From: Ochrobactrum sp. CM-21-5
Lineage (GTDB): Bacteria; Pseudomonadota; Alphaproteobacteria; Rhizobiales; Rhizobiaceae
Length of the DNA stretch: 64,000 bases
Assembly: GCF_014253075.1 (NCBI RefSeq)
Contig: NZ_JACLZJ010000001.1
Span: forward strand, 682,001-746,000
Direction of reading: 5' to 3'
The notes beneath the pieces were generated by a model that had not been told where the DNA came from, ran no database searches, and saw nothing but the letters and a program-made list of their open reading frames with translations. Position 1 is the first letter of the stretch. Each line of letters opens with the position of its first letter. This document shows, in pieces, positions 1 to 64,000 of the stretch. The position numbers were made by a program, and so were the translations under genes.

Positions 1-66
1 GGCGGTGTGGCAGCTGGTGCGAAAGCCGCATTTGTGGGAAAAGACCCCGCACCAGCCGAGCGTTTT

Positions 67-1008
67 CTATATCGCGTCGGAAGAGGCGAGAAATGCCGAG
101 CCACGTCCGATAATGGATTGATCTTCCGCGCCGATGGCGTCGAGATCGCGTCCCTCATAGGGCAGTGACAGCAGGATGCGCCGGATTGCAGCCAGTCTGG
201 CGCGTCTCTTGTCGTTGGACCGGATGATGGTCCACGGCGCATAGCCGCTATCGGTGCGATCCAGCATGGTGTGGAGCGCGGCGGAATAATCGTGCCAGCG
301 TGAAATGCCGGCGACGTCCATGGGTGAGAATTTCCAGTTCTTCAGTGGGCTGTGACGGCGTTCATGAAAGCGCTTCAGCTGCATTTCCTGTCCGATGTCG
401 AGCCAGAATTTGAACAGGTGAATCCCGTCGGTCACGATCATACGCTCGAAGTCGGGCGTCTCTGTCAGGAATGTTTCGAGCTGTGTCGGCGTGCAGAATC
501 CCATGACCTGTTCCACACCGGCCCTGTTGTACCAGGAACGGTCAAAAGTAACGAACTCACCCGCCGTTGGAAAATGCGCAACATAGCGCTGGAAATACCA
601 CTGGCCGCTTTCGGTCTCGGTGGGCTTGGGCAGCGCGACATTGCGTGCGGTGCGGGGGTTCATGAATTGCCGGATGGTGAAGATCGTGCCGCCTTTTCCG
701 GCAGCGTCCCGCCCCTCGAAAACGCTCACGACCCGCCCGCCGGTTTCCTGAAGCCAATATTGCATTTTCACAAGTTCGATCTGCAATGCTTTCAAGACGG
801 CCTTGTATTCGTCAGACTTCATTTTCTCCGGATAAGGATAGTTGCCTGACTGCAAGGCATGATCGTCGACCCAGTTCGGGAGCTTGGGATTATCAATGTC
901 AAATTTGCGAATTTCTCCGTCGATCTCCAGCCTGATCGGTTTGATGCTGGCCAGAGACACGGTATTTTTGCTCTTCTTCTTGTTAGCTGTCTTGGAACTG
1001 TCACCCAC
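67..1008 (-). CDS. ppk2: Polyphosphate kinase 2 (PPK2 family)
   Basis: A 313-residue PPK2-family enzyme, which moves phosphate between polyphosphate and nucleoside diphosphates in the cytoplasm. The Walker A motif GRDAAGKGG lies near residues 99-107 and the Walker B/lid region [10 protein letters not shown] near 155-164. The length of about 300 residues fits single-domain PPK2 class I. The chosen start is GTG, with AAGGGAT a few bases upstream. The N-terminus is Lys/Ser-rich and low-complexity. It stands alone, head-to-head with the PhoR-like kinase at 1191, which hints at a shared phosphate theme. I cannot tell from sequence whether it prefers GDP or ADP. Family assignment is firm. Confidence 0.95.
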
Positions 1009-1190
1009 GGCAAATCCCTTTCGTTTATATCAAGGCATGATATGGGCTGTTTGAAAGCTGGGTAAAGGACGCTTTTCCAGATTTCGGCCAAGCCGTGTGG
1101 ACAGCCATGTTTGGGGACGTGGTATGAACGTAACTGGCACAAAAACGTCCCTGGGGCTGATTGAACGGGAAGTGTCTGAAGGAAAACCGG

Positions 1191-2483
1191 ATGAGTAAAG
1201 ACAATCGCCAACCCGATCTTGAACCTGCTGTCGACCAAACTCTCTTCGAGCCGCTGCGCCGGGTCAAGGGCGTGCTCATTGCAAGCATGGTTCTGGCGGT
1301 TTGCGTACTGGCGCTTGATCTACCCTTCTGGTTCCGGGCTGCTCTTCTGGCTCTCGTCGTTATGGGCGCAGTCTGGGTGGCGGCTGAAGCTGGTGGAGGC
1401 GAGCCTGATTCCGCACCCGTCCACGATGACGCCGCCAACGAAATGGCGGGGGTGTCGGGCGAGCGCCTTGCCGACCTTCTGACCGATCCCATGATCGTTT
1501 TCGACCATGGCGGAACGGTTCTTTTCACCAACACGGCCGCCGAGGAAGCCTTTCAGTCGCTGGAAGGTGGCACGGCGCTGTTTCTGCGCTTTCGCGCGCC
1601 GGAAATGCATGCGCTCATTCAAGGTGTCATCGCGGACGGCAAACCGCGCAGCATCGACTATTTCGAACGTGTGCCCATCGACCGCTGGTACAAGGCCATG
1701 GTCAAGGCGCTGCCGGATGAACATGGCGAGCCGGAACTGTTCGTTCTTCTTTTTCGCGATCAAAGCGAGACGCGGCGCATAGACCGTATGCGTTCGGATT
1801 TTATCGCCAATGCCAGCCACGAGCTGCGCACGCCGCTCGCTTCGCTGAGAGGGTTCATCGAAACCCTGCAAGGCCCCGCCCGCAACGACGCTGCCGCCCG
1901 CGATCGGTTTCTGGACATCATGCAGAAACAGGCCGAGCGCATGTCTCGCCTGATCGATGATCTCTTGTCACTGTCCCGTCTGGAGATGCGGGCGCATCTC
2001 GCGGTCAATGAATGTGTCGATCTGACGGCTATACTCAACCATGTCGCGGATACGCTGACGCCATTGGCAAGCAATCTGGATATCACCATCGAGCGCAACT
2101 TGCCGGAATATCCCGTAAAGGTGACGGGCGCGCGTGATGAACTCATTCAGGTGTTCCAGAATCTACTTGAGAACGCGTGCAAATATGGACAGGGCGGCAA
2201 ACGCGTTATCGTCAAGCTTGAGCGAGACGACAGTGGTGCCGCGCCGGAAGTGGTCGCTTCAGTGCAGGATTTCGGGCCGGGCATTGCGCCGGAACATCTG
2301 CCGCGCCTGACGGAACGTTTCTATCGCATCGATGTCGAAACGAGCCGTGCGCACAAGGGCACGGGTCTTGGACTGGCGATCGTGAAACACATTCTCGCGC
2401 GCCATCGCGGCCGCCTTGTGGTGCGCTCACAGCTGGGAGAAGGCTCGGCCTTCGTGGTCCGCTTGCCGGAGCGTGCCGGATAA
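1191..2483 (+). CDS. phoR: PhoR-like sensor histidine kinase
   Basis: A 430-residue membrane histidine kinase of the PhoR type. Two hydrophobic segments near residues 27-45 and 48-65 form a short membrane hairpin with almost no periplasmic loop, as in PhoR. A PAS-like region follows at about 90-190. The phospho-acceptor is in SHELRTPL (His210), and the ATPase domain shows DFGPGIAPEHL and GTGLGLAIVKH. The start is ATG at 1191, after AAGGAAAA; an in-frame ATG at 1161 lacks a ribosome site. Known PhoR proteins sense phosphate status through Pst/PhoU and act on PhoB. No pst or phoB gene follows here, so the partner must be elsewhere and the symbol is by similarity only. Confidence 0.85.
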   Translation: MSKDNRQPDLEPAVDQTLFEPLRRVKGVLIASMVLAVCVLALDLPFWFRAALLALVVMGAVWVAAEAGGGEPDSAPVHDDAANEMAGVSGERLADLLTDPMIVFDHGGTVLFTNTAAEEAFQSLEGGTALFLRFRAPEMHALIQGVIADGKPRSIDYFERVPIDRWYKAMVKALPDEHGEPELFVLLFRDQSETRRIDRMRSDFIANASHELRTPLASLRGFIETLQGPARNDAAARDRFLDIMQKQAERMSRLIDDLLSLSRLEMRAHLAVNECVDLTAILNHVADTLTPLASNLDITIERNLPEYPVKVTGARDELIQVFQNLLENACKYGQGGKRVIVKLERDDSGAAPEVVASVQDFGPGIAPEHLPRLTERFYRIDVETSRAHKGTGLGLAIVKHILARHRGRLVVRSQLGEGSAFVVRLPERAG

Positions 2484-2520
2484 TCAGATCATCTGACGGG
2501 GTGCTTTGAAGCAGTCCCGG

Positions 2521-3651
2521 TTATCGCGAGAGCTTGCGCAGCAGCTTCCATTTTAGGGGGCGGAGTTTTTGATAAAGCCATGTCGAGCGAAGCTGCTCCA
2601 CGCTGCCCTGCGCCATGAGCGAGACGCGTCCGCGCAGGCTGACTGGCCTGATGTAATCGCGCAAATGAATGCTGTGGTCCGCGAAATCGGCTTTCCACGG
2701 CTCATTGCCGAAGCCAAGATCCAGACAGGAATAGCTGTCGGATTTGAGGCTTTGAATGAGCGTGTGGATCAGAACCTTCCCCGGTGAATATCGGCTCCAT
2801 ATACCATCTTCGAAGGACGGGACCATCGCGCAGTAATGTCCGTTGCGAGTGACGCTCCACATGGTGGCGATGATCTCCCCATCGACTGAAAGCGCCGACA
2901 GATGCAGTGCGTTTTTCTGTGCCAGCGGCTCGCTTGCAATCTCGAAGAAGCGCCGTTTTTCAGGGTGGGCATCGAAGCCGGGAACTTTTGTTTCTTCAAA
3001 GCGGCGCTGTTTTTGCCGGAACATGGCTTCCAGAACCGTGCTCCGTTCATCTTCCGATCTGGTGACGAAGAAGCGGAATCGGCCAGCATGGCGCAGCGCT
3101 TTTGCGCGCTTGCGGATACCTTTGAAACGGCGGATCGATGCTCCGATCTCCTCAATCGGCCTGTCGAGCGTGATCCAGTGGGCGGACGCGGTGGAATCCT
3201 TGTTCGCAATGTCCCAGAAAGGGTTTGCCTTGCCTTCGATCAGCTGCGGCATCTTTTCAAAATGCGCGATGTCGAAAGGGGGCAGCGCGGCAAAAATCCG
3301 GCGCAGCAGATACTTTGTCTCGGCCTTCGTCCATCGAGGTGTATTCGGAAAAATGACAGGCGCGTTATAATCGCTTACACCGTCATCCACGAAATAGAGG
3401 ATGCGCGCGCCATAGCGGCGCAGAATGCACAAGGGAACAAAAAGGATCGGCTGGCGGTTTTGATCGCGCACTTCAACGAGGCACAATTGCGCCTTGTGGG
3501 CGATGCCGTAGCTTGCTTCCCACGCCCGCAAAAAACTTTTCGACTGAAATACGAACAGTGCGCTACCGCTATCGTCGTCGGCGTCCGGCCAGGCGTCCGA
3601 CAGGCGGGCGACGCAGTCGTGCACTTCGATATGAAAATCAGTACCCGACAT
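2521..3651 (-). CDS. GNAT-fold acyltransferase, BcsL/CelD (FemAB-like) family
   Basis: A protein of about 376 residues resembling the CelD/BcsL acetyltransferases found in rhizobial polysaccharide loci. Visible cues are the FVPLCILRRYG segment near the N-terminus, a basic stretch around RFKGIRKRAKALRHAG, and a C-terminal GNAT-like core with IIATMWSVTRNGHYCAMVPSF and SYSCLDLGFGNEPWK. There is no signal peptide, so it is probably cytoplasmic. The start is the ATG at 3651, preceded by AAAGG; a TTG directly before it is less likely. It neighbours glycosyltransferases, suggesting it acylates a sugar or carrier-linked saccharide. The substrate is unknown. Confidence 0.75.
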   Translation of the reverse strand: MSGTDFHIEVHDCVARLSDAWPDADDDSGSALFVFQSKSFLRAWEASYGIAHKAQLCLVEVRDQNRQPILFVPLCILRRYGARILYFVDDGVSDYNAPVIFPNTPRWTKAETKYLLRRIFAALPPFDIAHFEKMPQLIEGKANPFWDIANKDSTASAHWITLDRPIEEIGASIRRFKGIRKRAKALRHAGRFRFFVTRSEDERSTVLEAMFRQKQRRFEETKVPGFDAHPEKRRFFEIASEPLAQKNALHLSALSVDGEIIATMWSVTRNGHYCAMVPSFEDGIWSRYSPGKVLIHTLIQSLKSDSYSCLDLGFGNEPWKADFADHSIHLRDYIRPVSLRGRVSLMAQGSVEQLRSTWLYQKLRPLKWKLLRKLSR

Positions 3652-3854
3652 CAAAACCTTTCAAAACAACGCTTCGATTTTTGACTGCATGAGCGTAATC
3701 CATACGCGCCAACGAATCCGCATCGCACAATTTGGTGTTTAGTCGATTTGAAACCAAAGGAAACTATGAAATGCTGAACGGCATCCATATTTGATTGTGT
3801 AGGATGCAGCAAAACAGTGATGCCCGGGCCCTGAGCCCCCGGGGGGGTGGGACC

Positions 3855-4853
3855 ATGTCTGTTTCAATTGTTATTAAGACCTTGAATGAGGAAGCGCGCA
3901 TTGCTGCCGCTATCGAAAGTGCGCTGGCGGCTCTTCCTCAGGGGGATATCGAGGTCATTGTCGCCGACAGCGGCTCGACCGACCGCACTGTGGAACTCGC
4001 TAGCGCTTATCCGGTCCGGGTCGTGCAGATTGAGCCGCCTGCAAAGGCCAGTTGCGGACTGGGGCCGCAGCTGGGTTTTCAGTATTCGACAAAGCCGTTC
4101 GTCTGCCTCATCGACGGGGACATGATCCTCGAAAAAGATTTCCTGCCGGCTGCATTACAGTTTCTTGACGCGCATCCCGAAACGGGAGGTGTTACCGGCC
4201 ATGTCGTCGACCAGATTCTGGAAAGCCTGGAATTCCAGCGTCGCGCGCGGCGTCATTCTCCCGAAAAGCGCACCGGCGATATCGACCGGATGAATGGCGG
4301 CGGTCTTTATCGTCGCAGCGCCGTGGAGCAGGCGGGCTATTTTTCGGACCGCAATCTGCATGGGCATGAGGAATTCGATGCGGGCGTGCGCCTGCGCAGC
4401 CAAGGCTGGAAGCTGTATCGGCTCGATCAGCCCTTCGTTCAGCATTTCGGTTATTCCATGAACGCCTATAAATTGCTGCTGCGTCGCTGGAAGAGCAAGT
4501 ATCTGCGCGGGACGGGAGAGGTATTGCGTGGAGCGATCGGCAAGCCGCACCTGCCAAACGTGATACGGGAATTGCCGGAGCTACGTTTGTGGGGCGCAAT
4601 TTATCTTTGGTGGCTGGCGACAGTCGCGGCGCTTGTCGTCGTTCCGGGCTGGCCGTGGGCCATTCTCGCCGCGCTGGTTTTGGCAATTCTGCCGTTCGCC
4701 TTGATGTCGATCCGCGAACGCAGCATCGGACTTGGAATCTATGCTGTCGTTGCCTGGATATTTCATGCAGCAGCTTTGCCGCTGGGCTTCTTCCAGCCGC
4801 GCCGCGATCCAAAAGACTGGATTGAAAGCCGGATCGTGAAAGAGCGCGCATAA
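3855..4853 (+). CDS. Glycosyltransferase family 2 with C-terminal membrane segments
   Basis: A 332-residue GT2 enzyme (GT-A fold). It opens with the classic VSIVIKTLNEE strand; the metal-binding region is CLIDGDMIL and an acidic motif HEEFD follows near the middle. The C-terminal third has two hydrophobic segments (about residues 248-285 and 295-320), anchoring it to the inner membrane. It probably adds a sugar to a lipid-linked oligosaccharide on the cytoplasmic face. The ATG at 3855 follows a very G-rich stretch that serves as ribosome site; an ATG at 3804 in frame would add 17 residues. It lies between the BcsL-like gene and the wzx gene, which reads toward it. Confidence 0.85.
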   Translation: MSVSIVIKTLNEEARIAAAIESALAALPQGDIEVIVADSGSTDRTVELASAYPVRVVQIEPPAKASCGLGPQLGFQYSTKPFVCLIDGDMILEKDFLPAALQFLDAHPETGGVTGHVVDQILESLEFQRRARRHSPEKRTGDIDRMNGGGLYRRSAVEQAGYFSDRNLHGHEEFDAGVRLRSQGWKLYRLDQPFVQHFGYSMNAYKLLLRRWKSKYLRGTGEVLRGAIGKPHLPNVIRELPELRLWGAIYLWWLATVAALVVVPGWPWAILAALVLAILPFALMSIRERSIGLGIYAVVAWIFHAAALPLGFFQPRRDPKDWIESRIVKERA

Positions 4854-4879
4854 GGCGCCCTCCGGATCTGGTTATCGGA

Positions 4880-6181
4880 TCAGAGGCGGCTCGCCTCCAA
4901 AGTGTGGCTTTTTTGGGCGGCTGCGCGACTTTTCCTGACGAGATGGAAGACGCAGAACCATGAAGCCAGAACGATGCTCAGTTCGATGAAATAGATTGCT
5001 GCAAAAGTACCGGTAATCGGCGCGAACCATGTCGCTGCGGCAAGAAGCGGAGCGCCGATAAGATTGCCGGTATTGAGAACCGCTGCTCGATAAGTGTGCT
5101 GGCTTGCAGCTCCCAGCAGATCGACAGCCATCGACCAGAGTGCCACGAGAATGGTGATCCAGCACAATGTACGGCAGAACGTGATCAGTGAATCGTATTC
5201 GTGCCCGAACAGATATGGAAGATAAGGCGCGGCAACGAAAATGATCAGGGATGTCAGCGTGCCGACGAGAAACGCCACGCCGAGAAGCCGCAATGTAATG
5301 GGCAGCGCGTTGTGGATGCCGTTCGTGCTTGCCAGCGCCAGGCGAGGGTAGACAAGGCGGTTCATCGCCTCGATGGTCAGCATGCTGCTGTCGATGATGC
5401 GGCGCGTCACGCCGTAGCTGCCCACGATACTGGGCGATACCAGCGTTCCAAGCAGCAGAAGGTCGGCATTCTGCCGGATCGCCTGGAAGATGAACTGCGA
5501 GGCGAACATGATGCCCAGTCGCACTTCATCGCGCACGATGCGATATGTCGGCGGGCCGAGTCTGCGCAGGAGCCATCCATAGCCCACCGCCACCAGAACA
5601 TGACAGCCGAATTGCCAATAGGCCCATTCGACCACCGTTGAAATGTTGAAAACAAGACATGCGACGACGGCGGTGATCGTTCGCGCCACGGCAAAACCGA
5701 CCACCGAAAGATTGGCGGATACGAAGTCCGTATGTGCGATGTATATTTGCTCGACAAGAAGAATGGCTCGCACCAGCACGATATTGGTGACGAGAAGCAG
5801 GAAAAGTCCGAAATAATTATTTGCGAATTCAGGCGTGGAGCTGAGCCAGAACGGCAATATCAACATGCCAAGAGCAACGAGTATGACGCCACTGACGACG
5901 ATGAGGATAATGTTGTGCCCGAGCATGGCCGGATAGATCGCGCGGTTTTGTGCAACCCGCCGCACGAGACTTTCCGCGCCGCCAAGCCCGCATATATATG
6001 TCGCAATGGTTGTAACGGCCATCACTGCCACGAAGAGGCCGAACTCGTGGGAACCGAGAAAACGGGCCAGAATTGCGAAAGTGAAGAGCTGCGCGACATT
6101 GGCGACAAAAAGGCTGCCGCTGGACGCAGCATAGGAAAGCAAGGTTGGCCAATAACGTTTCAAAATATCCATGCTGCGCAT
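4880..6181 (-). CDS. Polysaccharide flippase, Wzx/MATE-like (MOP superfamily)
   Basis: A membrane protein of about 430 residues with roughly 12 hydrophobic segments, typical of oligosaccharide flippases that move lipid-linked repeat units across the inner membrane. The N-terminus includes NVAQLFTFAILARFLGSHEF, the usual first-helix pattern. The start is uncertain: ATG at 6181, ATG at 6172, or TTG at 6220. Upstream there is an ATG at 6257 with a good GGAG ribosome site that opens only a 13-codon frame (MSETSSASEAKPN), ending in TGA overlapped by the TTG. This leader sits in the loop of a 20-bp inverted repeat (6206-6291). It may be a coupled leader or the relic of a frameshifted N-terminus. 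Confidence 0.85.
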   Translation of the reverse strand: MRSMDILKRYWPTLLSYAASSGSLFVANVAQLFTFAILARFLGSHEFGLFVAVMAVTTIATYICGLGGAESLVRRVAQNRAIYPAMLGHNIILIVVSGVILVALGMLILPFWLSSTPEFANNYFGLFLLLVTNIVLVRAILLVEQIYIAHTDFVSANLSVVGFAVARTITAVVACLVFNISTVVEWAYWQFGCHVLVAVGYGWLLRRLGPPTYRIVRDEVRLGIMFASQFIFQAIRQNADLLLLGTLVSPSIVGSYGVTRRIIDSSMLTIEAMNRLVYPRLALASTNGIHNALPITLRLLGVAFLVGTLTSLIIFVAAPYLPYLFGHEYDSLITFCRTLCWITILVALWSMAVDLLGAASQHTYRAAVLNTGNLIGAPLLAAATWFAPITGTFAAIYFIELSIVLASWFCVFHLVRKSRAAAQKSHTLEASRL

Positions 6182-6205
6182 TCGGGGCAATATCGTCCAC
6201 ACTTT

Positions 6206-6291
6206 AGGGTCTGTACTCAATTAGGCTTCGCTTCTGAAGCAGAGGAAGTTTCGCTCATACCGCGCTCCAAACCTAATTGAGTACAGATCCT
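6206..6291. repeat. 20-bp inverted repeat enclosing the wzx leader
   Basis: The left arm AGGGTCTGTACTCAATTAGG (6206-6225) and right arm CCTAATTGAGTACAGATCCT (6272-6291) are complementary at 19 of 20 positions and enclose 46 bp. Read on the minus strand, the loop holds a GGAG ribosome site, an ATG (6257) and 13 codons. The left arm contains the leader stop codon and the TTG that could start wzx. It could be a regulatory hairpin, a small palindromic mobile repeat, or an invertible segment. No target-site duplication or recombinase gene is visible nearby. Confidence 0.7.
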
Positions 6292-6560
6292 GGGTCGAAC
6301 AGCGCCGGAACCCACAACGAGCAGGCAGACGAGCTTCTGCGCGGCATGTCAAAGCTTGTACCTTCCTTAACCCTGAAATTTATATCGTCAAAGCTCTTGT
6401 ATCGAGAAACTGCGATAAATAACCGTATTAAGTGAGTGTTCTGTATTGTCGGGGAGTTTTCTAAGCAAATTTCTTTGTATTAACCATTTTTTTTAATCTT
6501 CTCGGCTAATGAGCAATGAGCGCCATAGTTGCGCTGGCCTGGTAACTGTAGGGATAGCTA
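6292..6560. other. AT-rich intergenic region upstream of the chain-length regulator
   Basis: AT-rich spacer between the divergent wzx and wzz-like genes, with T-runs close to the downstream start. It probably carries promoters for both. No clear operator or structured RNA was seen here beyond the adjacent inverted repeat. Confidence 0.5.
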
Positions 6561-8084
6561 ATGTACACCTTGCGCGATCTTGCCTCCAAGGCTCAGGCGC
6601 CTGCCGTTGGCAGGAGCCGCCCGAACGCGCCCGAGGGATGGCCCCAGGCCGTCACGCCACAACAGATTGCGACGCAAGAAGACGAGCGGCGGGTGGACCG
6701 TCGGGCCAGCAGAGGGCTGCTGCTGCCGCAGATCGACCTTCTCGATGCGGTGCAATGGGTTCGCGATCGCTGGCTATGGATTGCGATGTTCGCCATTGCG
6801 GGCGCTCTGATCGGGATCGCGTATGGCATGACGGCGAAGCCACGCTATACAGCCTATACCGACATGCTGGTGCCGCCGGCCGGATTGCAGCTTTTGCCAA
6901 ACGATGTTTATGCGCAGAGCCTTCAGGCCGATGCCCAGATTCTCGATATTGAAAGCAAGATGAAGGTGCTTGAATCGGGCAATGTGCTGCGCCGGGTGGT
7001 CAGCGACCTCAACCTCCAGAGCGACCCGGAATTCGTTCCTCCCCCGGGGGACTTCAGTTTGAAGGCATTGTTCGGCCTCGGCAAGCCGCAGAGGCCGTCG
7101 GACGATACGCTGACGGCCATCCGCGCATTGTCGCAGCGCATCAGGGTTAGCCGTCCCGAGCGCTCCTACCTGATCACTATCGGTGTCTGGACCGATAACC
7201 CCGAGAAGTCTGTCAAGGTTGCCGACACGCTGGCGCAGGCCTTCCAGGAGGAAGTTGCGCAGGCTGATGCGGACGGCGCGGGACGCGCCGCCGCGGCCTT
7301 GTCGGAACGCCTTGCCTCCCTGCAAAAGGCGGCGACCGAGTCTGAAGAGAAAGTTGCAGCTTTCCGCCGCGCGCACGGCCTGCAAACCTCCGGTGGCGAA
7401 CTTGTCAGCACGCGGTCGATGGAGCAGATATCCACGAAGCTGGTGGATGCAAGGGCGCGTCAAGCCGACGCGCGTACACGCTATGAAGAACTGACCAGAG
7501 ATGCGGGCAGTGCGGTTGACCCCGCCAGCACCTTGCAATCGCCGACGATGACCAATCTTCGCGGGCAGTATGCGACGCTCAGGCAGCGCTATGACGCTCT
7601 GACGATGACTTATGGTCCGCGTTATCCCGAGCTGATCAACACGCAGCGGCAGCTCGACGGACTGCAACAGCAGATCGTACAGGAGCGGGCGCGCATCCTG
7701 CGCGCGGCGAAAGTCGATCTCGATCAGGCGAATGCGGTGGTCGAAGCCTTGAGCGCCCAGGCAGCAACGGCGCGTTCCGCCGTTGCTCTCGACAACGACG
7801 CTCAGGTGCAGCTCTCGGATCTCGAGCGGGACATGGCGGCCAAGGTGGCTATCTACAATACATTCCTGACCCGCTCGTCCGAAACCAACCAGCGCCAGCA
7901 GCTGGATGCGACGAACATCCGTGTGATTTCGACCGCAATTCCGCCGCTCAGCCGAAGCTGGCCACCGAGAACAATGCTGCTTGCGGCGGCGGGCGGCATC
8001 GGTGGGTTTGGCCTCGGCATGGCTTTGGCGTTGGCACTCGGTTATCTTGGCGCATGGCGCAGGAACTATGAAGGCCGTGTCTGA
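6561..8084 (+). CDS. Wzz/GumC-type polysaccharide co-polymerase (no kinase domain)
   Basis: A 507-residue inner-membrane protein of the Wzz/GNVR (PCP) type, which sets chain length and assists export of surface polysaccharides. The first membrane helix (about 74-92, WLWIAMFAIAGALIGIAYG) is followed by a large periplasmic coiled-coil region rich in Ala, Gln and Glu. The second helix lies near the C-terminus, after the proline-rich segment IPPLSRSWPP that is a hallmark of these proteins. The protein ends about 25 residues after that helix, so the cytoplasmic BY-kinase domain of ExoP/Wzc-type proteins is absent. It overlaps the next gene by 17 bp, indicating an operon. Confidence 0.88.
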   Translation: MYTLRDLASKAQAPAVGRSRPNAPEGWPQAVTPQQIATQEDERRVDRRASRGLLLPQIDLLDAVQWVRDRWLWIAMFAIAGALIGIAYGMTAKPRYTAYTDMLVPPAGLQLLPNDVYAQSLQADAQILDIESKMKVLESGNVLRRVVSDLNLQSDPEFVPPPGDFSLKALFGLGKPQRPSDDTLTAIRALSQRIRVSRPERSYLITIGVWTDNPEKSVKVADTLAQAFQEEVAQADADGAGRAAAALSERLASLQKAATESEEKVAAFRRAHGLQTSGGELVSTRSMEQISTKLVDARARQADARTRYEELTRDAGSAVDPASTLQSPTMTNLRGQYATLRQRYDALTMTYGPRYPELINTQRQLDGLQQQIVQERARILRAAKVDLDQANAVVEALSAQAATARSAVALDNDAQVQLSDLERDMAAKVAIYNTFLTRSSETNQRQQLDATNIRVISTAIPPLSRSWPPRTMLLAAAGGIGGFGLGMALALALGYLGAWRRNYEGRV

Positions 8085-9372
8085 ATTGACCGCCACTCAC
8101 CCGCGCGGTGTCCAGCCGGTTGCCGTGTCTTCCACGTTCGGAGCGGCGCTCTTTCTGCTCATGATCCTGTTTCTGTGGATCGGCACAAATCCGTATTTCG
8201 ATCTTGAGCAGGTAACCGGCGTTACCGCTACTGCCAGCCATTCAAGCCTTCTCAATCAGCTCGTGACTCTGGCGCTGACGGGAAGCATTGTGTTTTGTGG
8301 TTTCAATAGCCCTTTGCGTGATAGCATTTTCCGGCCACGCACATTGCTGTTCCTCATTTTCTTCTGGCTGTTTTTTACGGCCCTTCTGTCTGCCCACCCG
8401 CTGATTGCCAGCAGAAAAGTGGTCCTCTCGATCCTGACGGCGTTCAACGCCAGCGTGTTTCTGCTGCTGCCGCGATCCGAGCAGCAGATGGTACGTCTGC
8501 TGCTCGCGGGCGCACTCATAACGCTTGGATTTGCTTATTTCGGGGTTGTTTTTCTACCGCAGCGGGCGATCCATCTGGCCACCGACACAATCGAACCCAT
8601 GCTGGCGGGGGCGTGGCGCGGCCACTATATGCACAAGAATGCGGCGGCGGTCGCTCTCGTTCTGCTCAGCTTCTTCGGCCTCTATGCCTGGTCGAATGGC
8701 CTGCGCAAAATCGGTGTGGCGATTGTGGTGCTATGTGTGTTTTTCCTCCTGCATACAGGAGGCAAGACTGCCACGGCGATGCTGCCTTTCATCGTGGTGA
8801 TGTCGCTGATATTCAATCGCTGGAAATGGACGCGCATACCGATTGCCATCGGCGGCGTTGCTGCCTTCAATTTTGTGGCCGTCGGCGCTGCCGTTTTTCC
8901 GCCTTTGCGCGACTTCGTGTCGAGCCTCGGCGTCGATGCGACCTTCACCAATCGTTCCGATATATGGCGTATCGCATTCTCCGCGATCGCGGCGAAGCCT
9001 ATCTTCGGTTATGGGCTGGATTCGTTCTGGAAAACGCCGGAAATGGTTTATGCCGGGGGCGGTGGAGCAACCTGGGCGGTTGCTGCGTTCAATGCGCATA
9101 ACGCTTATCTGGACATGATGATCAATGCGGGCGTGCCGGGCCTGATCCTCGTTCTCATCTGGCTGATGGTTCTACCGCTGCGCTATCTCGCCGAGGCCGA
9201 GAAATCAGGGAATCCTTCTGCCCTGACAATGCTATTCATCCGCCTTTGGCTTTACGGATTATATATGTCTTGCATGGAAAGTATCTTCTTCCAGAATGGT
9301 GGTCCCTTGTGGTTCTGCACGATGGCTGCCATTTTTGGCATGCGCTTGCAGGCAAGGGCGAAATTGGTCTGA
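8068..9372 (+). CDS. O-antigen polymerase/ligase family membrane protein (Wzy-like)
   Basis: A 434-residue multispanning membrane protein of the O-antigen ligase/polymerase family (Wzy_C domain). It has about ten to twelve hydrophobic segments and a long periplasmic loop in the C-terminal half containing NRSDIWRIAF and GYGLDSFW, which match the conserved WzyC/WaaL loop. It probably polymerises flipped repeat units in the periplasm. The start is the ATG at 8068, preceded by GCAGGA, overlapping the co-polymerase gene by 17 bp. An in-frame ATG at 7981 lies deep inside that gene and is unlikely. Whether it is polymerase or ligase cannot be settled from sequence, but its neighbours favour polymerase. 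Confidence 0.85.
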   Translation: MKAVSELTATHPRGVQPVAVSSTFGAALFLLMILFLWIGTNPYFDLEQVTGVTATASHSSLLNQLVTLALTGSIVFCGFNSPLRDSIFRPRTLLFLIFFWLFFTALLSAHPLIASRKVVLSILTAFNASVFLLLPRSEQQMVRLLLAGALITLGFAYFGVVFLPQRAIHLATDTIEPMLAGAWRGHYMHKNAAAVALVLLSFFGLYAWSNGLRKIGVAIVVLCVFFLLHTGGKTATAMLPFIVVMSLIFNRWKWTRIPIAIGGVAAFNFVAVGAAVFPPLRDFVSSLGVDATFTNRSDIWRIAFSAIAAKPIFGYGLDSFWKTPEMVYAGGGGATWAVAAFNAHNAYLDMMINAGVPGLILVLIWLMVLPLRYLAEAEKSGNPSALTMLFIRLWLYGLYMSCMESIFFQNGGPLWFCTMAAIFGMRLQARAKLV

Positions 9373-9399
9373 AATGGCGGGGCGAAGCCGGGGGGCGAA

Positions 9400-10197
9400 A
9401 TGATCGAAACTGAGACTTTGAAATGGATGAAAAACCGGCTGAACCGGCTTTCTCAACGGTTGAATGATGAGGCCAGTCGCAAATTCCCGTTGCGCCCGTT
9501 CCAGCTTCCGGCTGGAGAGCGGATCATAAGCTTCACTTTCGACGACGTGCCCGACACCGCAGAGAGCGCGGGCGCGCGGATTCTTGAGAAATACAGTGCG
9601 CTCGGAACTTTCTATATCGCAGGCGGACTCGTCGAAACAAGCGAGACACAAAGACGGCTGATTTCGGCGGAAGGATGCCGCCGGCTGGCCGCCAGAGGAC
9701 ATGATATCGGCTGTCACACATTCGCGCATTTGAACGCGCCCACCGTGGGCCGGGAGGAAATGGTGGCTGACCTCGACCGGAATGATGCCTTTTTGCAGGC
9801 GTTCGAACCGGAGCGGACCGGGCCGCGCAATTTCGCCTATCCGTATTGTGCGTCGTCGGTATCGACCCGGCGCTTGTTTTCCGACCGTTTCGCGACCTGT
9901 CGCGGCGGCGGTGATCGCATCAATCGCGGCATGATGGATTTGGCGTTTCTGCAAGCCGTGGAGATTAAACAGCCGGATGACGAGGCTGAGCGCCAGACAC
10001 GCTGGATCGACGATGTCACAGCTGATCCGGGCTGGCTCATTTTCTATACCCACGATGTCAGCGACACGCCGACGCCATTCGGCTGCAAGCCCGCGACGTT
10101 TGAACGTCTCGTTGCGCATGCGGCTGCCAGCGGTGCCGTCATCTTATCGGTGCGTGAGGCGCTTGCCCATATCGGGGCTGACAGGGGTGCTTCTTGA
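9400..10197 (+). CDS. Polysaccharide deacetylase (NodB/CE4 family)
   Basis: A 265-residue NodB-homology protein. The metal-binding signature is complete: the TFDDV motif supplies the catalytic and metal aspartates and GCHTFAHLN supplies the HxxxH histidines. No signal peptide is evident, so it may act on a cytoplasmic lipid-linked sugar. It is the third gene of the co-polymerase, polymerase, deacetylase, GT4 run. Its stop overlaps the TTG start of the following glycosyltransferase (10194), a sign of translational coupling. Removal of N-acetyl groups from the repeat unit is the likely role, inferred from family and context. Confidence 0.85.
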   Translation: MIETETLKWMKNRLNRLSQRLNDEASRKFPLRPFQLPAGERIISFTFDDVPDTAESAGARILEKYSALGTFYIAGGLVETSETQRRLISAEGCRRLAARGHDIGCHTFAHLNAPTVGREEMVADLDRNDAFLQAFEPERTGPRNFAYPYCASSVSTRRLFSDRFATCRGGGDRINRGMMDLAFLQAVEIKQPDDEAERQTRWIDDVTADPGWLIFYTHDVSDTPTPFGCKPATFERLVAHAAASGAVILSVREALAHIGADRGAS

Positions 10198-11441
10198 CCC
10201 ATACCACTGAAGGGGCTCACCGCCTTCTCGCAATCAACAACTATTTTTATCGTCGCGGGGGTGCGGAAGCCGTCTTTCTCGACCATATCAGGCTGTTCTC
10301 GGAAATCGGGTGGCAGACCGCACCCTTTGCCATGCAGCATCCGGACAATTTTCCCTCCGACTGGTCGTCTTACTTCGTCTCCGAGATCGAGTATGGCCGT
10401 GAAAGCGGGCTTCTCACCAAAGTCGCGCAGGCTGGCAAGATCATCTATTCATGGGAGGCGCGTGACCGGATAAAGGCGCTCATCGAGCGGTTTCGTCCCG
10501 ATGTGGCGCATGCGCACAATGTTTATCATCATTTGTCGCCATCGATTTTTCCGGTGCTGAAGGATGCGGGCATTCCGACCGTCATGACGGCGCATGACCT
10601 GAAGCTTGCCTGTCCCGCCTACAAGATGCTGTCGCACAATCAGATATGCGAGCGCTGTAAAGGCGGGCGTATATATAATGTGGCTCTTCACAAATGCATC
10701 AAGGACTCCACGGCGCTGAGTGGGCTGGTCTTTGTCGAAACGGCCATTCACCGGATGCTCGGGCTCTATCGCAATACGCTCGACCGGATTGTCGTGCCGA
10801 GCCGTTTTTACGTCGAAAAGCTCGTGGAATGGGGATGGCCGCGAGAAAAGCTGGTCTACATACCCAACTTCGCGCAGACTGGTACCTTGAAGCCTTTTCA
10901 GGACGAGGGCGACTATTTCGCCTATGTCGGGCGGCTTGCGCCGGAAAAAGGCATCGGCACCCTGATCCGCGCTGCGGCGATGGCCGGACAGAAACTCGTC
11001 ATTGCAGGAACCGGGCCTGAAGAGCAGGCGCTGAAAACGCTGGCTAACCAGACCGGCGGCGATGTGACCTTTGCCGGTTATGTATCCGGTGATCCGTTGC
11101 ACAGACTGATCGGTGAAGCCAGAGCGCTGGTCCTGCCGTCTGAATGGTATGAGAACGCGCCGATCAGTATTCTGGAGGCCTATGCGCTCGGCGTTCCGGT
11201 GATCGGGGCGGATATTGGCGGTATTCCGGAAATGATTGTGGAGGGCGAAACCGGCATGATCGCGCGTGCCGCGGATGCGGGCGATCTTGCCCGCGTGATC
11301 GGGGCCGTTGCGGCCCTGGCACCGCAAGCGCGACGGGAAATGGGGCGTGCCGGTCGGGAATGGGCAGGCCGGGAATTTTCCCCGGAGGCCTATAGAAGCC
11401 GTACGCTTGAGCTTTACGCAGAGTTGGGGGCCTTTCGATGA
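10194..11441 (+). CDS. Glycosyltransferase family 4 (GT-B)
   Basis: A 415-residue GT4 enzyme. The N-terminal acceptor domain opens with AINNYFYRRGGAEAVF, the glycine-rich loop of GT-B enzymes. The C-terminal donor domain has YVGRLAPEKGIGTLIRA and ends with the E-x7-E motif region SEWYENAPISILEAYALGVPV. A cysteine group (ACPAYKM..CERCKGG) in the first half is typical of a rhizobial subgroup. The start is TTG, overlapping the stop of the deacetylase by four bases. Expected to act in the cytoplasm on the repeat unit; donor sugar unknown. Confidence 0.85.
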   Translation: MTHTTEGAHRLLAINNYFYRRGGAEAVFLDHIRLFSEIGWQTAPFAMQHPDNFPSDWSSYFVSEIEYGRESGLLTKVAQAGKIIYSWEARDRIKALIERFRPDVAHAHNVYHHLSPSIFPVLKDAGIPTVMTAHDLKLACPAYKMLSHNQICERCKGGRIYNVALHKCIKDSTALSGLVFVETAIHRMLGLYRNTLDRIVVPSRFYVEKLVEWGWPREKLVYIPNFAQTGTLKPFQDEGDYFAYVGRLAPEKGIGTLIRAAAMAGQKLVIAGTGPEEQALKTLANQTGGDVTFAGYVSGDPLHRLIGEARALVLPSEWYENAPISILEAYALGVPVIGADIGGIPEMIVEGETGMIARAADAGDLARVIGAVAALAPQARREMGRAGREWAGREFSPEAYRSRTLELYAELGAFR

Positions 11442-11495
11442 TGCGGTGCGATAGGGCATGTCTCCCACGGGCGGCCCTGGTTTGGGGGGAAAGAC

Positions 11496-12650
11496 ATGCG
11501 TAAAAACAAGAACTCGCAGCCTCGCGTGATGATGCTCGGGCTTCGCGGTGTCCCCAATGTCCAGGGCGGCGTCGAAAAGCACGTCGAGGAACTGGCCCGG
11601 CTTTATGTGGAGAAGGGCTGGGATGTCGAAGTGATCGGGCGGAAACCCTATCTCGAATGCAAACAACCCTATCGCTGGGAAGGTGTCGATATCACGCCGC
11701 TATGGGCGCCGACATCGATGAAGTTCGAGGCCATTGTCCATACATTGTCTGGCGTTTTGCGGGCTGGCTTTACGCGCCCGGACGTTCTGCACATTCACGC
11801 GATCGGCCCGGCATTGGCGGCACCGTTTGCCCGTCTTCTCGGATTGCGAACGGTCGTCACGCACCATGGCTTCGATTACAATCGCCAGAAATGGGGAAAA
11901 CTTGCCCGCGCGATGCTCAAACTGGGCGAATGGTGCGGGATGCGCTTTGCAAATGCGCGCATTGCTGTCTCCAACGATATCGCCCGCACCATGGAGGTGC
12001 GTTACCATGTGCCGGTGACATTCATTCCAAACGGGGTGACGCTGCGGCCAGCCCGTAACGATCAGAAATGGCTGCAGAAGTATGGCCTGACGCCCCGCCG
12101 CTACATTGTTCATGTTGCGCGGATTGTTCCGGAGAAAAGGCAGCTCGACCTGATCGAGGCTTTTGCAAAACTGTCCGATCCATCGCTCAGGCTCGCACTT
12201 ATAGGATCGGCGGAATACACGGCGGATTATGCGGCACAGGTTCGCGCTCGTGCCGAAGCCGTTCCCGGCGTGCTTTTGACCGGCGCTTTACGCGGCGACG
12301 AGCTTTCGGCGCTGTTCAGCCAAGCGGCCCTGTTCGTGCTGCCATCCAGTCATGAAGGCATGCCTATCGCGCTTCTGGAAGCGATGGGGTATGGGCTTGA
12401 TGTTCTGGCGAGCGACATCACGGCTAATGTCGAAGTCGGCCTGCCGAAAGAGGACTATTTCCCGCTGGGCAATATTGATGCGCTGCGTGATGCGTTACGG
12501 CGAAAGATAGAGAAGCCGCTGTCGGCGGAGCAGTCGCAAGCACTGATCGACTGGATCGCCCGCGACTATAGCTGGAGCGGTATCGCCGACCGGACGCTGG
12601 AAGTCTACAAATCTGTAGTGAAAACGAGCATTTCCAGCAAAAGTGCGTAG
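11496..12650 (+). CDS. Glycosyltransferase family 4 (GT-B)
   Basis: A 384-residue GT4 enzyme with the N-terminal GLRGVPNVQGGVEKHVEEL loop, an internal THHGFDYNRQKWG segment, and a donor domain with VARIVPEKRQLDLIEAF and SSHEGMPIALLEAMGYG. It is the last gene of the polysaccharide run, 54 bp after the previous one, with AAAGACATG as ribosome region. The last seven or so codons and the stop are supplied by a copy of a dispersed palindromic repeat (see 12627), so the C-terminal residues ISSKSA look accidental rather than conserved. Sugar specificity is unknown. Confidence 0.85.
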   Translation: MRKNKNSQPRVMMLGLRGVPNVQGGVEKHVEELARLYVEKGWDVEVIGRKPYLECKQPYRWEGVDITPLWAPTSMKFEAIVHTLSGVLRAGFTRPDVLHIHAIGPALAAPFARLLGLRTVVTHHGFDYNRQKWGKLARAMLKLGEWCGMRFANARIAVSNDIARTMEVRYHVPVTFIPNGVTLRPARNDQKWLQKYGLTPRRYIVHVARIVPEKRQLDLIEAFAKLSDPSLRLALIGSAEYTADYAAQVRARAEAVPGVLLTGALRGDELSALFSQAALFVLPSSHEGMPIALLEAMGYGLDVLASDITANVEVGLPKEDYFPLGNIDALRDALRRKIEKPLSAEQSQALIDWIARDYSWSGIADRTLEVYKSVVKTSISSKSA

Positions 12651-12663
12651 CGGTTTGCGTTGG
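12627..12663. repeat. Degenerate copy of the GCATTTCCAGCAAAAG palindromic repeat
   Basis: Contains GCATTTCCAGCAAAAGTGCG followed by GCGGTTTGCG, matching the left part and centre of the repeat seen twice at 17117-17209. The right arm is degenerate. The copy overlaps the end of the preceding glycosyltransferase gene and provides its stop codon. Confidence 0.7.
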
Positions 12664-12681
12664 AGGCGATTCCAGATCGCT

Positions 12682-12716
12682 CCAAAACAAAACCCCGGAA
12701 CATTTTTGTTCCAGGG
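12682..12716 (-). terminator. Intrinsic terminator of gcrA
   Basis: Read on the minus strand, a stem CCCTGGAAC / GTTCCGGGG with a six-base loop is followed by TTTTGTTTT. It lies about 30 bp after the gcrA stop. Confidence 0.8.
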
Positions 12717-12746
12717 TCTGAAATTCTGTCGATGATGGATCGCGGA

Positions 12747-13286
12747 TCAGCGGGCCCGGCGACGCTCTGCGGTTGGCTGGAAGGCCATACGCGAGTGATA
12801 GCTGCAATAGGGGCTGGATTCACCGGATTCATGGCCGCAGAAATGGAAGTCTTCATTCAGCGGATCGCCGATCGGCCATTTGCAGGTACGTTCGCTCAGC
12901 TGCAGCAGGGTCAGGCGGCGGGAAATCGGCACGACGACATCGGAGGCGGGCTTGAGAACGGTCTCGGCCACCACATCAGTAGCATATTCCATCTGCAAGG
13001 CGGTGGCGCCAACGGTCTTGGTCACGGTCGCTGTGCGTATCGTGGTGGTGTGGGTACCGCCTGTGTGCTGCGCTGCGGGGCGCGGCGCAGCTGCGACCGT
13101 GTTGACCTTCTTGCTGCGCGGCGCTGCCGTCGTGGTTTTGCCGCGGCCCGAAAGCTTCAAACGGTGCACCTTGCCGATCACTGCGTTGCGGCTGACGCCG
13201 CCAAGCTGCGCTGCGATCTGGCTTGCGCTCAAGCCTTCACTCCACAGTTTCTTCAGTAGTTCGACGCGTTCGTCTGTCCAGTTCAT
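12747..13286 (-). CDS. gcrA: GcrA family cell-cycle regulator
   Basis: A 179-residue protein starting MNWTDERVELLKKLW, the GcrA N-terminal DNA-binding segment with SASQIAAQLGGVSRNAVIGK. A Thr/Ala/Lys-rich linker separates it from the C-terminal domain that binds sigma-70, which ends with KWPIGDPLNEDFHFCGH and YCSYHSRMAFQP. In Caulobacter GcrA works with sigma-70 at promoters carrying CcrM-methylated GANTC sites. The ATG at 13286 is chosen because the family begins MNWT; an in-frame start five codons earlier is possible. It reads alone, ends at a strong terminator, and its upstream region holds four GANTC sites. Confidence 0.95.
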   Translation of the reverse strand: MNWTDERVELLKKLWSEGLSASQIAAQLGGVSRNAVIGKVHRLKLSGRGKTTTAAPRSKKVNTVAAAPRPAAQHTGGTHTTTIRTATVTKTVGATALQMEYATDVVAETVLKPASDVVVPISRRLTLLQLSERTCKWPIGDPLNEDFHFCGHESGESSPYCSYHSRMAFQPTAERRRAR

Positions 13287-13317
13287 CGCCCTGGGCTCCA
13301 ATCATTTTCGTTATCCG

Positions 13318-13468
13318 GAATCCGCCAGCGTTCTCGGATGACTCCAAGCACAAACACCATATCTATCCGGGTGACTAGGTCCGCCGCACGAAATGTAGCT
13401 TTTTTCTTTGAAATGAAACTACAGTATCCAACGACTCCATGACAAGGGATAGCCCCGCCAAGCAGATT
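13318..13468. promoter_or_regulatory. Cluster of four GANTC (CcrM) sites upstream of gcrA
   Basis: GANTC occurs at 13318-13322 (GAATC), 13340-13344 (GACTC), 13433-13437 (GACTC) and 13464-13468 (GATTC), all within 185 bp upstream of gcrA. About 0.6 would be expected by chance in 150 bp. CcrM methylates these sites in alphaproteobacteria, so methylation state could time gcrA expression. Confidence 0.5.
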
Positions 13469-13690
13469 CCATTTTTATGGTTTTCCCCAACTTGGGTGCC
13501 AAAGACGGTTTTTCTTTGAACGAATACCGGTTTTTTGTACCGAACCGGCGACCCAAATGCAGGGAAAGACTTCTGACCTCCATATATTGATACAGCGACG
13601 GTAAAGCCAGCCCCCCTATTGTCGCGCTTTGCGCGCCAGAAAATGCATCAACTCATGCGCAAAGATGGGCGATAATCATTGGCGCTTTGA

Positions 13691-13719
13691 TTGACATTTT
13701 TCTTCGGAGCGCCAATATA
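13691..13719 (+). promoter_or_regulatory. Predicted sigma-70 promoter of the argD-argF-hslO unit
   Basis: TTGACA at 13691-13696, 17 bp, then AATATA at 13714-13719. An inverted repeat GGCGCT (13681-13686) / AGCGCC (13708-13713) brackets the -35 element and could be an operator. Transcription would start near 13726, about 200 bp before argD. Confidence 0.6.
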
Positions 13720-13735
13720 CGTCCCAGATAACTAT

Positions 13736-13763
13736 GCCGCCCGCTGGGCGGCTTTTTATTTCG
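13736..13763 (+). terminator. Terminator-like hairpin in the argD leader (possible attenuator)
   Basis: GCCGCCC, a three-base loop, GGGCGGC, then TTTTTATTTC. It forms only about ten bases after the predicted transcription start, so it would stop most transcripts unless opposed. It could be an attenuator, or a terminator for a transcript arriving from upstream. Confidence 0.6.
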
Positions 13764-13931
13764 GCCGGGAGGAGCATGCGAGAAGCATGAATTGGTCCGG
13801 TTTCGTTCCCGCGTGGCGCTGCGGTTTCTGGCTTCAGGCGCCTGCTCGGGGCATCAACACAATGGGAAAACGCTGCATTGTCGGCTTTGCCGAGCGCGCA
13901 GCATTCAAGGGCTTATGGAGGCCTGACTGCA

Positions 13932-15143
13932 ATGACCGATGCTACGACCGTGCAACCGCTCTACGACACCTACAATCGTGCGGCTCTGCGCTTCGAGCGA
14001 GGTGAGGGCGTCTGGCTGATTACCGAAGGCGGCGAACGCTATCTCGATTTTGCTGCAGGTATTGCGGTTAACTCGCTCGGCCATTCCCACCCGCATCTGG
14101 TCAATACGCTGAAAGAGCAGGCCGACAAGCTCTGGCATCTTTCCAATGTCTATGAAATTCCTGGCCAGGAGAAGCTTGGCCGCCGTCTGGTGGAAGCGAC
14201 TTTCGCCGACAAGGTGTTCTTCACCAATTCCGGCGCGGAAGCACTTGAATGCGCGATCAAGACCGCGCGCCGCTATCAATATGTGAGCGGACATCCCGAG
14301 CGTTTCCGCATCGTGACTTTCGAGGGTGCGTTCCACGGGCGCACGCTGGCAACCATCGCCGCTGGCGGTCAGGCCAAATATCTGGAAGGTTTCGGTCCTA
14401 AGGTCGAAGGTTTTGATCAGGTGCCGTTCGGTGACGAGGCTGCGCTGCGCGCGGCCATCACCCCGGAAACGGCGGCCATTCTGCTTGAGCCCGTTCAGGG
14501 CGAGGGTGGCCTGCGCGCCTTCCCCGAAGAGTTCATGCGCCTGCTGCGCCAGCTTTGCGACGAGAACGGCCCTCTGCTGATCCTTGACGAAGTGCAGACC
14601 GGCGTCGGGCGCACCGGCAAATTGTTTGCACATGAATGGGCTGGCATCCAGCCCGATATCATGGCTGTCGCCAAGGGCATCGGCGGCGGTTTTCCGATGG
14701 GTGCCTGTCTTGCGACGGCACAAGCTGCCAAGGGCATGACTGCTGGTACGCATGGCACCACCTATGGCGGCAACCCGCTTGCCATGGCGGTCGGCAATGC
14801 TGTGCTTGATGTGGTTCTTGCCGACGGTTTCCTGGAAAACGTGCAGGCGACCGCGCTGGTCATGAAGCAGGGGCTTGCCTCCATCATCGACCGCTTTCCG
14901 AATATCGTTTCGGAAATCCGTGGCCGTGGCCTGCTCATCGGCATCAAATGCGTCGTGCCGAATACGACCCTCATTCAGGCCCTGCGCGACGAGAACTTCC
15001 TGAGCGTGGGCGCGGGCGACAATGTTGTGCGTCTTCTGCCGCCTTTGGTGACGACACCGGAAGAAGCGCGCGAAGGGCTGAAGCGTATTGAAGCAGCCGT
15101 TGAACGGCTTTCTGTTGCAAATCCGATCAGCAAGACGGCGTGA
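13932..15143 (+). CDS. argD: Acetylornithine aminotransferase
   Basis: A 403-residue class III PLP-dependent aminotransferase. It converts N-acetylglutamate semialdehyde to N-acetylornithine in arginine synthesis, and in many bacteria also serves lysine synthesis. The PLP lysine is in [14 protein letters not shown], after [16 protein letters not shown] with the conserved aspartate. It opens with [18 protein letters not shown] as in rhizobial ArgD. The ATG at 13932 is preceded by GGAGG; the upstream in-frame ATG at 13878 would add 18 unlikely residues. It is followed after 4 bp by argF, with hslO behind, forming one unit under the promoter at 13691. Confidence 0.95.
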
Positions 15144-15147
15144 TATC

Positions 15148-16086
15148 ATGGCAAACGATAACGGCATCAAACACTTTATCGACCTTTCAACCGTTCCGGC
15201 TGCGGAGCTTCGCACCATTATGGAGGACGCCAAGGCGCGCAAGGCGCGCCTGAAGGCGGGCGAAATAGAAAAGCCGTTCGCCGGCAAGGTGCTGGCGATG
15301 ATTTTCGAAAAGCCTTCCACCCGCACCCGCGTTTCCTTCGATGTGGGCATGCGTCAGCTCGGTGGCGAAACGATCATGCTCACCGGTTCGGAAATGCAGC
15401 TTGGCCGCAGCGAAACCATTGCCGATACGGCCAAGGTTCTCTCGCGCTATGTCGATGCAATCATGATCCGCACCACCTCGCATGAGCGTATGCTGGAACT
15501 GGCGCAATATGCCACCGTTCCGGTCATCAATGCACTGACTGATGATACGCACCCTTGTCAGATCATGGCTGACGTTCTTACATATGAGGAACATCGCGGC
15601 CCCGTCAAAGGCAAAACTTTCGCCTGGATGGGGGATGGAAACAATGTGCTGCACTCACTTCTTGAGGCTTCGGCGCGCTTTGACTTCAATGTCAATATCG
15701 CGACGCCGGAAGGCAGCGAGCCGAAGTCGCACTATGTCGATTGGGCGAGAGCGAATGGCGCGGGTATCATGTCCACAACGGACCCGGACAAGGCGGCAAG
15801 CGGTGCGGATTGCATCGTGACCGATACCTGGGTTTCGATGGGACAGGAAGATCACGCCCGTGGTCACAACGTTTTCATGCCCTATCAGGTCAATGCGCGC
15901 CTGATGGCCAAAGCCGACCGGGAAGCATTGTTCATGCACTGCCTGCCCGCGCACCGCGGCGAGGAAGTGACCGACGAAGTGATCGACGGACCGCAGTCGG
16001 TCGTATTCGATGAAGCTGAAAACAGGCTCCACGCCCAGAAGGCCATTCTGGCCTGGTGCCTGCAAGACCGTGGTTTGGGAGCATAG
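15148..16086 (+). CDS. argF: Ornithine carbamoyltransferase
   Basis: A 312-residue enzyme making citrulline from ornithine and carbamoyl phosphate. The carbamoyl-phosphate motif STRTR is present in [14 protein letters not shown], with HPCQ in the middle and the ornithine-binding [10 protein letters not shown] near the C-terminus. The length matches the anabolic family. The ATG at 15148 lies 4 bp after the argD stop; an overlapping ATG at 15088 inside argD is less likely. The downstream hslO starts immediately after its stop. Confidence 0.96.
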
Positions 16087-16087
16087 T

Positions 16088-17110
16088 TTGGCTGATAAGA
16101 CCAGCAATGAGCGTACCGAAGTTGAAAACATCCAGATTGGTCTGGGCGATTTCGGTTTCGCAGGCGACGACGCTGTTGTGCCTTTCCAGGTGGAGGGGCT
16201 CGATGTGCGCGGTCGTGCGGTGCAATTGGGCGCGAGTATCGACGCCATCCTGAAGCGCCATGATTATCCGGAAGAGGTTGCGCGTCTTCTGGCGGAAGCA
16301 ACCGTTCTGACTGTTCTGCTTGGCACTTCGCTCAAGTTCGAAGGCAAGTTCATCTTCCAGACCCAGTCCGATGGGCCGGTGGATATGCTGGTGGTGGATT
16401 TCCGCACGCCGCGTTCCGTGCGTGCCTATGCGCGTTTTGATGACGATCGTTTGAAGGACGCCATCGCTGCGCATAAGACGCGCCCGGAAGAGCTGCTCGG
16501 TCGCGGCACGCTTGCCTTCACCGTCGATCAGGGCGCTTACACGCAGCGCTATCAGGGTATCGTCGCGCTTGATGGATCGACGCTGGAAGAAATCGCCCGC
16601 ACATATTTCCGCCAGTCGGAACAGATTCCAACTGATCTGAAGCTCAGCGTCGCCAAGCTTATGGAACGTGGCCCCGACGGCGCGCTGATCGAACAATGGC
16701 GCGCCGGCGGATTGATCGTGCAGTTTCTGCCGCAATCGGAATTGCGCGCCCGCATGCCCGATCTTCCGGGCGGTGACGGTGATGCGGTTGAAGCAGCCGA
16801 TCATCCTGTAGACGATGTCTGGGATGAGGCTCGTTCGCTTGTGGGTACGATCGAAAGTTCGGAGCTGACCGATCCGCAAGTGGGGGCTGAACGGTTGCTG
16901 TACCGTTTGTTCCATGAACGCGGCGTGCGCGTTTTCGATGCCGTGCAGGTGCTGGACGAATGCTCCTGCTCGCGCGAGAAAATCGCGGGCGTTCTGTCTG
17001 GTTTCACCGCCGAGGAAATCCAGGACAGCATCGAGGATGGCAAGATTGCCGTGACCTGCGAATTCTGCTCCAAGCTCTACGAGTTCGATCCAGCGCAATT
17101 CGTTAAGTAA
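16088..17110 (+). CDS. hslO: Redox-regulated chaperone Hsp33
   Basis: A 340-residue Hsp33, a cytoplasmic holdase switched on by oxidation. The zinc-binding cysteines are intact: CSC in DECSCSREK and CEFC near the C-terminus. The start is TTG at 16088, two bases after the argF stop, with GGGAG in the end of argF as ribosome site. The ATG 78 bases upstream lies inside argF and is unlikely. A 40-residue acidic insertion rich in Asp and Val (around DGDAVEAADHPVDDVWDEA) precedes the redox domain. Cotranscription with arginine genes is typical of this order, though the functions are unrelated. Confidence 0.93.
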   Translation: MADKTSNERTEVENIQIGLGDFGFAGDDAVVPFQVEGLDVRGRAVQLGASIDAILKRHDYPEEVARLLAEATVLTVLLGTSLKFEGKFIFQTQSDGPVDMLVVDFRTPRSVRAYARFDDDRLKDAIAAHKTRPEELLGRGTLAFTVDQGAYTQRYQGIVALDGSTLEEIARTYFRQSEQIPTDLKLSVAKLMERGPDGALIEQWRAGGLIVQFLPQSELRARMPDLPGGDGDAVEAADHPVDDVWDEARSLVGTIESSELTDPQVGAERLLYRLFHERGVRVFDAVQVLDECSCSREKIAGVLSGFTAEEIQDSIEDGKIAVTCEFCSKLYEFDPAQFVK

Positions 17111-17116
17111 GGCAAA

Positions 17117-17159
17117 GCATTTCCAGCAAAAGTGGGAACCGTTTTGCGCCCGGAAATGC
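17117..17159. repeat. Palindromic repeat, GCATTTCC family, copy 1
   Basis: A 43-bp dyad with ends GCATTTCC (17117-17124) and GGAAATGC (17152-17159) and inner GCAAAA/TTTTGC. It lies between hslO and apaG, which converge. Confidence 0.85.
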
Positions 17160-17177
17160 GTCAGCGGAAAGACGATA

Positions 17178-17209
17178 CATTTCCAGCAAAAGCGGGAGCC
17201 GGTTTTGCG
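17178..17209. repeat. Palindromic repeat, GCATTTCC family, copy 2 (truncated)
   Basis: CATTTCCAGCAAAAGCGGG followed by GCCGGTTTTGCG. This is the same element as at 17117 without its right end, abutting the last codons of apaG. Two copies in tandem separate hslO from apaG and could form a hairpin between converging transcripts. Confidence 0.75.
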
Positions 17210-17602
17210 TCAGTTGAGCGTGCGTCTTTGTTCGGGCAGGTCGAGCGAGAATGCGGGAATGTCGGCTTCGAACGCGCTCCCGCCAGCGCCCTGCATCTGA
17301 TAGTGTCCAACCATGACACCGGATGAAGTGGTCAGCGGACATCCAGATGAATACTGGAATGAATCGCCCGGATCGAGAATGGGCTGCTCGCCGACAACGC
17401 CCGGCCCGCGCACTTCCTCCACATAGCCGTTGCCATCGGTAATCTGCCAGTAGCGCGACCGCAGCTGCACCGTTTCCGATGAGTTGTTGGCAATTGTGAT
17501 ACGGTAGCCCCAGACATAATGATTTTCATCAGGGTCGGACTGTTCTTCCAGATAGAACGGCTCAACCGTTATCTCGATCCCTCGCGTCACCGCCCTATAC
17601 AT
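17210..17602 (-). CDS. apaG: ApaG domain protein
   Basis: A 130-residue ApaG protein, a small beta-sandwich (fibronectin-like) fold. The family signature is clear: [23 protein letters not shown], then [20 protein letters not shown], then [18 protein letters not shown]. Loss of ApaG in enterobacteria affects cobalt and magnesium handling, but the molecular role is unproven. The start is the ATG at 17602. It lies downstream of metZ on the same strand, separated by 170 bp containing a perfect 28-bp palindrome, so it may be separately controlled. Confidence 0.93.
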
Positions 17603-17691
17603 TCACATTTGCCTTTTGCGTACATCGACTGATGTTTCACCTATCGCCAAAGTTGCGCTTGGCGTCAACGATGCGTGGTGGCAAATGCGTA

Positions 17692-17719
17692 CCAATTGCC
17701 GGAATGTTCCGGCAATTGG
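17692..17719. repeat. Perfect 28-bp palindrome between metZ and apaG
   Basis: Arms CCAATTGCCGGAA (17692-17704) and TTCCGGCAATTGG (17707-17719) are fully complementary around TG. There is no T-run on either side, so it is not a standard terminator. An operator for apaG or an RNA-stabilising hairpin are the alternatives. Confidence 0.7.
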
Positions 17720-17773
17720 ATCGTTCTTGGTCCGTTTTGCAGCTAAAAAGCCACAAATGGCAGCGGAGTTTGT

Positions 17774-18967
17774 TCAGTGCTGGACTTTCAGCGCCTCTTC
17801 CACGTCTTCCAGCAGGTCGTCCGTGTCTTCAAGTCCGATGGAAATGCGCAGCAGACCATCGGAGATGCCGAGTTCCGCCTTGGCTTCGTCTGCCAGATTT
17901 TTGTGGGTGGTCGTGGCTGGATGCGTGATCAGGCTCTTGGCGTCACCCAGATTGTTGGTGATGCTGAACACCTGTAATGCGTTCTGGAACGCGAAAGCGG
18001 CTTCTTTCCCGCCTTCCAGTTCCAGTGCGATGAGTGTTGAGCCACCTGTCATCTGCTTGGCGATGATGTCTGCCTGCGGGTGGTCGGCACGACCGGGATA
18101 GATAACGCGTTTTACGCCGGATTTCCTTGCAAGGAAATCGGCAAGTGCTGCTGCCGACTGCGTCTGCTGGCGCACACGCACTGAAAGCGTTTCCAGACCC
18201 TTGAGCATGATCCAAGCATTGAACGGGCTGAGGCCCGGTCCGGTATGACGGAAATATTCCTGCAGGGTGCCTTCGATCCATTCACGGTCGGAAAGCACGA
18301 CGCCGCCCAGGCAACGTCCCTGTCCGTCGATATGCTTGGTCGCCGAATAGACGACGATATGCGCGCCAAGTTCCAGAGGCTTCTGGAAGAGGGGGGTTGC
18401 AAATACATTGTCGACGATCAGCTTGGCGCCCGCTTCATCGGCGATCTGGGCAACTCCGGCAATGTCGATGATTTCCAGCGTCGGATTCGACGGGCTTTCG
18501 AGGAACATCACCTTGGTGTTGGGACGAACAGCCGCTTTCCAGTTTTCCAGATCGGAACCGTCGATGATCGAGATTTCCACGCCGTATTTCGGCAGGATGG
18601 TCTCCACGATATAGCGACAGGAACCGAACACTGCGCGAGCTGAAATGACGTGGTCTCCGGCCTGCACTTGGCACAGGATGGCGGCAGCGACCGCAGCCAT
18701 GCCGGATGCCGTGGCGCGGGCATCTTCTGCGCCTTCAAGCGCGCACATGCGCTTTTCGAACATGTCGGTGGTGGGATTGGCGTAACGCGAATAGATGAAA
18801 CCGGGATCTTCGCCTTTGAAGCGCGCTTCGGCGGCTTCCGCGGTCGGGTAAATGAAACCCTGTGTCAGGAACAAAGCCTCCGACATTTCCGCGAAGCCGG
18901 AACGCAGCGAGCCGGCATGCACGAGTTCAGTTGCGGGGCGAAATTTACGGGTAGTCTTATTCGTCAT
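17774..18967 (-). CDS. metZ: O-succinylhomoserine sulfhydrylase
   Basis: A 397-residue Cys/Met-metabolism PLP enzyme that makes homocysteine directly from an activated homoserine and sulfide. The PLP lysine is in VVYSATKHIDGQGRCLGG, and the cofactor-binding LIVDNVFATP and ESPSNPTLE segments are present. MetZ is the usual alphaproteobacterial route, and the SAM-II riboswitch directly upstream supports a methionine role. The ATG at 18967 fits the family start MTNKTTRKFRP. The open frame continues upstream to 19186, but that extension is the riboswitch and terminator read as codons and should not be annotated as protein. Confidence 0.95.
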   Translation of the reverse strand: MTNKTTRKFRPATELVHAGSLRSGFAEMSEALFLTQGFIYPTAEAAEARFKGEDPGFIYSRYANPTTDMFEKRMCALEGAEDARATASGMAAVAAAILCQVQAGDHVISARAVFGSCRYIVETILPKYGVEISIIDGSDLENWKAAVRPNTKVMFLESPSNPTLEIIDIAGVAQIADEAGAKLIVDNVFATPLFQKPLELGAHIVVYSATKHIDGQGRCLGGVVLSDREWIEGTLQEYFRHTGPGLSPFNAWIMLKGLETLSVRVRQQTQSAAALADFLARKSGVKRVIYPGRADHPQADIIAKQMTGGSTLIALELEGGKEAAFAFQNALQVFSITNNLGDAKSLITHPATTTHKNLADEAKAELGISDGLLRISIGLEDTDDLLEDVEEALKVQH

Positions 18968-19043
18968 TTTTCCAACCTGTCGAAAGCTGGTCGGCCGGGG
19001 TGTCAAAAATGGAAATGCCATAAATGACGGCCTCGGCGGCCAA

Positions 19044-19080
19044 TAAAAAAACCGGCCTTGCGAAAACGCAAAAGGCCGGT
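19044..19080 (-). terminator. Intrinsic terminator in the metZ leader (expression platform)
   Basis: On the minus strand ACCGGCCTTTTGCG pairs with CGCAAGGCCGGT across a TTTT loop and is followed by TTTTTTATT. It lies about 17 bases after the riboswitch and 77 bases before the metZ ATG. Its 5' arm CGGCCTTTT (19070-19078) is also complementary to AAAAGGCCG at 19090-19098, at the 3' edge of the riboswitch, giving a mutually exclusive antiterminator. Confidence 0.85.
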
Positions 19081-19094
19081 AACGAACCGCGGCC

Positions 19095-19148
19095 TTTTTT
19101 AGCGAATTCTTTAACGTGGCTGCAAGCCGGCCGGCCAAATCACCACGG
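19095..19148 (-). ncRNA. SAM-II (metA-type) riboswitch upstream of metZ
   Basis: On the minus strand, CGTGG (19143-19147) pairs with CCACG (19115-19119), and between them lie the conserved TGATTT and CTTGCAG blocks. It is followed by GTTAAAG and then TCGCTAAAA, the A-rich tail that closes the pseudoknot in SAM-II RNAs. The order and spacing of these blocks match the class known upstream of metA, metZ and metX genes in alphaproteobacteria. Binding of S-adenosylmethionine is expected to reduce metZ expression. Confidence 0.9.
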
Positions 19149-19340
19149 AACACTTTTTCTTTATGCCTGTTGAGCCGGGTCGTCAATGCCGGACGAAGTC
19201 CCTGGTGAGGAAAGCTATTCGCCGCAGATGACGCTTACGGCTGATTCTTGCGGAAAACCGGCCAAACAGGGGGGCGAAGCGCTGACTTTGATGATAAGAG
19301 CAATCAATTGGTTGGCTGATTGTGACGGAGTAATGGGTAA

Positions 19341-20432
19341 ATGACGCAGAGGGAAGCGGGAATTCTGGCGGATGCGGATATTGCCGCACTGTTCGAAAAT
19401 GGTTTGCTGGCTTCGCCCCGTTCGCTGGATGCCGATCAGATTCAGCCCGCCAGCCTCGATTTGCGGCTTGGCGCGAAGGCCTATCGTGTCCGCGCCTCCT
19501 TCATGCCCGGCCCCGGCACGCCGGTTATCGATAAGCTTGAACGCCTCAAGCTGCATGAAATCGACCTGACAGCAGGCGCCGTGCTGGAAACCGGATGCGT
19601 TTACATCGTGCCGCTTCTGGAAAGCCTGGCGCTTTCGCCTGAACTGTCGGCGTCGGCCAACCCGAAAAGCTCGACCGGGCGGCTTGATATCTTCACGCGG
19701 GTCATCACGGACAGTGCGCAGGAGTTCGACAAGGTTCCAGCCGGTTATAATGGGCCGCTCTATCTGGAAGTCAGTCCGCGTACCTTCCCTATTGTCGCGC
19801 GCACCGGCTCGCGCCTGTCGCAGATCCGTTTTCGCAAAGGCCGTGCGCAACTCGATGAGGCGGAACTTGCCGCGCTGCATGACGCTGAAACGCTGGTCGC
19901 GGCAGAAATGCCGAACATCTCCGGCGGCGGCATCGCGCTGTCGGTCGATCTTTCCGGCGGACCCGACAAGCTCATCGGCTATCGCGGTAAGCATCACACC
20001 GGCGTTGTCGATGTCGATAAGCGCGCCGCACAGGATGTTCTGGATTTTTGGGAACCGATCTACGATCGCGGCGCGCGCGAATTGGTGCTCGATCCGGATG
20101 AATTCTATATTCTCGTCTCACGCGAGGCGGTGCATGTGCCGCCGCTTTATGCCGCAGAAATGACGCCCTTCGATCCATTGGTCGGCGAATTCCGTGTCCA
20201 CTATGCCGGTTTCTTCGATCCGGGATTCGGGCACAGCGCTGCGGGCGGCACGGGTAGTCGCGCTGTACTGGAAGTGCGCAGCCACGAGGTTCCGTTCATT
20301 CTCGAGCATGGCCAGATCGTCGGCCGCCTTATTTATGAGCACATGCTCAATCGCCCGAAAGCGCTGTATGGTGTCGATCTGGGTTCCAACTATCAGGCGC
20401 AGCAGCTGAAGCTTTCCAAGCATTTCAGATAG
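19341..20432 (+). CDS. dcd: 2'-deoxycytidine 5'-triphosphate deaminase, long form
   Basis: A 363-residue protein of the alphaproteobacterial long Dcd family, about twice the usual 190-residue dCTP deaminase. The N-terminal half has QIQPASLDLRLG and SANPKSSTGRLDIFTRV, the dUTPase/Dcd fold signature. The C-terminal half repeats similar features (EFRVHYAGFFDPGFGH, then a conserved RSHEVPFILEHGQIVGRL). It would convert dCTP to dUTP for thymidylate synthesis in the cytoplasm. It is a single gene; the region upstream abuts the metZ leader on the opposite strand. Confidence 0.85.
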   Translation: MTQREAGILADADIAALFENGLLASPRSLDADQIQPASLDLRLGAKAYRVRASFMPGPGTPVIDKLERLKLHEIDLTAGAVLETGCVYIVPLLESLALSPELSASANPKSSTGRLDIFTRVITDSAQEFDKVPAGYNGPLYLEVSPRTFPIVARTGSRLSQIRFRKGRAQLDEAELAALHDAETLVAAEMPNISGGGIALSVDLSGGPDKLIGYRGKHHTGVVDVDKRAAQDVLDFWEPIYDRGARELVLDPDEFYILVSREAVHVPPLYAAEMTPFDPLVGEFRVHYAGFFDPGFGHSAAGGTGSRAVLEVRSHEVPFILEHGQIVGRLIYEHMLNRPKALYGVDLGSNYQAQQLKLSKHFR

Positions 20433-20531
20433 CCGATGTCGACGGTGTTGGTTCTTGATGATTTGAACTAGGAATTTATCCCCGTGCCGCCGGGGGCTGT
20501 TAATCTTCACAGGTCAACTGTGGAGAAATAT

Positions 20532-22628
20532 ATGTCCGACCTCTGGCTACCTATAATACAACAGAATTTGGAAGTGGCGGCCGATAGTCCGCTCGACTTT
20601 TCGACGTTTCTGTCCAATCCGTCGATCACGGAAGCACGACGTCTGGTTGTCAATGACGATGGCCGCATCGCGTTGAAAAGCGATCCATCTGTGCCTTTCC
20701 GCCTGCTATGTGGGACGATTGCCGGCATTCCGGACAAGGCGACTGCAGACAAGCTGGCCGTCCAGTTCCGCCGTCATGGCTACAACTGCGCCCGCTTTCA
20801 CTTCCTCGACATCGACTTGATGGAAGGCCAGCTTGCGGATTTTGATTACCGGCAGGATGTGCTGGACCGGTTCCGATATTTCATGGCGGCCTTGAAGCAG
20901 AATGGTATTTACTGGATTGTCGATGGTTTGACATCCAATAGTGGTGCTTATGGCGGAATAGCGGACCGCTGGGGTATCGAGGGTAGGTTGAAACTGAAGA
21001 CGCATGTGCAAAATGACGCCTTCGGTCATTGGCTGCGTTTTCAGGTCGATATCTTTTGCACGCTTAATCCTTATACTGGACTGGTTCCATTCGAGGATCC
21101 GGCAATGGCGGTCGTCATTCCGTTCAATGAAGACGGACTGTCTTTCATTTCCTGGGTTTATACGAATGGCGACTTGCAGGGGCTGGTCGAGTTGAAGGAA
21201 CCCTTCAACAATTGGCTGAAAGCGGAATATGGTACCACGGCGGCGCTTCAGGCCGCTTGGGGTAGCGAGCTGGCAACGGGCGAGCAAATCGAAAACGGTA
21301 CGGTCGATCTGCCTGCGGACCGATACAATTCGTCCAGACGCCTGCGCGACTTTGCCCGTTTCTGCGTTGCTGTTGAAACGGCGACTGCACAGCATATGAG
21401 TGATTGCATCCGGGCAATGGGCTTCCAGGGCGTCATCGCTCCATACAACAACATGACGGGCATTCAGCAGACCTTGACGCGGCGTGCGCAGCAAGCGGTC
21501 GCGATGAACACCTATCATGATCCCAACGATAATCTGGTCGGCCCGATCGAGCAGAGCAGCTCGCTCGCCGATGCGGTGGCATATTTCCGGTATGCGGCGG
21601 CCGCGCGTCTTGCCGGCAAGCCTTTTGTGATGACGGAATACGACCACGTTTTCTGGAACCGGCATCGTTACGAGGCGGGTCTTGCCATGCCGGCTTATGC
21701 GGCGTTTCAGGATTGGGATATTCTCTGTCGCCACAGCAATGGCGCGCTGGTTCTCGCCTATGGCGGCACGGGCTTTAACGAGCAGTATATTCGTCCATAC
21801 CGGACCGCTCTTGATCCGGTCGCGCGAGCGGGCGAGACATTGGCGGCACTGCTTTTCCGTCGCGGGGATATCGCGAAAGCGAACGGTAAGGTGGTCGCGC
21901 AGATTCAGGATTTTGGCAACCTTGCCGGACTCGATACGCAAGAGCCCGATGCGGTGACCATCATGTCATTGATGACGAATTTCGCCCAAGGGGATGCTCC
22001 GTTCGCTCCCGGCGTGGTATCGGTGGGATCGCCACGCCAGATTGGATCGCGCGCGGATGCGATCTCCCTTCTCCGCAACAGCGGCATCCTGTCGGCGGGG
22101 AATGGCAGCAACGCGGCCACTGGCCACTTTGTCACTGATACGGGCGAGATCAGGCTGGATACTGCGGCGCGCAGAATGAGTATCGTCACGCCCTATACGG
22201 AAGCGATTGCGTTTGCTTCCGTTGAACAGCCGATCCAGCTGGGAGAGCTGCTGGTTCAGTCAGCCTCGGGAGCAAGCCTGTTTGCGGTATCGTCGCTTGA
22301 TGGCGAAACCATTGCCAATAGCAGCAAACTTCTGGTGATCCTCGCAACGGACGCTCAAAATACCAATATGACCTTCTCCGATCCGGAGCAGAAGACGATT
22401 GCCGACTATGGCACTCTGCCGGTCAAGATGAAAGTTGAATGGGTGAGTTTCCATCTTCCGATCACATCGGCCTGGCGCATCTCGCCGGTCAATCTGGATG
22501 GAACCGTGCAACCGCCTATCTTCACGGGCGACGGTTCCAATGGTCTCTGGCTTGAGCTTTGGAACAATGCTTCCGAGCTTGCGACCCCGGTTGGGCCGAC
22601 GACCTATTTCCTTATCGAGCGTATTTAG
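20532..22628 (+). CDS. Large clan GH-A glycoside hydrolase-like protein
   Basis: A 698-residue protein with a TIM-barrel glycosidase core. The candidate acid/base is Glu200 in VIPFNEDGLSF (Asn-Glu pair at the end of strand 4) and the candidate nucleophile is Glu369 in FVMTEYDHVFW (strand 7), the spacing expected of clan GH-A. Supporting blocks are HGYNCARFHFLD early in the barrel and WDILCRHSNGALVLAYGG after the nucleophile. About 250 residues at the C-terminus look beta-rich. No signal peptide is seen, so it may act inside the cell or leave by another route. The ATG at 20532 follows GTGGAGAAATAT. The substrate is unknown; a link with the polysaccharide locus 8 kb away is speculative. Confidence 0.7.
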   Translation: MSDLWLPIIQQNLEVAADSPLDFSTFLSNPSITEARRLVVNDDGRIALKSDPSVPFRLLCGTIAGIPDKATADKLAVQFRRHGYNCARFHFLDIDLMEGQLADFDYRQDVLDRFRYFMAALKQNGIYWIVDGLTSNSGAYGGIADRWGIEGRLKLKTHVQNDAFGHWLRFQVDIFCTLNPYTGLVPFEDPAMAVVIPFNEDGLSFISWVYTNGDLQGLVELKEPFNNWLKAEYGTTAALQAAWGSELATGEQIENGTVDLPADRYNSSRRLRDFARFCVAVETATAQHMSDCIRAMGFQGVIAPYNNMTGIQQTLTRRAQQAVAMNTYHDPNDNLVGPIEQSSSLADAVAYFRYAAAARLAGKPFVMTEYDHVFWNRHRYEAGLAMPAYAAFQDWDILCRHSNGALVLAYGGTGFNEQYIRPYRTALDPVARAGETLAALLFRRGDIAKANGKVVAQIQDFGNLAGLDTQEPDAVTIMSLMTNFAQGDAPFAPGVVSVGSPRQIGSRADAISLLRNSGILSAGNGSNAATGHFVTDTGEIRLDTAARRMSIVTPYTEAIAFASVEQPIQLGELLVQSASGASLFAVSSLDGETIANSSKLLVILATDAQNTNMTFSDPEQKTIADYGTLPVKMKVEWVSFHLPITSAWRISPVNLDGTVQPPIFTGDGSNGLWLELWNNASELATPVGPTTYFLIERI

Positions 22629-22638
22629 AAATTATCGG

Positions 22639-22668
22639 AAGCAAATGCCGGTTTTGGCACTTGCTCCC
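22639..22668. repeat. Imperfect hairpin after the glycosidase gene
   Basis: GGAAGCAAATGCC and GGCACTTGCTCC form an imperfect stem ten bases after the stop codon. There is no U-run, so it may be a repeat-derived 3' hairpin rather than a true terminator. Confidence 0.45.
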
Positions 22669-22752
22669 AACTCGATGTTTGCGATTCTCTATAGGAAGAC
22701 ATAATGAAAATTATGGACGGATGAAAAATCCGATGGGAGGAGTGAATGTCTG

Positions 22753-23751
22753 GTGATCGTTTCGGCTGACAAAAGCAATGGCATGCAAAGCGAAGCGCCG
22801 CAGCGCAGGCTGTCGGTGGGCATCGTCGTTTTGCCCGGCTTTACGCTGACTGCGCTAAGCCTGTTCCTCGATCCGTTCCGTCTGGCGGCGGATGATCGCG
22901 ACAAAAGCCGTCAGATACGCTGCGCGTGGAAAATCTGCTCGCTTTCCGGCGATCCCGTCACATCCAGTTCCGGTATGGTGATCGAGCCGACCGCGCCCAT
23001 CGGTGAACTCGACGAATGCGACTATGTGGCGGTGGTCGGTGGTCTGCTTGCGCAGTATCGTCCACGCCAGCAGACATTGATCGATCTTATCAAGCGCGCC
23101 GACAAGCGCGGCAAGACAGTGGTGGGGCTTTGCACCGCCGCTTTCCTGCTGGCCGAAGGCGGGCTTCTCGAAGACCGGAATTGTTGTGTGAGCTGGTTTC
23201 ACCGCGACGATTTTCTGGAGCTTTTCGACGGGCACACCGCGGATACGACCAGTCTTTTTCACCGCAGTGGGCGACATTACACCTGCGCTGGCGGGCTGGG
23301 GGCCGCTTCGCTGGCGCTCTCCATCATCCAGTCGGAGATTTCCGAGGAACTGGCGCGCAAAAGCGCTTCTATCCTGATGATTCCTTATGAGCTGGTGCGC
23401 TCGGAACAGCCTGCTTTAAGCTTCAGCGGTGTTCGCTCGCCAATGCTGCGCAAGGCGATCCGCATCTTTGAGGAGACATTGGAAGATCCGGTTCCGATGA
23501 TTGATGTCGCGCGCAGGCTTGGCATTTCGGTGCGCCAGATGGAACGTGGCTTCAAGCTTTCGCTTGGCCGCACGGCATTTGAAGTGCGCGAGGAACTGCG
23601 CGTGAAGAAAGCCAGGGAATTGCTTTCAGAAACGGGTCTCTCGTTGCTCGAAGTGGCGGTCGCCAGCGGCTTTACCGATACGCGCAGCATGAACCGTTCG
23701 TTCTCGCGGCAAAAACAGAAGCCGCCGCGCGAATATCGCAAACAGCATTGA
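22753..23751 (+). CDS. GlxA-type AraC family transcriptional regulator
   Basis: A 332-residue regulator with an N-terminal DJ-1/PfpI (class I glutamine amidotransferase-like) domain and a C-terminal AraC helix-turn-helix pair. The first domain shows VGIVVLPGFTLTALSLFLDPFRLA and the nucleophile-elbow region VVGLCTAAFLLAEGGLL, with the catalytic-type Cys retained. The second shows DVARRLGISVRQMERGF and LLEVAVASGFTDTRSMNRSF. Such proteins control amine, arginine or glycine-betaine catabolism in related bacteria. The GTG start follows GGGAGGAG; an ATG ten codons later is possible. Target genes are not evident from the neighbours. Confidence 0.88.
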   Translation: MIVSADKSNGMQSEAPQRRLSVGIVVLPGFTLTALSLFLDPFRLAADDRDKSRQIRCAWKICSLSGDPVTSSSGMVIEPTAPIGELDECDYVAVVGGLLAQYRPRQQTLIDLIKRADKRGKTVVGLCTAAFLLAEGGLLEDRNCCVSWFHRDDFLELFDGHTADTTSLFHRSGRHYTCAGGLGAASLALSIIQSEISEELARKSASILMIPYELVRSEQPALSFSGVRSPMLRKAIRIFEETLEDPVPMIDVARRLGISVRQMERGFKLSLGRTAFEVREELRVKKARELLSETGLSLLEVAVASGFTDTRSMNRSFSRQKQKPPREYRKQH

Positions 23752-23846
23752 GCATCCCGGCATGGGTTGCGCATGTCGCGGCGACGGCCTATTTCTGGCG
23801 GCATATACCTTTCCGCCTGTGCGGAGCTGTTAAGCAGGAGATTTGC

Positions 23847-24113
23847 ATGTCGGATGGTGTGAACCGTTTTCTTGGCGATACGCCCGGACGTATTGTGCTC
23901 AAGCTTGTGCTGATTTCGCTGGTGGTCGGCGTTGTCATGAGCGCATTTCACTGGACACCCTACGACATTCTGTGGGGTATTCGCGATTTCTTCCTGCGCT
24001 TGTGGAATATGGGCTTCTCGGCGATCGCACGTTTTGCCGATTATCTTATTCTTGGTGCGGCTGTGGTGATCCCTGCCTTTATTTTGCTCCGTATCCTCAG
24101 CTATCGCAAGTGA
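23847..24113 (+). CDS. Small inner-membrane protein (DUF6460-like)
   Basis: An 88-residue protein with two hydrophobic segments (about 20-40 and 62-82) split by a WTPYDILWGIRDFF stretch. It resembles a small conserved family common in Rhizobiales, probably DUF6460. The ATG at 23847 is preceded by AGGAGA. The function is unknown. It lies 95 bp after the GlxA-type gene and 36 bp before the CAP-domain gene, so it may be cotranscribed with either. Confidence 0.75.
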   Translation: MSDGVNRFLGDTPGRIVLKLVLISLVVGVVMSAFHWTPYDILWGIRDFFLRLWNMGFSAIARFADYLILGAAVVIPAFILLRILSYRK

Positions 24114-24149
24114 ACGGAATTCAGCAGAAAAGTCAGATATCATCAGGCA

Positions 24150-24632
24150 ATGCAGCAAAAACAAAAGCTTATCCTTTCCCGGCGCAATTTTCTGATTTTC
24201 GCCGGGGGAGCGCTGGCAGTCTCGGCCATGCCCGCCGAAATGGCGCAAGCCGCAGGCAATGACGATCCGACCGCAATTTTCAACGCTATTCGCAAGGCTA
24301 ACGGCTTGTCGCTGATGGCAACCGATAGCAGGTTGGAGCAGGCGGCGCTTTTTCAGGCGCGGCGTATGGCAAGTCACGGTAAGGTCGGCCACAGCGTCGG
24401 CTGGGGTCATGGCTTTGTTTCGCGCTTGCGCCAGGCTGGCATTCGTGGACCGGCAGCAGAAAACGTTGCAGCCGGCCAGCCCGACACCAATGCCGTTTTC
24501 ACTGCGTGGATGAAGTCTCCCGGCCACCGCAAGAACATGCTCGATCCGGTCTTCGCACATTATGGTCTTGCCTGGGCCACGCCTGAAAACAAGCCCACTT
24601 ATATCTACTGGGCGATGATGCTGGGTCTTTAG
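24150..24632 (+). CDS. Exported CAP (SCP/PR-1) domain protein
   Basis: A 160-residue protein with an N-terminal export signal: SRRNFLIFAGGALAVSAMP looks like a twin-arginine signal, with cleavage near AQAA. The mature part is a minimal CAP domain with GHSVGWGHGF, the AAENVAAG block and the WMKSPGHRKNMLDPVFAHYGLA motif, so the conserved histidine and glutamate positions are retained. Bacterial CAP proteins are periplasmic or secreted and of mostly unknown function. A hairpin with stem CTGCTGACA/TGTCAGCAG (about 24649-24672) follows the stop. Confidence 0.85.
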   Translation: MQQKQKLILSRRNFLIFAGGALAVSAMPAEMAQAAGNDDPTAIFNAIRKANGLSLMATDSRLEQAALFQARRMASHGKVGHSVGWGHGFVSRLRQAGIRGPAAENVAAGQPDTNAVFTAWMKSPGHRKNMLDPVFAHYGLAWATPENKPTYIYWAMMLGL

Positions 24633-24794
24633 GCGCGCTTTGATTGTCTGCTGACATTCCGCTGTCAGCAGCTGTTGTAACATATACATAAAATTGCCTG
24701 TCGTTTTTACCAATTCCAGAGTAGTGCTCTGGAAGACGACCCGCTCTGGCGGATTTCATGTACAGACAACGATAGCATTCAGGGGCAGCGGGTG

Positions 24795-26150
24795 ATGGAG
24801 CAGTCACTTCACAGAGTTGGCAATGTCGCGAGACCGTTCGACGTCACACATCGCATGGTGATGCTCATTGCCGTGCCGATGACGCTTGCTGCCATCACGA
24901 CGCCGTTGCTCGGGCTGGTCGATATGGGCGTGGTCGGCCAGATGGGGCAGGCCGAACTGATCGGTGGCCTGGCCATCGGCGCACTCGTCTTCGACTTCCT
25001 GTTGTCTTTGTTCAACTTCCTGCGTTCGGGAACCACCGGCCTCGTCGCCCAGGCGGTTGGTGCACAAGATGCAGTGGAAGAACAGGCGATCTTCTGGCGG
25101 GCAATTATCATCGCCGCCGTTGCCGGGGCGCTGATGATCGTGTGCCTGCCGCTGATATTGGGACTATCATCCAGCTTCATGCATCCGACGCCGGAAACAC
25201 GAGCTGCGATGGTGACTTATGTATCGATCCGCATGCTGTCAGCGCCGGTTGCCCTCATCAATTATTCCGTGCTCGGCCTTGTGCTGGGGCGGGGGCAGGG
25301 CATTCTCGGCCTCGGACTGCAGATTTTGCTGAATGGCATCAATATCGTGCTTTCCTTCACGCTCGGCCTCACCCTTGGATGGGGCGTGGCAGGCGTGGCC
25401 TGGGCAACGGTGACGGGGGAAACTGTCGCCGCATTGGTTGGCCTGTTCATCGTCATCCGCCATTTTCGGAAGGATGCGACGCTGCGGCCCGACCGCCAGC
25501 GCATCTTCCAGAAGGCAGGCATCCTGCGTATGTTCGCGGTCAATCGCGACATCATGATCCGCTCGTTCCTGCTGCTGACGGCTTTCGCGTTTTTCACCCG
25601 CGCCGGATCGGATCTCGGTCCCGTGACGCTTGCGGCAAACGCGGTGCTGCTGAACTTCTTTCTTGTCGCCGGGTTTTTCCTCGACGGCATGGCGGCTGCG
25701 GCGGAGCAGATCGTCGGGCGCTCGATCGGAGCACGCTACAGCCCGGCCTTCCTGCGCGGCACCAAGCTCACCTTTATCTGGGGGTTGGTGATGGCCAGCA
25801 TTGTTGCGCTGTTTCTTCTGCTGTTCGGCGATGCCATCATCATGCTGCTGTCCAAGGCCGAGGATGTGCATGCTGAAGCGCTGAAATATCTGCCCTGGGC
25901 GGCGCTGACCGGCATTACGGGTCTGCTCGCATTCCATATGGATGGCGTCTATATCGGGGCGACATGGTCGCGCGATATGCGCAACATGATGTTCCTGTCG
26001 CTCGTGTTCTTCCTTGCAGTGCTTTATGCGGCAAAGCCCATGATGGGCAATCACGGGCTTTGGCTGGCGCTCAATCTGTTCCTGTCGATACGCGGCATCA
26101 CGCTTCTGGCTATGCTGCCGCGCCGCTATCGCATGGAATTTGCAGGCTAA
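24795..26150 (+). CDS. MATE family efflux transporter (DinF-like)
   Basis: A 451-residue membrane protein with about twelve hydrophobic segments in two bundles. The opening RMVMLIAVPMTLAAITTPLLGLVDMGVVGQ carries the MATE first-helix signature, and FLDGMAAAAEQIVGRSIGA is typical of the DinF subgroup. It probably exports cationic compounds using a proton or sodium gradient. The ATG at 24795 directly follows a GTG, so the exact start is ambiguous by one codon. Its stop lies one base from the end of pyrD on the other strand, with no visible terminator. Confidence 0.9.
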   Translation: MEQSLHRVGNVARPFDVTHRMVMLIAVPMTLAAITTPLLGLVDMGVVGQMGQAELIGGLAIGALVFDFLLSLFNFLRSGTTGLVAQAVGAQDAVEEQAIFWRAIIIAAVAGALMIVCLPLILGLSSSFMHPTPETRAAMVTYVSIRMLSAPVALINYSVLGLVLGRGQGILGLGLQILLNGINIVLSFTLGLTLGWGVAGVAWATVTGETVAALVGLFIVIRHFRKDATLRPDRQRIFQKAGILRMFAVNRDIMIRSFLLLTAFAFFTRAGSDLGPVTLAANAVLLNFFLVAGFFLDGMAAAAEQIVGRSIGARYSPAFLRGTKLTFIWGLVMASIVALFLLLFGDAIIMLLSKAEDVHAEALKYLPWAALTGITGLLAFHMDGVYIGATWSRDMRNMMFLSLVFFLAVLYAAKPMMGNHGLWLALNLFLSIRGITLLAMLPRRYRMEFAG

Positions 26151-26151
26151 A

Positions 26152-27246
26152 TCACGCTGGAAGTGTACGCGCGGCCCAGTCTTTTGTGTCACGGTCGCGC
26201 AGATCGGCAATGTTGGCTGCGCCTTCGCGCTTGACGGCGGCGGAAAGCCCGCGCAGGATTTCTCCCGGCAGGCCCGGGCCGCGATAGACGAGGCCGGTGT
26301 AAAGCTGCACCAGATCGGCGCCGGCCTTGATTTTGGTCAGCGCCGTTTCCGCGCTGTCAACGCCGCCCACTCCGATGAGCGGCATGTCGGGGCCGACACG
26401 CGTGCGCATGCGGGCAAGAACGATCGTCGAACGCTCGAAAAGCGGAGCACCGGAAAGTCCGCCGGTTTCATTCCGGTTTTCAGCGCTTTTCAGTCCGGCC
26501 CGCGACAATGTGGTGTTGGAAACGATGATCCCGTCCAGCTTCTGTTCGGTGGCTTCAGCTGCGATATCGTCCAGTTCCTCATCGGTGAGATCCGGCGCGA
26601 TCTTCAGGAAAACGGGACGCTTGAGCGTGCACATGCCGCCTTCCTCGTCGCGCGCTTCTAAAACGCGGACGAGCAGTTCGCGCAGGGAACCCCGCGCCTG
26701 AAGATTACGTAGGCCCGGTGTGTTGGGCGAAGAAATATTGACGGTGAAATAACGCGCCAGTTGATAAAAACGGCGTATGCCTGCCACATAATCGGCAATG
26801 CGGTCTTCGGCATCCTTGTTGGCACCGATATTGACGCCGACAATGCCGCTCTTGCCTGCGCGGTTCGACAGGCGCTTGAAGGCAGCTTCATGGCCTTCAT
26901 TGTTGAAGCCAAGGCGATTGATGACGGCATTGTCATCGACAAGCCGGAAAATGCGCGGGCGCGGATTGCCGCTTTGCGGACGCGGCGTGATGGTGCCGAT
27001 CTCGGTAAAGCCGAAACCGAGCTTCAAAAGCGCATCGGGCACTTCGGCATTCTTGTCGTAGCCTGCGGCCATGCCGAGCGGGTTGGGGAATTGCAATCCT
27101 GCCACCTTGACGCAAAGCGCCGGGTCTTGCGGAACATTGCACGGGACAAGTCCGGTCTTCAGACCTGTAATGGACAGGCCATGTGCCTGCTCCGCATCGA
27201 GAGTAAAAAGGGCGCGCCGCCCGAGAGTTTCAAAAAGCCCGCTCAT
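26152..27246 (-). CDS. pyrD: Dihydroorotate dehydrogenase (quinone)
   Basis: A 364-residue class 2 enzyme, the membrane-associated step of pyrimidine synthesis that passes electrons to quinone. Signatures include FPNPLGMAAGYDKNAE at the FMN site, NRLGFNNEG, the catalytic-serine region NISSPNTPGLRNLQ, and LIGVGGVDSAETAL near the C-terminus. The N-terminal 40 residues form the class 2 membrane-binding extension. The gene overlaps the stop of the DUF952 gene by four bases, so they are translationally coupled. Confidence 0.96.
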   Translation of the reverse strand: MSGLFETLGRRALFTLDAEQAHGLSITGLKTGLVPCNVPQDPALCVKVAGLQFPNPLGMAAGYDKNAEVPDALLKLGFGFTEIGTITPRPQSGNPRPRIFRLVDDNAVINRLGFNNEGHEAAFKRLSNRAGKSGIVGVNIGANKDAEDRIADYVAGIRRFYQLARYFTVNISSPNTPGLRNLQARGSLRELLVRVLEARDEEGGMCTLKRPVFLKIAPDLTDEELDDIAAEATEQKLDGIIVSNTTLSRAGLKSAENRNETGGLSGAPLFERSTIVLARMRTRVGPDMPLIGVGGVDSAETALTKIKAGADLVQLYTGLVYRGPGLPGEILRGLSAAVKREGAANIADLRDRDTKDWAARTLPA

Positions 27247-27596
27247 TTTTCATCCAGCTCCGGGAAAATATGGAGACCATCTGCGTCCAGCGGCAACGGT
27301 TCGACCTTGACAACTGCTGTCAGGGACAATGCACCATAGAGATGCGGAAACAGCGCGCCGCCGCGCGAGACTTCATATTTGAGATTCTCGCCGACAGCCG
27401 CCGCATCAATGCTGACGAGCAGCAAATCCTTCTGGCCAGCAAAGTGCTTGGCAGCTGTTTCACGCACCTGCATCGCGGTCGAGAAATGAATATAGCCATC
27501 GGCAATATCCACCGGTGCACCGGTGAATGTGCCCGCCTTTTCCGCCTGCGTCCAGAGATCGCGCGGGGCGATCTTGTAGATGATAGTCTTGTTCAT
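27243..27596 (-). CDS. DUF952 family protein
   Basis: A 117-residue DUF952 protein. Family blocks are IYKIAPRDLWTQAEKAGTFTGAPVDIADGYIHFSTA near the start and GGALFPHLYGAL in the second half. The fold is related to ADP-ribosyltransferase/glutathione-transferase-like small domains, but the function is unknown. The four-base overlap with pyrD is often conserved in Rhizobiales, which suggests a joint transcript rather than a proven pyrimidine role. Confidence 0.88.
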   Translation of the reverse strand: MNKTIIYKIAPRDLWTQAEKAGTFTGAPVDIADGYIHFSTAMQVRETAAKHFAGQKDLLLVSIDAAAVGENLKYEVSRGGALFPHLYGALSLTAVVKVEPLPLDADGLHIFPELDEK

Positions 27597-27700
27597 GGCT
27601 GCTCTCTAGACTGAAATTCTTCGGAAATCAAAGTGCAGGCTGTTCGATTTTGGTCGTAAACATCCCATATGATGGGGACGAAGCCAAAGGAGACCGCACC

Positions 27701-28180
27701 ATGCTGAGTAGAAAGATATCAATCGCCCGCAGTCTGGCCACCATTTCTCTGCTTGGTACAGCCTTTGTCGCGACCAGTGCCTCTGCGCAGGAGAACGGCC
27801 GCTACCGTCTGGAAGGCACCGAGACAGGCTATGTGCGCCTCGACACCAGATCCGGTTCAATCTCGATCTGCACCGAACAACAGGGCCAGCTCGTGTGCAA
27901 GATGGCGACTGAAGACCGTCAGGCTTACGAGAACGATCTTGCCGATTTGCAGGACCGCGTGAAGAAGCTGGAAGAAAAAGTCGCGTCACTGGAGCAGACG
28001 GGGGAACAGGCCAGACAACAGACGGGCGGGAGCAAGGCTTCCGGTTTGCCGTCCGAGCAGGAATTCGAACAGTCCATGAGCTATATGGAACGCTTCATGC
28101 GCCGTTTCATGGATATCGCCAAGAGTTTCGAGAGCGAGCAGGAAAAGCCCGCTGACGGCGCTGCGCCGGGGCGGACTTGA
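27701..28180 (+). CDS. Exported coiled-coil protein of unknown function
   Basis: A 159-residue protein with a clear signal peptide (hydrophobic core SLATISLLGTAFVATSASA, cleavage near ASA-QE). The mature region starts with a small beta motif (GRYRLEGTETGYVRLDTRSG) containing two cysteines, ISICTEQQGQLVCKM, that could form a disulfide. A coiled coil follows (LADLQDRVKKLEEKVASLEQ), then a low-complexity Glu/Gln tail. It is probably periplasmic. The ATG at 27701 follows AAAGGAGA. It ends at a strong bidirectional terminator shared with pip. Confidence 0.75.
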   Translation: MLSRKISIARSLATISLLGTAFVATSASAQENGRYRLEGTETGYVRLDTRSGSISICTEQQGQLVCKMATEDRQAYENDLADLQDRVKKLEEKVASLEQTGEQARQQTGGSKASGLPSEQEFEQSMSYMERFMRRFMDIAKSFESEQEKPADGAAPGRT

Positions 28181-28190
28181 TGCAGATATG

Positions 28191-28217
28191 AAAAAGGCGC
28201 CGAACCGGCGCCTTTTT
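28191..28217. terminator. Bidirectional intrinsic terminator
   Basis: AAAAAGGCGCC and GGCGCCTTTTT form a perfect 11-bp stem with a five-base loop. It serves the exported coiled-coil gene on the plus strand and pip on the minus strand. Confidence 0.93.
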
Positions 28218-28220
28218 CAT

Positions 28221-29171
28221 TCAGGATGCGAAACGTTTCGTCGCTTCGATGAGAGCATGCACGATACCGGGTTCGGTAACGGCGTGGCCGCTATCCTCGA
28301 TTATCTGGAGATCGGCTTCCGGCCACATCTTCTTCAACTGCCAGGCATTGATGAAGGGCGTGCAGATATCGTAGCGTCCATGCACGATGACGCCTGGAAT
28401 ATGCCGGATGCGATCGACATTGCGCAAAAGCTGGTCGTCGGTTTCAAAGAAGCCGCGGTTCTGGAAATAGTGGCATTCGATCCGCGCGAAGGCGATTGCG
28501 TACTGGTCTTCGCCGAAGGCATCGATGCGTGCCGGATCGGGCAGGAGCGAGATCACGGAGCCTTCCCAGCGCGCCCAGCGGCGGGCGGCTTCGATCTGCA
28601 CCTGCGGATCGCGGTCGGTCAGACGTTTGTAATAGGCGGCAATCATATCGCCGCGCTCGGCTTCAGGAATGTGCTCCTGATAGGCTTCGAAATGATCGGG
28701 GAAGACGATGCTTGCGCCGTTGGAATACATCCAGTCGACTTCAAAGCGGCGCGCCATGAAGATGCCGCGCAGCACCAGTTCGGAAACGCGTTCGGGATGG
28801 GTTTCGGCATAGGCCAGACCCAGCGTGGACCCCCAGGAACCGCCGAAGACCTGCCACTTCTCGATACCGAGATGGGCGCGGATATGCTCCATATCGGCGA
28901 CGAGATCCCAGGTCGTATTTTCGCGCAGCTCAGCATGCGGGGTCGAGCGACCGCAACCGCGCTGATCGAAAAGAATGATGCGATAACGTTCCGGATCATG
29001 CAGGCGGCGCATGGTCGGTGTGATGCCGCCGCCGGGACCGCCATGGATCAGGATGACCGGCTTGCCATCGGGATTGCCGCATTGCTCGACATGAATGCGA
29101 TGCAACGACGAGACTTGCAGCATCTCTTCCTTGAAGGGTTCGAGTTCCGGATAAAACGTATTGCGCGTCAT
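28221..29171 (-). CDS. pip: Prolyl aminopeptidase (proline iminopeptidase)
   Basis: A 316-residue alpha/beta hydrolase of the S33 peptidase family, releasing N-terminal proline from peptides. The oxyanion motif HGGPGGG is near residue 43, the nucleophile elbow is GGSWGSTL, and the catalytic histidine is in DSGHAV close to the C-terminus. The typical DQRGCGRS block is present. It is cytoplasmic, with no signal peptide. It faces away from prlR, and both lie beside a sensor whose input domain resembles a proline transporter; a shared proline theme is tempting but inferred. Confidence 0.94.
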   Translation of the reverse strand: MTRNTFYPELEPFKEEMLQVSSLHRIHVEQCGNPDGKPVILIHGGPGGGITPTMRRLHDPERYRIILFDQRGCGRSTPHAELRENTTWDLVADMEHIRAHLGIEKWQVFGGSWGSTLGLAYAETHPERVSELVLRGIFMARRFEVDWMYSNGASIVFPDHFEAYQEHIPEAERGDMIAAYYKRLTDRDPQVQIEAARRWARWEGSVISLLPDPARIDAFGEDQYAIAFARIECHYFQNRGFFETDDQLLRNVDRIRHIPGVIVHGRYDICTPFINAWQLKKMWPEADLQIIEDSGHAVTEPGIVHALIEATKRFAS

Positions 29172-29387
29172 GAAATGCCTTTTCGTTCCCTTCCGCGTTC
29201 TTGGGGCGGGTCCGCTTCTTTCGTTGATTTTCCAGCCCCGAACCTAACACACAATAAGGCTACATGGCGGCAATGCGAATTGTGAAAAGGGGTTAGCAAC
29301 GTGATTTTTGGTTGCCGTGCGTGAAAATAGCCCTAAAAACTAATTCAGCCGGCACACAAGATGCACCGTACGGGGAGGCTCTTAAAA

Positions 29388-29423
29388 ATGGCGCGCGAGG
29401 AACATGCATTTCATCATCGCTGA
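29388..29423 (+). other. Possible 11-codon upstream ORF overlapping the prlR start
   Basis: A strong ribosome site GGGGAGG (29371-29377) sits about ten bases before an ATG at 29388 that opens MAREEHAFHHR and stops at 29423, overlapping the prlR ATG (29404) in another frame. The prlR ATG has only a close, weak AGGA. This could couple prlR translation to the short frame, or the strong site may simply serve prlR at long range. Confidence 0.4.
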
Positions 29424-30048
29424 CGATCACCCACTGTTTCGGGGCGCTTTGCGCCAGGTCCTTTCGAAACAATCGGATAATGTGGAGATCGTCGAGGCAG
29501 GCGATTTCGACACGGTTAAAAAACTGGCCGCAGAAAGAGACGATATCGATCTTCTTCTTCTGGACCTGACGATGCCGGGCGGCACCGGCCTTTCCGGTCT
29601 GGTTGCGCTGAAGGCGCTGCAGCCGGCACTGCCGATCATTATCGTCTCGGCGACCGACGATGCGCAGACCATCCGCCATGCGGTGGAACTCGGTGCCTCG
29701 GGCTTCATCTCAAAATCCGCCAGCATGGAAACCATTGGTGAGGCGGTCCGCGTCGTGCTCGCCGGTGACATCTGGACGCCCGCCGATATAGATCTGGATC
29801 ATGCGCACGATCCGGAAATTGAGGCGCTGATCGCACGCTTGCGCACATTGACGCCGCAGCAAACCCGCGTATTGACGATGCTGGCCGAAGGTCTGCTCAA
29901 CAAGCAGATCGCTTATGAGCTGGGTGTTTCGGAAGCAACCGTGAAAGCCCATGTCTCGGCTGTGCTGCAAAAGCTCGATGTCGATAGCCGCACACAGGCG
30001 GTGATTCTTCTTTCCCGCATCGGCAGCGACGCCCTCAACGCCGGATAA
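29404..30048 (+). CDS. prlR: LuxR/NarL-type response regulator (PrlR-like)
   Basis: A 214-residue response regulator with an N-terminal receiver domain (acidic pair in FIIADDHPLFRGAL, phospho-acceptor Asp54 in LLLLDLTMPGG, the switch region IIVSATDD) and a C-terminal LuxR-type helix-turn-helix (LTPQQTRVLTMLAEGLLNKQ through VSEATVKAHVSAVLQKL). It converges with the hybrid kinase at 30080, whose input domain is a solute-symporter fold. This arrangement matches Brucella PrlS/PrlR, reported to matter for persistence and ionic-strength response. The symbol rests on that match. Confidence 0.85.
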   Translation: MHFIIADDHPLFRGALRQVLSKQSDNVEIVEAGDFDTVKKLAAERDDIDLLLLDLTMPGGTGLSGLVALKALQPALPIIIVSATDDAQTIRHAVELGASGFISKSASMETIGEAVRVVLAGDIWTPADIDLDHAHDPEIEALIARLRTLTPQQTRVLTMLAEGLLNKQIAYELGVSEATVKAHVSAVLQKLDVDSRTQAVILLSRIGSDALNAG

Positions 30049-30079
30049 GTTTGGCTTGGAGCACCCAGCCGGACATACA

Positions 30080-33000
30080 CTATTGCGCCGCCGTTCTGGA
30101 CGATGCCCGATCATGCCGGACATGATGGAAGTGCGATAGCAGCGAGCGCAAGGCCGCCGGGCGCAGGGGCTTGTGCAGCACCGTGACTTTTTCCTCTTCG
30201 GCGCGATGGCGCACTTCCTTCGAGCGGTCGGCGGTCAGAAGAATAGCTGTTATTTCGGTCCGGAAGTTTTCCCGCGCAAAGCCGATCATATCGAGGCCGT
30301 TTTCGTGATCGAGATGATAGTCGGCAATAATGACGTCGGGTGCTGCGTCGCGACTGGCGCAATAGGTCTTGAGCGCCGCCCCGCCGCGAAGCGTGACGAT
30401 GCGGCAGCCCCATCCCTTGAGCAGTGTTTCCATGCCGGAGAGAATGCTGGCGTCGTTGTCGATGCACAGGACATCGAGACCGGTCAGCTCCAGAGTTTGC
30501 TGGAATCCCCGGCGGCTTCTGACCTCGGCTGGAGGGACCGCCTCTTCGCAAACGGGAATGCGCAGGGTGAAGATCGTGCCCTTGCCCAGTTTCGACGACA
30601 AGGTCAGCGGCAATGACAGCAGGCGCGCAATACGATCGACGATGGAGAGGCCGAGACCAAGCCCTTCGGCTTCCCGCATGCCTTCGTCAAGGCGCGTGAA
30701 CTCGCGGAACACGAGCTTCAGCTTCTGCGGCGCGATGCCGATGCCGGTGTCGAGAACCTGCAATTCGACAGAAGCCCCCCGGCGCCGGACACCGAGCAGC
30801 ATGCCGCCGCTGCGGCTGTATTTGATTGAGTTGGAAACCAGATTCTGGATCAGCCGGCGCAGCATGTTGCGGTCGGTCTTCACCACCACGCTCGACGGTA
30901 CGACGCGCAGCTTCAGGCCCTTCTTGCGGGCCAGCGGTGTGAAGTCGGTGGCGATCTGGTTCAACAGCTTGTCGAGCCGGAACACGGAGAGTTCCGGTTT
31001 CAGAGCGCCGGTATCGAGACGCGAAATATCGAGTACCATGCCCAGAATGGCTTCCACCGCTTCCAGTGATGAATCGATGTTGCGCGCGAATTGGCTTGCT
31101 TCTGAACGGCCCAGCTTTTCGGCAAGCGCTGTGCTGTAAAGCCGGGCGGCGTTGAGCGGCTGCAGAATATCGTGACCGGCGGCGGCGAGAAAACGCGTTT
31201 TGCCGAGATTGGCTTCCTCGGCGGCGGACTGTGCTTTGGCAAGCTTCTGGTTTACATGCGTCAGTTCCGCCGTGCGGTCTGCCACGCGCTGCTCCAGCAT
31301 CTCGGCTGCCTTCTGGCGCATGACGTCGGCTTCGACCGCAGCGGTAATATCGGTATAAGTCGTGACAATACCGCCATCCGGCATCGGGTTGGAGTGGATT
31401 TCCAGCACCTTGGCCGTCGACTTCATGTTTATCCGCCACGGCTGGCGCACGGAGGCAAGCGAACGAATGGTTCCGCTGCGCGCGTTGAAGGCGATGTCGC
31501 CGCGATGGCTCAGATGCTCGACGATCTCCGAAACCGGAATCCCCACCTGCATCACCTCGTCGGGCAGGTTGAACAGTGCACGAAATTGCCGATTCCAGCA
31601 GGTCAGCCGCAAGTCTTTGTCGAAAACGGTAATACCCTGTTCCATCTGGTCCAGCGCGATTTGCAGCAGGTCGCGATTCTGCTGCAAGGCGGCAGAGGCG
31701 TCATCGAGCAACTGGCGTGCATCGCGTCCGGAAGCATCGTTGCGTTGCAGCAGCAGCGATAGCACCAGCCGCGCGGAGGCTGAGCCGACTGCGGTGCCAA
31801 GCAGCTGCTCTGCATACCGGATCAGCGGCGTATCCACGGTCATGCCGGGGTCGAGGTGGCGTTGTTCGCGTCCCTCGAAACGCAGGAATGCGCGCTCGAC
31901 ACGTTCCGCGCCGAGATAGCGCGCCATTGTGGCTTTGAGTTCAGCCACCGTGACGGTCGTGCGGAAGCGCTTGAGCGTCGGTGTGCCGATGAAATAGCGC
32001 GGCAGGAATATGCTTGCCTGTATGCGTTCAAGCGGTGTCGAGGCGCGGGAAAGCGAGCCCAGAATATAGAATAGCGTGTTGGCCGCAAGGCTCCAGACCA
32101 CGCCATTGGTCAGAGGCAATGCATCGGTGCCGAAAAGCGCTTCTGGACGAAGCGCCGTGAAGCCCAGGAAACCCTCGCGCAGGATAACAGCGTTTTCCGG
32201 TGCCATGGTGGGCAGTAGCAGCGTGTAGGCCCAGATCAGAAAACCAGCCGAAAGGCCCAGCATTGCGCCGCGTCCGTTGGCGTTGCGCCAGAACAAACCG
32301 CCGATGAGGGCGGGAACGAATTGCGCGATCGCCGCAAACGAGACGAAGCCGATGGAGGCCAGATGGATATTGTTCGAGGTGAAGCGGTAATAGGCAAAGG
32401 CAAAGGTCAGAATGCCGATGATGGTGAGCCGTCGCGTGTTGAGGATGATCTTGGTGAGATCGCGCTGTTCGGCGGCATGACGTTTTGCCAGGCGTCGGAT
32501 GAACAGCGGCAGCACGAGGTGGTTGGAGATCATGATCGACAGCGCCACGCAGGCGACGATGACCATTGCCGTTGCCGCCGACAAGCCGCCGAGGAAGGCC
32601 ACGAGGGCCAGCCAGTGGGCGCCGGCGGAAAGGGGCAGAGCGAGCACATAAAGATCGCCGCTTACATCGTTACCGAGCGTCATCACGCCAATGAGCGCGA
32701 TGGGAAACACGAAGATGTTGATCAGTATCAGATAGAGTGGAAACAGCCATGAGGCGGTTCGCAATTCCTTCTCGCTGCGGCTTTCCACGACGGTGACGTG
32801 AAACTGGCGCGGCAGCATGATGATGGCGGCGGCGCTCAACGCGGCTTGAACGATCCATGTGCCGATCGAGGTCTGATAGTGGAAGGCTTCCAGCGCTTCG
32901 GTCGATCGCGTGATCTGAACAATCAGCTCGGACGGCGTGCCGAATAGAAAGAAGGTGCAGGCAAAACCGACCGTCAGAAAGGCGCAAAGCTTGATGACCG

Positions 33001-33595
33001 ATTCCAGCGCCACGGCGAGGATCAGGCCGTTCTGGTGTTCTGTCGCATCGGTATGCCGCGTGCCGAACAGAATGGCGAAGACGGCAAGAACGGCGGCGAC
33101 CGCCAGGGAAATATCGCCGAAGAAGAACGTCGATGGATCGACTGATGCGCCGTAGTGATCCATTACCAGGCCGACGCTTCCAGACACGGCTTTCAGCTGC
33201 AGGGCGATATAGGGAATCGAACCGACTGCGGCGATGCAGGTGGCAAGCGACGCCACACCGAAACTCTTGCCGTACCGCGCCGCCAGAAAATCCGCGATGG
33301 ATGTAATGTGCTCTGCTTTGGCGAGACGCACGATATGGCGCAACAACCGGTTGCCGAGCGTGAAGACGAGAATCGGCCCGATATAGATGCCAAGGAATTC
33401 CAGCCCGCGCTGTGCCGAGAGACCGACAGAGCCGAAGAAGGTCCATGATGTGCAATAGACTGCGAGACTGAGGGCGTAGATATAGGGACGCGGTGCACTG
33501 TTCCAGCGCGAGGCGCGCCGGTCGCCGATGCTGGCGACAGCGAAAAGTAGCAGCAGATACAAAAAGGCAACGCCGATGATTCCCCAGCCCTGCAT
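30080..33595 (-). CDS. prlS: Hybrid histidine kinase with sodium:solute symporter input domain (PrlS-like)
   Basis: An 1171-residue membrane sensor. Residues 1 to about 520 form a sodium:solute symporter-like domain with about thirteen membrane helices. A PAS domain (about 635-740) contains ITVFDKDLRLTCWNRQF; a coiled coil follows (QRVADRTAELTHVNQKLAKA). The kinase His is His808 in GHDILQPLNAARL, the ATPase has DTGIGIAPQKL and GLGLGLSIVDR, and a C-terminal receiver carries Asp1092 in IIADYHLDHENG. The ATG at 33595 follows GGGAGAG. It is likely to sense transport substrate or ion flux and signal to the convergent response regulator. Similar fusions are CbrA and PrlS. Confidence 0.9.
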   Translation of the reverse strand: MQGWGIIGVAFLYLLLLFAVASIGDRRASRWNSAPRPYIYALSLAVYCTSWTFFGSVGLSAQRGLEFLGIYIGPILVFTLGNRLLRHIVRLAKAEHITSIADFLAARYGKSFGVASLATCIAAVGSIPYIALQLKAVSGSVGLVMDHYGASVDPSTFFFGDISLAVAAVLAVFAILFGTRHTDATEHQNGLILAVALESVIKLCAFLTVGFACTFFLFGTPSELIVQITRSTEALEAFHYQTSIGTWIVQAALSAAAIIMLPRQFHVTVVESRSEKELRTASWLFPLYLILINIFVFPIALIGVMTLGNDVSGDLYVLALPLSAGAHWLALVAFLGGLSAATAMVIVACVALSIMISNHLVLPLFIRRLAKRHAAEQRDLTKIILNTRRLTIIGILTFAFAYYRFTSNNIHLASIGFVSFAAIAQFVPALIGGLFWRNANGRGAMLGLSAGFLIWAYTLLLPTMAPENAVILREGFLGFTALRPEALFGTDALPLTNGVVWSLAANTLFYILGSLSRASTPLERIQASIFLPRYFIGTPTLKRFRTTVTVAELKATMARYLGAERVERAFLRFEGREQRHLDPGMTVDTPLIRYAEQLLGTAVGSASARLVLSLLLQRNDASGRDARQLLDDASAALQQNRDLLQIALDQMEQGITVFDKDLRLTCWNRQFRALFNLPDEVMQVGIPVSEIVEHLSHRGDIAFNARSGTIRSLASVRQPWRINMKSTAKVLEIHSNPMPDGGIVTTYTDITAAVEADVMRQKAAEMLEQRVADRTAELTHVNQKLAKAQSAAEEANLGKTRFLAAAGHDILQPLNAARLYSTALAEKLGRSEASQFARNIDSSLEAVEAILGMVLDISRLDTGALKPELSVFRLDKLLNQIATDFTPLARKKGLKLRVVPSSVVVKTDRNMLRRLIQNLVSNSIKYSRSGGMLLGVRRRGASVELQVLDTGIGIAPQKLKLVFREFTRLDEGMREAEGLGLGLSIVDRIARLLSLPLTLSSKLGKGTIFTLRIPVCEEAVPPAEVRSRRGFQQTLELTGLDVLCIDNDASILSGMETLLKGWGCRIVTLRGGAALKTYCASRDAAPDVIIADYHLDHENGLDMIGFARENFRTEITAILLTADRSKEVRHRAEEEKVTVLHKPLRPAALRSLLSHFHHVRHDRASSRTAAQ

Positions 33596-33839
33596 AGCCG
33601 GTTTTCTCTCCCTTACGCTCCGCAGCACTTCAGGAGGCAAGCACTTTCAGACGGTTCGCGCAAGATTATTGATGGAAACCAGTTAGTTTTCGCTCCTTCA
33701 TCTTTTCTTTGGACAATTTAGAATACAAACTATTCCAGAGGCCGATTGCAATCATTCGAAGCAAGGCTGATTTGGCTAACGTCAACCGCAGCAATGACGG
33801 CCCGGTTTCGCGGTTCGCGTTCGTGAGGGAGACAGGCTT

Positions 33840-34259
33840 ATGTTGAAAGAATTCAGGGAATTCGCTCTTAAGGGTAATATGGTCGATCTGGCCATTGGTG
33901 TTATCATCGGGGGGGCGTTTGGCGGCCTCGTCAACTCTATCGTCAACGACATCATCATGCCGATCATCGGTCTGATCACCGGTGGTATCGACTTCTCCAA
34001 TATGTTCATCCAGCTTGCAGGCGCTCCGCAGCCCACGCTGACAGCCGCCCGCGACGCCGGTGCGACCATTGCTTACGGTAACTTCATCACCTTGTTGATC
34101 AACTTCCTGATTATTGCATGGGTTCTGTTCCTTGTGGTCAAGGCAATGAACCGCATGAAGAAAAAGGAAGAAGCAAAGCCTGAACCGACGCCGGAAACCC
34201 CGCGCGACGAAGTTCTGCTGACTGAAATCCGTGATCTCCTGGCAAAGCAGAAAGCCTGA
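33840..34259 (+). CDS. mscL: Large-conductance mechanosensitive channel
   Basis: A 139-residue MscL with two membrane helices. The pore helix is [30 protein letters not shown] and the second is [30 protein letters not shown]. It forms a homopentameric inner-membrane valve that opens during osmotic downshock. The charged C-terminal helical bundle is present. The ATG follows GAGGGAGAC. It is followed by a strong terminator at 34284, so it is a single-gene unit. Its place next to an ionic-strength-type sensor is notable. Confidence 0.96.
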
Positions 34260-34283
34260 TGACCGTTGATATTTGATCGAACG

Positions 34284-34317
34284 AAGCGGAGCCCTTGCGG
34301 CTCCGCTTTGTTTTTTT
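34284..34317 (+). terminator. Intrinsic terminator of mscL
   Basis: AAGCGGAGCC pairs with GGCTCCGCTT across CTTGC, followed by TGTTTTTTT. Confidence 0.92.
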
Positions 34318-34426
34318 GACCTATAAATCTACTTGATCGGATCATCACAAAATGCCGCGTGATTTCGTCTTGCTGGCTTGATAAGCACAATCGACGAACC
34401 AGACAGAAGCATTGCGGGGGGAAACC

Positions 34427-35596
34427 ATGACACTCGTAGCCAGCCTTCGCCGGGAAGCGGCTCAATCACCGGAAAGCGGCATCGTTGCCGTTGCCAATCA
34501 CGGACGCGGACGGGAGGGCCTGATTCCGCTCTGGGTGGGCGAGGGCGATCTGCCCACGCCGGATTTCATCCGCGAGGCGGCGCACAAGGGTATCGCGGAT
34601 GGCGAGACCTTCTATACCTGGCAAGCGGGCATTCCGGAATTGCGTGACGCGCTGGCCCGCTATCACGCGCGCCACTTTCCCCTGCCGCTGAAACCGGAAA
34701 ATTTCTATGTCACCGGTTCCGGTATGCATGCCATCGAAATGGCGCTGAAGGCGACGACGGGTGCCGGGGAAGAAGCGATCTATCTCTCGCCCGCCTGGCC
34801 GAATTTTGTTGGCGCAGCCGGGTTGGCAGGTGCGGTTCCCGTGCCGGTGGAGCTGGAGTTCGGCGCCAATGGCTGGATGCTCGACCCCGAGAAAATTGCC
34901 AGCGCCATCACGCCGCGCACGCGTGCGCTCTTCATCAATACGCCGTCCAACCCGACAGGCTGGACAGCGGACAGAGAGACGCTGCGCTTCATTCTTGATC
35001 TTGCGCGTAAAGATGGACTCTGGATCATCGCCGACGAGATTTACACGCATTTCTACTATGGCGGCGGTCGGGCGCCATCCTTCATGGATATCATGGAGCC
35101 GGACGACCGTATCATTTTCGTCAATTCCTTCTCCAAGAATTGGGCGATGACCGGCTGGCGGGTCGGCTGGATGACGGTGCATCCCTCGCTCGGACCCGTG
35201 ATTGAAAATCTGATCCAGTATTCCAATTCCGGCGTGGCACAGTTCATGCAGCGCGGTGCGATTGCGGCGCTCGATCAGGGTGACCCCTTCATCGCCATGC
35301 AGGTCGAGCGCGCACGCTCCACGCGCGACCGCTTGTGCGCGGCACTGCAATCGACAGGCAAAGTGCGCCTGACGCCGCCACAGGGCGCATTCTATCTTTT
35401 CTTCGGCGTCGACGGTGTGACGGATTCCGTGAAAGCGGCCATCGATATGGTCGATAATGCCAATGTCGGCCTTGCCCCCGGCAGCGCGTTCGGTGGAGAG
35501 GCGTTCTTCCGGCTCTGCTTCTGCCGAGATCCGGCGCACGTGGATGAAGCCGCGCAGCGGCTTGTGCGCTGGATCGACAAGCTGACGGCAAAATAA
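34427..35596 (+). CDS. PLP-dependent class I/II aminotransferase
   Basis: A 389-residue fold-type I aminotransferase of the aspartate aminotransferase superfamily. PLP-site motifs are VTGSGMHAIEMALKA, NTPSNPTGWTADRE, IIADEIYTHFYY and the lysine in NSFSKNWAMTGWRVGWM. The C-terminal arginine block is RLCFCRDP. The ATG at 34427 follows GGGGGGA. It is monocistronic, between the mscL terminator and a bidirectional terminator shared with hemA. Substrate specificity is not readable from sequence; aspartate or aromatic/branched substrates are possible. Confidence 0.9.
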   Translation: MTLVASLRREAAQSPESGIVAVANHGRGREGLIPLWVGEGDLPTPDFIREAAHKGIADGETFYTWQAGIPELRDALARYHARHFPLPLKPENFYVTGSGMHAIEMALKATTGAGEEAIYLSPAWPNFVGAAGLAGAVPVPVELEFGANGWMLDPEKIASAITPRTRALFINTPSNPTGWTADRETLRFILDLARKDGLWIIADEIYTHFYYGGGRAPSFMDIMEPDDRIIFVNSFSKNWAMTGWRVGWMTVHPSLGPVIENLIQYSNSGVAQFMQRGAIAALDQGDPFIAMQVERARSTRDRLCAALQSTGKVRLTPPQGAFYLFFGVDGVTDSVKAAIDMVDNANVGLAPGSAFGGEAFFRLCFCRDPAHVDEAAQRLVRWIDKLTAK

Positions 35597-35625
35597 AAAA
35601 GGCCGGTGAAAACCGGCCTTTATTT
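35597..35625. terminator. Bidirectional intrinsic terminator
   Basis: AAGGCCGGT and ACCGGCCTT with a four-base loop, with A-run and T-rich flanks. It separates the converging aminotransferase and hemA genes. Confidence 0.9.
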
Positions 35626-35639
35626 CGTCGTGCTGGGGA

Positions 35640-36917
35640 TCAGCCGCCAGCCTTGGAAACCATTAGGGGAATCACGCGGCTGGAACCCGTGGCCTGTGGC
35701 GCAACCGGTTCGGCGAACGGAATGCCAAGCGTATCCCACACTTCCAGCAGCGCATCCTTCAGGCCGTCGATCAGCGCGTCGTCATGAAGCGGCGTCGGCG
35801 TGATACGCAGGCGTTCCGTGCCACGCGGTACGGTCGGGTAATTGATCGGCTGGATATAGATGCCGTGCACTTCAAGCAGGCGGTCGCTGGCTTTCTTGCA
35901 AAGCTCCGGATCGCCGACAAGTACCGGTACGATATGGGTTTCGGACGGCATGACCGGGAAGCCGGCGGCTGACAGCACGTCCTTGGTGTGCTGGGCCTGC
36001 CGCTGCTGACCGTCACGCTCCACCTGCGAAGTTTTCAGATGGCGGATCGCAGCCGTCGCCGCCGCAGCCACTGCCGGTGGCAACGAGGTCGTGAAGATGA
36101 AGCCCGGCGCATAGGAGCGCACGGCATCGATAATCGCGCGCGAGCCGGTGATATAGCCGCCGAGAGCGCCGAATGCCTTGGCAAGCGTGCCTTCGATAAT
36201 GTCGATGCGGTGGGCAAGGCCGTCCCGTTCGGTAATGCCGCCGCCGCGCGCGCCATACATGCCGACCGCATGAACCTCGTCGATATAGGTCATGGCGTTA
36301 TACTTGTCGGCCAGATCGGCGATCTTTTCGATAGGTGCGGTATCGCCATCCATCGAGTAAACGGATTCAAAGACGATCAGCTTGGCGCGGGAGCGATCCG
36401 CTGCTTTCAAAAGCTGTTCCAGATGTTCGACGTCATTGTGACGGAAAATCTTCTTTTCCGCGCCCGAGCGGCGCACGCCTTCGATCATCGAGGCATGGTT
36501 CAGCTCGTCGGAAAGGATGAGGCAGTCCGGCAGCAGGCGCGCTATGGTCGAGATCGACGCTTCGTTGGAGACGAAACCGGAGGTGAAAACAAGACCGGCC
36601 TCCTTGCCATGCAAGTCGGCCAGTTCGGCCTCCAGCTCCACGAGCGGATGATTGTTGCCGGAAATGTTGCGCGTGCCGCCAGCGCCGGAGCCTGCTCTGC
36701 CAGCCGTGTCGCACATGGCCTTGATCACATCGTGATGGTGCCCCATGCCGAGATAGTCGTTGGAACACCAGACCGTGATTTCACGGGTGGTGTCGTTGTT
36801 ACGCCAGATAGCTCGGGGGAAACGTCCGACAATACGCTCAAGATTGGCAAAAACGCGGTACCGCTTCTCGGCGTGCAGCTGGTCGATCGCTTCCTCAAAA
36901 AAACGGCGATAGTCCAT
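35640..36917 (-). CDS. hemA: 5-aminolevulinate synthase
   Basis: A 425-residue PLP enzyme of the Shemin route, condensing glycine and succinyl-CoA to start heme synthesis, as is normal in alphaproteobacteria. It starts [17 protein letters not shown], has [24 protein letters not shown]-type glycine-rich block near [19 protein letters not shown], and the PLP lysine in [13 protein letters not shown]. The ATG at 36917 follows AAGGAGCG. An FNR/FixK-type box about 100 bp upstream suggests oxygen control, as known for hemA in relatives. The gene is read alone to the terminator at 35597. Confidence 0.96.
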
Positions 36918-37011
36918 AATGCGCTCCTTGGTCTCAAGCTTAACTAGCGCTTTTGGCTCGCGGCGTCCATGGCGCAATGGCGGGCAATTTGCCACGCTTT
37001 TGTGAAGCTGC

Positions 37012-37056
37012 ATTGATTGGAATCAATGGAATCAATGGAATCAATGGAATAAAGGG
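37012..37056. repeat. 9-bp tandem repeat (AATCAATGG) next to the FNR box
   Basis: Three exact units AATCAATGG (37021-37047) are flanked by degenerate units on each side; the first degenerate unit is the left half of the FNR box. Each unit regenerates an ATCAA half-site. Copy number could vary by slippage, a potential strain marker. Confidence 0.85.
37013..37026. promoter_or_regulatory. FNR/FixK-type box upstream of hemA
   Basis: TTGATTGGAATCAA is an exact match to the FNR-family consensus TTGAT-N4-ATCAA. Centred at about 37019.5, it would sit at -41.5 for a start near 36978, leaving a 60-base leader before hemA. FnrN, FnrL and FixK proteins activate hemA in other alphaproteobacteria. Confidence 0.75.
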
Positions 37057-37089
37057 CAATTCCATCAAGGCAGAATGGCAATTCATCGT

Positions 37090-37791
37090 TCAGCGTGTCG
37101 TCAGGCGTATCAGGAATTTGGGCCATGGGTCGCGCCGTCTGACATAGACACGCGGTATGCCAAACGGATCGTCAGTCGCCCGCGCCCGCGCGCGAACTGT
37201 TGTTGTTGCAGTTTCGAAACCGGCTTCCCGCACCATGTCGCGATGAACCGGACCGTTATCACCATAGGGGTAGCAGAAATTGGTTACTTCTGCCCCTAGC
37301 ATATCTTCCAGAACGGTCTTCGATTGGGCGATCTGCCGCCGGGCTTCCTCGTCCGGCGTTTGGGTAAGGTGCACATGGTCGAGCGTATGCGCGCCGACTT
37401 CATGACCCAACGCGGCCCATTCGCGCAATTGCGCAACCGACATGCAGGGTGTTTTCGGCACGCCGTGCGGCTGATCCCAGACATTGCTGCCGCCAACCTG
37501 ATTGGCCACGAAATAATTCGTCGCCGTAAAGCCATATTCGGCAAGCACGGGCGCTGCGTTTTCCAGCACATTCAAAAATCCATCATCGAAGGTGATGACG
37601 GCGATTTTACCGGTTTTCTCGCCCCGGATATAGGGCATGGCGTTCCGCAGCGAGAGACCCTGATAACCGGTCCTCTTCAGCCAATTCATCTGGCTGCGGA
37701 ACCGGTTCGGATGAACCAGCAAGCCGCGAAATGGCATGTTTTTCGTGGGGAGTGGGGCAATCTGATGATACAAAAGAATAGGTACTGGCAT
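37090..37791 (-). CDS. Polysaccharide deacetylase (NodB/CE4 family)
   Basis: A 233-residue CE4 enzyme. It starts MPVPILLYHQIAPLP, the usual first motif; VITFDDGFLN supplies the catalytic and metal aspartates and VGAHTLDHVHL the metal histidines, followed by NFCYPYGDNG. No signal peptide is seen, so it may act on an intracellular sugar. It follows the GT25 gene by seven bases, forming an operon of sugar enzymes separate from the 3-13 kb locus. Confidence 0.9.
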   Translation of the reverse strand: MPVPILLYHQIAPLPTKNMPFRGLLVHPNRFRSQMNWLKRTGYQGLSLRNAMPYIRGEKTGKIAVITFDDGFLNVLENAAPVLAEYGFTATNYFVANQVGGSNVWDQPHGVPKTPCMSVAQLREWAALGHEVGAHTLDHVHLTQTPDEEARRQIAQSKTVLEDMLGAEVTNFCYPYGDNGPVHRDMVREAGFETATTTVRARARATDDPFGIPRVYVRRRDPWPKFLIRLTTR

Positions 37792-37798
37792 AGCTTTT

Positions 37799-38524
37799 TC
37801 ACTTTGATCTTGATGAAAAGGCGCGCACGCGCATCCGGTAGAGCGGACGCAGGATTTCGCGTGCGAGCTTGTCTGAAAATGATTTTTTATGCTGGATTGT
37901 CGTGCCGCCGAGTTCGGATGAAATTTCCTTCACACCACCCGGTATTACCGACAAGGGCCGTACGCCGGTAACCCAGCGCATCTGGACGGTCGTATCGACA
38001 GGCCGGTCGAACCGTCCCGTCACGGCAAGCAGTTTTTTCGCTGCGTCGTACGATACGAGCTGCGCCACCATGCCAAGCCCGATCGGGTTGGGAATGATAA
38101 TGCGCGTATTGTCGTTGCGAAACACTTCGCGCCCATGCTCGCGGTCATCGCGGAAAGTAAAGCGGATGAACCCGCCTGGCTCCAGATGGTTCACAGCGGC
38201 CTGAAACGCTTTTTCGAAAGTATTAGTCAGGGCAATGTCGTCCTCGACGATAAATCCGGCGTCGAGCTTTTGATCCACGATGGCCTGCCACGCCTTACGA
38301 TGGGACATGAAACAGGCGATTTCGTTTTTGCTGAGTGCGAACGGATAGCGCGGTGCATGAAGATGGCGCTTGTAGACATGCGCGATCTCGTCGTCTTTCA
38401 GTGCACGGCTGTCCACCGCCTGCAGGATCTCCGTCTTGACCGGAAGTGCACGGGCAAGCTTGTCAACCTGTGGGCGGCGGTCGACCGCGCGTTCAAGGTG
38501 GATGATGAAGGCCTTGATGTTCAT
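37799..38524 (-). CDS. Glycosyltransferase family 25 (LPS-type)
   Basis: A 241-residue GT25 enzyme, a family that adds galactose or glucose to lipooligosaccharide cores. It starts MNIKAFIIHLERAVDRR, the family's opening motif, followed by PYPFALSKNEIACFMSHRKAW-type sequence near residues 76-97 and GFIVEDDIALTNTFEKAF with the metal-binding acidic residues. The ATG at 38524 fits the family N-terminus; the ribosome site is weak. It is coupled with the deacetylase seven bases downstream, and a GT29-like gene lies upstream on the same strand. It probably decorates lipopolysaccharide core; the acceptor is unknown. Confidence 0.88.
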   Translation of the reverse strand: MNIKAFIIHLERAVDRRPQVDKLARALPVKTEILQAVDSRALKDDEIAHVYKRHLHAPRYPFALSKNEIACFMSHRKAWQAIVDQKLDAGFIVEDDIALTNTFEKAFQAAVNHLEPGGFIRFTFRDDREHGREVFRNDNTRIIIPNPIGLGMVAQLVSYDAAKKLLAVTGRFDRPVDTTVQMRWVTGVRPLSVIPGGVKEISSELGGTTIQHKKSFSDKLAREILRPLYRMRVRAFSSRSK

Positions 38525-38772
38525 AGGAATCCAAACGTCAGATGGCACGGATCGTCTGTTGTATGCCTTATCTTCCGGCATTGAGCAAATGGTTGAATAT
38601 TGGTCAGTATTCCGAATTCAAAATATGTTCGATTTCCGCAATCCTGTCGCGTCGGCGGCTCGGTCTTTCCCCAATTATACTATAGATATAAGTCAGGAGC
38701 ATGGGTGTAACTTCATCCAGAGGAAGTGCTGCGCAGCATAGGTGAAACCGTCAGCAGGATTATGGCGAGATT

Positions 38773-39387
38773 CTATAAAATTGCGTTGATCGAGCCATCA
38801 TTGATCTTCCGCTCGATCCAGCGTTTTTCGGCAGGCCAGTCATGGCGTTTCCAGCCCTCCCAGCTGAAGCCGCAAATTTCCACGTTCCATTCCGTCTGCG
38901 GGAAATCCCGCAAGGCCAGCCATATGCCGATGAAGCCGGTACTCGGAAAAACCTTTTTCATGTCACTTGCGCCAATGCCAAGTTCCTCGCAGACATCGAA
39001 ATAAAGCTGTGGCGGCATGATGCGGATTTCCTTGCCGGCCATGCCCAGAACTTCGATGGCTTTCAACGTCCAATCGGCCCTGCGGCCCTTGATGCGTGAG
39101 AGCAGGTTGGGCCGGGGGTGAAAGCGCCGGATGATGCTGGGGTGAAATGCGAACAGAACCGCGGGTGCGTTGCTGAAGATCGCAGATCTCAGGAATGCTG
39201 GATCGGCGAGCCACTGCTGCATCTGCTTGCTGGATGTCGCCAGCATCAGCAGGTCGGTCTTCGTGCCGCTCATGCCTATGGAGTTGCGCGGTTCATTGAA
39301 ACGTACCACAAAATCGGCGCTATCGATCTCCTTCGACAGGTCGCGAGGCAGGGGACCGTTTCCGACGATGAAAATTGTCTTCTTCAT
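38773..39387 (-). CDS. GT29-like (sialyltransferase-fold) glycosyltransferase
   Basis: A 204-residue protein. The start IFIVGNGPLPRDLSKEIDSADFVVRFNEP resembles the GT29 sialylmotif L pattern (GNG followed by Asp and VVRFN). PSTGFIGIWLALRDFP resembles motif S (STG with a small residue run), and a downstream GFSWEGW-H pattern fits the later motifs. Related bacterial proteins are sometimes labelled urease operon accessory proteins, for which I see no support here. It lies 249 bp upstream of the GT25 gene on the same strand and may belong to the same surface-glycan module. Donor and acceptor are unknown; sialic acid is not implied. Confidence 0.65.
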   Translation of the reverse strand: MKKTIFIVGNGPLPRDLSKEIDSADFVVRFNEPRNSIGMSGTKTDLLMLATSSKQMQQWLADPAFLRSAIFSNAPAVLFAFHPSIIRRFHPRPNLLSRIKGRRADWTLKAIEVLGMAGKEIRIMPPQLYFDVCEELGIGASDMKKVFPSTGFIGIWLALRDFPQTEWNVEICGFSWEGWKRHDWPAEKRWIERKINDGSINAIL

Positions 39388-39614
39388 TCAAGTGGCTTTG
39401 CGTGGACTGAGAGGCGGCGGCTTTTGCCGTCATTCGATATTCTCAGAACTCGTCTAGCCGGAATCTGCGTTATGTTAAAGTGCGGACATATTTATAACGG
39501 GAAATATAATACGAATGGTTTTGCCGGGCTTTGCAACGCAAGCACGCATATGCTGTGCCGCATGCGACGAAGACGCCGAAGGCACAGCTTTCATTCTGGC
39601 CGAGCTTTGGGACG

Positions 39615-39800
39615 TCAGACCTCACCGGGTTTCTTGAAGCGAATATGAATATTGTCGTTCGCGAGATCGAAACCGGCATAATTGCGCTGAAAGGCGATGA
39701 GCGCGTCGTTCACGCCCTTCGAAAAATCGTCGTCCTGCACATCGATATGGTGCCGGTAGAGTATCCGGTCGTCTTTGTAGAATATTACCTGACCTTCCAT
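39615..39800 (-). CDS. Small conserved-looking protein of unknown function
   Basis: A 61-residue protein starting MEGQVIFYKDDRILYRHHID. A very strong ribosome site AGGAGG precedes two consecutive ATG codons; the second (39800) has the better five-base spacing. The composition is ordinary (acidic and aromatic residues, VQDDDFSKGVNDALIAFQRNY) and codon use looks like that of its neighbours, which supports translation. I do not recognise a family. It stands between the GT29-like gene and the LysR regulator. Confidence 0.6.
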   Translation of the reverse strand: MEGQVIFYKDDRILYRHHIDVQDDDFSKGVNDALIAFQRNYAGFDLANDNIHIRFKKPGEV

Positions 39801-39916
39801 CATAGCCTCCTTTTATAACGGATGAGCCCTGTGGCTGACATGGCGCCGGATATGGTGTCGGACGGGCGCGCGCTCAGTCGGTATATTCATTTGAGATAGG
39901 CGATGGCCCCGGCGTT

Positions 39917-40807
39917 TCAAGATCGTTCGGGAGATGTTTTACCACTGCTCAGAGCAAGCCAGGCCCGCGCTGCATGCGAGAGAAAAGCGCCTTTGCGCCA
40001 GATCAGGGCCATGTGCCAGTTCACCTCGGCACCTTTGATCCTTCGAATGCGTACGCCTTGATGATGACGCTGCTCGGCGATCATCTGCGGCAGAAAACCA
40101 ATGCCCATACCGGCTGCGACCAGTTCCACGATGAAATCGATCTGGCTGGAGCGAACCGCCACATTTGGCGTAAACCCGCGCTGGCGGCAGGCTTCCAGAA
40201 TGATGTGATTGAGCGCAAAGCCGCTTTCGAACAGGATAAAGGGCAGGCGCGCTATGTCCTGCAAGCCGATGTCATCGCTGCTTGCAATCTCATGATTTGC
40301 CGGAAGCAGGGCGACCACCGGTTCGCAGCGCACATCCTGCCATTCGAAACTGTCGGCCACCGGCAATAGCGAGGCCGCCAGTTCCACGTCGCCCGCAAGC
40401 AGAAGTTCCTCCAGCCGCTTGCTGCCGTGCTCGACAAGCTGAATGTCGATTTCGGGATAAAGGCTTGTATAAGCTGCAAAAACCGGCGCGAACAGCACAC
40501 TGGAACCGATGGGCGGCAGGCCGAGCCGCAACAGTCCTCGCTTCAATCCGCGCAGCTCGTCCAGTTCCGCCAGCATGTCATCCTTTTGCGCCAGCGCGGC
40601 CAGCGCCCGGCGATAGACGATCTCGCCGGCGGCAGTCAGACGGGGCGGGGAGACCTCGCGGTCGAGAAGGGTGATCCCCAACTCGTCCTCAAGCTGCTTC
40701 ACCGCCTTGCTGACGGTCGACTGGGTTGCATTGATGGTTCTGGCAGCGGCGGAAAACCCGCCCTGCCGCACCACTTCCACAAATGCCTGAAAACTGCGCA
40801 AGTTCAT
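39917..40807 (-). CDS. LysR family regulator (CidR-like)
   Basis: A 296-residue LysR-type regulator. The N-terminal helix-turn-helix is FVEVVRQGGFSAAARTINATQSTVSKAVKQLEDELG, followed by the effector-binding domain typical of the family. It is divergent from lrgA/lrgB with 122 bp between, and two ATTC-N7-GAAT boxes lie in that gap. CidR in Gram-positive bacteria similarly controls cid/lrg genes in response to overflow metabolites, so regulation of the neighbours and of itself is the simplest inference. Confidence 0.92.
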   Translation of the reverse strand: MNLRSFQAFVEVVRQGGFSAAARTINATQSTVSKAVKQLEDELGITLLDREVSPPRLTAAGEIVYRRALAALAQKDDMLAELDELRGLKRGLLRLGLPPIGSSVLFAPVFAAYTSLYPEIDIQLVEHGSKRLEELLLAGDVELAASLLPVADSFEWQDVRCEPVVALLPANHEIASSDDIGLQDIARLPFILFESGFALNHIILEACRQRGFTPNVAVRSSQIDFIVELVAAGMGIGFLPQMIAEQRHHQGVRIRRIKGAEVNWHMALIWRKGAFLSHAARAWLALSSGKTSPERS

Positions 40808-40812
40808 GAGCT

Positions 40813-40858
40813 ATTCTATATTCGAATAGCTGCAATGAAATCAATTCATTTCTAGAAT
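40813..40858. promoter_or_regulatory. Two LysR-type boxes (ATTC-N7-GAAT)
   Basis: Box 1 is ATTC at 40813-40816 and GAAT at 40824-40827, extended to AGCTATTC/GAATAGCT arms. Box 2 is ATTC at 40844-40847 and GAAT at 40855-40858. Both satisfy T-N11-A and are centred 31 bp apart, about three helical turns. They lie just before the LysR gene start and 70-115 bp before lrgA. Confidence 0.75.
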
Positions 40859-40929
40859 AGAGCGCGAAGGCCTATATTACTCCTTGAAAACAAACAGAAT
40901 CCCTTACGGGTTCGCATTGGAACAAAGAT

Positions 40930-41349
40930 ATGAACGCCCCCGCCATCATCCGCAGCCTGCCGATCCGCTTTCGTCATGCGCTGCATAACAGCCGTCTGAT
41001 GCAGATTGCGACGCTGGTTGGTTTCTGGCTGGCTGGCGAAGGTGTCGTGCGACTGATCGGCTTGCCCCTGCCGGGCGGAATTGTCGGAATGGCGCTGGTT
41101 CTGGGGCTGCTGCTGAGCGGTCGCATCCGGCTTGTCAGCATGAAGCGTGGTGCGGAATGGTTCCTGGCGGAGATGCTGCTTTTCTTTGTACCCGCAGTTC
41201 TGGCCATCCTTGAGCACCGCGAGCTGGTGGGTATGCTTGGCCTGAAAATCATGGCGGTCATTCTGCTTGGTACGCTGACGGTGATGAGCGTTACCGCATT
41301 GACGGTGGACCTCTGTTATCGCTGGAGTCTGCGTTATGCTGCCAAATAA
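40930..41349 (+). CDS. CidA/LrgA family holin-like membrane protein
   Basis: A 139-residue membrane protein with four hydrophobic segments; LPLPGGIVGMALVLGLLL is the family signature, followed by GAEWFLAEMLLFFVPAVLAI. CidA/LrgA proteins act with LrgB in cell-envelope turnover, and more recently are linked to transport of small overflow metabolites such as pyruvate. It overlaps the lrgB-type gene by 14 bp and is divergent from the LysR gene that probably controls it. Confidence 0.9.
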   Translation: MNAPAIIRSLPIRFRHALHNSRLMQIATLVGFWLAGEGVVRLIGLPLPGGIVGMALVLGLLLSGRIRLVSMKRGAEWFLAEMLLFFVPAVLAILEHRELVGMLGLKIMAVILLGTLTVMSVTALTVDLCYRWSLRYAAK

Positions 41350-42043
41350 CCTCCTTGCCAGCCCGTTTATAGCGACACTGTTCTGGTCAGCCGCTACGAT
41401 CCTGCTTTATCTTGCTGCAAAGCGCGTTTACCGCCGTTTTCCGATGTGGTGGCTGACCCCACTCGCTGTCACGCCGCTCTTGCTTATGGCGCTGGTAATC
41501 GGCCTCAATGAAAACTATCGCGGTTATTTCAGCGCGACCCACTGGCTGGTGGCTCTGCTTGGCCCGGCGACAGTGGCCTTTGCCATTCCTATCTATCAGC
41601 AGCGCGCCACGATCCGTCGCTACTGGCCGGTTCTTCTGGCGGGCGTCATGGTCGGCAGCTCGGCAGCAATGGCATCTGCCTGGGGGCTTGCGCATCTCAT
41701 GGGCCTCAACGAGGCGATCAGCCTGAGCCTGATGCCGCGTTCAATGAGTACGCCTTTTGCAATGACGGTCTCCGGCGACATTGGCGGCACGCCGGATCTC
41801 ACGGCCATCTTCGTGGTGCTGACCGGCGTTTTTGGCGCGGCTCTGGGCGAACTCATGTTGAACTGGCTGCCACTTCGGTCCACCCTGGCGCGCGGTGCGC
41901 TGTTCGGCATGGGCGCGCACGGTGCGGGCGTGGCCAAGGCGCATCAGATCGGCAGCGAGGAAGGCTCGATTGCCGGGCTGGTGATGGTGCTGGTCGGCCT
42001 TGTGAATGTGCTTGCCGCGCCATTGATCGCGCATCTCCTGTAA
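41336..42043 (+). CDS. LrgB family membrane protein
   Basis: A 235-residue LrgB/CidB partner with about seven hydrophobic segments. Signature segments are SLMPRSMSTPFAMTVSGDIGGTPDLTAIFVVLTGVFGA and GALFGMGAHGAGVAKAHQIGSEEGSIAGLVMVL. It overlaps lrgA and forms with it a two-gene membrane system. A weak hairpin (CCCC..GGGG followed by TTTTAT, about 42077-42100) follows and may be its terminator. Confidence 0.93.
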   Translation: MLPNNLLASPFIATLFWSAATILLYLAAKRVYRRFPMWWLTPLAVTPLLLMALVIGLNENYRGYFSATHWLVALLGPATVAFAIPIYQQRATIRRYWPVLLAGVMVGSSAAMASAWGLAHLMGLNEAISLSLMPRSMSTPFAMTVSGDIGGTPDLTAIFVVLTGVFGAALGELMLNWLPLRSTLARGALFGMGAHGAGVAKAHQIGSEEGSIAGLVMVLVGLVNVLAAPLIAHLL

Positions 42044-42165
42044 GCTTTTGTTTTTGCGGTAAAATATGCAGAAAGACCCCATATCCGGGGTGCCTTTTAT
42101 CGTGTCGGATTCCGCTATTTTCCAAGCGTGACCTTATTTGCATAACAGATATGCATTATTGGCCG

Positions 42166-42194
42166 TTGATGGTTAAAAGGGGGGCGGCTAGATA
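42166..42194 (+). promoter_or_regulatory. Promoter of the alpha-r14-like small RNA
   Basis: TTGATG (42166-42171), exactly 17 bp, then TAGATA (42189-42194). It places the transcription start near 42201, the first base of hairpin 1. Confidence 0.7.
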
Positions 42195-42200
42195 TTCAGT

Positions 42201-42312
42201 CATCGAGTTCACCTCCTCCTCCCAGAACTCGATACGGAATACGGCACTCCTCCTCCCAAGCCGTATTCAAGATCAGGCCGCGCATCCTCCTCCCGCGCGG
42301 CCTTTTTCTTTT
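42201..42312 (+). ncRNA. Small RNA with three anti-Shine-Dalgarno hairpins (alpha-r14/NfeR1-like)
   Basis: Three perfect hairpins follow one another, each with a CCTCCTCCC loop: stem ATCGAGTT/AACTCGAT (42202-42233), AATACGGC/GCCGTATT (42238-42267) and AGGCCGCGC/GCGCGGCCT (42275-42303). The third is followed by TTTTTCTTTTT and acts as terminator. A well-spaced promoter lies directly upstream. The architecture of about 110 bases with repeated anti-Shine-Dalgarno loops matches the alpha-r14 family of trans-acting RNAs known in Sinorhizobium (NfeR1) and relatives including Brucella. It would pair with ribosome sites of many mRNAs, including transporter genes. Confidence 0.85.
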
Positions 42313-42469
42313 TCAGGACAGTTTCAGCCAAATTCGTCGCGGCTCCAGCCATCGTCCGGGCACATTCTCGGTTCCCATGTTCCCATTTTCGTTGACAATG
42401 CGTCACCATCTGGCTGCAGGCAGCCCCATAGGCAACACGCGCTTTCCACCCTATTTCTGATGCAGTTTG

Positions 42470-42568
42470 GAGCACATCCCGAAAAGTGCGAAGCGGTTTT
42501 CGGACAAGATGCGCGTTAAAATAAACAGTTGGAGCGTCGATCTGATTAAATCAGGTCGACGCTCTATA
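42470..42568. repeat. Composite rhizobial palindromic repeat
   Basis: First part: CCGAAAA-N11-TTTTCGG within GAGCACATCC...GATGCGC (about 42471-42514). Second part: GAGCGTCGATCTGATT paired with AATCAGGTCGACGCTC at 15 of 16 positions (42532-42564). This pair of hairpins is a recurrent intergenic element of Rhizobiales. It lies immediately upstream of the VOC/esterase gene and may lie in its leader. Confidence 0.8.
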
Positions 42569-42585
42569 ACGGAGAGACCGCGATC

Positions 42586-44151
42586 ATGACGAATGATGTT
42601 TCGAGCGGCATTCATCACCTCACGCTGATCACGCGCAAGGTGCAGGCCAATGTCGATTTTTATACCGGCTTCCTCGGCCTGCGCCTCGTCAAGCAGACAG
42701 GCGGTTTCGAGGATGCCGAACAACTGCACCTCTTTTACGGTGATCGATCCGGCACGCCGGGTTCCCTCATTACGTTTCTTGTCTGGGAAGACGGTGCAAG
42801 AGGGCGCGTCGGCCACGGTCAGGTAAGCGAAATCGCGCTTGCGATTGACCGCGCCGCGATCGGCTTCTGGCTGGAAAGGGCGCTGCGTTATCACGTGTCG
42901 TCCGAAGGCCCGGTCCAGGAATTCGGTGAGCCGGTTCTGCGCCTGCGCGACCCGGACGGTGTGATCGTCAAGCTGGTCGGCAGCGATCTGTTTGCCGGCG
43001 ATGTCTGGGCAGGCGAGGGAATCCCCGTCGAGTATGCGGTGCGCCGCGTGCGTTCGGCGACCATTCTCTCCGAGACGCCCGAGCAGACGATCGATTTCAT
43101 CGAGCGTTATTTCGGCTTCCGGCGTTCAGCGAAGGAAGGCGTGATTGACCGTCTTGTGTCGCAATCGGGCGATGCCATAGATGTGCGCGATGCAACGGGT
43201 TTCTGGCCGGGCATTCCCGGCACAGGTATCGCCGATCACGTCGCCTTTCGCGCTGCTGATACGGAGGGATTCGCCCGCGTGGAAAAAGAGCTGTCGAAGC
43301 TCAATTCCAGCGAGGTCAATGTGCATGACCGCAAATATTTCGCTTCGCTTTATGTGCGTGAGCCGGGCGGGACCCTGTTCGAGCTTGCAACCGATGGGCC
43401 GGGCTTCACCGTTGACGAGCCCGTCGAAAAGCTTGGTGAAACCCTGTTCGTGCCACCGGGTAACGAGGAGAAGGCAGATGCGATCCGTGCAAGAATGCCG
43501 CAATTCTCGCGTCCCGGCGAAGAGCGGGTGATCTATCGCGATCTGCCTTTCGTGCATCGCATCCATAAGCCGGAAAATCCGGATGGCAGCACATTGGTGC
43601 TGCTGCACGGCACTGGTGGCAACGAAAATGATCTCATGCCGCTGGCCAGCATGGTTGCACCGCACGCCACGCTTTTGGGCGTGCGGGGGCGAAGCATCGA
43701 GGAGGGCATTCAGCGCTGGTTCCGCCGTTTCGATCTGAAGCGTTTCGATCAGAAGGACATCCGCTTTGAAGCAGAAGCGTTCCAGGCTTTTGTGAAAGAT
43801 GCAGTTCCAGCTTATGGTCTGGACCCGGCCCGAACCGCTTTTCTTGGCTTTTCCAATGGGGCCAACATGCTGGGGGCCTTCATGCGGCTGCATCCGCATA
43901 TCGTACGCAAGGCCGTCTTGCTGCGTGCAAGCGAAGTGCTGGAAGAGTCGCCGGTTGCGGATCTCTCGGATGCTTCCGTCCTGCTGTTGAACGGTGCGAA
44001 CGATCCGTTCGGCGATGCATCGGGTGCACTGGAGAAGGCCCTGCGTGGAGGTGGCGCGGATCTGGATATTCGCACTATGAATGCGGGACATGGCCTCATC
44101 GCGGAGGACATGCAGGCTGTCCGCCAATGGCTGGACGAAAAACTCATGTGA
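42586..44151 (+). CDS. Fusion of ring-cleaving VOC dioxygenase (MhqO-like) and esterase (MhqD-like)
   Basis: A 521-residue fusion. Residues 1 to about 310 contain two glyoxalase/VOC modules: GIHHLTLITRKVQANVDFYTGFLGLRLVKQT, with metal-type His and Glu, and a second with DHVAFRAAD and LYVREPGGTLFELATDGPGF. Residues about 325-521 form an alpha/beta hydrolase with LVLLHGTGGNENDL, the nucleophile elbow GFSNGANM, and aspartate/histidine in NGANDPFGD and NAGHGL. In Bacillus, MhqO and MhqD are separate proteins of methylhydroquinone and catechol detoxification. Here the two activities are in one chain. The ATG follows GGAGAG. A terminator separates it from a convergent MhqO paralogue. Confidence 0.88.
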   Translation: MTNDVSSGIHHLTLITRKVQANVDFYTGFLGLRLVKQTGGFEDAEQLHLFYGDRSGTPGSLITFLVWEDGARGRVGHGQVSEIALAIDRAAIGFWLERALRYHVSSEGPVQEFGEPVLRLRDPDGVIVKLVGSDLFAGDVWAGEGIPVEYAVRRVRSATILSETPEQTIDFIERYFGFRRSAKEGVIDRLVSQSGDAIDVRDATGFWPGIPGTGIADHVAFRAADTEGFARVEKELSKLNSSEVNVHDRKYFASLYVREPGGTLFELATDGPGFTVDEPVEKLGETLFVPPGNEEKADAIRARMPQFSRPGEERVIYRDLPFVHRIHKPENPDGSTLVLLHGTGGNENDLMPLASMVAPHATLLGVRGRSIEEGIQRWFRRFDLKRFDQKDIRFEAEAFQAFVKDAVPAYGLDPARTAFLGFSNGANMLGAFMRLHPHIVRKAVLLRASEVLEESPVADLSDASVLLLNGANDPFGDASGALEKALRGGGADLDIRTMNAGHGLIAEDMQAVRQWLDEKLM

Positions 44152-44162
44152 ACACGGATAAC

Positions 44163-44197
44163 AAAAGAGCTGCCGGGTTTCTCCGGCAGCTCTTTTT
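44163..44197. terminator. Bidirectional intrinsic terminator
   Basis: AGAGCTGCCGG and CCGGCAGCTCT with a six-base loop, flanked by A-run and TTTTT. It serves both converging VOC genes. Confidence 0.92.
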
Positions 44198-44201
44198 CAG
44201 T

Positions 44202-45155
44202 TCAGTCAAGCGGCTTCAGGTCTCGTTCGATGGCCTCGCGCCTGCCTTCAAGAAATGGCGGAAGCGACAGGCGTTCGCCGAGACTTTCCAACGGCTCGTC
44301 CACATCAAAGCCCGGACCGTCTGTTGCGATCTCGAACAGGATGCCGTTTGGCTCGCGGAAATAGAGCGAGCGGAAGTAGTACCGTTCGACCTCGCCGCTG
44401 GATGGCACGCGCAGGCCGCGCAGGCGTTCCACCCATTCCTGCATGCTTTCCTGATCCGGCGTCCGGAAGGCGACATGGTGCACCGCGCCTGCACCTTGCC
44501 CTGCAGGCGAAAGGTTCGGCTGCACGGCCACATGCAGTTCGGCGGCCGGGCCGCCCTGTCCCATGGAAAAGACATGCACATGACCTTCGCCATCGGGCGA
44601 GATATAATCACCCGTCTGGCGCATGTTCATCACCTTCTCAAGCACGATCTGTGTGGGTGCCAGATCGGGAACGCTCATCGTGATCGGTCCAAGCCCGCGT
44701 ATCTGCCTGTCGGCGGGAATGGGACTTCTGTCCCAGCTATGCGCTTTGCCCGCGCCGCCGTCGTCGGTCAGCCGCAGGCGCTGGCCTTCCGGATCTTCGA
44801 AATCGAGAACCGCGCGGCCAGCCACTTCGAAGATGTCGCCGGTCTTGACGCCTTTTTCATTGAGATGCTTGCGCCACCAGTCCAGGTTTTCAACACCGTT
44901 CACGCGGAGTCCGGTTCTGCTGACGCTGTGCGTGCCGCGCCGTTCGCGCTGCACTGGCCAATCGAAAAACGTGATGTCGGTGCCGGGCGATGCCAGGCCG
45001 TCCGCATAGAACAGATGATAGGCGCTGGTGTCGTCCTGATTGACTGTTTTTTTAACAAGTCGAAGCCCGAGCGTGTCGGTGTAGAAACGCCGGTTGCCGG
45101 GCGCATCGGCGGTGATGGCCGTCAGATGGTGCAGGCCTGTGAGTTCCAATGCCAT
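44202..45155 (-). CDS. Ring-cleaving VOC dioxygenase (MhqO-like)
   Basis: A 317-residue protein with two VOC modules: [37 protein letters not shown] at the start and HHVAFRTPD with [25 protein letters not shown] in the second half. The metal-binding His/Glu pattern is retained, and the C-terminal [20 protein letters not shown] matches MhqO proteins. It should cleave hydroquinone- or catechol-type rings using iron. The ATG at 45155 follows GGGAGGAAT. It is clearly related to the N-terminal half of the converging fusion gene, suggesting duplication with one copy fused. Confidence 0.9.
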
Positions 45156-45369
45156 GGGATTCCTCCCTTTCAAAGGCGAAGTTTGCAGTTGCAGACAATA
45201 TTGGTCGCAAAGCGCACACCGGAAACCCCTGATTGCTGAACAGTGTGTAACCGATAAGCCGCAACTGCGCGATGAATTTGTTCCCATGGACGAATGGGGC
45301 TTGGCAGAAACCCTTGGCTAAAGAATATATTAACCTCGATTTTCCGGCGTAGCGTAGAGGGAGACCGGT

Positions 45370-46614
45370 TTGCGGAGCGTCATTCAAAAAGCTGCCCCTG
45401 CCTTGCTTGTTTTGTTTACCCTCGTTGCGGGCTGCGCCAGCCGTCCGGAAGGCGTGCTTGTTCCTGTCGGTGATATTGCTTCTCCCGGTACGACCAGGGT
45501 TGACCTCGTCGTTGCGACCACGCGTCGGCCATCCGAGAATCCCGGCATTCTTTTCTCGGGCGAGCGCGACCAGCTTGTGTCGCTCAACGAAATCGTCGTG
45601 TCCATCCCGCCGGAAAAGAACCGCAAGGCAGGCGAAGTGCAGTGGCCGAAAAAGCTGCCGCCCAATCCGCAGAGGGATTTTACCACCGTCAGCGTGACGC
45701 CGCTCAAGACCGATGTCGAAATAGCGGGCTGGGTGCGCCCTCATCTCACCAAGAGCCGCCGCGTAATGGTGTTCGTGCACGGCTTCAACAATACGTTTGA
45801 GGATTCCGTCTATCGTTTTGCGCAGATCGTGCACGATTCCGGTGCCGATGTCGCGCCGGTGATTTTCACATGGCCGTCGCGCGCAAGCGTGTTCGATTAC
45901 AATTACGATAAGGAAAGCACCAACTATTCCCGCGATGCGCTGGAGCAGATCCTGCGCGCGATCACCAGAGAGAAGGAGGTCAAGGACATCACCGTCATGG
46001 CCCACTCGATGGGCAGTTGGTTGACGGTCGAGGCATTGCGCCAGATGGCCATTCGCGACGGGCGGGTAAACCCCAAGATCACCGATGTCATTCTTGCCTC
46101 ACCGGATCTGGATGTGGATGTGTTCTCCAAGCAATATCTCGCCATGGGCAAGGAACATCCCCGCTTCACGCTGTTTACCTCGCGTGACGACAAGGCGCTG
46201 GCGATCTCTCGCCGCATTTCGGGAAATATTGACCGCCTCGGCCAGATCGACCCTTCGGTCGAGCCCTATCGTTCCGAACTTGAAAAAGCGGGCATCACGG
46301 TCATCGATCTGACGCAGCTCAAGGCGGGGGACCGGCTCAATCACGGCAAGTTCGCTGCAAGCCCGGAAGTGGTTCAACTCATCGGCAAGCGTCTTGTCGC
46401 AGGCCAGACCATTACTGATTCCCAGATCGGGCTGGGCGACCGGCTTGGCGCTGTCGCCATGGGCACGGCGCAGGGCGTCGGTAGTGCGGCCTCGCTGGTC
46501 GTGAGCGCGCCGATCGCGGTCTTCGATCCGCATACGCGAAGGACCTATGACGAACAGCTTGACCGGTTTGGGCGCGCTGTCGGCAATACGGTGGGCACGG
46601 TTGTCGCGCCATAA
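45370..46614 (+). CDS. Lipoprotein-like alpha/beta hydrolase (DUF900)
   Basis: A 414-residue protein starting TTG with GAGGGAG before it. The N-terminus is a lipoprotein signal (ALLVLFTLVAGC with the lipobox cysteine at residue 22), so it is probably anchored in the envelope. The hydrolase core has VMVFVHGFNNTFEDSVYRFAQ, a nucleophile elbow AHSMGSWLT and ASPDLDVDVF, as in the DUF900 family. The C-terminal region is glycine- and alanine-rich with no known domain. Its substrate is unknown. It precedes panC by 64 bp but appears functionally unrelated. Confidence 0.85.
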   Translation: MRSVIQKAAPALLVLFTLVAGCASRPEGVLVPVGDIASPGTTRVDLVVATTRRPSENPGILFSGERDQLVSLNEIVVSIPPEKNRKAGEVQWPKKLPPNPQRDFTTVSVTPLKTDVEIAGWVRPHLTKSRRVMVFVHGFNNTFEDSVYRFAQIVHDSGADVAPVIFTWPSRASVFDYNYDKESTNYSRDALEQILRAITREKEVKDITVMAHSMGSWLTVEALRQMAIRDGRVNPKITDVILASPDLDVDVFSKQYLAMGKEHPRFTLFTSRDDKALAISRRISGNIDRLGQIDPSVEPYRSELEKAGITVIDLTQLKAGDRLNHGKFAASPEVVQLIGKRLVAGQTITDSQIGLGDRLGAVAMGTAQGVGSAASLVVSAPIAVFDPHTRRTYDEQLDRFGRAVGNTVGTVVAP

Positions 46615-46647
46615 CTGTTGTCATCGCTAATATGACGCTGTAGGAAT

Positions 46648-46675
46648 CGCGGCCAGCTTTGGCCGCGAGGAGGAC
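46648..46675 (+). promoter_or_regulatory. Hairpin abutting the panC ribosome site
   Basis: CGCGGCCA and TGGCCGCG form an 8-bp stem (about 46648-46667) directly followed by AGGAGG. The stem could hold the ribosome site open or occlude it; it may also be a leftover of a terminator without T-run. Confidence 0.5.
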
Positions 46676-46678
46676 CTC

Positions 46679-47548
46679 ATGCAGATTATCCGCACCATCG
46701 AGGAATTGCGTCAGGTTCTGGCTCCTGTGCGGCGTGCGGGCAAGAGCATCGGTTTCGTGCCGACCATGGGCTATCTCCATAAGGGACATTTGGAACTCGT
46801 TCATCGTGCGCTTGCGGAAAATGACGTGACCGTGGTATCGATTTTCGTCAATCCGCTGCAATTCGGCGCGAATGAAGACCTCGAAAAATATCCCCGCGAT
46901 CTGAAACGTGACGCCAGCCTGCTCGACGCGGCAGATGTCGATTACCTGTTCGCTCCTTCGGTTTCCGGCATGTATCCTCGTCCGATGCAGACAGTGGTCG
47001 ATGTGCCGGTGCTCGGCAACCAGATGGAAGGCGAGGCACGCCCCGGTCATTTCGCCGGTGTCGCGACGGTGGTGAGCAAGCTCTTCAATATTGTCGGTGC
47101 TGATGCTGCCTATTTCGGTGAAAAGGATTTCCAGCAGCTCGTCATCATCCGTCGTATGGTGGAAGACATGGCGATCCCGGTGCGCATTGTCGGCGTTGAG
47201 ACCGTGCGCGAGGATGACGGCCTCGCCTGCTCCTCACGCAATGTCTATCTGACGCCTGAACAGCGTGCGGCCGCCGTCATTGTCCCCAAGGCGCTGGACG
47301 AGGCCGAGCGCCTCTATCGTTCCGGTATCGACGACCCGGAAGTGCTTGAAGCCGCAATCCGCGATTTCATAGCCACGGAACCGCTGGCGACGCCCGAAGT
47401 GGTCGCCCTGCGCGACCCTGGCACGCTGGAACGCCTGACACTGGTGCAGGGCCGTCCGGTGCTGGTTGCGCTGTTCGTGCGGCTTGGCAATACGCGCCTT
47501 CTCGACAACCGGGTAATCGCCCATATCGCACAGGAAAAGGCAGCCTGA
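46679..47548 (+). CDS. panC: Pantothenate synthetase
   Basis: A 289-residue enzyme joining pantoate and beta-alanine with ATP. Signatures: [15 protein letters not shown] (HIGH-type), [34 protein letters not shown] and [15 protein letters not shown], then the KMSKS-like [12 protein letters not shown]. It is followed after one base by panB, the usual pair. The ATG follows GAGGAGGACC. Confidence 0.97.
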
Positions 47549-47549
47549 G

Positions 47550-48377
47550 ATGAGTGCGACAGTCAAACAGAAGCGGCTGACGCCCAAGGCTATTTCAGCC
47601 ATGAAGGGCGCGGGGCCGATTGTCAGCCTCACCGCCTATACGACGCCCATCGCGCGTCTGCTCGACCCGCATTGCGATCTTTTGCTGGTGGGGGACTCGC
47701 TCGGCATGGTGCTTTACGGCATGGAGTCCACGCTTGGCGTGACGCTGGACATGATGATCGCGCATGGGCAGGCCGTGATGCGCGGCACGGAAAATGCCTG
47801 CGTGATTGTGGATATGCCGTTTGGGTCCTATCAGGAATCGAAGGAGCAGGCCTTCCGCAACGCCGCTCGCATAATGCAGGAAACCGGCTGCGACGGCGTG
47901 AAGCTCGAAGGCGGCGAGGAAATGGCCGAGACGGTCGCTTTCCTCGTCAAACGCGGCATTCCGGTGTTCGGTCATGTCGGGCTCATGCCGCAGCAGGTCA
48001 ATACGGTCGGCGGGTTTCGCTCGCTCGGACGCGGCGATGAAGAGGCCGGGAAAATCCGCCGGGATGCACAGACTATAGCCGATGCGGGCGCGTTCGCGCT
48101 GGTCATTGAAGGCACGGTGGAGCCGCTGGCGCGGGAGATTACCGCGTCGCTCGATATACCGACGGTGGGCATTGGTGCATCATCGGCTTGCGACGGACAA
48201 ATTCTGGTTTCGGACGATATGCTGGGGCTGTTTCAGGATTTCATGCCGCGTTTCGTGAAGCGCTTTGCGCATCTGGCACCGCAAATCTCGGATGCCGCCA
48301 AAGCCTATGCGCAAGAGGTGCGGACACGCAGCTTTCCAGGGCCCGAGCACGTATTTGGCGCTAAGCCCAAGGACTGA
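47550..48377 (+). CDS. panB: 3-methyl-2-oxobutanoate hydroxymethyltransferase
   Basis: A 275-residue enzyme that makes ketopantoate from 2-oxoisovalerate and methylenetetrahydrofolate. Signatures: [46 protein letters not shown], and [22 protein letters not shown]. It follows panC by one base and shares its transcript. A gap of 87 bp then leads to nrtR. Confidence 0.97.
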
Positions 48378-48464
48378 CCACTGAAAACTGTGGCCGATAA
48401 TGCTGAGCGCCTTGTAATAGTTTATCAATCGCGTTCAATGGCTTTGATCTGATAGGAAGCCATT

Positions 48465-49382
48465 GTGACCGACGATATTGCCCATACCGAACTGATTGCC
48501 GTTCTCGCAGCCGTTACGCGGGAACAGCCGCGCGTCATGACCGTGCGGCAGGGGCAGGAACAGGCATTGCCCTCCGGCCCGTTCGCGACGGAGCACCGCT
48601 CGTTGCAGTCCGGCCTGCGCGCCTGGGTGCAGGCGGAAACGGCGCATCCGCTGGGCTACCTAGAGCAGCTCTATACTTTTGCCGACCGCGACCGCCACCC
48701 GGAGGGTGAGCGTATCATTTCGATCAGCTATCTCGGCCTTGTGCGTGAAGATGAGACGGCCACCGATCAGGCGAGCTGGCGTAGCTGGTACGATTATCTA
48801 CCGTGGGAAGACCACCGGCAGGGCGAGCCGGCGATCATGGAACATCTCAATATTGCACTGCTGGTATGGGCGCATCAGGCCGGTACCGTCGATTTGACGG
48901 CGCAGCGCATGCGCCGCATTGCCTTTGCTTTCGGTTTTGATGGCGAACGCTGGAACGAAGACCTCGCTCTCCAGCGTTATGAGTTGCTCTACGAGGCGGG
49001 GCTGGTTGCGGAAGCGGGCATGAAAGAGGATGAAAACGGGCGGCACATGTTTGCCGATCACCGCCGCATTCTTGCCACAGCCATTGCGCGGCTGCGCGCC
49101 AAGATCAAATATCGCCCGGTTGTCTTTGAACTCATGCCGGAAAGCTTTACGCTGCTCCAGCTGCAGCGCACGGTCGAAGCGCTGGCGGGCTTGCGTCTGC
49201 ACAAGCAGAATTTCCGCCGCCTGATCGAACAGCAGGACCTGGTGGAAGAGACGGGCGAAAGCGATAGCGAAACCGGCGGGCGCCCGGCAAAGCTGTTCCG
49301 TTTCCGCTATTCCATTGTCGAGGAACGTGCCCTTTCCGAGCGCCATCTGGCCGGAGCCAAGCTGCCAATTTCCCGCGATTGA
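48465..49382 (+). CDS. nrtR: NrtR-type Nudix-related transcriptional regulator of NAD synthesis
   Basis: A 305-residue protein with an N-terminal Nudix-like domain (LGYLEQLYTFADRDRHPEGERIISISYLGLVR) and a C-terminal winged helix (FELMPESFTLLQLQRTVEALAGLRLHKQNFRRLI...GRPAKLFRF). NrtR repressors control NAD biosynthesis genes and lose DNA affinity on binding ADP-ribose-type ligands. The gene sits directly upstream of nadABC, with two palindromic boxes in the 111-bp gap, which strongly supports the assignment. The start is GTG at 48465 after AGGAAG. Confidence 0.92.
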   Translation: MTDDIAHTELIAVLAAVTREQPRVMTVRQGQEQALPSGPFATEHRSLQSGLRAWVQAETAHPLGYLEQLYTFADRDRHPEGERIISISYLGLVREDETATDQASWRSWYDYLPWEDHRQGEPAIMEHLNIALLVWAHQAGTVDLTAQRMRRIAFAFGFDGERWNEDLALQRYELLYEAGLVAEAGMKEDENGRHMFADHRRILATAIARLRAKIKYRPVVFELMPESFTLLQLQRTVEALAGLRLHKQNFRRLIEQQDLVEETGESDSETGGRPAKLFRFRYSIVEERALSERHLAGAKLPISRD

Positions 49383-49384
49383 CA

Positions 49385-49438
49385 ATATACTCGAATCGAG
49401 TATATCTTTGCGCAATTAATATACTCATATTGAGTATA
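49385..49438. promoter_or_regulatory. Twin NrtR-type operators upstream of nadA
   Basis: Box 1 (49385-49405) is an ATATACTCGA/TCGAGTATAT palindrome around a single base. Box 2 (49420-49438) is TATACTCA/TGAGTATA around TAT. They share the TATACTC half-site, are centred 34 bp apart, and sit 55-110 bp before the nadA start. Confidence 0.88.
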
Positions 49439-49493
49439 ATCAGGACTTTCCCGAAAAGGCGGGACCGCTCCTGTTGCGGCTCGGGAGATCGCC

Positions 49494-50465
49494 ATGAACG
49501 AATTCGTTTCCGTATCGAAACTCTATGACCGTGTGGCCAGTGTGCTGCCAAAGGCGGAATGGCTGTCGTTTGAGGATGACGTGGCGGCGATCCTGGAGCT
49601 GAAGCGCCAGCGCAACGCGGTCATTATCGCACACAACTACCAGACGCCGGAAATTTTCCATTGCGTGGCGGATATCGTGGGCGACAGTCTGGCGCTGGCG
49701 CGCAAGGCTGCCGAAGTCGACGCTGATGTGATCGTGTTGGCAGGCGTGCATTTCATGGCCGAGACGGCCAAGCTGCTGAACCCGTCCAAGACGGTTCTGA
49801 TCCCCGATCTGGATGCGGGCTGCTCGTTGGCCGATTCCATCACGCCGCAGGATGTGGCACTGCTACGCGAGGCGCATCCCGGCGTGCCGATCATCACCTA
49901 TGTGAACACGTCTGCGGCGGTGAAGGCAGCATCTGACATCTGCTGCACCTCCGGCAATGCGAAAAGGATTGTGGAATCGTTGGGTGTGCCGCGTGTATTG
50001 ATGATCCCTGACGAATTTCTGGCCAGAAACATTGCGCGTGAAACCGATATCGAAATTCTTGCCTGGCACGGCCACTGCGAGGTGCATGAGCGTTTCACGC
50101 CGGACGATATTCGCGAGCTTAGGGAAAGCCATCCCGGCGTGATGGTTCTGGCCCATCCCGAATGTCCGCCGGAAGTGGTGGAAGCTGCCGATTTCGCCGG
50201 TTCGACCGCTGTCATGTCGGATTATGTCGGTGAGAAAAAGCCGCAGCGCGTGGTGCTCCTCACCGAATGCTCGATGAGCGACAATGTCGCCGTTGATCAC
50301 CCGGATGTCGAGTTCATTCGTCCGTGCAATCTGTGTCCGCATATGAAACGAATCACGCTTGCCAATATCCGCGAAGCGCTGGAGCACAACCGCCATGAAG
50401 TGACGGTCGATGCGGCAATCTTCGACCGGGCGCGCCGTGCCGTCGAGCGCATGCTGGCGGTGTGA
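49494..50465 (+). CDS. nadA: Quinolinate synthase A
   Basis: A 323-residue enzyme condensing iminoaspartate with dihydroxyacetone phosphate to quinolinate; it carries a [4Fe-4S] cluster. Cluster-type cysteines lie in [18 protein letters not shown] and NLCPHMKR, with [17 protein letters not shown] and HPECPPEVV as family motifs. The ATG follows GGAGATC. It overlaps the next gene, nadB, around its stop codon, so the three nad genes are translationally linked. Confidence 0.97.
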
Positions 50466-50467
50466 AT

Positions 50468-51973
50468 ATGGCCCAGGATCCGGTTCTCGTTATCGGCAGC
50501 GGTCTTGCCGGTCTGATGACGGCACTGAAGCTGGCCCCCCGGCCGGTTTTGCTGGTGACGGCGGGACAGCTAGGCTGCTCTGGGTCGAGCGCACTTGCGC
50601 AAGGCGGCATCGCCGCAAGTCTTGGCGATGATGACAATGCGGGCTTGCATCTGGCTGATACGCTGGCGGCGGGTGACGGGCTTTGTGATGCAACGGTTGC
50701 GCAGGGTATTGTGGGCGCTGGCGCAGAGGCGATTGCAGCGCTTGAAACTTACGGCGTTCAATTCGATCGTAAGACTGACGGTTCCTATGCATTGGGGCTG
50801 GAAGCGGCGCATAGCCGCCGCCGTATCGTTCATGTGGATGGCGACGCGACGGGGGCTGGCATCATGCGGGCGCTGGCCGCCAAAGTGCTGGCGACAGCCT
50901 CGATTACCGTTTTGGAAAACACGCGTGCCTTGCGACTGTTGAAGAGCGACGAGCGCATCGTCGGTGCCTGTCTCGAAGGTATTGGCCCCGTTGCAGCCAG
51001 CGCGGTCGTGCTGGCAACGGGTGGTATTGGTGGACTTTATGAAGCGACAACCGTGCCGCTTGGCAATCTGGGACAGGGCGCCGGCTTGGCAGGACGCGCA
51101 GGCGCGGTGCTCGCCGATATGGAGTTCGTGCAGTTCCATCCGACAGCCCTCGATGTTTCTGCGCCGCGCCTGCCGCTCATCAGTGAGGCCGTGCGGGGTG
51201 AGGGGGCTATCCTCATCAATGATCACGGTGAGCGTTTCATGGCGGATGTGCCGGGGCGGGAGTTAAGCTCCCGCGATGTGGTGGCCCGCGCAATCGGCAC
51301 GCAAATCGCACAAGGCTGCAAGGTTTATCTCGATGCACGTGTGGCGCTTGGGCGGCGTTTTGCCAGCCGCTTTCCGGGTATCGAGGCTTTGTGCAAACAA
51401 CACGGCATCAATCCATCGCAAGACCTGATTCCGGTCCGCCCAGCGGCCCATTATCATATGGGCGGCGTGGCTGTGGATGAGGATGGTCGTACAAGCCTTT
51501 CCGGCCTCTGGGCGGTGGGTGAAACGGCCTGCACTGGCCTGCATGGTGCAAACCGTCTCGCCAGCAATTCGCTCTTGGAAGCTGCCGTCATGGGACTTCG
51601 CGCCGCTCGTGCGATTGTCGACGAGCCGCCCGCTGCCGCAACGCATCTTTCGCCGGTCGGCTTGCTGCCCTTCACCGACCCTGCTCCGGTTCGCGCCACG
51701 GTTTCCCGCCATCTCGGATTGCTGCGCGATGAAGAAGGTTTGCGCTCTGCAATCACCACCCTTCTTCCGCTGACAGATAGGGATGATGCCGCAGCTATGG
51801 CGCTTGTTGCCGCGGTTGCGGCATTCGAGCGACGCGAAAGCCGGGGCAGCCATGCCCGTACCGATTTTCCGGCCAAAAATGCAAAGGCCGAACGCAGCTT
51901 CCATACATTCAAAGCGACCCTCGCCCTTGCGCGCGAGATTGCCATGCCGGAACACCTATCGAGGACAGCCTGA
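50468..51973 (+). CDS. nadB: L-aspartate oxidase
   Basis: A 501-residue FAD enzyme that oxidises aspartate to iminoaspartate, the substrate of NadA. The FAD-binding GSGLAGLMTALKL is at the N-terminus; SSALAQGGIAASLGDDDNAGLH and HYHMGGVAVDEDGRTSLSGLWAVGETACTGLHGANRLASNSL are hallmarks of the succinate dehydrogenase/NadB family. The start may be GTG at 50462 (overlapping the nadA stop) or ATG at 50468. Slightly shorter than typical NadB (about 530), with the C-terminal helical domain trimmed. Confidence 0.95.
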   Translation: MAQDPVLVIGSGLAGLMTALKLAPRPVLLVTAGQLGCSGSSALAQGGIAASLGDDDNAGLHLADTLAAGDGLCDATVAQGIVGAGAEAIAALETYGVQFDRKTDGSYALGLEAAHSRRRIVHVDGDATGAGIMRALAAKVLATASITVLENTRALRLLKSDERIVGACLEGIGPVAASAVVLATGGIGGLYEATTVPLGNLGQGAGLAGRAGAVLADMEFVQFHPTALDVSAPRLPLISEAVRGEGAILINDHGERFMADVPGRELSSRDVVARAIGTQIAQGCKVYLDARVALGRRFASRFPGIEALCKQHGINPSQDLIPVRPAAHYHMGGVAVDEDGRTSLSGLWAVGETACTGLHGANRLASNSLLEAAVMGLRAARAIVDEPPAAATHLSPVGLLPFTDPAPVRATVSRHLGLLRDEEGLRSAITTLLPLTDRDDAAAMALVAAVAAFERRESRGSHARTDFPAKNAKAERSFHTFKATLALAREIAMPEHLSRTA

Positions 51974-52830
51974 TGAACCTGCCGCGTCTCTCTCCGCTTA
52001 TCGTCGAACCGCTGGTGCGTGCTGCACTTCTGGAAGATCTGGGTCTGGCGGGGGATGTCACCAGCAATGCGGTGGTGCCGGAGGACCATCGCTCCGCGAT
52101 GCTGTTCAGTCTGCGTCAGCCCGGTACGGTTGCGGGGCTTGACGTAGCTGAAACGGCGTTCCGTCTGGTCGATCCGGACGTGCGGTTCGAGCGTGTGGCA
52201 CGAGACGGCGATGCGCTTGAAAAAGGTGCAATGGTCGCTCGCGTTTCCGGTTTTTCACGCTCCATTCTGGCTGGAGAGCGCACGGCGCTCAATTTTCTGG
52301 GCCATCTTTCCGGCGTCGCGACTGCCACGACTGGACTGGTCAAGGCCGTGCAAGGCACGAAAGCGGCGATTGTCTGCACGCGCAAAACCATGCCGGGCCT
52401 GCGCGCCTTGCAGAAATATGCGGTCAGGGCAGGCGGCGGCATGAACCACCGCTTCGCGCTCTACGATGCGGTTCTCATCAAGGACAACCACATTGCTGTT
52501 GCGGGCAGTGTGCGTGAAGCGATCGAGCGCGCCAAGACCGGCGCGGGGCACATGGTCAAGATCGAGGTCGAAGTTGATACGCTGGAGCAGCTTGATGAAG
52601 CCATGTCTGTGGGCGTGGACGCAGTGCTGCTCGACAATATGACGCCGGATCAGTTGCGGGAAGCGGTCGGGATCATCGACCGTCGCGCCATATCGGAAGC
52701 GTCGGGCGGCATCACACCGCAAACGGTTGCCGCAGTTGCGGCAAGCGGCGTTGATCTGATTTCGGTCGGCTGGACAACGCATAGCGCGCCCAATCTCGAT
52801 ATAGGATTGGATTTTGAGCTGAGGCGCTAG
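51973..52830 (+). CDS. nadC: Nicotinate-nucleotide pyrophosphorylase (carboxylating)
   Basis: A 285-residue quinolinate phosphoribosyltransferase making nicotinate mononucleotide. Signatures: VRAALLEDLGLAGDVTSNAVV, GERTALNFLGHLSGVATAT, CTRKTMPGLRALQKYAVRAGGGMNHR and IKDNHIAVAG. Its ATG overlaps the nadB stop by one base. It completes the de novo NAD unit nrtR-nadA-nadB-nadC. Confidence 0.97.
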   Translation: MNLPRLSPLIVEPLVRAALLEDLGLAGDVTSNAVVPEDHRSAMLFSLRQPGTVAGLDVAETAFRLVDPDVRFERVARDGDALEKGAMVARVSGFSRSILAGERTALNFLGHLSGVATATTGLVKAVQGTKAAIVCTRKTMPGLRALQKYAVRAGGGMNHRFALYDAVLIKDNHIAVAGSVREAIERAKTGAGHMVKIEVEVDTLEQLDEAMSVGVDAVLLDNMTPDQLREAVGIIDRRAISEASGGITPQTVAAVAASGVDLISVGWTTHSAPNLDIGLDFELRR

Positions 52831-53017
52831 GAGCAAAACCCGAAGGTCGGGTGGGGCTGTTCAGCAGAAAAATACCCCTCCCGCGCGAGCCGCAAGTCAG
52901 CCGTCGCTTCAGCCCAATGCCCACGGAGTGGTGAAGCAAGCCAGCGAATGGCAACCCCTCCAGTTCTTCCATTTGTCATTCATGCGAAAAATATGATTGA
53001 ACCATTCATGTTTTCAT
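52831..53017. other. Intergenic region between nadC and the TetR operon
   Basis: No gene supported. The part at about 52844-52975 can be read on the minus strand as a frame with low-complexity text typical of repeated intergenic sequence of Rhizobiales, but I see no ribosome site. The rest leads into the operator at 53018. Confidence 0.4.
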
Positions 53018-53056
53018 GTCACATAATGACTGACTGATAGTCAGTCATTATGTGAC
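53018..53056. promoter_or_regulatory. Perfect 39-bp palindromic operator (TetR-type)
   Basis: 17-bp arms (53018-53034 and 53040-53056) are fully complementary around TGATA. The core contains TGACTGAC/GTCAGTCA, typical of TetR/AcrR operators. A possible promoter (TTGAAC near 52997, CATAAT near 53022) overlaps it. The TetR gene lies about 570 bp downstream in the same unit. Confidence 0.85.
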
Positions 53057-53137
53057 GGCAGCCTTGGGCCTTGCTGGTGTGCGTGCATGTGCTCCGGGTT
53101 GCCGCCACGATCAAACCCGGCTGAGCGAGGTTCAGCG

Positions 53138-53608
53138 ATGAGATTTGAAAGAATTATCAAGCAGGAAGGAAGCTCGATGCTTCACGATAGGGAACAGTGG
53201 CCTTATGTCGTCACGCTGGCGAAGGGAGCATGTTCTTCAGAGGAGATGCGTGCGTTTTTCGAGGTCTGGAGCCGATGGCTGGATGAGGGCAGGCCCTTTA
53301 TAAGTATCCGCCGTTTTCTAGACGAGGATGCGCTCCTGCAGCCGGAAGGTGCGGCGCGCGAGGCCAAACAGTGGTTGCAGAAAAATGCGGGGCGCATCCG
53401 CCAGCAGGTTCTGGGCATGGTGACGATCGTACCGGAAACTGTTTATGAGCAGGCAAGCCGGATGGATGCAGAAAAGCTCTTTCAGGTACCCGCAGGCACG
53501 TTTTCCAATGTTGACGCCGCGCTTCACTGGCTGGAAGATCGCGTGGTGGGGCCGAACCGTCTTGATTTTGACAGGGCTGCAATCCGGGATAAATTGACGG
53601 CAACCTGA
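53138..53608 (+). CDS. STAS/SpoIIAA-like protein of unknown function
   Basis: A 156-residue protein (ATG at 53138) or 143 residues if the ATG at 53177 is used, which has the stronger ribosome site AGGAAGGA. The sequence is mixed alpha/beta (WPYVVTLAKGACSSEEMRAFFEVWSRWLDEG, then QVLGMVTIVPETVYEQASRMDAEKLFQVPAGTFSNVDAALHWLED), loosely like SpoIIAA/STAS-type domains, but I do not recognise the family with confidence. It lies directly downstream of the palindromic operator and 17 bp upstream of the TetR gene, so both form one autoregulated unit. Confidence 0.7.
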   Translation: MRFERIIKQEGSSMLHDREQWPYVVTLAKGACSSEEMRAFFEVWSRWLDEGRPFISIRRFLDEDALLQPEGAAREAKQWLQKNAGRIRQQVLGMVTIVPETVYEQASRMDAEKLFQVPAGTFSNVDAALHWLEDRVVGPNRLDFDRAAIRDKLTAT

Positions 53609-53625
53609 ATCATTCGGAGCCCGAT

Positions 53626-54228
53626 TTGCCCTCGACAGCCGCCAAAGCCAAGCCCCGCACCAAGCCAGCGGAAATACGTCGCGATGAACTGATGACGGCT
53701 GCCGAAGCCCTTTTTCTTGAGAAGGGTTTTGCTGCGACGAGCGTGGATGAGATCGTGCGCCACGCGGATGTCGCCAAGGGCACATTCTACCTGCATTTCC
53801 GCAGCAAGGACGACATGCTGATCGCGCTTCGCGAGCGCTTCATTGATAGCTATTGCCAAGGGCTGGAGCAGCGGCTGAACGCGCTGCCGCCGGATGACTG
53901 GCATGGGCGGATTGCAGTCTGGGCCGAGGCCGGGATTGCTGGCTATCTCGATAATTATCGTCTGCACGACATGGTGCTGCAGGACGTTCACCCGCCCATA
54001 CGCCGGATGAAGCAGGAAAATCCGGCAATCGTCCGACTTGATGTGTTGCTTGCGCAGGGCAATGCGGCAGGTGCATGGAACGTTGCGGACACGCGCCTGA
54101 TGGCGATCCTTCTTTTCAATGCCCTGCATGGGGCGGTGGATGAAATGATCGCCAATCCCGGCATGATGGACCGGGTGGATATGGTTGAAGGCGTGAAAGC
54201 ATTCTTTCTGAGTGTTGTCAGGCAGTGA
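53626..54228 (+). CDS. TetR/AcrR family transcriptional repressor
   Basis: A 200-residue TetR regulator. The N-terminal helix-turn-helix is LFLEKGFAATSVDEIVRHADVAKGTFYLHFRSKDDM; the remaining helices form a ligand and dimer domain. It starts TTG at 53626, with CGGAG upstream, 17 bp after the preceding gene. The 39-bp operator in front of the unit is the obvious target. No efflux pump is adjacent, so its inducer and the purpose of the partner gene are unknown. Confidence 0.9.
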   Translation: MPSTAAKAKPRTKPAEIRRDELMTAAEALFLEKGFAATSVDEIVRHADVAKGTFYLHFRSKDDMLIALRERFIDSYCQGLEQRLNALPPDDWHGRIAVWAEAGIAGYLDNYRLHDMVLQDVHPPIRRMKQENPAIVRLDVLLAQGNAAGAWNVADTRLMAILLFNALHGAVDEMIANPGMMDRVDMVEGVKAFFLSVVRQ

Positions 54229-54263
54229 GCCAGCTGTTTACTCTCAAGGTCTGCCATGGCTTT

Positions 54264-54704
54264 TTATTTGGGACGTATCTTTTCGAAACGGGTCTGGCCA
54301 TTGTCCTGTTCGGCTACTGCCATCCAGCCGCGCGCAGCGTAGAAGCGACTGGCGCGGCTGTCCCTTTCGGTTGTCAGCCATATCGTTTCGTGCCGCGCGA
54401 AAAGGTAATCTTCGACTTTCTCCATTAAGCTTGTACCCAGGCCTCGGCCTTCCATATCCTGCCTGACGAAGAGCGCAAAGACGTTGCCTTCGTCCGCATC
54501 CGCCATGGAAAACCCGGCTGGAGCTCCATCGATTTCCGCGATCCACGTGCAGGGACTTTCTGCAACAAAATCGGTGATCGTTTCATGTGTGATGCCGAGA
54601 TCGGCAAGCTGGGAAAGGGAGAGATAGTTTTCCTTGACGCTGGTGCGAATGTCGAAAATCGCTTCCACATCATTCACGACAGCATTTCTTATATGCACGT
54701 TCAT
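54264..54704 (-). CDS. GNAT family N-acetyltransferase
   Basis: A 146-residue single-domain GNAT enzyme. The acetyl-CoA loop is in RQDMEGRGLGTSLMEKVEDYLF, with WLTTERDSRASRFYAARGW as the following motif. It has no signal peptide and is cytoplasmic. Substrate unknown. It stands alone between the TetR unit and the fpr gene. Confidence 0.9.
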   Translation of the reverse strand: MNVHIRNAVVNDVEAIFDIRTSVKENYLSLSQLADLGITHETITDFVAESPCTWIAEIDGAPAGFSMADADEGNVFALFVRQDMEGRGLGTSLMEKVEDYLFARHETIWLTTERDSRASRFYAARGWMAVAEQDNGQTRFEKIRPK

Positions 54705-54756
54705 ATCCCCTCCTGACGCTGCTCATGAATAAGATGAATTGCAGGAGAGGTCATCT

Positions 54757-54786
54757 GAAAAAAAGGAGGCTGAAAGCCTCCCTTTA
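54757..54786 (-). terminator. Intrinsic terminator of fpr
   Basis: On the minus strand GGAGGCT/AGCCTCC with a three-base loop is followed by TTTTTTT, about 20 bp after the fpr stop. Confidence 0.88.
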
Positions 54787-54807
54787 TTTCATTCGGTTCA
54801 GGCGAAC

Positions 54808-55584
54808 TTACTTTTCGACGAAAGCCTTTTCGATAACGAAATGGCCGGCCGTGCTCTGGCTGCCTTCGGTAAAGCCGCGCTCTTCCAGAAGCTGCTTGGT
54901 TTCAGTCAGCATTTCCGGGCTGCCGCACAGCATCATGCGGTCATCCTCGTGGTTGAATTCCGGCAGGCCGACATCGTTGAAAAGCTGGCCCGAGCGGATA
55001 AGGTCGGTCAGACGGCCACGGTTCTTGTAAGGTTCGCGCGTGACGGTCGGATAATAGATGAGCTGGTTCTGCACCATCTCGCCCAGAAACTCGTCCTGCG
55101 GCAGTTCGGTGGCGATGAAATCGGTATAGGCAAGTTCGGCGACCTGACGCACGCCATGAACGAGAATGATTTTCTCGAAGCGCTCGTAAGCTTCCAGATC
55201 GCGGATGATCGACAGGAACGGCGCAAGGCCGGTGCCCGTGGACAGAAGCCATAGATTCTTGCCCGGCTTCAGATTGTCATAGAGCAGCGTGCCGACCGGC
55301 TTCCTCGAAATGATGATCTGGTCGCCCTTTTGCAGGTGCTGAAGCTTTGAAGTCAGCGGACCGTCAGGCACCTTGATCGAGAAGAATTCGAGGCCGTCTT
55401 CATAGAGGCTCGATGCAATCGAGTAGGCACGCGTCAGCGGCTTTCCGTTCACTTCCAGGCCCATCATGATGAACTGGCCGCTCTGGAAGCGGAAGCCCGG
55501 ATCACGCGTTGTGCGGAAGGAAAACAGCGTGTCGGTCCAGTGATGAATGTCGGTGACGGTTTCCTGATTAAAGTTGCTGCTCAT
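54808..55584 (-). CDS. fpr: Ferredoxin/flavodoxin--NADP+ reductase
   Basis: A 258-residue FAD enzyme of the bacterial Fpr type that exchanges electrons between NADPH and ferredoxin or flavodoxin. The FAD motif is TRAYSIASSLYEDGLEFFSIKVPDGPLTS, the NADP site GTGLAPFLSIIRDLEAYERFEKIILVHGVR, and the C-terminal AGHFVIEKAFVEK is typical. It sits beside sodB and the SufR-like regulator, an arrangement that fits oxidative-stress and iron-sulfur repair, though a shared transcript is not shown. Confidence 0.95.
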   Translation of the reverse strand: MSSNFNQETVTDIHHWTDTLFSFRTTRDPGFRFQSGQFIMMGLEVNGKPLTRAYSIASSLYEDGLEFFSIKVPDGPLTSKLQHLQKGDQIIISRKPVGTLLYDNLKPGKNLWLLSTGTGLAPFLSIIRDLEAYERFEKIILVHGVRQVAELAYTDFIATELPQDEFLGEMVQNQLIYYPTVTREPYKNRGRLTDLIRSGQLFNDVGLPEFNHEDDRMMLCGSPEMLTETKQLLEERGFTEGSQSTAGHFVIEKAFVEK

Positions 55585-55745
55585 CTTCGGAACTGTCTCT
55601 GTCTTTCTCCTGCACCGCTTGGGAGGACGGCGCCGTGGTGAGATCGGTTGGTTTTTACTGCTGCGGCCCGCCCACGCTGGTGCAAACCCCGTGGAGTGTG
55701 CATCCTTGGCAAACAGGCCGCTTTGATCGCAATCAATATGGCGCG

Positions 55746-56354
55746 TTATGCTGCCTTCAGGGTGGCTTCCGCGAATTCGTAGTTGGCCAGCTTGTCGAGG
55801 AAATTCGTCACATAGTCAGGCCGACGGTTACGGAAATCGAGATAATAGCTATGCTCCCAGACATCAAGCCCTAATAGCGCCTTGCCTTCACCTGTCGCCA
55901 GCGGATTGGAGCCATTTGGCGTCTTGGTAACCTTCAATTTGCCGCCATCGGCTAGTACCAGCCATGCCCAGCCGGAGCCGAACTGGCCGACGGCCGCCAC
56001 CTTGAACGCTTCCTTGAACTGGTCTACACCACCGAAATCCTCAACAATCTTCTTCTCCAGCGCGCCCGGAAGGCGACCGCCGGTGGCCGACAGGTTCTGC
56101 CAGAACAGATCGTGGTTCCAGTGCTGGCCGGCATTGTTGAAGACAGGAGCGAGGTCTGCCTTGTCCTTGGCGAAAAGCACGATTTCCTCAAGCGACTTGC
56201 CCTTGAGGGTGTCGTTCTTCTCAACAAAGCCGTTGAGCGCGGTCACATAAGCCTGATGGTGCTTGCCATGGTGCAACTCAAGTGTTTCGGTGCCCATGCC
56301 GACACCTTCAAGAGCGTTGGTAGCATAGGGAAGCGGAGGCAGGGTGAAGCTCAT
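55746..56354 (-). CDS. sodB: Superoxide dismutase, Fe-type
   Basis: A 202-residue Fe/Mn superoxide dismutase. Metal ligands are in LELHHGKHHQAYV, QHWNHDLFW and DVWEHSYYLDFRNRRPDYV. The NNAGQHWNH segment keeps the Gln that, in this position, marks iron rather than manganese enzymes, and the TPNGSNPL loop lacks the manganese-type Gln; both favour iron. It is cytoplasmic, with no signal peptide. It is divergent from the SufR-like gene at 56526 with a 40-bp imperfect dyad in the 171-bp gap. Confidence 0.93.
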   Translation of the reverse strand: MSFTLPPLPYATNALEGVGMGTETLELHHGKHHQAYVTALNGFVEKNDTLKGKSLEEIVLFAKDKADLAPVFNNAGQHWNHDLFWQNLSATGGRLPGALEKKIVEDFGGVDQFKEAFKVAAVGQFGSGWAWLVLADGGKLKVTKTPNGSNPLATGEGKALLGLDVWEHSYYLDFRNRRPDYVTNFLDKLANYEFAEATLKAA

Positions 56355-56456
56355 TTGGTAGACTCCTTAAATGCGTACGCCGTGGCGGTCCGAACCGTGC
56401 AGAACAGGTTTTTCTGCCGGTCTGGTGGCCGGGTTGAAAGCCCTCATTCGATAATG

Positions 56457-56496
56457 ATCTTGCTAATTGAAAGTGGATCACTTAATTTAACAAGAT
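56457..56496. promoter_or_regulatory. Imperfect 40-bp dyad between sodB and the SufR-like gene
   Basis: ATCTTG (56457-56462) mirrors CAAGAT (56491-56496), and AAGTGGATCACTT (56471-56483) forms an inner palindrome on the same centre. It lies in the divergent promoter region and is a candidate operator for the adjacent regulator. It does not match the CAAC-N6-GTTG site known for cyanobacterial SufR. Confidence 0.5.
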
Positions 56497-56525
56497 AATG
56501 CTTCTTTAAATCGAAAACAGGCAAT

Positions 56526-57194
56526 ATGTCAAGGAATGACTTTCTAAATACGGATGTTTCGGGAGCACGTTCTCCCGCCGAACGTGTCATGCTGGCGCTC
56601 AAGATGCGCGGCGCGCAGACGGCTGCCGTAATCGGCGAACATCTGGGAACGACGGGCGAGGCCGTGCGCCAGCAATTGGTGCGCCTTGCTGAAGAAGGGC
56701 TTGTTGCCTCTCATTCCGTATCGCTTGGCGTCGGGCGTCCGTCGCAGTTCTGGGATCTGACCGAGGCGGGCAACAAGCGCTTTCCCGACACCCATGCCGA
56801 TCTGACGGTGCAGCTTCTGCATTCCGTGCGCGCCATCCTTGGCGAAGATGCGTTGGATACGCTGATCGCGCATCGCGAAGCCGAGACGCGTCGCCAGTAT
56901 CAGGCGCGCCTGAAAGGCATGAGCCTCGGAGACCGCGTGAGGGAACTTGCCGCCATTCGCACGGCGGAAGGCTATATGGCCGCTGCCGAACAGCAGGAGG
57001 ACGGCTCCTGGCTCCTCATCGAAAACCATTGTCCGATTTGTGCTGCGGCGGATGCCTGTCAGGGCTTTTGCCGGGCAGAACTTCAGGTTTTTCAGGCGGT
57101 GCTGGGGCCGGATGTTTCGGTCGAGCGCACCGAGCATATTCTGGCCGGGGCAAGGCGCTGCGCCTATGTCATTGCCCCAGCCAGTTATCCGTAG
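56526..57194 (+). CDS. SufR-like iron-sulfur helix-turn-helix regulator
   Basis: A 222-residue regulator. The N-terminal winged helix (AERVMLALKMRGAQTAAVIGEHLGTTGEAVRQQLVRLAEEGLV) resembles DeoR/ArsR-type HTH domains. The C-terminal half contains ENHCPICAAADACQGFC followed by a later RRCAYVI, a cysteine pattern like the [4Fe-4S]-binding region of SufR. It is divergent from sodB. Known SufR proteins repress suf operons in cyanobacteria; here the target could be sodB, itself, or the convergent MFS pump. That role is inferred from position. Confidence 0.82.
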   Translation: MSRNDFLNTDVSGARSPAERVMLALKMRGAQTAAVIGEHLGTTGEAVRQQLVRLAEEGLVASHSVSLGVGRPSQFWDLTEAGNKRFPDTHADLTVQLLHSVRAILGEDALDTLIAHREAETRRQYQARLKGMSLGDRVRELAAIRTAEGYMAAAEQQEDGSWLLIENHCPICAAADACQGFCRAELQVFQAVLGPDVSVERTEHILAGARRCAYVIAPASYP

Positions 57195-57196
57195 TT

Positions 57197-58627
57197 TCAG
57201 CAGGATGCCGGTTGTGGCTGTCTGGCGCCGCGAACCAGAGCTAGCGCTGACAGGAATGCCAGAGCCGACATGACGGCAAAGCCGGAGAAAAGCCACAGCG
57301 CGGCATGGGCCGTGCCTGTGAAGCCGCCCGGATTGCTCAGGCCCGCCAGATTGGCGACCATCCCCGCCAGAGCGGCGCCGAGTGCGGTCGTAAAAAGCTG
57401 CACCATCGTCACCGAGGCTGAGGCCAGGTTCTGGTCGGCGGCGTCGGCACGCTTGAAAATACGGGTTAGAAGATGCGGCCATGTGAGGCCTACCCCAAAG
57501 CCGACGAGAGCCAGCGCAAGGCAGATGAGCAGGAGGTCGAACCAGTGTCCGTCACTCCCCGCTGGCACCAGAACAGCCAGCGTTGCCATGCCCGCCATAC
57601 CCATGATGGGCGCGGCAAGGATCACCCGGTCGGTGCGCCCGGCAGCAACGCCCGACGAGCCGATGGAGCCGAGCGTCCAGCTGGCGCCCATGATGGCGGC
57701 CAGATAGCCGGCCATCAGCGGCGACTGGCTGTGCAGTACCTGGAAGAACAGCGGTACGAACACTTCCGCACTGGTCACCGATGCGCTCAGGAATGCCAGC
57801 GTCAGATAGAGCGCGCCAAGACGGTGTATCCGGAACGACCCTTTGGGAAGAATGCGCCTTGCCGATTTCTTTTCAATGGCGACGAGCACAAGCAACAGCG
57901 CGACAGCCACAACGACACCGGCTGCATTCCACAGCACATCGGTCGAAATGCTGGCGGCTGAAATAACCAGCACAGCAGCGGTAAGCAGGATGAGCTGCGG
58001 CCAGGCCAGCGGGTCTTTGCTGCCTGCGGAGCCGGATTTGCGCGGGAGAACCGTCATGGCCATGATGGCGAAAACACCGATCACCGGCGCAAGCGACCAG
58101 AAGGCTGCGCGCCATATGCCGAGTTCTGCGAAAATACCGCCGACTGCCGGGCCGACGAGTGTGGCCACACCCCACATGCCGGAAACAAGGCCGATGGCGC
58201 GAGGCCAAAGCGATTCATCGAAAACGATACGGATCATGGCATAGGACAAGGCGAGCATCAGCCCGCCGCCAAGGCCCTGAATGGCCCGGCCGAACAGCAT
58301 GACCGGCATCGAAGGCGCAAGACCACAGGCCAGTGTGCCTGCGGCAAAGATGATGGCCGAGACGAGATAGGCATTGCGCGGCCCGGTTTGCGAAAGCAGA
58401 CGCGGCACAAGCGCTGAACCGAGGATGGAAGCGGTAACGAAGAGCGCGGTGTTCCAAGCATAATAGTCCATGCCGCCAATGTCGGTTACGACAGTAGGCA
58501 GAATGGTGGTGGCAATGAACACGTTGATGGCATGAAGCGCCACGCCGCCCACAAGGGTTAGCGACAAAATGGCGTTCCTGCCCGCAAACAGGTCTCCCCA
58601 ACCCGCGGTTGGCTTATGATCCTGCAT
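57197..58627 (-). CDS. Major facilitator superfamily drug transporter
   Basis: A 476-residue membrane protein with about 14 hydrophobic segments, like the EmrB/QacA group. The first motif is FIATTILPTVVTDIGGMDYYAWNTALFVTASI, and the motif-C region GPAVGGIFAELGIWRAAFW is clear. It probably exports drugs or toxic metabolites with protons. It ends two bases from the SufR-like gene on the other strand. A perfect CAAGCAATTGCTTG palindrome lies 100 bp upstream of its start. Confidence 0.9.
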   Translation of the reverse strand: MQDHKPTAGWGDLFAGRNAILSLTLVGGVALHAINVFIATTILPTVVTDIGGMDYYAWNTALFVTASILGSALVPRLLSQTGPRNAYLVSAIIFAAGTLACGLAPSMPVMLFGRAIQGLGGGLMLALSYAMIRIVFDESLWPRAIGLVSGMWGVATLVGPAVGGIFAELGIWRAAFWSLAPVIGVFAIMAMTVLPRKSGSAGSKDPLAWPQLILLTAAVLVISAASISTDVLWNAAGVVVAVALLLVLVAIEKKSARRILPKGSFRIHRLGALYLTLAFLSASVTSAEVFVPLFFQVLHSQSPLMAGYLAAIMGASWTLGSIGSSGVAAGRTDRVILAAPIMGMAGMATLAVLVPAGSDGHWFDLLLICLALALVGFGVGLTWPHLLTRIFKRADAADQNLASASVTMVQLFTTALGAALAGMVANLAGLSNPGGFTGTAHAALWLFSGFAVMSALAFLSALALVRGARQPQPASC

Positions 58628-58726
58628 GTTTTTTTCCTTCGAATGTAAATTTCAGCGGCTGATGGCCGAAAATGGATTGTCGAGCCGGATGCGCTGCCCT
58701 TGGCTACGCTCGGGCCTTTAATTTGT

Positions 58727-58740
58727 CAAGCAATTGCTTG
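58727..58740. promoter_or_regulatory. Perfect 14-bp palindrome upstream of the MFS gene
   Basis: CAAGCAATTGCTTG, flanked by AT-rich sequence, about 100 bp before the transporter start. Similar palindromes bind MarR/TetR-type repressors of pumps; the regulator is not identified. Confidence 0.55.
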
Positions 58741-59118
58741 TTTAATTAGTCGTGATGCCGAGCCTGTGATTATAGGTACTTGCGGCAGGCTTACCAACCA
58801 GTACCGGCGCGCAAAGAGTTTCAACGAAAACCAGAACACTGGTCAGGGCTTCAAAATCCGCCGAGAAGCTATATATGAAGCCCGGAAGTTGAGAGCAGGC
58901 CCGAAAGTTTGCAAGCAGGACAGTATCCGCGACAGTTTAGAGGAATTTTTTTCCTAATAACGCTGTGGCAGATTTGTGTTTCTGTCACAAGCTTCCTATA
59001 AGCCTTCGAATAATTCTAGGGAAAGCGGCCCGGCGGCTTTCCAGACGGAACCGACCAGCCTTGCTGGAACAGGCCAGATTTCCCAATCGACGACCCGCCC
59101 GGATAATTTGGAATACTC
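58741..59118. other. Intergenic region upstream of the spermidine genes
   Basis: Contains a hairpin GGAAAGC/GCTTTCC (about 59019-59042) roughly 80 bp before the decarboxylase start, which may lie in its leader. A frame at 58700-58957 (85 codons) has no ribosome site and unconvincing composition. Confidence 0.45.
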
Positions 59119-60216
59119 ATGATCCAGACGCCTTATTACCTGATCGACAAGTCCAAGCTGCAGCGCAACATGGAAAAAATCGCCTATGTGCGCGAGAAGT
59201 CCGGCGCGAAAGCTCTGCTGGCGCTCAAATGTTTTGCCACCTGGTCGGTGTTCGATTTCATGCGCGAATATATGGACGGCACCACGTCGTCCTCGCTCAA
59301 TGAAGTGCGTCTGGGACATGAGAAATTCGGCGGCGAAACCCATGCCTATAGCGTGGCCTATGCCGATCACGAGATCGATGAAGTGATCGCCAATGCCGAC
59401 AAGATCATCTTCAATTCCATCGGGCAGCTGGAGCGCTTCGCCGACAAGGCTTCGCATATCAAGCGCGGTCTGCGACTTAATCCCGGCGTTTCGACGTCGA
59501 GCTTCGATCTGGCCGACCCGGCGCGCCCGTTCAGCCGCCTTGGCGAATGGGACGTGGCGAAGGTGGAGACGGTTATGGACCGCATCACCGGCTTCATGAT
59601 CCATAACAATTGCGAGAATTCCGATTTCGGCCTGTTCGACACGATGCTCGGCCAGATCGAAGAAAAATTCGGCGCGCTCCTGCATCGCGTCGAATGGGTA
59701 AGCCTCGGCGGCGGCATTCACTTCACTGGCGAAAACTATCCGGTCGATGAATTTTGCGCGCGGCTGAAAGCCTTCTCGGAAAAATTCGGCGTGCAGGTCT
59801 ATCTGGAGCCGGGCGAAGCCTCGATCACGAATACCACGACGCTGGAAGTGACAGTTCTCGATACACTGTTCAACGGCAAGAACCTCGCCATCGTAGACAG
59901 CTCCATCGAAGCCCATATGCTTGACCTGCTGATCTATCGCGAAAAGGCAAAGATGGCGCCGAACAACGGCGAGCACAGCTACATGATCTGCGGAAAATCC
60001 TGTCTTGCGGGCGATGTGTTCGGCGAGTTCAACTTTGAAAAAGAGCTGAAAATCGGTGACCGCCTCTCCATGCAGGATGCGGCCGGTTATACGATGGTCA
60101 AGAAAAACTGGTTCAATGGCGTGAAAATGCCTGCGATCGCCGTACGCGAACTCGACGGCACGGTCAAGGTTGTCCGCGAATTCGATTACGCGGATTTCAA
60201 GGGTTCGCTCTCCTGA
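59119..60216 (+). CDS. nspC: Carboxynorspermidine/carboxyspermidine decarboxylase
   Basis: A 365-residue fold-type III PLP decarboxylase. The PLP lysine is in ALLALKCFATWSVFDF, and substrate blocks are GLRLNPGVSTSS, HNNCENSDFGLFDTML and the C-terminal CGKSCLAGDVFGEFNF. It removes the carboxyl of carboxyspermidine made by the next gene's product, giving spermidine; this aspartate-semialdehyde route replaces SpeD/SpeE in many bacteria including Rhizobiales. No in-window operon break is seen between the two genes (76 bp). Confidence 0.94.
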   Translation: MIQTPYYLIDKSKLQRNMEKIAYVREKSGAKALLALKCFATWSVFDFMREYMDGTTSSSLNEVRLGHEKFGGETHAYSVAYADHEIDEVIANADKIIFNSIGQLERFADKASHIKRGLRLNPGVSTSSFDLADPARPFSRLGEWDVAKVETVMDRITGFMIHNNCENSDFGLFDTMLGQIEEKFGALLHRVEWVSLGGGIHFTGENYPVDEFCARLKAFSEKFGVQVYLEPGEASITNTTTLEVTVLDTLFNGKNLAIVDSSIEAHMLDLLIYREKAKMAPNNGEHSYMICGKSCLAGDVFGEFNFEKELKIGDRLSMQDAAGYTMVKKNWFNGVKMPAIAVRELDGTVKVVREFDYADFKGSLS

Positions 60217-60292
60217 ACCTGGCCCTATAAGGAAATAACAAGTTAACAAAGCAAATGCGGGAAACCGCTGGAAGAGGAAGCATCGACATAAA

Positions 60293-61534
60293 ATGAAGAA
60301 GAACGTTCTCATTATCGGCGCCGGTGGCGTAGCACAGGTCGTAGCGCATAAATGCGCTCAAAACAGTGATGTATTGGGAGATATACACATTGCGTCCCGC
60401 ACGGTTGAGAAATGCCGCAAGATAGTTGAATCCGTGCACGAAAAGAAAAGCCTCAAGACCGGGGTCAAGCTGGAGGCGCATGCGCTCGACGCGCTTGACG
60501 TTGAGGCCACCAAGGCCCTGATCACCGAAACGGGCACACAGATTGTTATCAATGTCGGCTCGCCCTTCCTCAATATGTCGGTCCTGCGCGCCTGTATCGA
60601 TACCGGCGTGGCCTATATGGACACCGCGATCCACGAAGACCCGAAGAAGATCTGCGAGACGCCGCCGTGGTATGGCAACTACGAGTGGAAACACCTGAAG
60701 GAATGCGAGGAGAAGGGCATCACCGCCATTCTCGGCATCGGGTTCGATCCGGGCGTGGTCAATGCCTATGCACGTCTGGCTGCTGACGACTATCTCGATG
60801 AAGTCAAATCCATCGATATCGTCGATATCAATGCCGGTTCGCATGGCCGCTGGTTCTCGACCAATTTCGACCCGGAAATCAACTTCCGCGAGTTCACCGG
60901 CACGGTCTATTCCTGGCAGAACGGCCAGTGGCAGACCAACAAGATGTTCGAGATCGGCAAGACTTTCGACATGCCGGTGGTGGGCCCCAGCAAGGCTTAC
61001 ATGACCGGCCATGATGAAGTGCATTCGCTTTCGAAGAACTATCCAAATGCCGATGTGCGTTTCTGGATGGGCTTTGGCGATCACTATATCAATGTCTTCA
61101 CGGTGCTGAACAATCTTGGCCTCCTGTCCGAACAGCCGGTCAGGACCGCTGAAGGTCTGGAAGTCGTGCCGCTGAAAGTCGTCAAGGCGGTCCTGCCCGA
61201 TCCCGCCTCGCTTGCGCCCGATTATACCGGCAAAACCTGTATCGGTGATTTCGTCAAGGGCACCAGGGACGGCAAGGAGAAGGAAGTCTTTATCTACAAC
61301 GTTGCCGACCATAAGGATGCCTATAACGAAGTGGGAAGTCAGGGCATTTCCTACACGGCTGGCGTTCCGCCGGTCGCAGCCGCAATCCTCATCGCTTCGG
61401 GCGAATGGGATGTGAAGAAGATGGTCAACGTAGAAGAGCTTAATCCAAAGCCTTTCCTGCACATTCTCAATCACATCGGTCTGCCGACCCGCATCAAGGA
61501 TGAGGACGGCGACCGCGCGCTCGATTTTGCGTAA
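60293..61534 (+). CDS. Carboxynorspermidine/carboxyspermidine synthase (saccharopine dehydrogenase family)
   Basis: A 413-residue NAD(P)H enzyme that condenses putrescine or diaminopropane with aspartate semialdehyde. The nucleotide loop is VLIIGAGGVAQVVAHKC; family blocks are VINVGSPFLNMSVLRACIDTGVAYMDTA, ILGIGFDPGVVNAYA and QGISYTAGVPPVAAAIL. It is paired with the decarboxylase upstream, giving a two-gene route to spermidine. It ends at a strong terminator (61556). Confidence 0.95.
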   Translation: MKKNVLIIGAGGVAQVVAHKCAQNSDVLGDIHIASRTVEKCRKIVESVHEKKSLKTGVKLEAHALDALDVEATKALITETGTQIVINVGSPFLNMSVLRACIDTGVAYMDTAIHEDPKKICETPPWYGNYEWKHLKECEEKGITAILGIGFDPGVVNAYARLAADDYLDEVKSIDIVDINAGSHGRWFSTNFDPEINFREFTGTVYSWQNGQWQTNKMFEIGKTFDMPVVGPSKAYMTGHDEVHSLSKNYPNADVRFWMGFGDHYINVFTVLNNLGLLSEQPVRTAEGLEVVPLKVVKAVLPDPASLAPDYTGKTCIGDFVKGTRDGKEKEVFIYNVADHKDAYNEVGSQGISYTAGVPPVAAAILIASGEWDVKKMVNVEELNPKPFLHILNHIGLPTRIKDEDGDRALDFA

Positions 61535-61555
61535 GCGTGATCTGAATGATTAATG

Positions 61556-61583
61556 AAAACCCCGCCTTGTGCGGGGTTTTTTT
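61556..61583 (+). terminator. Intrinsic terminator of the spermidine operon
   Basis: AAACCCCGC pairs with GCGGGGTTT across CTTGT, followed by TTTT. Confidence 0.93.
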
Positions 61584-61635
61584 GATATGTGCCTTGTCTC
61601 GATTACCCACCACCTCAGGATGAGGGTGTCGGGCG

Positions 61636-62667
61636 TTATTCAGGCAAATTAGGCCAAGTGTCCGACAGACGATATCCACTCGGAAACGGGTCGCTTGGAT
61701 CAAGCATGAGTTGCGAGGTTCCTGTAACCCATGCGCGTCCGGAAATGATCGGGCTGATGGCGGGTTTGCCGCCCAACTCCAGAGCCTTGTCGAGCCGGCA
61801 ATGAAACTCCGTCCCAAGAACTGACTTGCCGATGAAGCGTTCGCCGACCTTCATCTGACCTTTTGCGTGCAGCACGGCCATACGTGCCGAACAGCCGGTA
61901 CCGGTTGGCGAGCGGTCGAGCTTGGCGGGGCGGATTGCGACGGTATTCACCCCGGTCAGCACATCGCCCTCGCGGATTACCGGCTCGGTGATCTGGCAGA
62001 AGGAAATGTGGTTCCAGTCCTTTTCAGGATGGCGGAAACCGAGCTGCTCATTGGCGGCGTTGGTGATCCTCACGCCGATCTCTGCCAGTTCACGTGCCTG
62101 ACCAGGCTCGATTTTCATGCCGATAAGTGCAGCATCGACAATGACGAAACTGTCGCCGCCATAGGCGGTATCGACAGTGATCGTGCCAAGCCCCTCGACT
62201 TCAAGCGATGCGTCCAGACGATCTGCAAAGGAGGGCACATTGCGCACGCTGATGCGCTCGGCCTTGCCATTGCGGCATTCGGCTTCCACTTTGATGATTC
62301 CGCCCGGAGCTTCGAGAACCATGCGCGTGACCGGCTCCTGCATCGGGATGATGCCGCTGTCGAGCAGAACGGTGGAGACGCAGATCGAGTTGGAGCCCGA
62401 CATGGGTGGGGTGTCGGCAGGTTCCATGATGATGAAGCCCATCTGGGCACGCGGATCTTTCGGCGGCACCAGAAGGTTGACGTGACGGAACACGCCGCCG
62501 CGCGGTTCGTTCAGTACGAAATTGCGTAGAGTCTGATCGCTGGCGATGAAGCGCGATTGTTCCCACACAGTTTCACCGGGAGGAGGGGTAACGCCGCCGA
62601 CAATGACGTCGCCGACTTCGCCCTCTGCATGACAGCCGACGACATGAATGATTTTGGTGCTGCGCAT
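61636..62667 (-). CDS. Proline racemase superfamily enzyme, Ser/Cys type (3-hydroxyproline dehydratase / 4-hydroxyproline epimerase)
   Basis: A 343-residue member of the proline racemase family. The first active-site position is Ser90 in [12 protein letters not shown], where racemases have Cys; the second is Cys259 in [12 protein letters not shown]. Studies of this superfamily link the Ser/Cys pair with trans-3-hydroxy-L-proline dehydratase, sometimes with 4-hydroxyproline epimerase activity. The ATG at 62667 follows GCGGAGG. No other hydroxyproline catabolic genes are adjacent. A dyad upstream (62843) suggests a GntR-type operator. Confidence 0.85.
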
Positions 62668-62842
62668 GGAACCTCCGCTCGATGTGATTGCGTTAAGTCC
62701 TAATTGTTCGCAGCTGTCGGTCAATCATTTATCGGCCAGCGATCTGCGCTTTCGCGACAGAAGAAGAAAATCATTTCAACCCGTGTCAACTGACGGAGAT
62801 TCCTTTTCACTGTGTGTTGCTTCTTGGTGCGGGTCTGATATT

Positions 62843-62867
62843 GATTTGCATACATTTTGTGCAAATC
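62843..62867. promoter_or_regulatory. Dyad GATTTGCA/TGCAAATC upstream of the hydroxyproline gene
   Basis: Eight-base perfect arms (62843-62850, 62860-62867) separated by nine bases, 175 bp before the gene. It resembles GntR/FCD-type operators, which often control hydroxyproline genes. The rest of the 62668-63130 region contains no supported gene. Confidence 0.5.
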
Positions 62868-63130
62868 GATGCGCAGCCCGCTTGGCTCCGGCTCAATTTC
62901 AGGAACATGCAAAACGTTCCCCACGGAAATTGAACAACCCGAAAAGCTGGGGCGTCATGGCCGTTTGTGGCGATGAGCAGCTCTTAGCCGGCATGGGACG
63001 GTCGATGATCGTATCTTTACGTCCTCATTCTCAGATTGACACGGTCTCTGATGTTATGAGGCGTAGCCTCAAGGACATGGAGCATCCGGCGGATTGACAG
63101 CCCCGGATATTCCGGGAAGCGGCCGGGAAT

Positions 63131-64000
63131 ATGAATGTGAACAGGACGATGGATGCTGGCTTTCACGGGTCTGAAGAAACCCGTTTCCAGCGCTGGGGCA
63201 GGGAAATGGCGGCCGCGCTGAAATTGGGTTGGCCGCTGATTTTCACCAATCTTTCGCAGGCGGCGTTGACCGCAACCGACGTGATTTTCATCGGGCGTCT
63301 GGGTGCGGATACACTGGCCTCCGCACTTCTGACCACCAGTTTTTATCATACGCTGATGATCTTCTCGATGGGGCTGGTGTCGGCCGTTATGCCGATGATC
63401 GCCATCACGATCGGGCGCAATCGCTATTCCGTGCGCGATGTTCGCCGTACGGTGCGCCAGGGGTTCTGGACCGCGATCATGATCTCGATCCCGGTCTGGC
63501 TCGTCCTTTGGCACGCGGAAGAAATCTTTCTTTTCCTCGGCCAGCGCCCGGACATCGCGGCGCGTTCGACGGATTTCATGCATACACTGCAATGGGCCTT
63601 GCTGCCATATCTCGGTTATATCGTGCTGCGCTCGTTCTTTGCCGCTATGGAAAAGCCGATGTGGACGCTGCTGATTGCGGCGCTCGCCATCGGATTTAAC
63701 GCACTGGCGGGCTGGACGCTGATTTTCGGCCATTTCGGTTTCCCGCGCATGGAACTGCATGGCGCGGGCATCGCCACCACCGCGTCGAGCACGATGATGT
63801 TTCTGGGGCTTGCTTTCATTACGCTGCGTCATCACCGATTCCGGCGCTATCATCTGTTCGGGCGCTTCTGGCGTCCCGACTGGCCTCGCCTGATCGAACT
63901 GTGGCGCATCGGTATTCCCATGGCGTTGACCTTCGTATTTGAAACCTCGATCTTCTACGCTGCGGTGGTGATGATGGGTCACATCGGCCCGACTGCCATG
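63131..64000 (+). CDS. MATE family efflux transporter (NorM-like), truncated by window end
   Basis: An open frame of 290 codons runs off the window edge with no stop. The translation begins MNVNRTMDAGFHGSEETRF, then ALKLGWPLIFTNLSQAALTATDVIFIGRLGADTLA, the first-helix signature of NorM-type MATE pumps, followed by further hydrophobic segments in the usual spacing. It is a different protein from the DinF-like pump at 24795. The start could be the ATG at 63131 or the ATG six codons later; the ribosome site is weak. A 6-bp-arm hairpin CCCGGA/TCCGGG (about 63103-63117) lies just upstream. Confidence 0.88.
   Translation, partial: MNVNRTMDAGFHGSEETRFQRWGREMAAALKLGWPLIFTNLSQAALTATDVIFIGRLGADTLASALLTTSFYHTLMIFSMGLVSAVMPMIAITIGRNRYSVRDVRRTVRQGFWTAIMISIPVWLVLWHAEEIFLFLGQRPDIAARSTDFMHTLQWALLPYLGYIVLRSFFAAMEKPMWTLLIAALAIGFNALAGWTLIFGHFGFPRMELHGAGIATTASSTMMFLGLAFITLRHHRFRRYHLFGRFWRPDWPRLIELWRIGIPMALTFVFETSIFYAAVVMMGHIGPTAM

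What the first reader, a model, noticed from the sequence alone, without database searches (positions are those of the whole stretch)
42166..42312. Three-hairpin small RNA with repeated anti-Shine-Dalgarno loops and a matching promoter
Three successive perfect hairpins each display CCTCCTCCC in the loop; the last is a terminator with a T-run, and TTGATG-17-TAGATA sits exactly where a promoter should be. The layout matches the alpha-r14 (NfeR1) RNA family of Rhizobiales. The three stems differ in sequence while the loops are conserved, so selection is on the loops. Its position between lrgAB and the quinone-detoxification genes is worth testing for local as well as global targets.
Basis: partly seen in the sequence, partly recalled or inferred. 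Interest (0 to 1): 0.72.

Follow-up and report, generated by a model that had tools for sequence, protein, structure and literature searches.

The report
NfeR1-type anti-Shine-Dalgarno small RNA
The stretch encodes a predicted small regulatory RNA of a known family whose three loops could each block ribosome-binding sites; the less expected part is that nearly all related copies surveyed, including those behind small DUF1127 genes, carry the same putative switch site upstream.

Summary
Window 42200-42308 (+) encodes a predicted 109-nt RNA of three perfect 9-bp hairpins, each showing CCTCCTCCC unpaired, the last with a T-run. It passes the Rfam ar14 cut-off (78.3 vs 58.8 bits), is one of five such copies in the genome, and follows lrgB in 23 of 49 lrgB loci. 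It is a new member of a known sRNA kind (NfeR1). That box sits at a fixed place before 37 of 41 distinct free-standing ar14 copies and before the DUF1127 gene in 27 of 27 DUF1127-linked copies surveyed, against 0 in shifted control windows, though the loose box alone is common (14 in this window). Genes whose ribosome site matches the loops are mostly uptake genes (7 of 9, against 1 of 22 controls). Most likely a VtlR/LsrB-controlled translational repressor of uptake genes, sharing targets with paralogues and AbcR. Targeting of lrgAB is not supported. No transcript, binding or silencing was tested.

The parts
42137..42158 (.). Conserved palindromic element TTTGCATAACAGATATGCATTA, putative VtlR/LsrB (LysR-type) binding site; core GCAT-N3-TG-N3-T reads on the minus strand, 42154 down to 42142
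   Evidence: the only match in the genome with up to 3 mismatches; box consensus from passages of PMC7486931 and PMC8844928
42166..42171 (+). -35 hexamer TTGATG (inside a conserved CGTTGnTG-like block)
   Evidence: 0.92 mean identity for 42164-42171
42189..42194 (+). -10 hexamer TAGATA, after a 17-nt poorly conserved spacer
   Evidence: 0.81 mean identity against 0.68 for the spacer
42200..42308 (+). ar14 (NfeR1-type) small RNA, predicted about 109 nt; start estimated from the -10 and from the start of the conserved block
   Evidence: RF02344 match 42198-42308; fold
42202..42233 (+). Hairpin 1, 9 bp, anti-Shine-Dalgarno motif 42215-42223
42237..42268 (+). Hairpin 2, 9 bp, anti-Shine-Dalgarno motif 42249-42257
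42275..42303 (+). Hairpin 3, 9 bp, anti-Shine-Dalgarno motif 42286-42294; terminator stem
42303..42312 (+). T-rich tail of the intrinsic terminator
   Evidence: 0.99 mean identity for 42304-42312

Best explanation
It is an ar14-family (NfeR1-type) trans-acting small RNA with its own sigma-70-type promoter. Shown here by sequence: family match, three accessible identical loops, terminator, conserved promoter elements, and an upstream palindrome that fits the published VtlR/LsrB box. Inferred: the LysR-type regulator VtlR/LsrB activates it, and each loop pairs with GGGAGGAGG-like ribosome-binding sites, mostly of nutrient-uptake mRNAs, blocking translation, with the three loops redundant. It acts alongside four paralogues and AbcR RNAs that carry the same loop motif.
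For: RF02344 at 78.3 bits; fold and accessibility; 99.7% of cells paired against 24-40% for slid structures, one compensatory pair; mean identity: palindrome 0.97, -35 0.92, -10 0.81, against spacer 0.68 and outer flanks 0.61-0.64; box in 37 of 41 distinct free-standing ar14 units and 0 of 41 in each of four shifted windows; on an earlier set of 29 units the box scored 24, and among 200 letter-permuted boxes the best other scored 3; in S. meliloti, LsrB activation of NfeR1 and silencing through its loops are experimental (PMC10746234); 7 of 9 genes with GGGAGGAG-N4-9-ATG are uptake components against 1 of 22 genes with AAAGGAGA-N4-8-ATG.
Against: No transcript, start site, protein binding or silencing was measured. 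In S. meliloti only one of six copies was reliably detected by northern (PMC7143759, passages), so this copy may be silent in many conditions. The box alone is loose: 14 matches in this 64-kb window; the argument rests on its fixed position. The window copy fits it on the minus strand only. The stretch 42121-42137 before the palindrome is also fairly conserved (0.82, as much as the -10). Outside the genus the strict box was seen in 3 of 14 free and 2 of 2 'tandem' loci (one of these at -96) and, in a wide window, for 8 of 13 DUF1127-linked loci. The structure count rests on few varying pairs: the measures that count pairs or pair types did not exceed shuffles. The uptake-gene result holds equally for AbcR and the paralogues and assigns no target to this copy; 4 of the 22 control genes had no Pfam match.
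Confidence: 0.8

Rival explanations
1. The RNA is a local regulator acting on its neighbours (lrgAB, glyoxalase/hydrolase genes).
For: It lies downstream of lrgB in 23 of 49 lrgB loci. The glyoxalase-type gene taken to start at 45152 (-) has GGGAGGA-N5-ATG, duplex -14.7 kcal/mol, which would rank second beside the 72 window ORFs compared (many of those ORFs need not be genes).
Against: lrgA -6.3, lrgB -7.2 and the 42586 gene -7.2 kcal/mol, near the median of -6.6; paralogues with the same loops lie elsewhere.
Confidence: 0.1
2. Transcription is controlled by the LysR regulator beside lrgAB (39917-40807, CidR-like) rather than by VtlR/LsrB.
For: It is a LysR-type protein (PF03466, PF00126; CidR model 255.8 bits, below its cut-off of 415), 1.4 kb from the sRNA.
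Against: The same box precedes ar14 copies elsewhere and the AbcR copy that lies next to another LysR gene, and it fits the box published for VtlR/LsrB.
Confidence: 0.12
3. A silent or decaying spare copy: structure kept by recent descent, no function.
For: Only one of six S. meliloti copies was clearly seen by northern (PMC7143759).
Against: RNA and promoter elements are more conserved than spacer and outer flanks in 24 sequences, with one compensatory change.
Confidence: 0.06
4. A general decoy or mimic of the 16S anti-Shine-Dalgarno that lowers translation globally instead of picking targets.
For: The loops contain the CCTCC core of the ribosomal sequence, three per molecule, in several RNAs per genome.
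Against: The loop extends to CCTCCTCCC, and genes matching the extension are mostly uptake genes; NfeR1 silences specific mRNAs.
Confidence: 0.07

Closest known systems
NfeR1 / Smr14C2 / SmelC397 of Sinorhizobium meliloti (alpha-r14, RF02344)
   Same: Three hairpins each with CCUCCUCCC, about 115-123 nt, own sigma-70 promoter, LysR-type site upstream, predicted uptake-gene targets (PMC10746234; PMC8844928; PMC7143759)
   Different: Palindrome here is TGCA-N10-GCAT, not the TGCA-N6-GCAT given for NfeR1; an NtrC site was reported as not evident in Agrobacterium and Brucella homologues and was not tested here; which S. meliloti copy is the orthologue was not determined
SmelA075 / SmelA099 families (PMC3927594: section 2.7 and passages seen)
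   Same: Three or four hairpins with CCUCCUCCC, several copies per genome
   Different: The main text does not mention DUF1127; the parts seen name no regulator
[quoted passage not shown]
   Same: Two paralogues in this genome likewise follow a DUF1127 gene; aSD loops in CcsR are recalled, and PMC3927594 describes them for R. sphaeroides RS0680a
   Different: The window copy is free-standing and has three loops per RNA
AbcR1/AbcR2 (ar15, RF02345)
   Same: Both copies in this genome contain CCTCCTCCC, and one has the same box upstream
   Different: Another family; AbcR binds Hfq in S. meliloti, NfeR1 is Hfq-independent

Membership tests
Rfam RF02344 ar14 (NfeR1 family) | Covariance-model score over the gathering cut-off, full length | tested here: met
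   78.3 bits vs 58.8, model 1-123 of 123
Rfam RF02344 ar14 (NfeR1 family) | Three hairpins, each with an unpaired CCUCCUCCC | tested here: met
Rfam RF02344 ar14 (NfeR1 family) | Intrinsic terminator in hairpin 3 | tested here: met
   9-bp stem and T-run, conserved; not listed by the generic scan, whose loop limit is 8
Rfam RF02344 ar14 (NfeR1 family) | Own sigma-70-type promoter with conserved upstream motif | tested here: met
   comparative footprint; not found by the generic consensus scan; no start site measured
Rfam RF02344 ar14 (NfeR1 family) | Expressed as a transcript of about 110-123 nt | not testable with these tools
   no RNA data on hand
VtlR/LsrB regulon | Box GCAT-N3-TG-N3-T upstream of the promoter | tested here: met
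   minus strand 42154-42142 in the window; most orthologues read GCATAACTGATATGC, which fits on the plus strand; loose pattern, 14 in 64 kb
VtlR/LsrB regulon | Regulator binds the site and changes expression | not testable with these tools
   inferred from published NfeR1 and AbcR work
CcsR-type 3'-UTR RNA | Lies directly behind a DUF1127 gene | tested here: not met
   the window copy follows lrgB and was classed free-standing
ar15 / AbcR | RF02345 match | tested here: not met
   the four places at E up to 1 in the genome do not include the window locus

The most novel reading that the evidence does not exclude
In this genus VtlR/LsrB runs one unified anti-Shine-Dalgarno RNA regulon: an AbcR RNA, the free-standing ar14 RNAs (this one included) and the DUF1127 genes, two types of whose mRNAs carry ar14 RNAs at their 3' ends. 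On this view the DUF1127 'small protein' targets published for VtlR are at least partly sRNA precursors, and free-standing ar14 RNAs are unreported targets. It might help explain why overexpressing the published targets one by one did not restore the vtlR mutant; but the same paper cites that deleting those four genes, singly or together, did not affect virulence in B. abortus, and whether any of those constructs or deletions included the 3' hairpins is unknown to me.
Probability: 0.45. Interest if true: 0.6.

Novelty: new member of a known kind. Interest (0 to 1): 0.4.

Why it matters
The RNA itself is ordinary for this order of bacteria. The useful part is the link it exposes: the published box of a host-interaction regulator sits at a fixed place before nearly every ar14 unit surveyed in the genus, and before the DUF1127 genes that end in ar14 hairpins. 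PMC7486931 left open whether atu1667, a homologue of a VtlR-activated Brucella gene, acts as a small protein or a small RNA (passage); this arrangement makes that kind of question testable in laboratory rhizobia and from published transcriptomes.

Tried and rejected
Rejected: local control of lrgAB; a 3'-UTR RNA of lrgB, since there are conserved promoter elements and a terminator-like hairpin stands at 42076-42091; pairing of loop 2 with the upstream G-run, not conserved. The exact-palindrome search over the order hit 4 of 297 genomes, its mirror control 1: the window, and three similar sequences in other families that I take for coding coincidences, so the strict palindrome is no order-wide marker. 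The AAGGAGGT control pattern (8 matches, 10 in its mirror) was no better than chance and was replaced by AAAGGAGA (28 against 2), so that control was chosen second. Of 13 GGGAGGAG matches four were dropped before the count: L095, L100 and L107 lead into ORFs of 26 codons or fewer, and L099 is the complement of a paralogous ar14. Of 28 AAAGGAGA matches six were dropped: L173, L183, L188, L189 and L195 (ORF under 60 aa) and L192 (same gene as L191). The first DUF1127 box window was too narrow (17 of 26) and was widened (26 of 26) after I saw the boxes at its edge. L082 was wrongly oriented (free, no box) and lost as a false duplicate, because its contig ends early; read singly it is DUF1127-linked with the box, hence 27 of 27. 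L074 belongs to another genus of the family and is one of the four free-standing misses. The protein motif was too strict (0 of 24) and was redone. Recalled, not from a call: that the LysR gene beside the AbcR copy in L087 is VtlR; no NCBIfam model over its cut-off names it (best 25 of 56 shown).

Full report
WHAT IS THERE. Window 42200-42308 (+) holds three 9-bp hairpins with CCTCCTCCC in each loop. The fold has -42.5 kcal/mol against -19.6 +/- 2.8 for shuffles (z -8.2); all three motifs are open. CCTCCTCCC occurs four times in the window, three of them here, against 0.25 expected. Rfam RF02344 (ar14) matches 42198-42308 with 78.3 bits, cut-off 58.8.

COPIES AND DISTRIBUTION. The genome has seven matches at E up to 10, five over the cut-off; at that loose E 9 of 14 control genomes also ring, none over the cut-off. 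Among 60 genomes (the own one and 59 relatives) 45 have a match at E up to 0.001 and 37 exceed the cut-off; each of the 35 of the genus has at least three matches. In a family-wide draw 59 of 61 match at E up to 1e-6 and 56 exceed the cut-off. No control genome rang in these two searches. Of 49 LrgB loci from named genomes, 23 have the RNA behind lrgB; they are labelled Brucella, Ochrobactrum or 'Rhizobiales bacterium'. L030 (Brucella endophytica) lacks it, L053 ends within lrgB, and the other 24, labelled as other groups, show no such cluster of CTCCTCC in the stretch held.

SELECTION. In the window plus 23 orthologues mean column identity is 0.93-1.00 over stems and loops, 0.97 in the palindrome, 0.92 at the -35, 0.81 at the -10, 0.68 in the spacer, 0.82 in 42121-42137, 0.64 further upstream and 0.61 downstream. 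Of 14 distinct RNA sequences 99.7% of cells pair (slid structures 24-40%), with one two-sided change (A-U to G-C, 5 of 14) in hairpin 1. Cells paired, two-sided cells and the covariation score exceed 500 of 500 shuffles; the numbers of two-sided pairs and of pair types do not. Most pairs never vary and say nothing. So stems are kept too; 'selection on the loops' describes paralogues, not orthologues.

PROMOTER AND REGULATOR. Upstream, 42137-42158 is unique in the genome with up to three mismatches. It contains GCAT-N3-TG-N3-T on the minus strand, the box described as confirmed for VtlR in B. abortus and hypothesised in A. tumefaciens (PMC7486931, passages) and matched before abcR1 in S. meliloti and relatives (PMC8844928, passages). 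In S. meliloti LsrB binds a nearby site and activates NfeR1 (PMC10746234: abstract, sections 3, 5 and 8, and part 1 of 2 of section 11). The box is loose, 14 matches in this window, so position matters. I surveyed 77 ar14 units: own 5, the best-hit locus of 29 other genomes (28 of the genus), and 43 in 40 fetched stretches. They are 68 distinct, 67 of them in the genus, of 183 matches counted there (my sum of its column); this is not a random draw. Free-standing: 37 of 41 have the box within -68 to -38 of the match start, 0 of 41 in each of four shifted windows; misses L073, L074 (another genus), L157, L207a. On an earlier set of 29, 24 had it within -66 to -40, 0 in five other windows; 200 permutations of the box letters averaged 0.16, a figure that includes a draw of the box itself, the best other being 3. 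DUF1127-linked: 27 of 27 have the box 225-275 nt before the DUF1127 stop (26, L082), 0 in three shifted windows. Orthologues are not independent, so these are not probabilities. In the family draw (29 loci) 8 of 13 DUF1127-linked (wide window), 3 of 14 free and 2 of 2 'tandem' loci have a strict box (one of the last at -96). Two loci counted as free there (L132, L141) appear by eye to follow a DUF1127 gene that my motif missed, and several free ones show TTGCACTGCACAA-like sites instead.

DUF1127 LINK. Of seven DUF1127 genes in the genome two end in ar14 hairpins and only these two have the box. Over six genomes of the genus, own included, 32 of 40 matches had loci: hairpins and box 13, hairpins without box 0, box without hairpins 4, neither 15 (Fisher p 7e-6, orthologues not independent). 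The four with a box but no hairpins (L230, L231, L237, L238) lie 2.7-2.8 kb upstream of an ar14 copy (coordinates). Three of those four copies were fetched (L071, L084, L085) and are free-standing with the window-type upstream sequence. A DUF1127 gene of that type was found in 10 of 24 lrgB loci and not in window 30001-50000, by a protein motif that may miss some. VtlR activates three DUF1127 genes and AbcR2 in Brucella (PMC12595884, abstract and passages); that these are the same genes is inference. Of the two AbcR copies over the cut-off here, the one beside a LysR gene has the box and the other does not.

TARGETS. GGGAGGAG-N4-9-ATG occurs 13 times in the genome against 4 for the mirror pattern, and exceeds its mirror in each of 34 genomes of the genus. 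That excess alone is expected of any ribosome site: AAAGGAGA gives 28 against 2, and some matches are complements of ar14 genes. Nine of the 13 lead into ORFs of 84 codons or more: five solute-binding proteins, an ABC ATPase, a xanthine/uracil-type permease, PagL and a transglycosylase-associated protein: 7 of 9 uptake. Among 22 genes with AAAGGAGA-N4-8-ATG 1 is an uptake component and 4 have no Pfam match (Fisher p 1e-4). This agrees with NfeR1 predictions but applies to every RNA with this loop. Local genes: lrgA, lrgB and the 42586 gene lie near the median, the glyoxalase-type gene at 45152 (-) does not.

IN PRINT. The family, its loops, its presence in Brucellaceae and LsrB control of NfeR1 are published. 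In the searches run I saw no paper that joins ar14 RNAs with the DUF1127 targets of VtlR/LsrB; one search listed none holding both NfeR1 and DUF1127, and a review of Brucella sRNAs has no word beginning NfeR or ar14 (PMC9751625). Most subscription papers are not held. One, known to me only from a reference entry (a LysR-type regulator controlling numerous small RNAs in A. tumefaciens), may cover part of this.

Noticed in passing
window 19077-19156 (-): SAM_alpha riboswitch (RF00521), 82.2 bits.
   Followed up: no
L230, L231, L237, L238 (about 1.5 kb into each): A third type of DUF1127 gene with the VtlR-type box but no hairpins lies 2.7-2.8 kb upstream of an ar14 copy; found in 10 of 24 lrgB loci, not in window 30001-50000.
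   Followed up: partly
L152, L203, L207: Pairs of ar14 copies about 0.7 kb apart on opposite strands in three fetched relatives.
   Followed up: no
window 42466-42580: Repeat-like and inverted-repeat sequence between the sRNA and the 42586 gene, seen by eye.
   Followed up: no
window 42586-44151 (+): ORF joining a glyoxalase-type and a carboxylesterase-type domain (MhqD-like, 110.7 bits, below the cut-off of 325); 'quinone detoxification' is therefore tentative.
   Followed up: no
window 44202-45152 (-): Glyoxalase-type gene with ribosome site GGGAGGA-N5-ATG, the one good candidate target among the neighbouring genes examined; the start at 45152 was my choice.
   Followed up: partly
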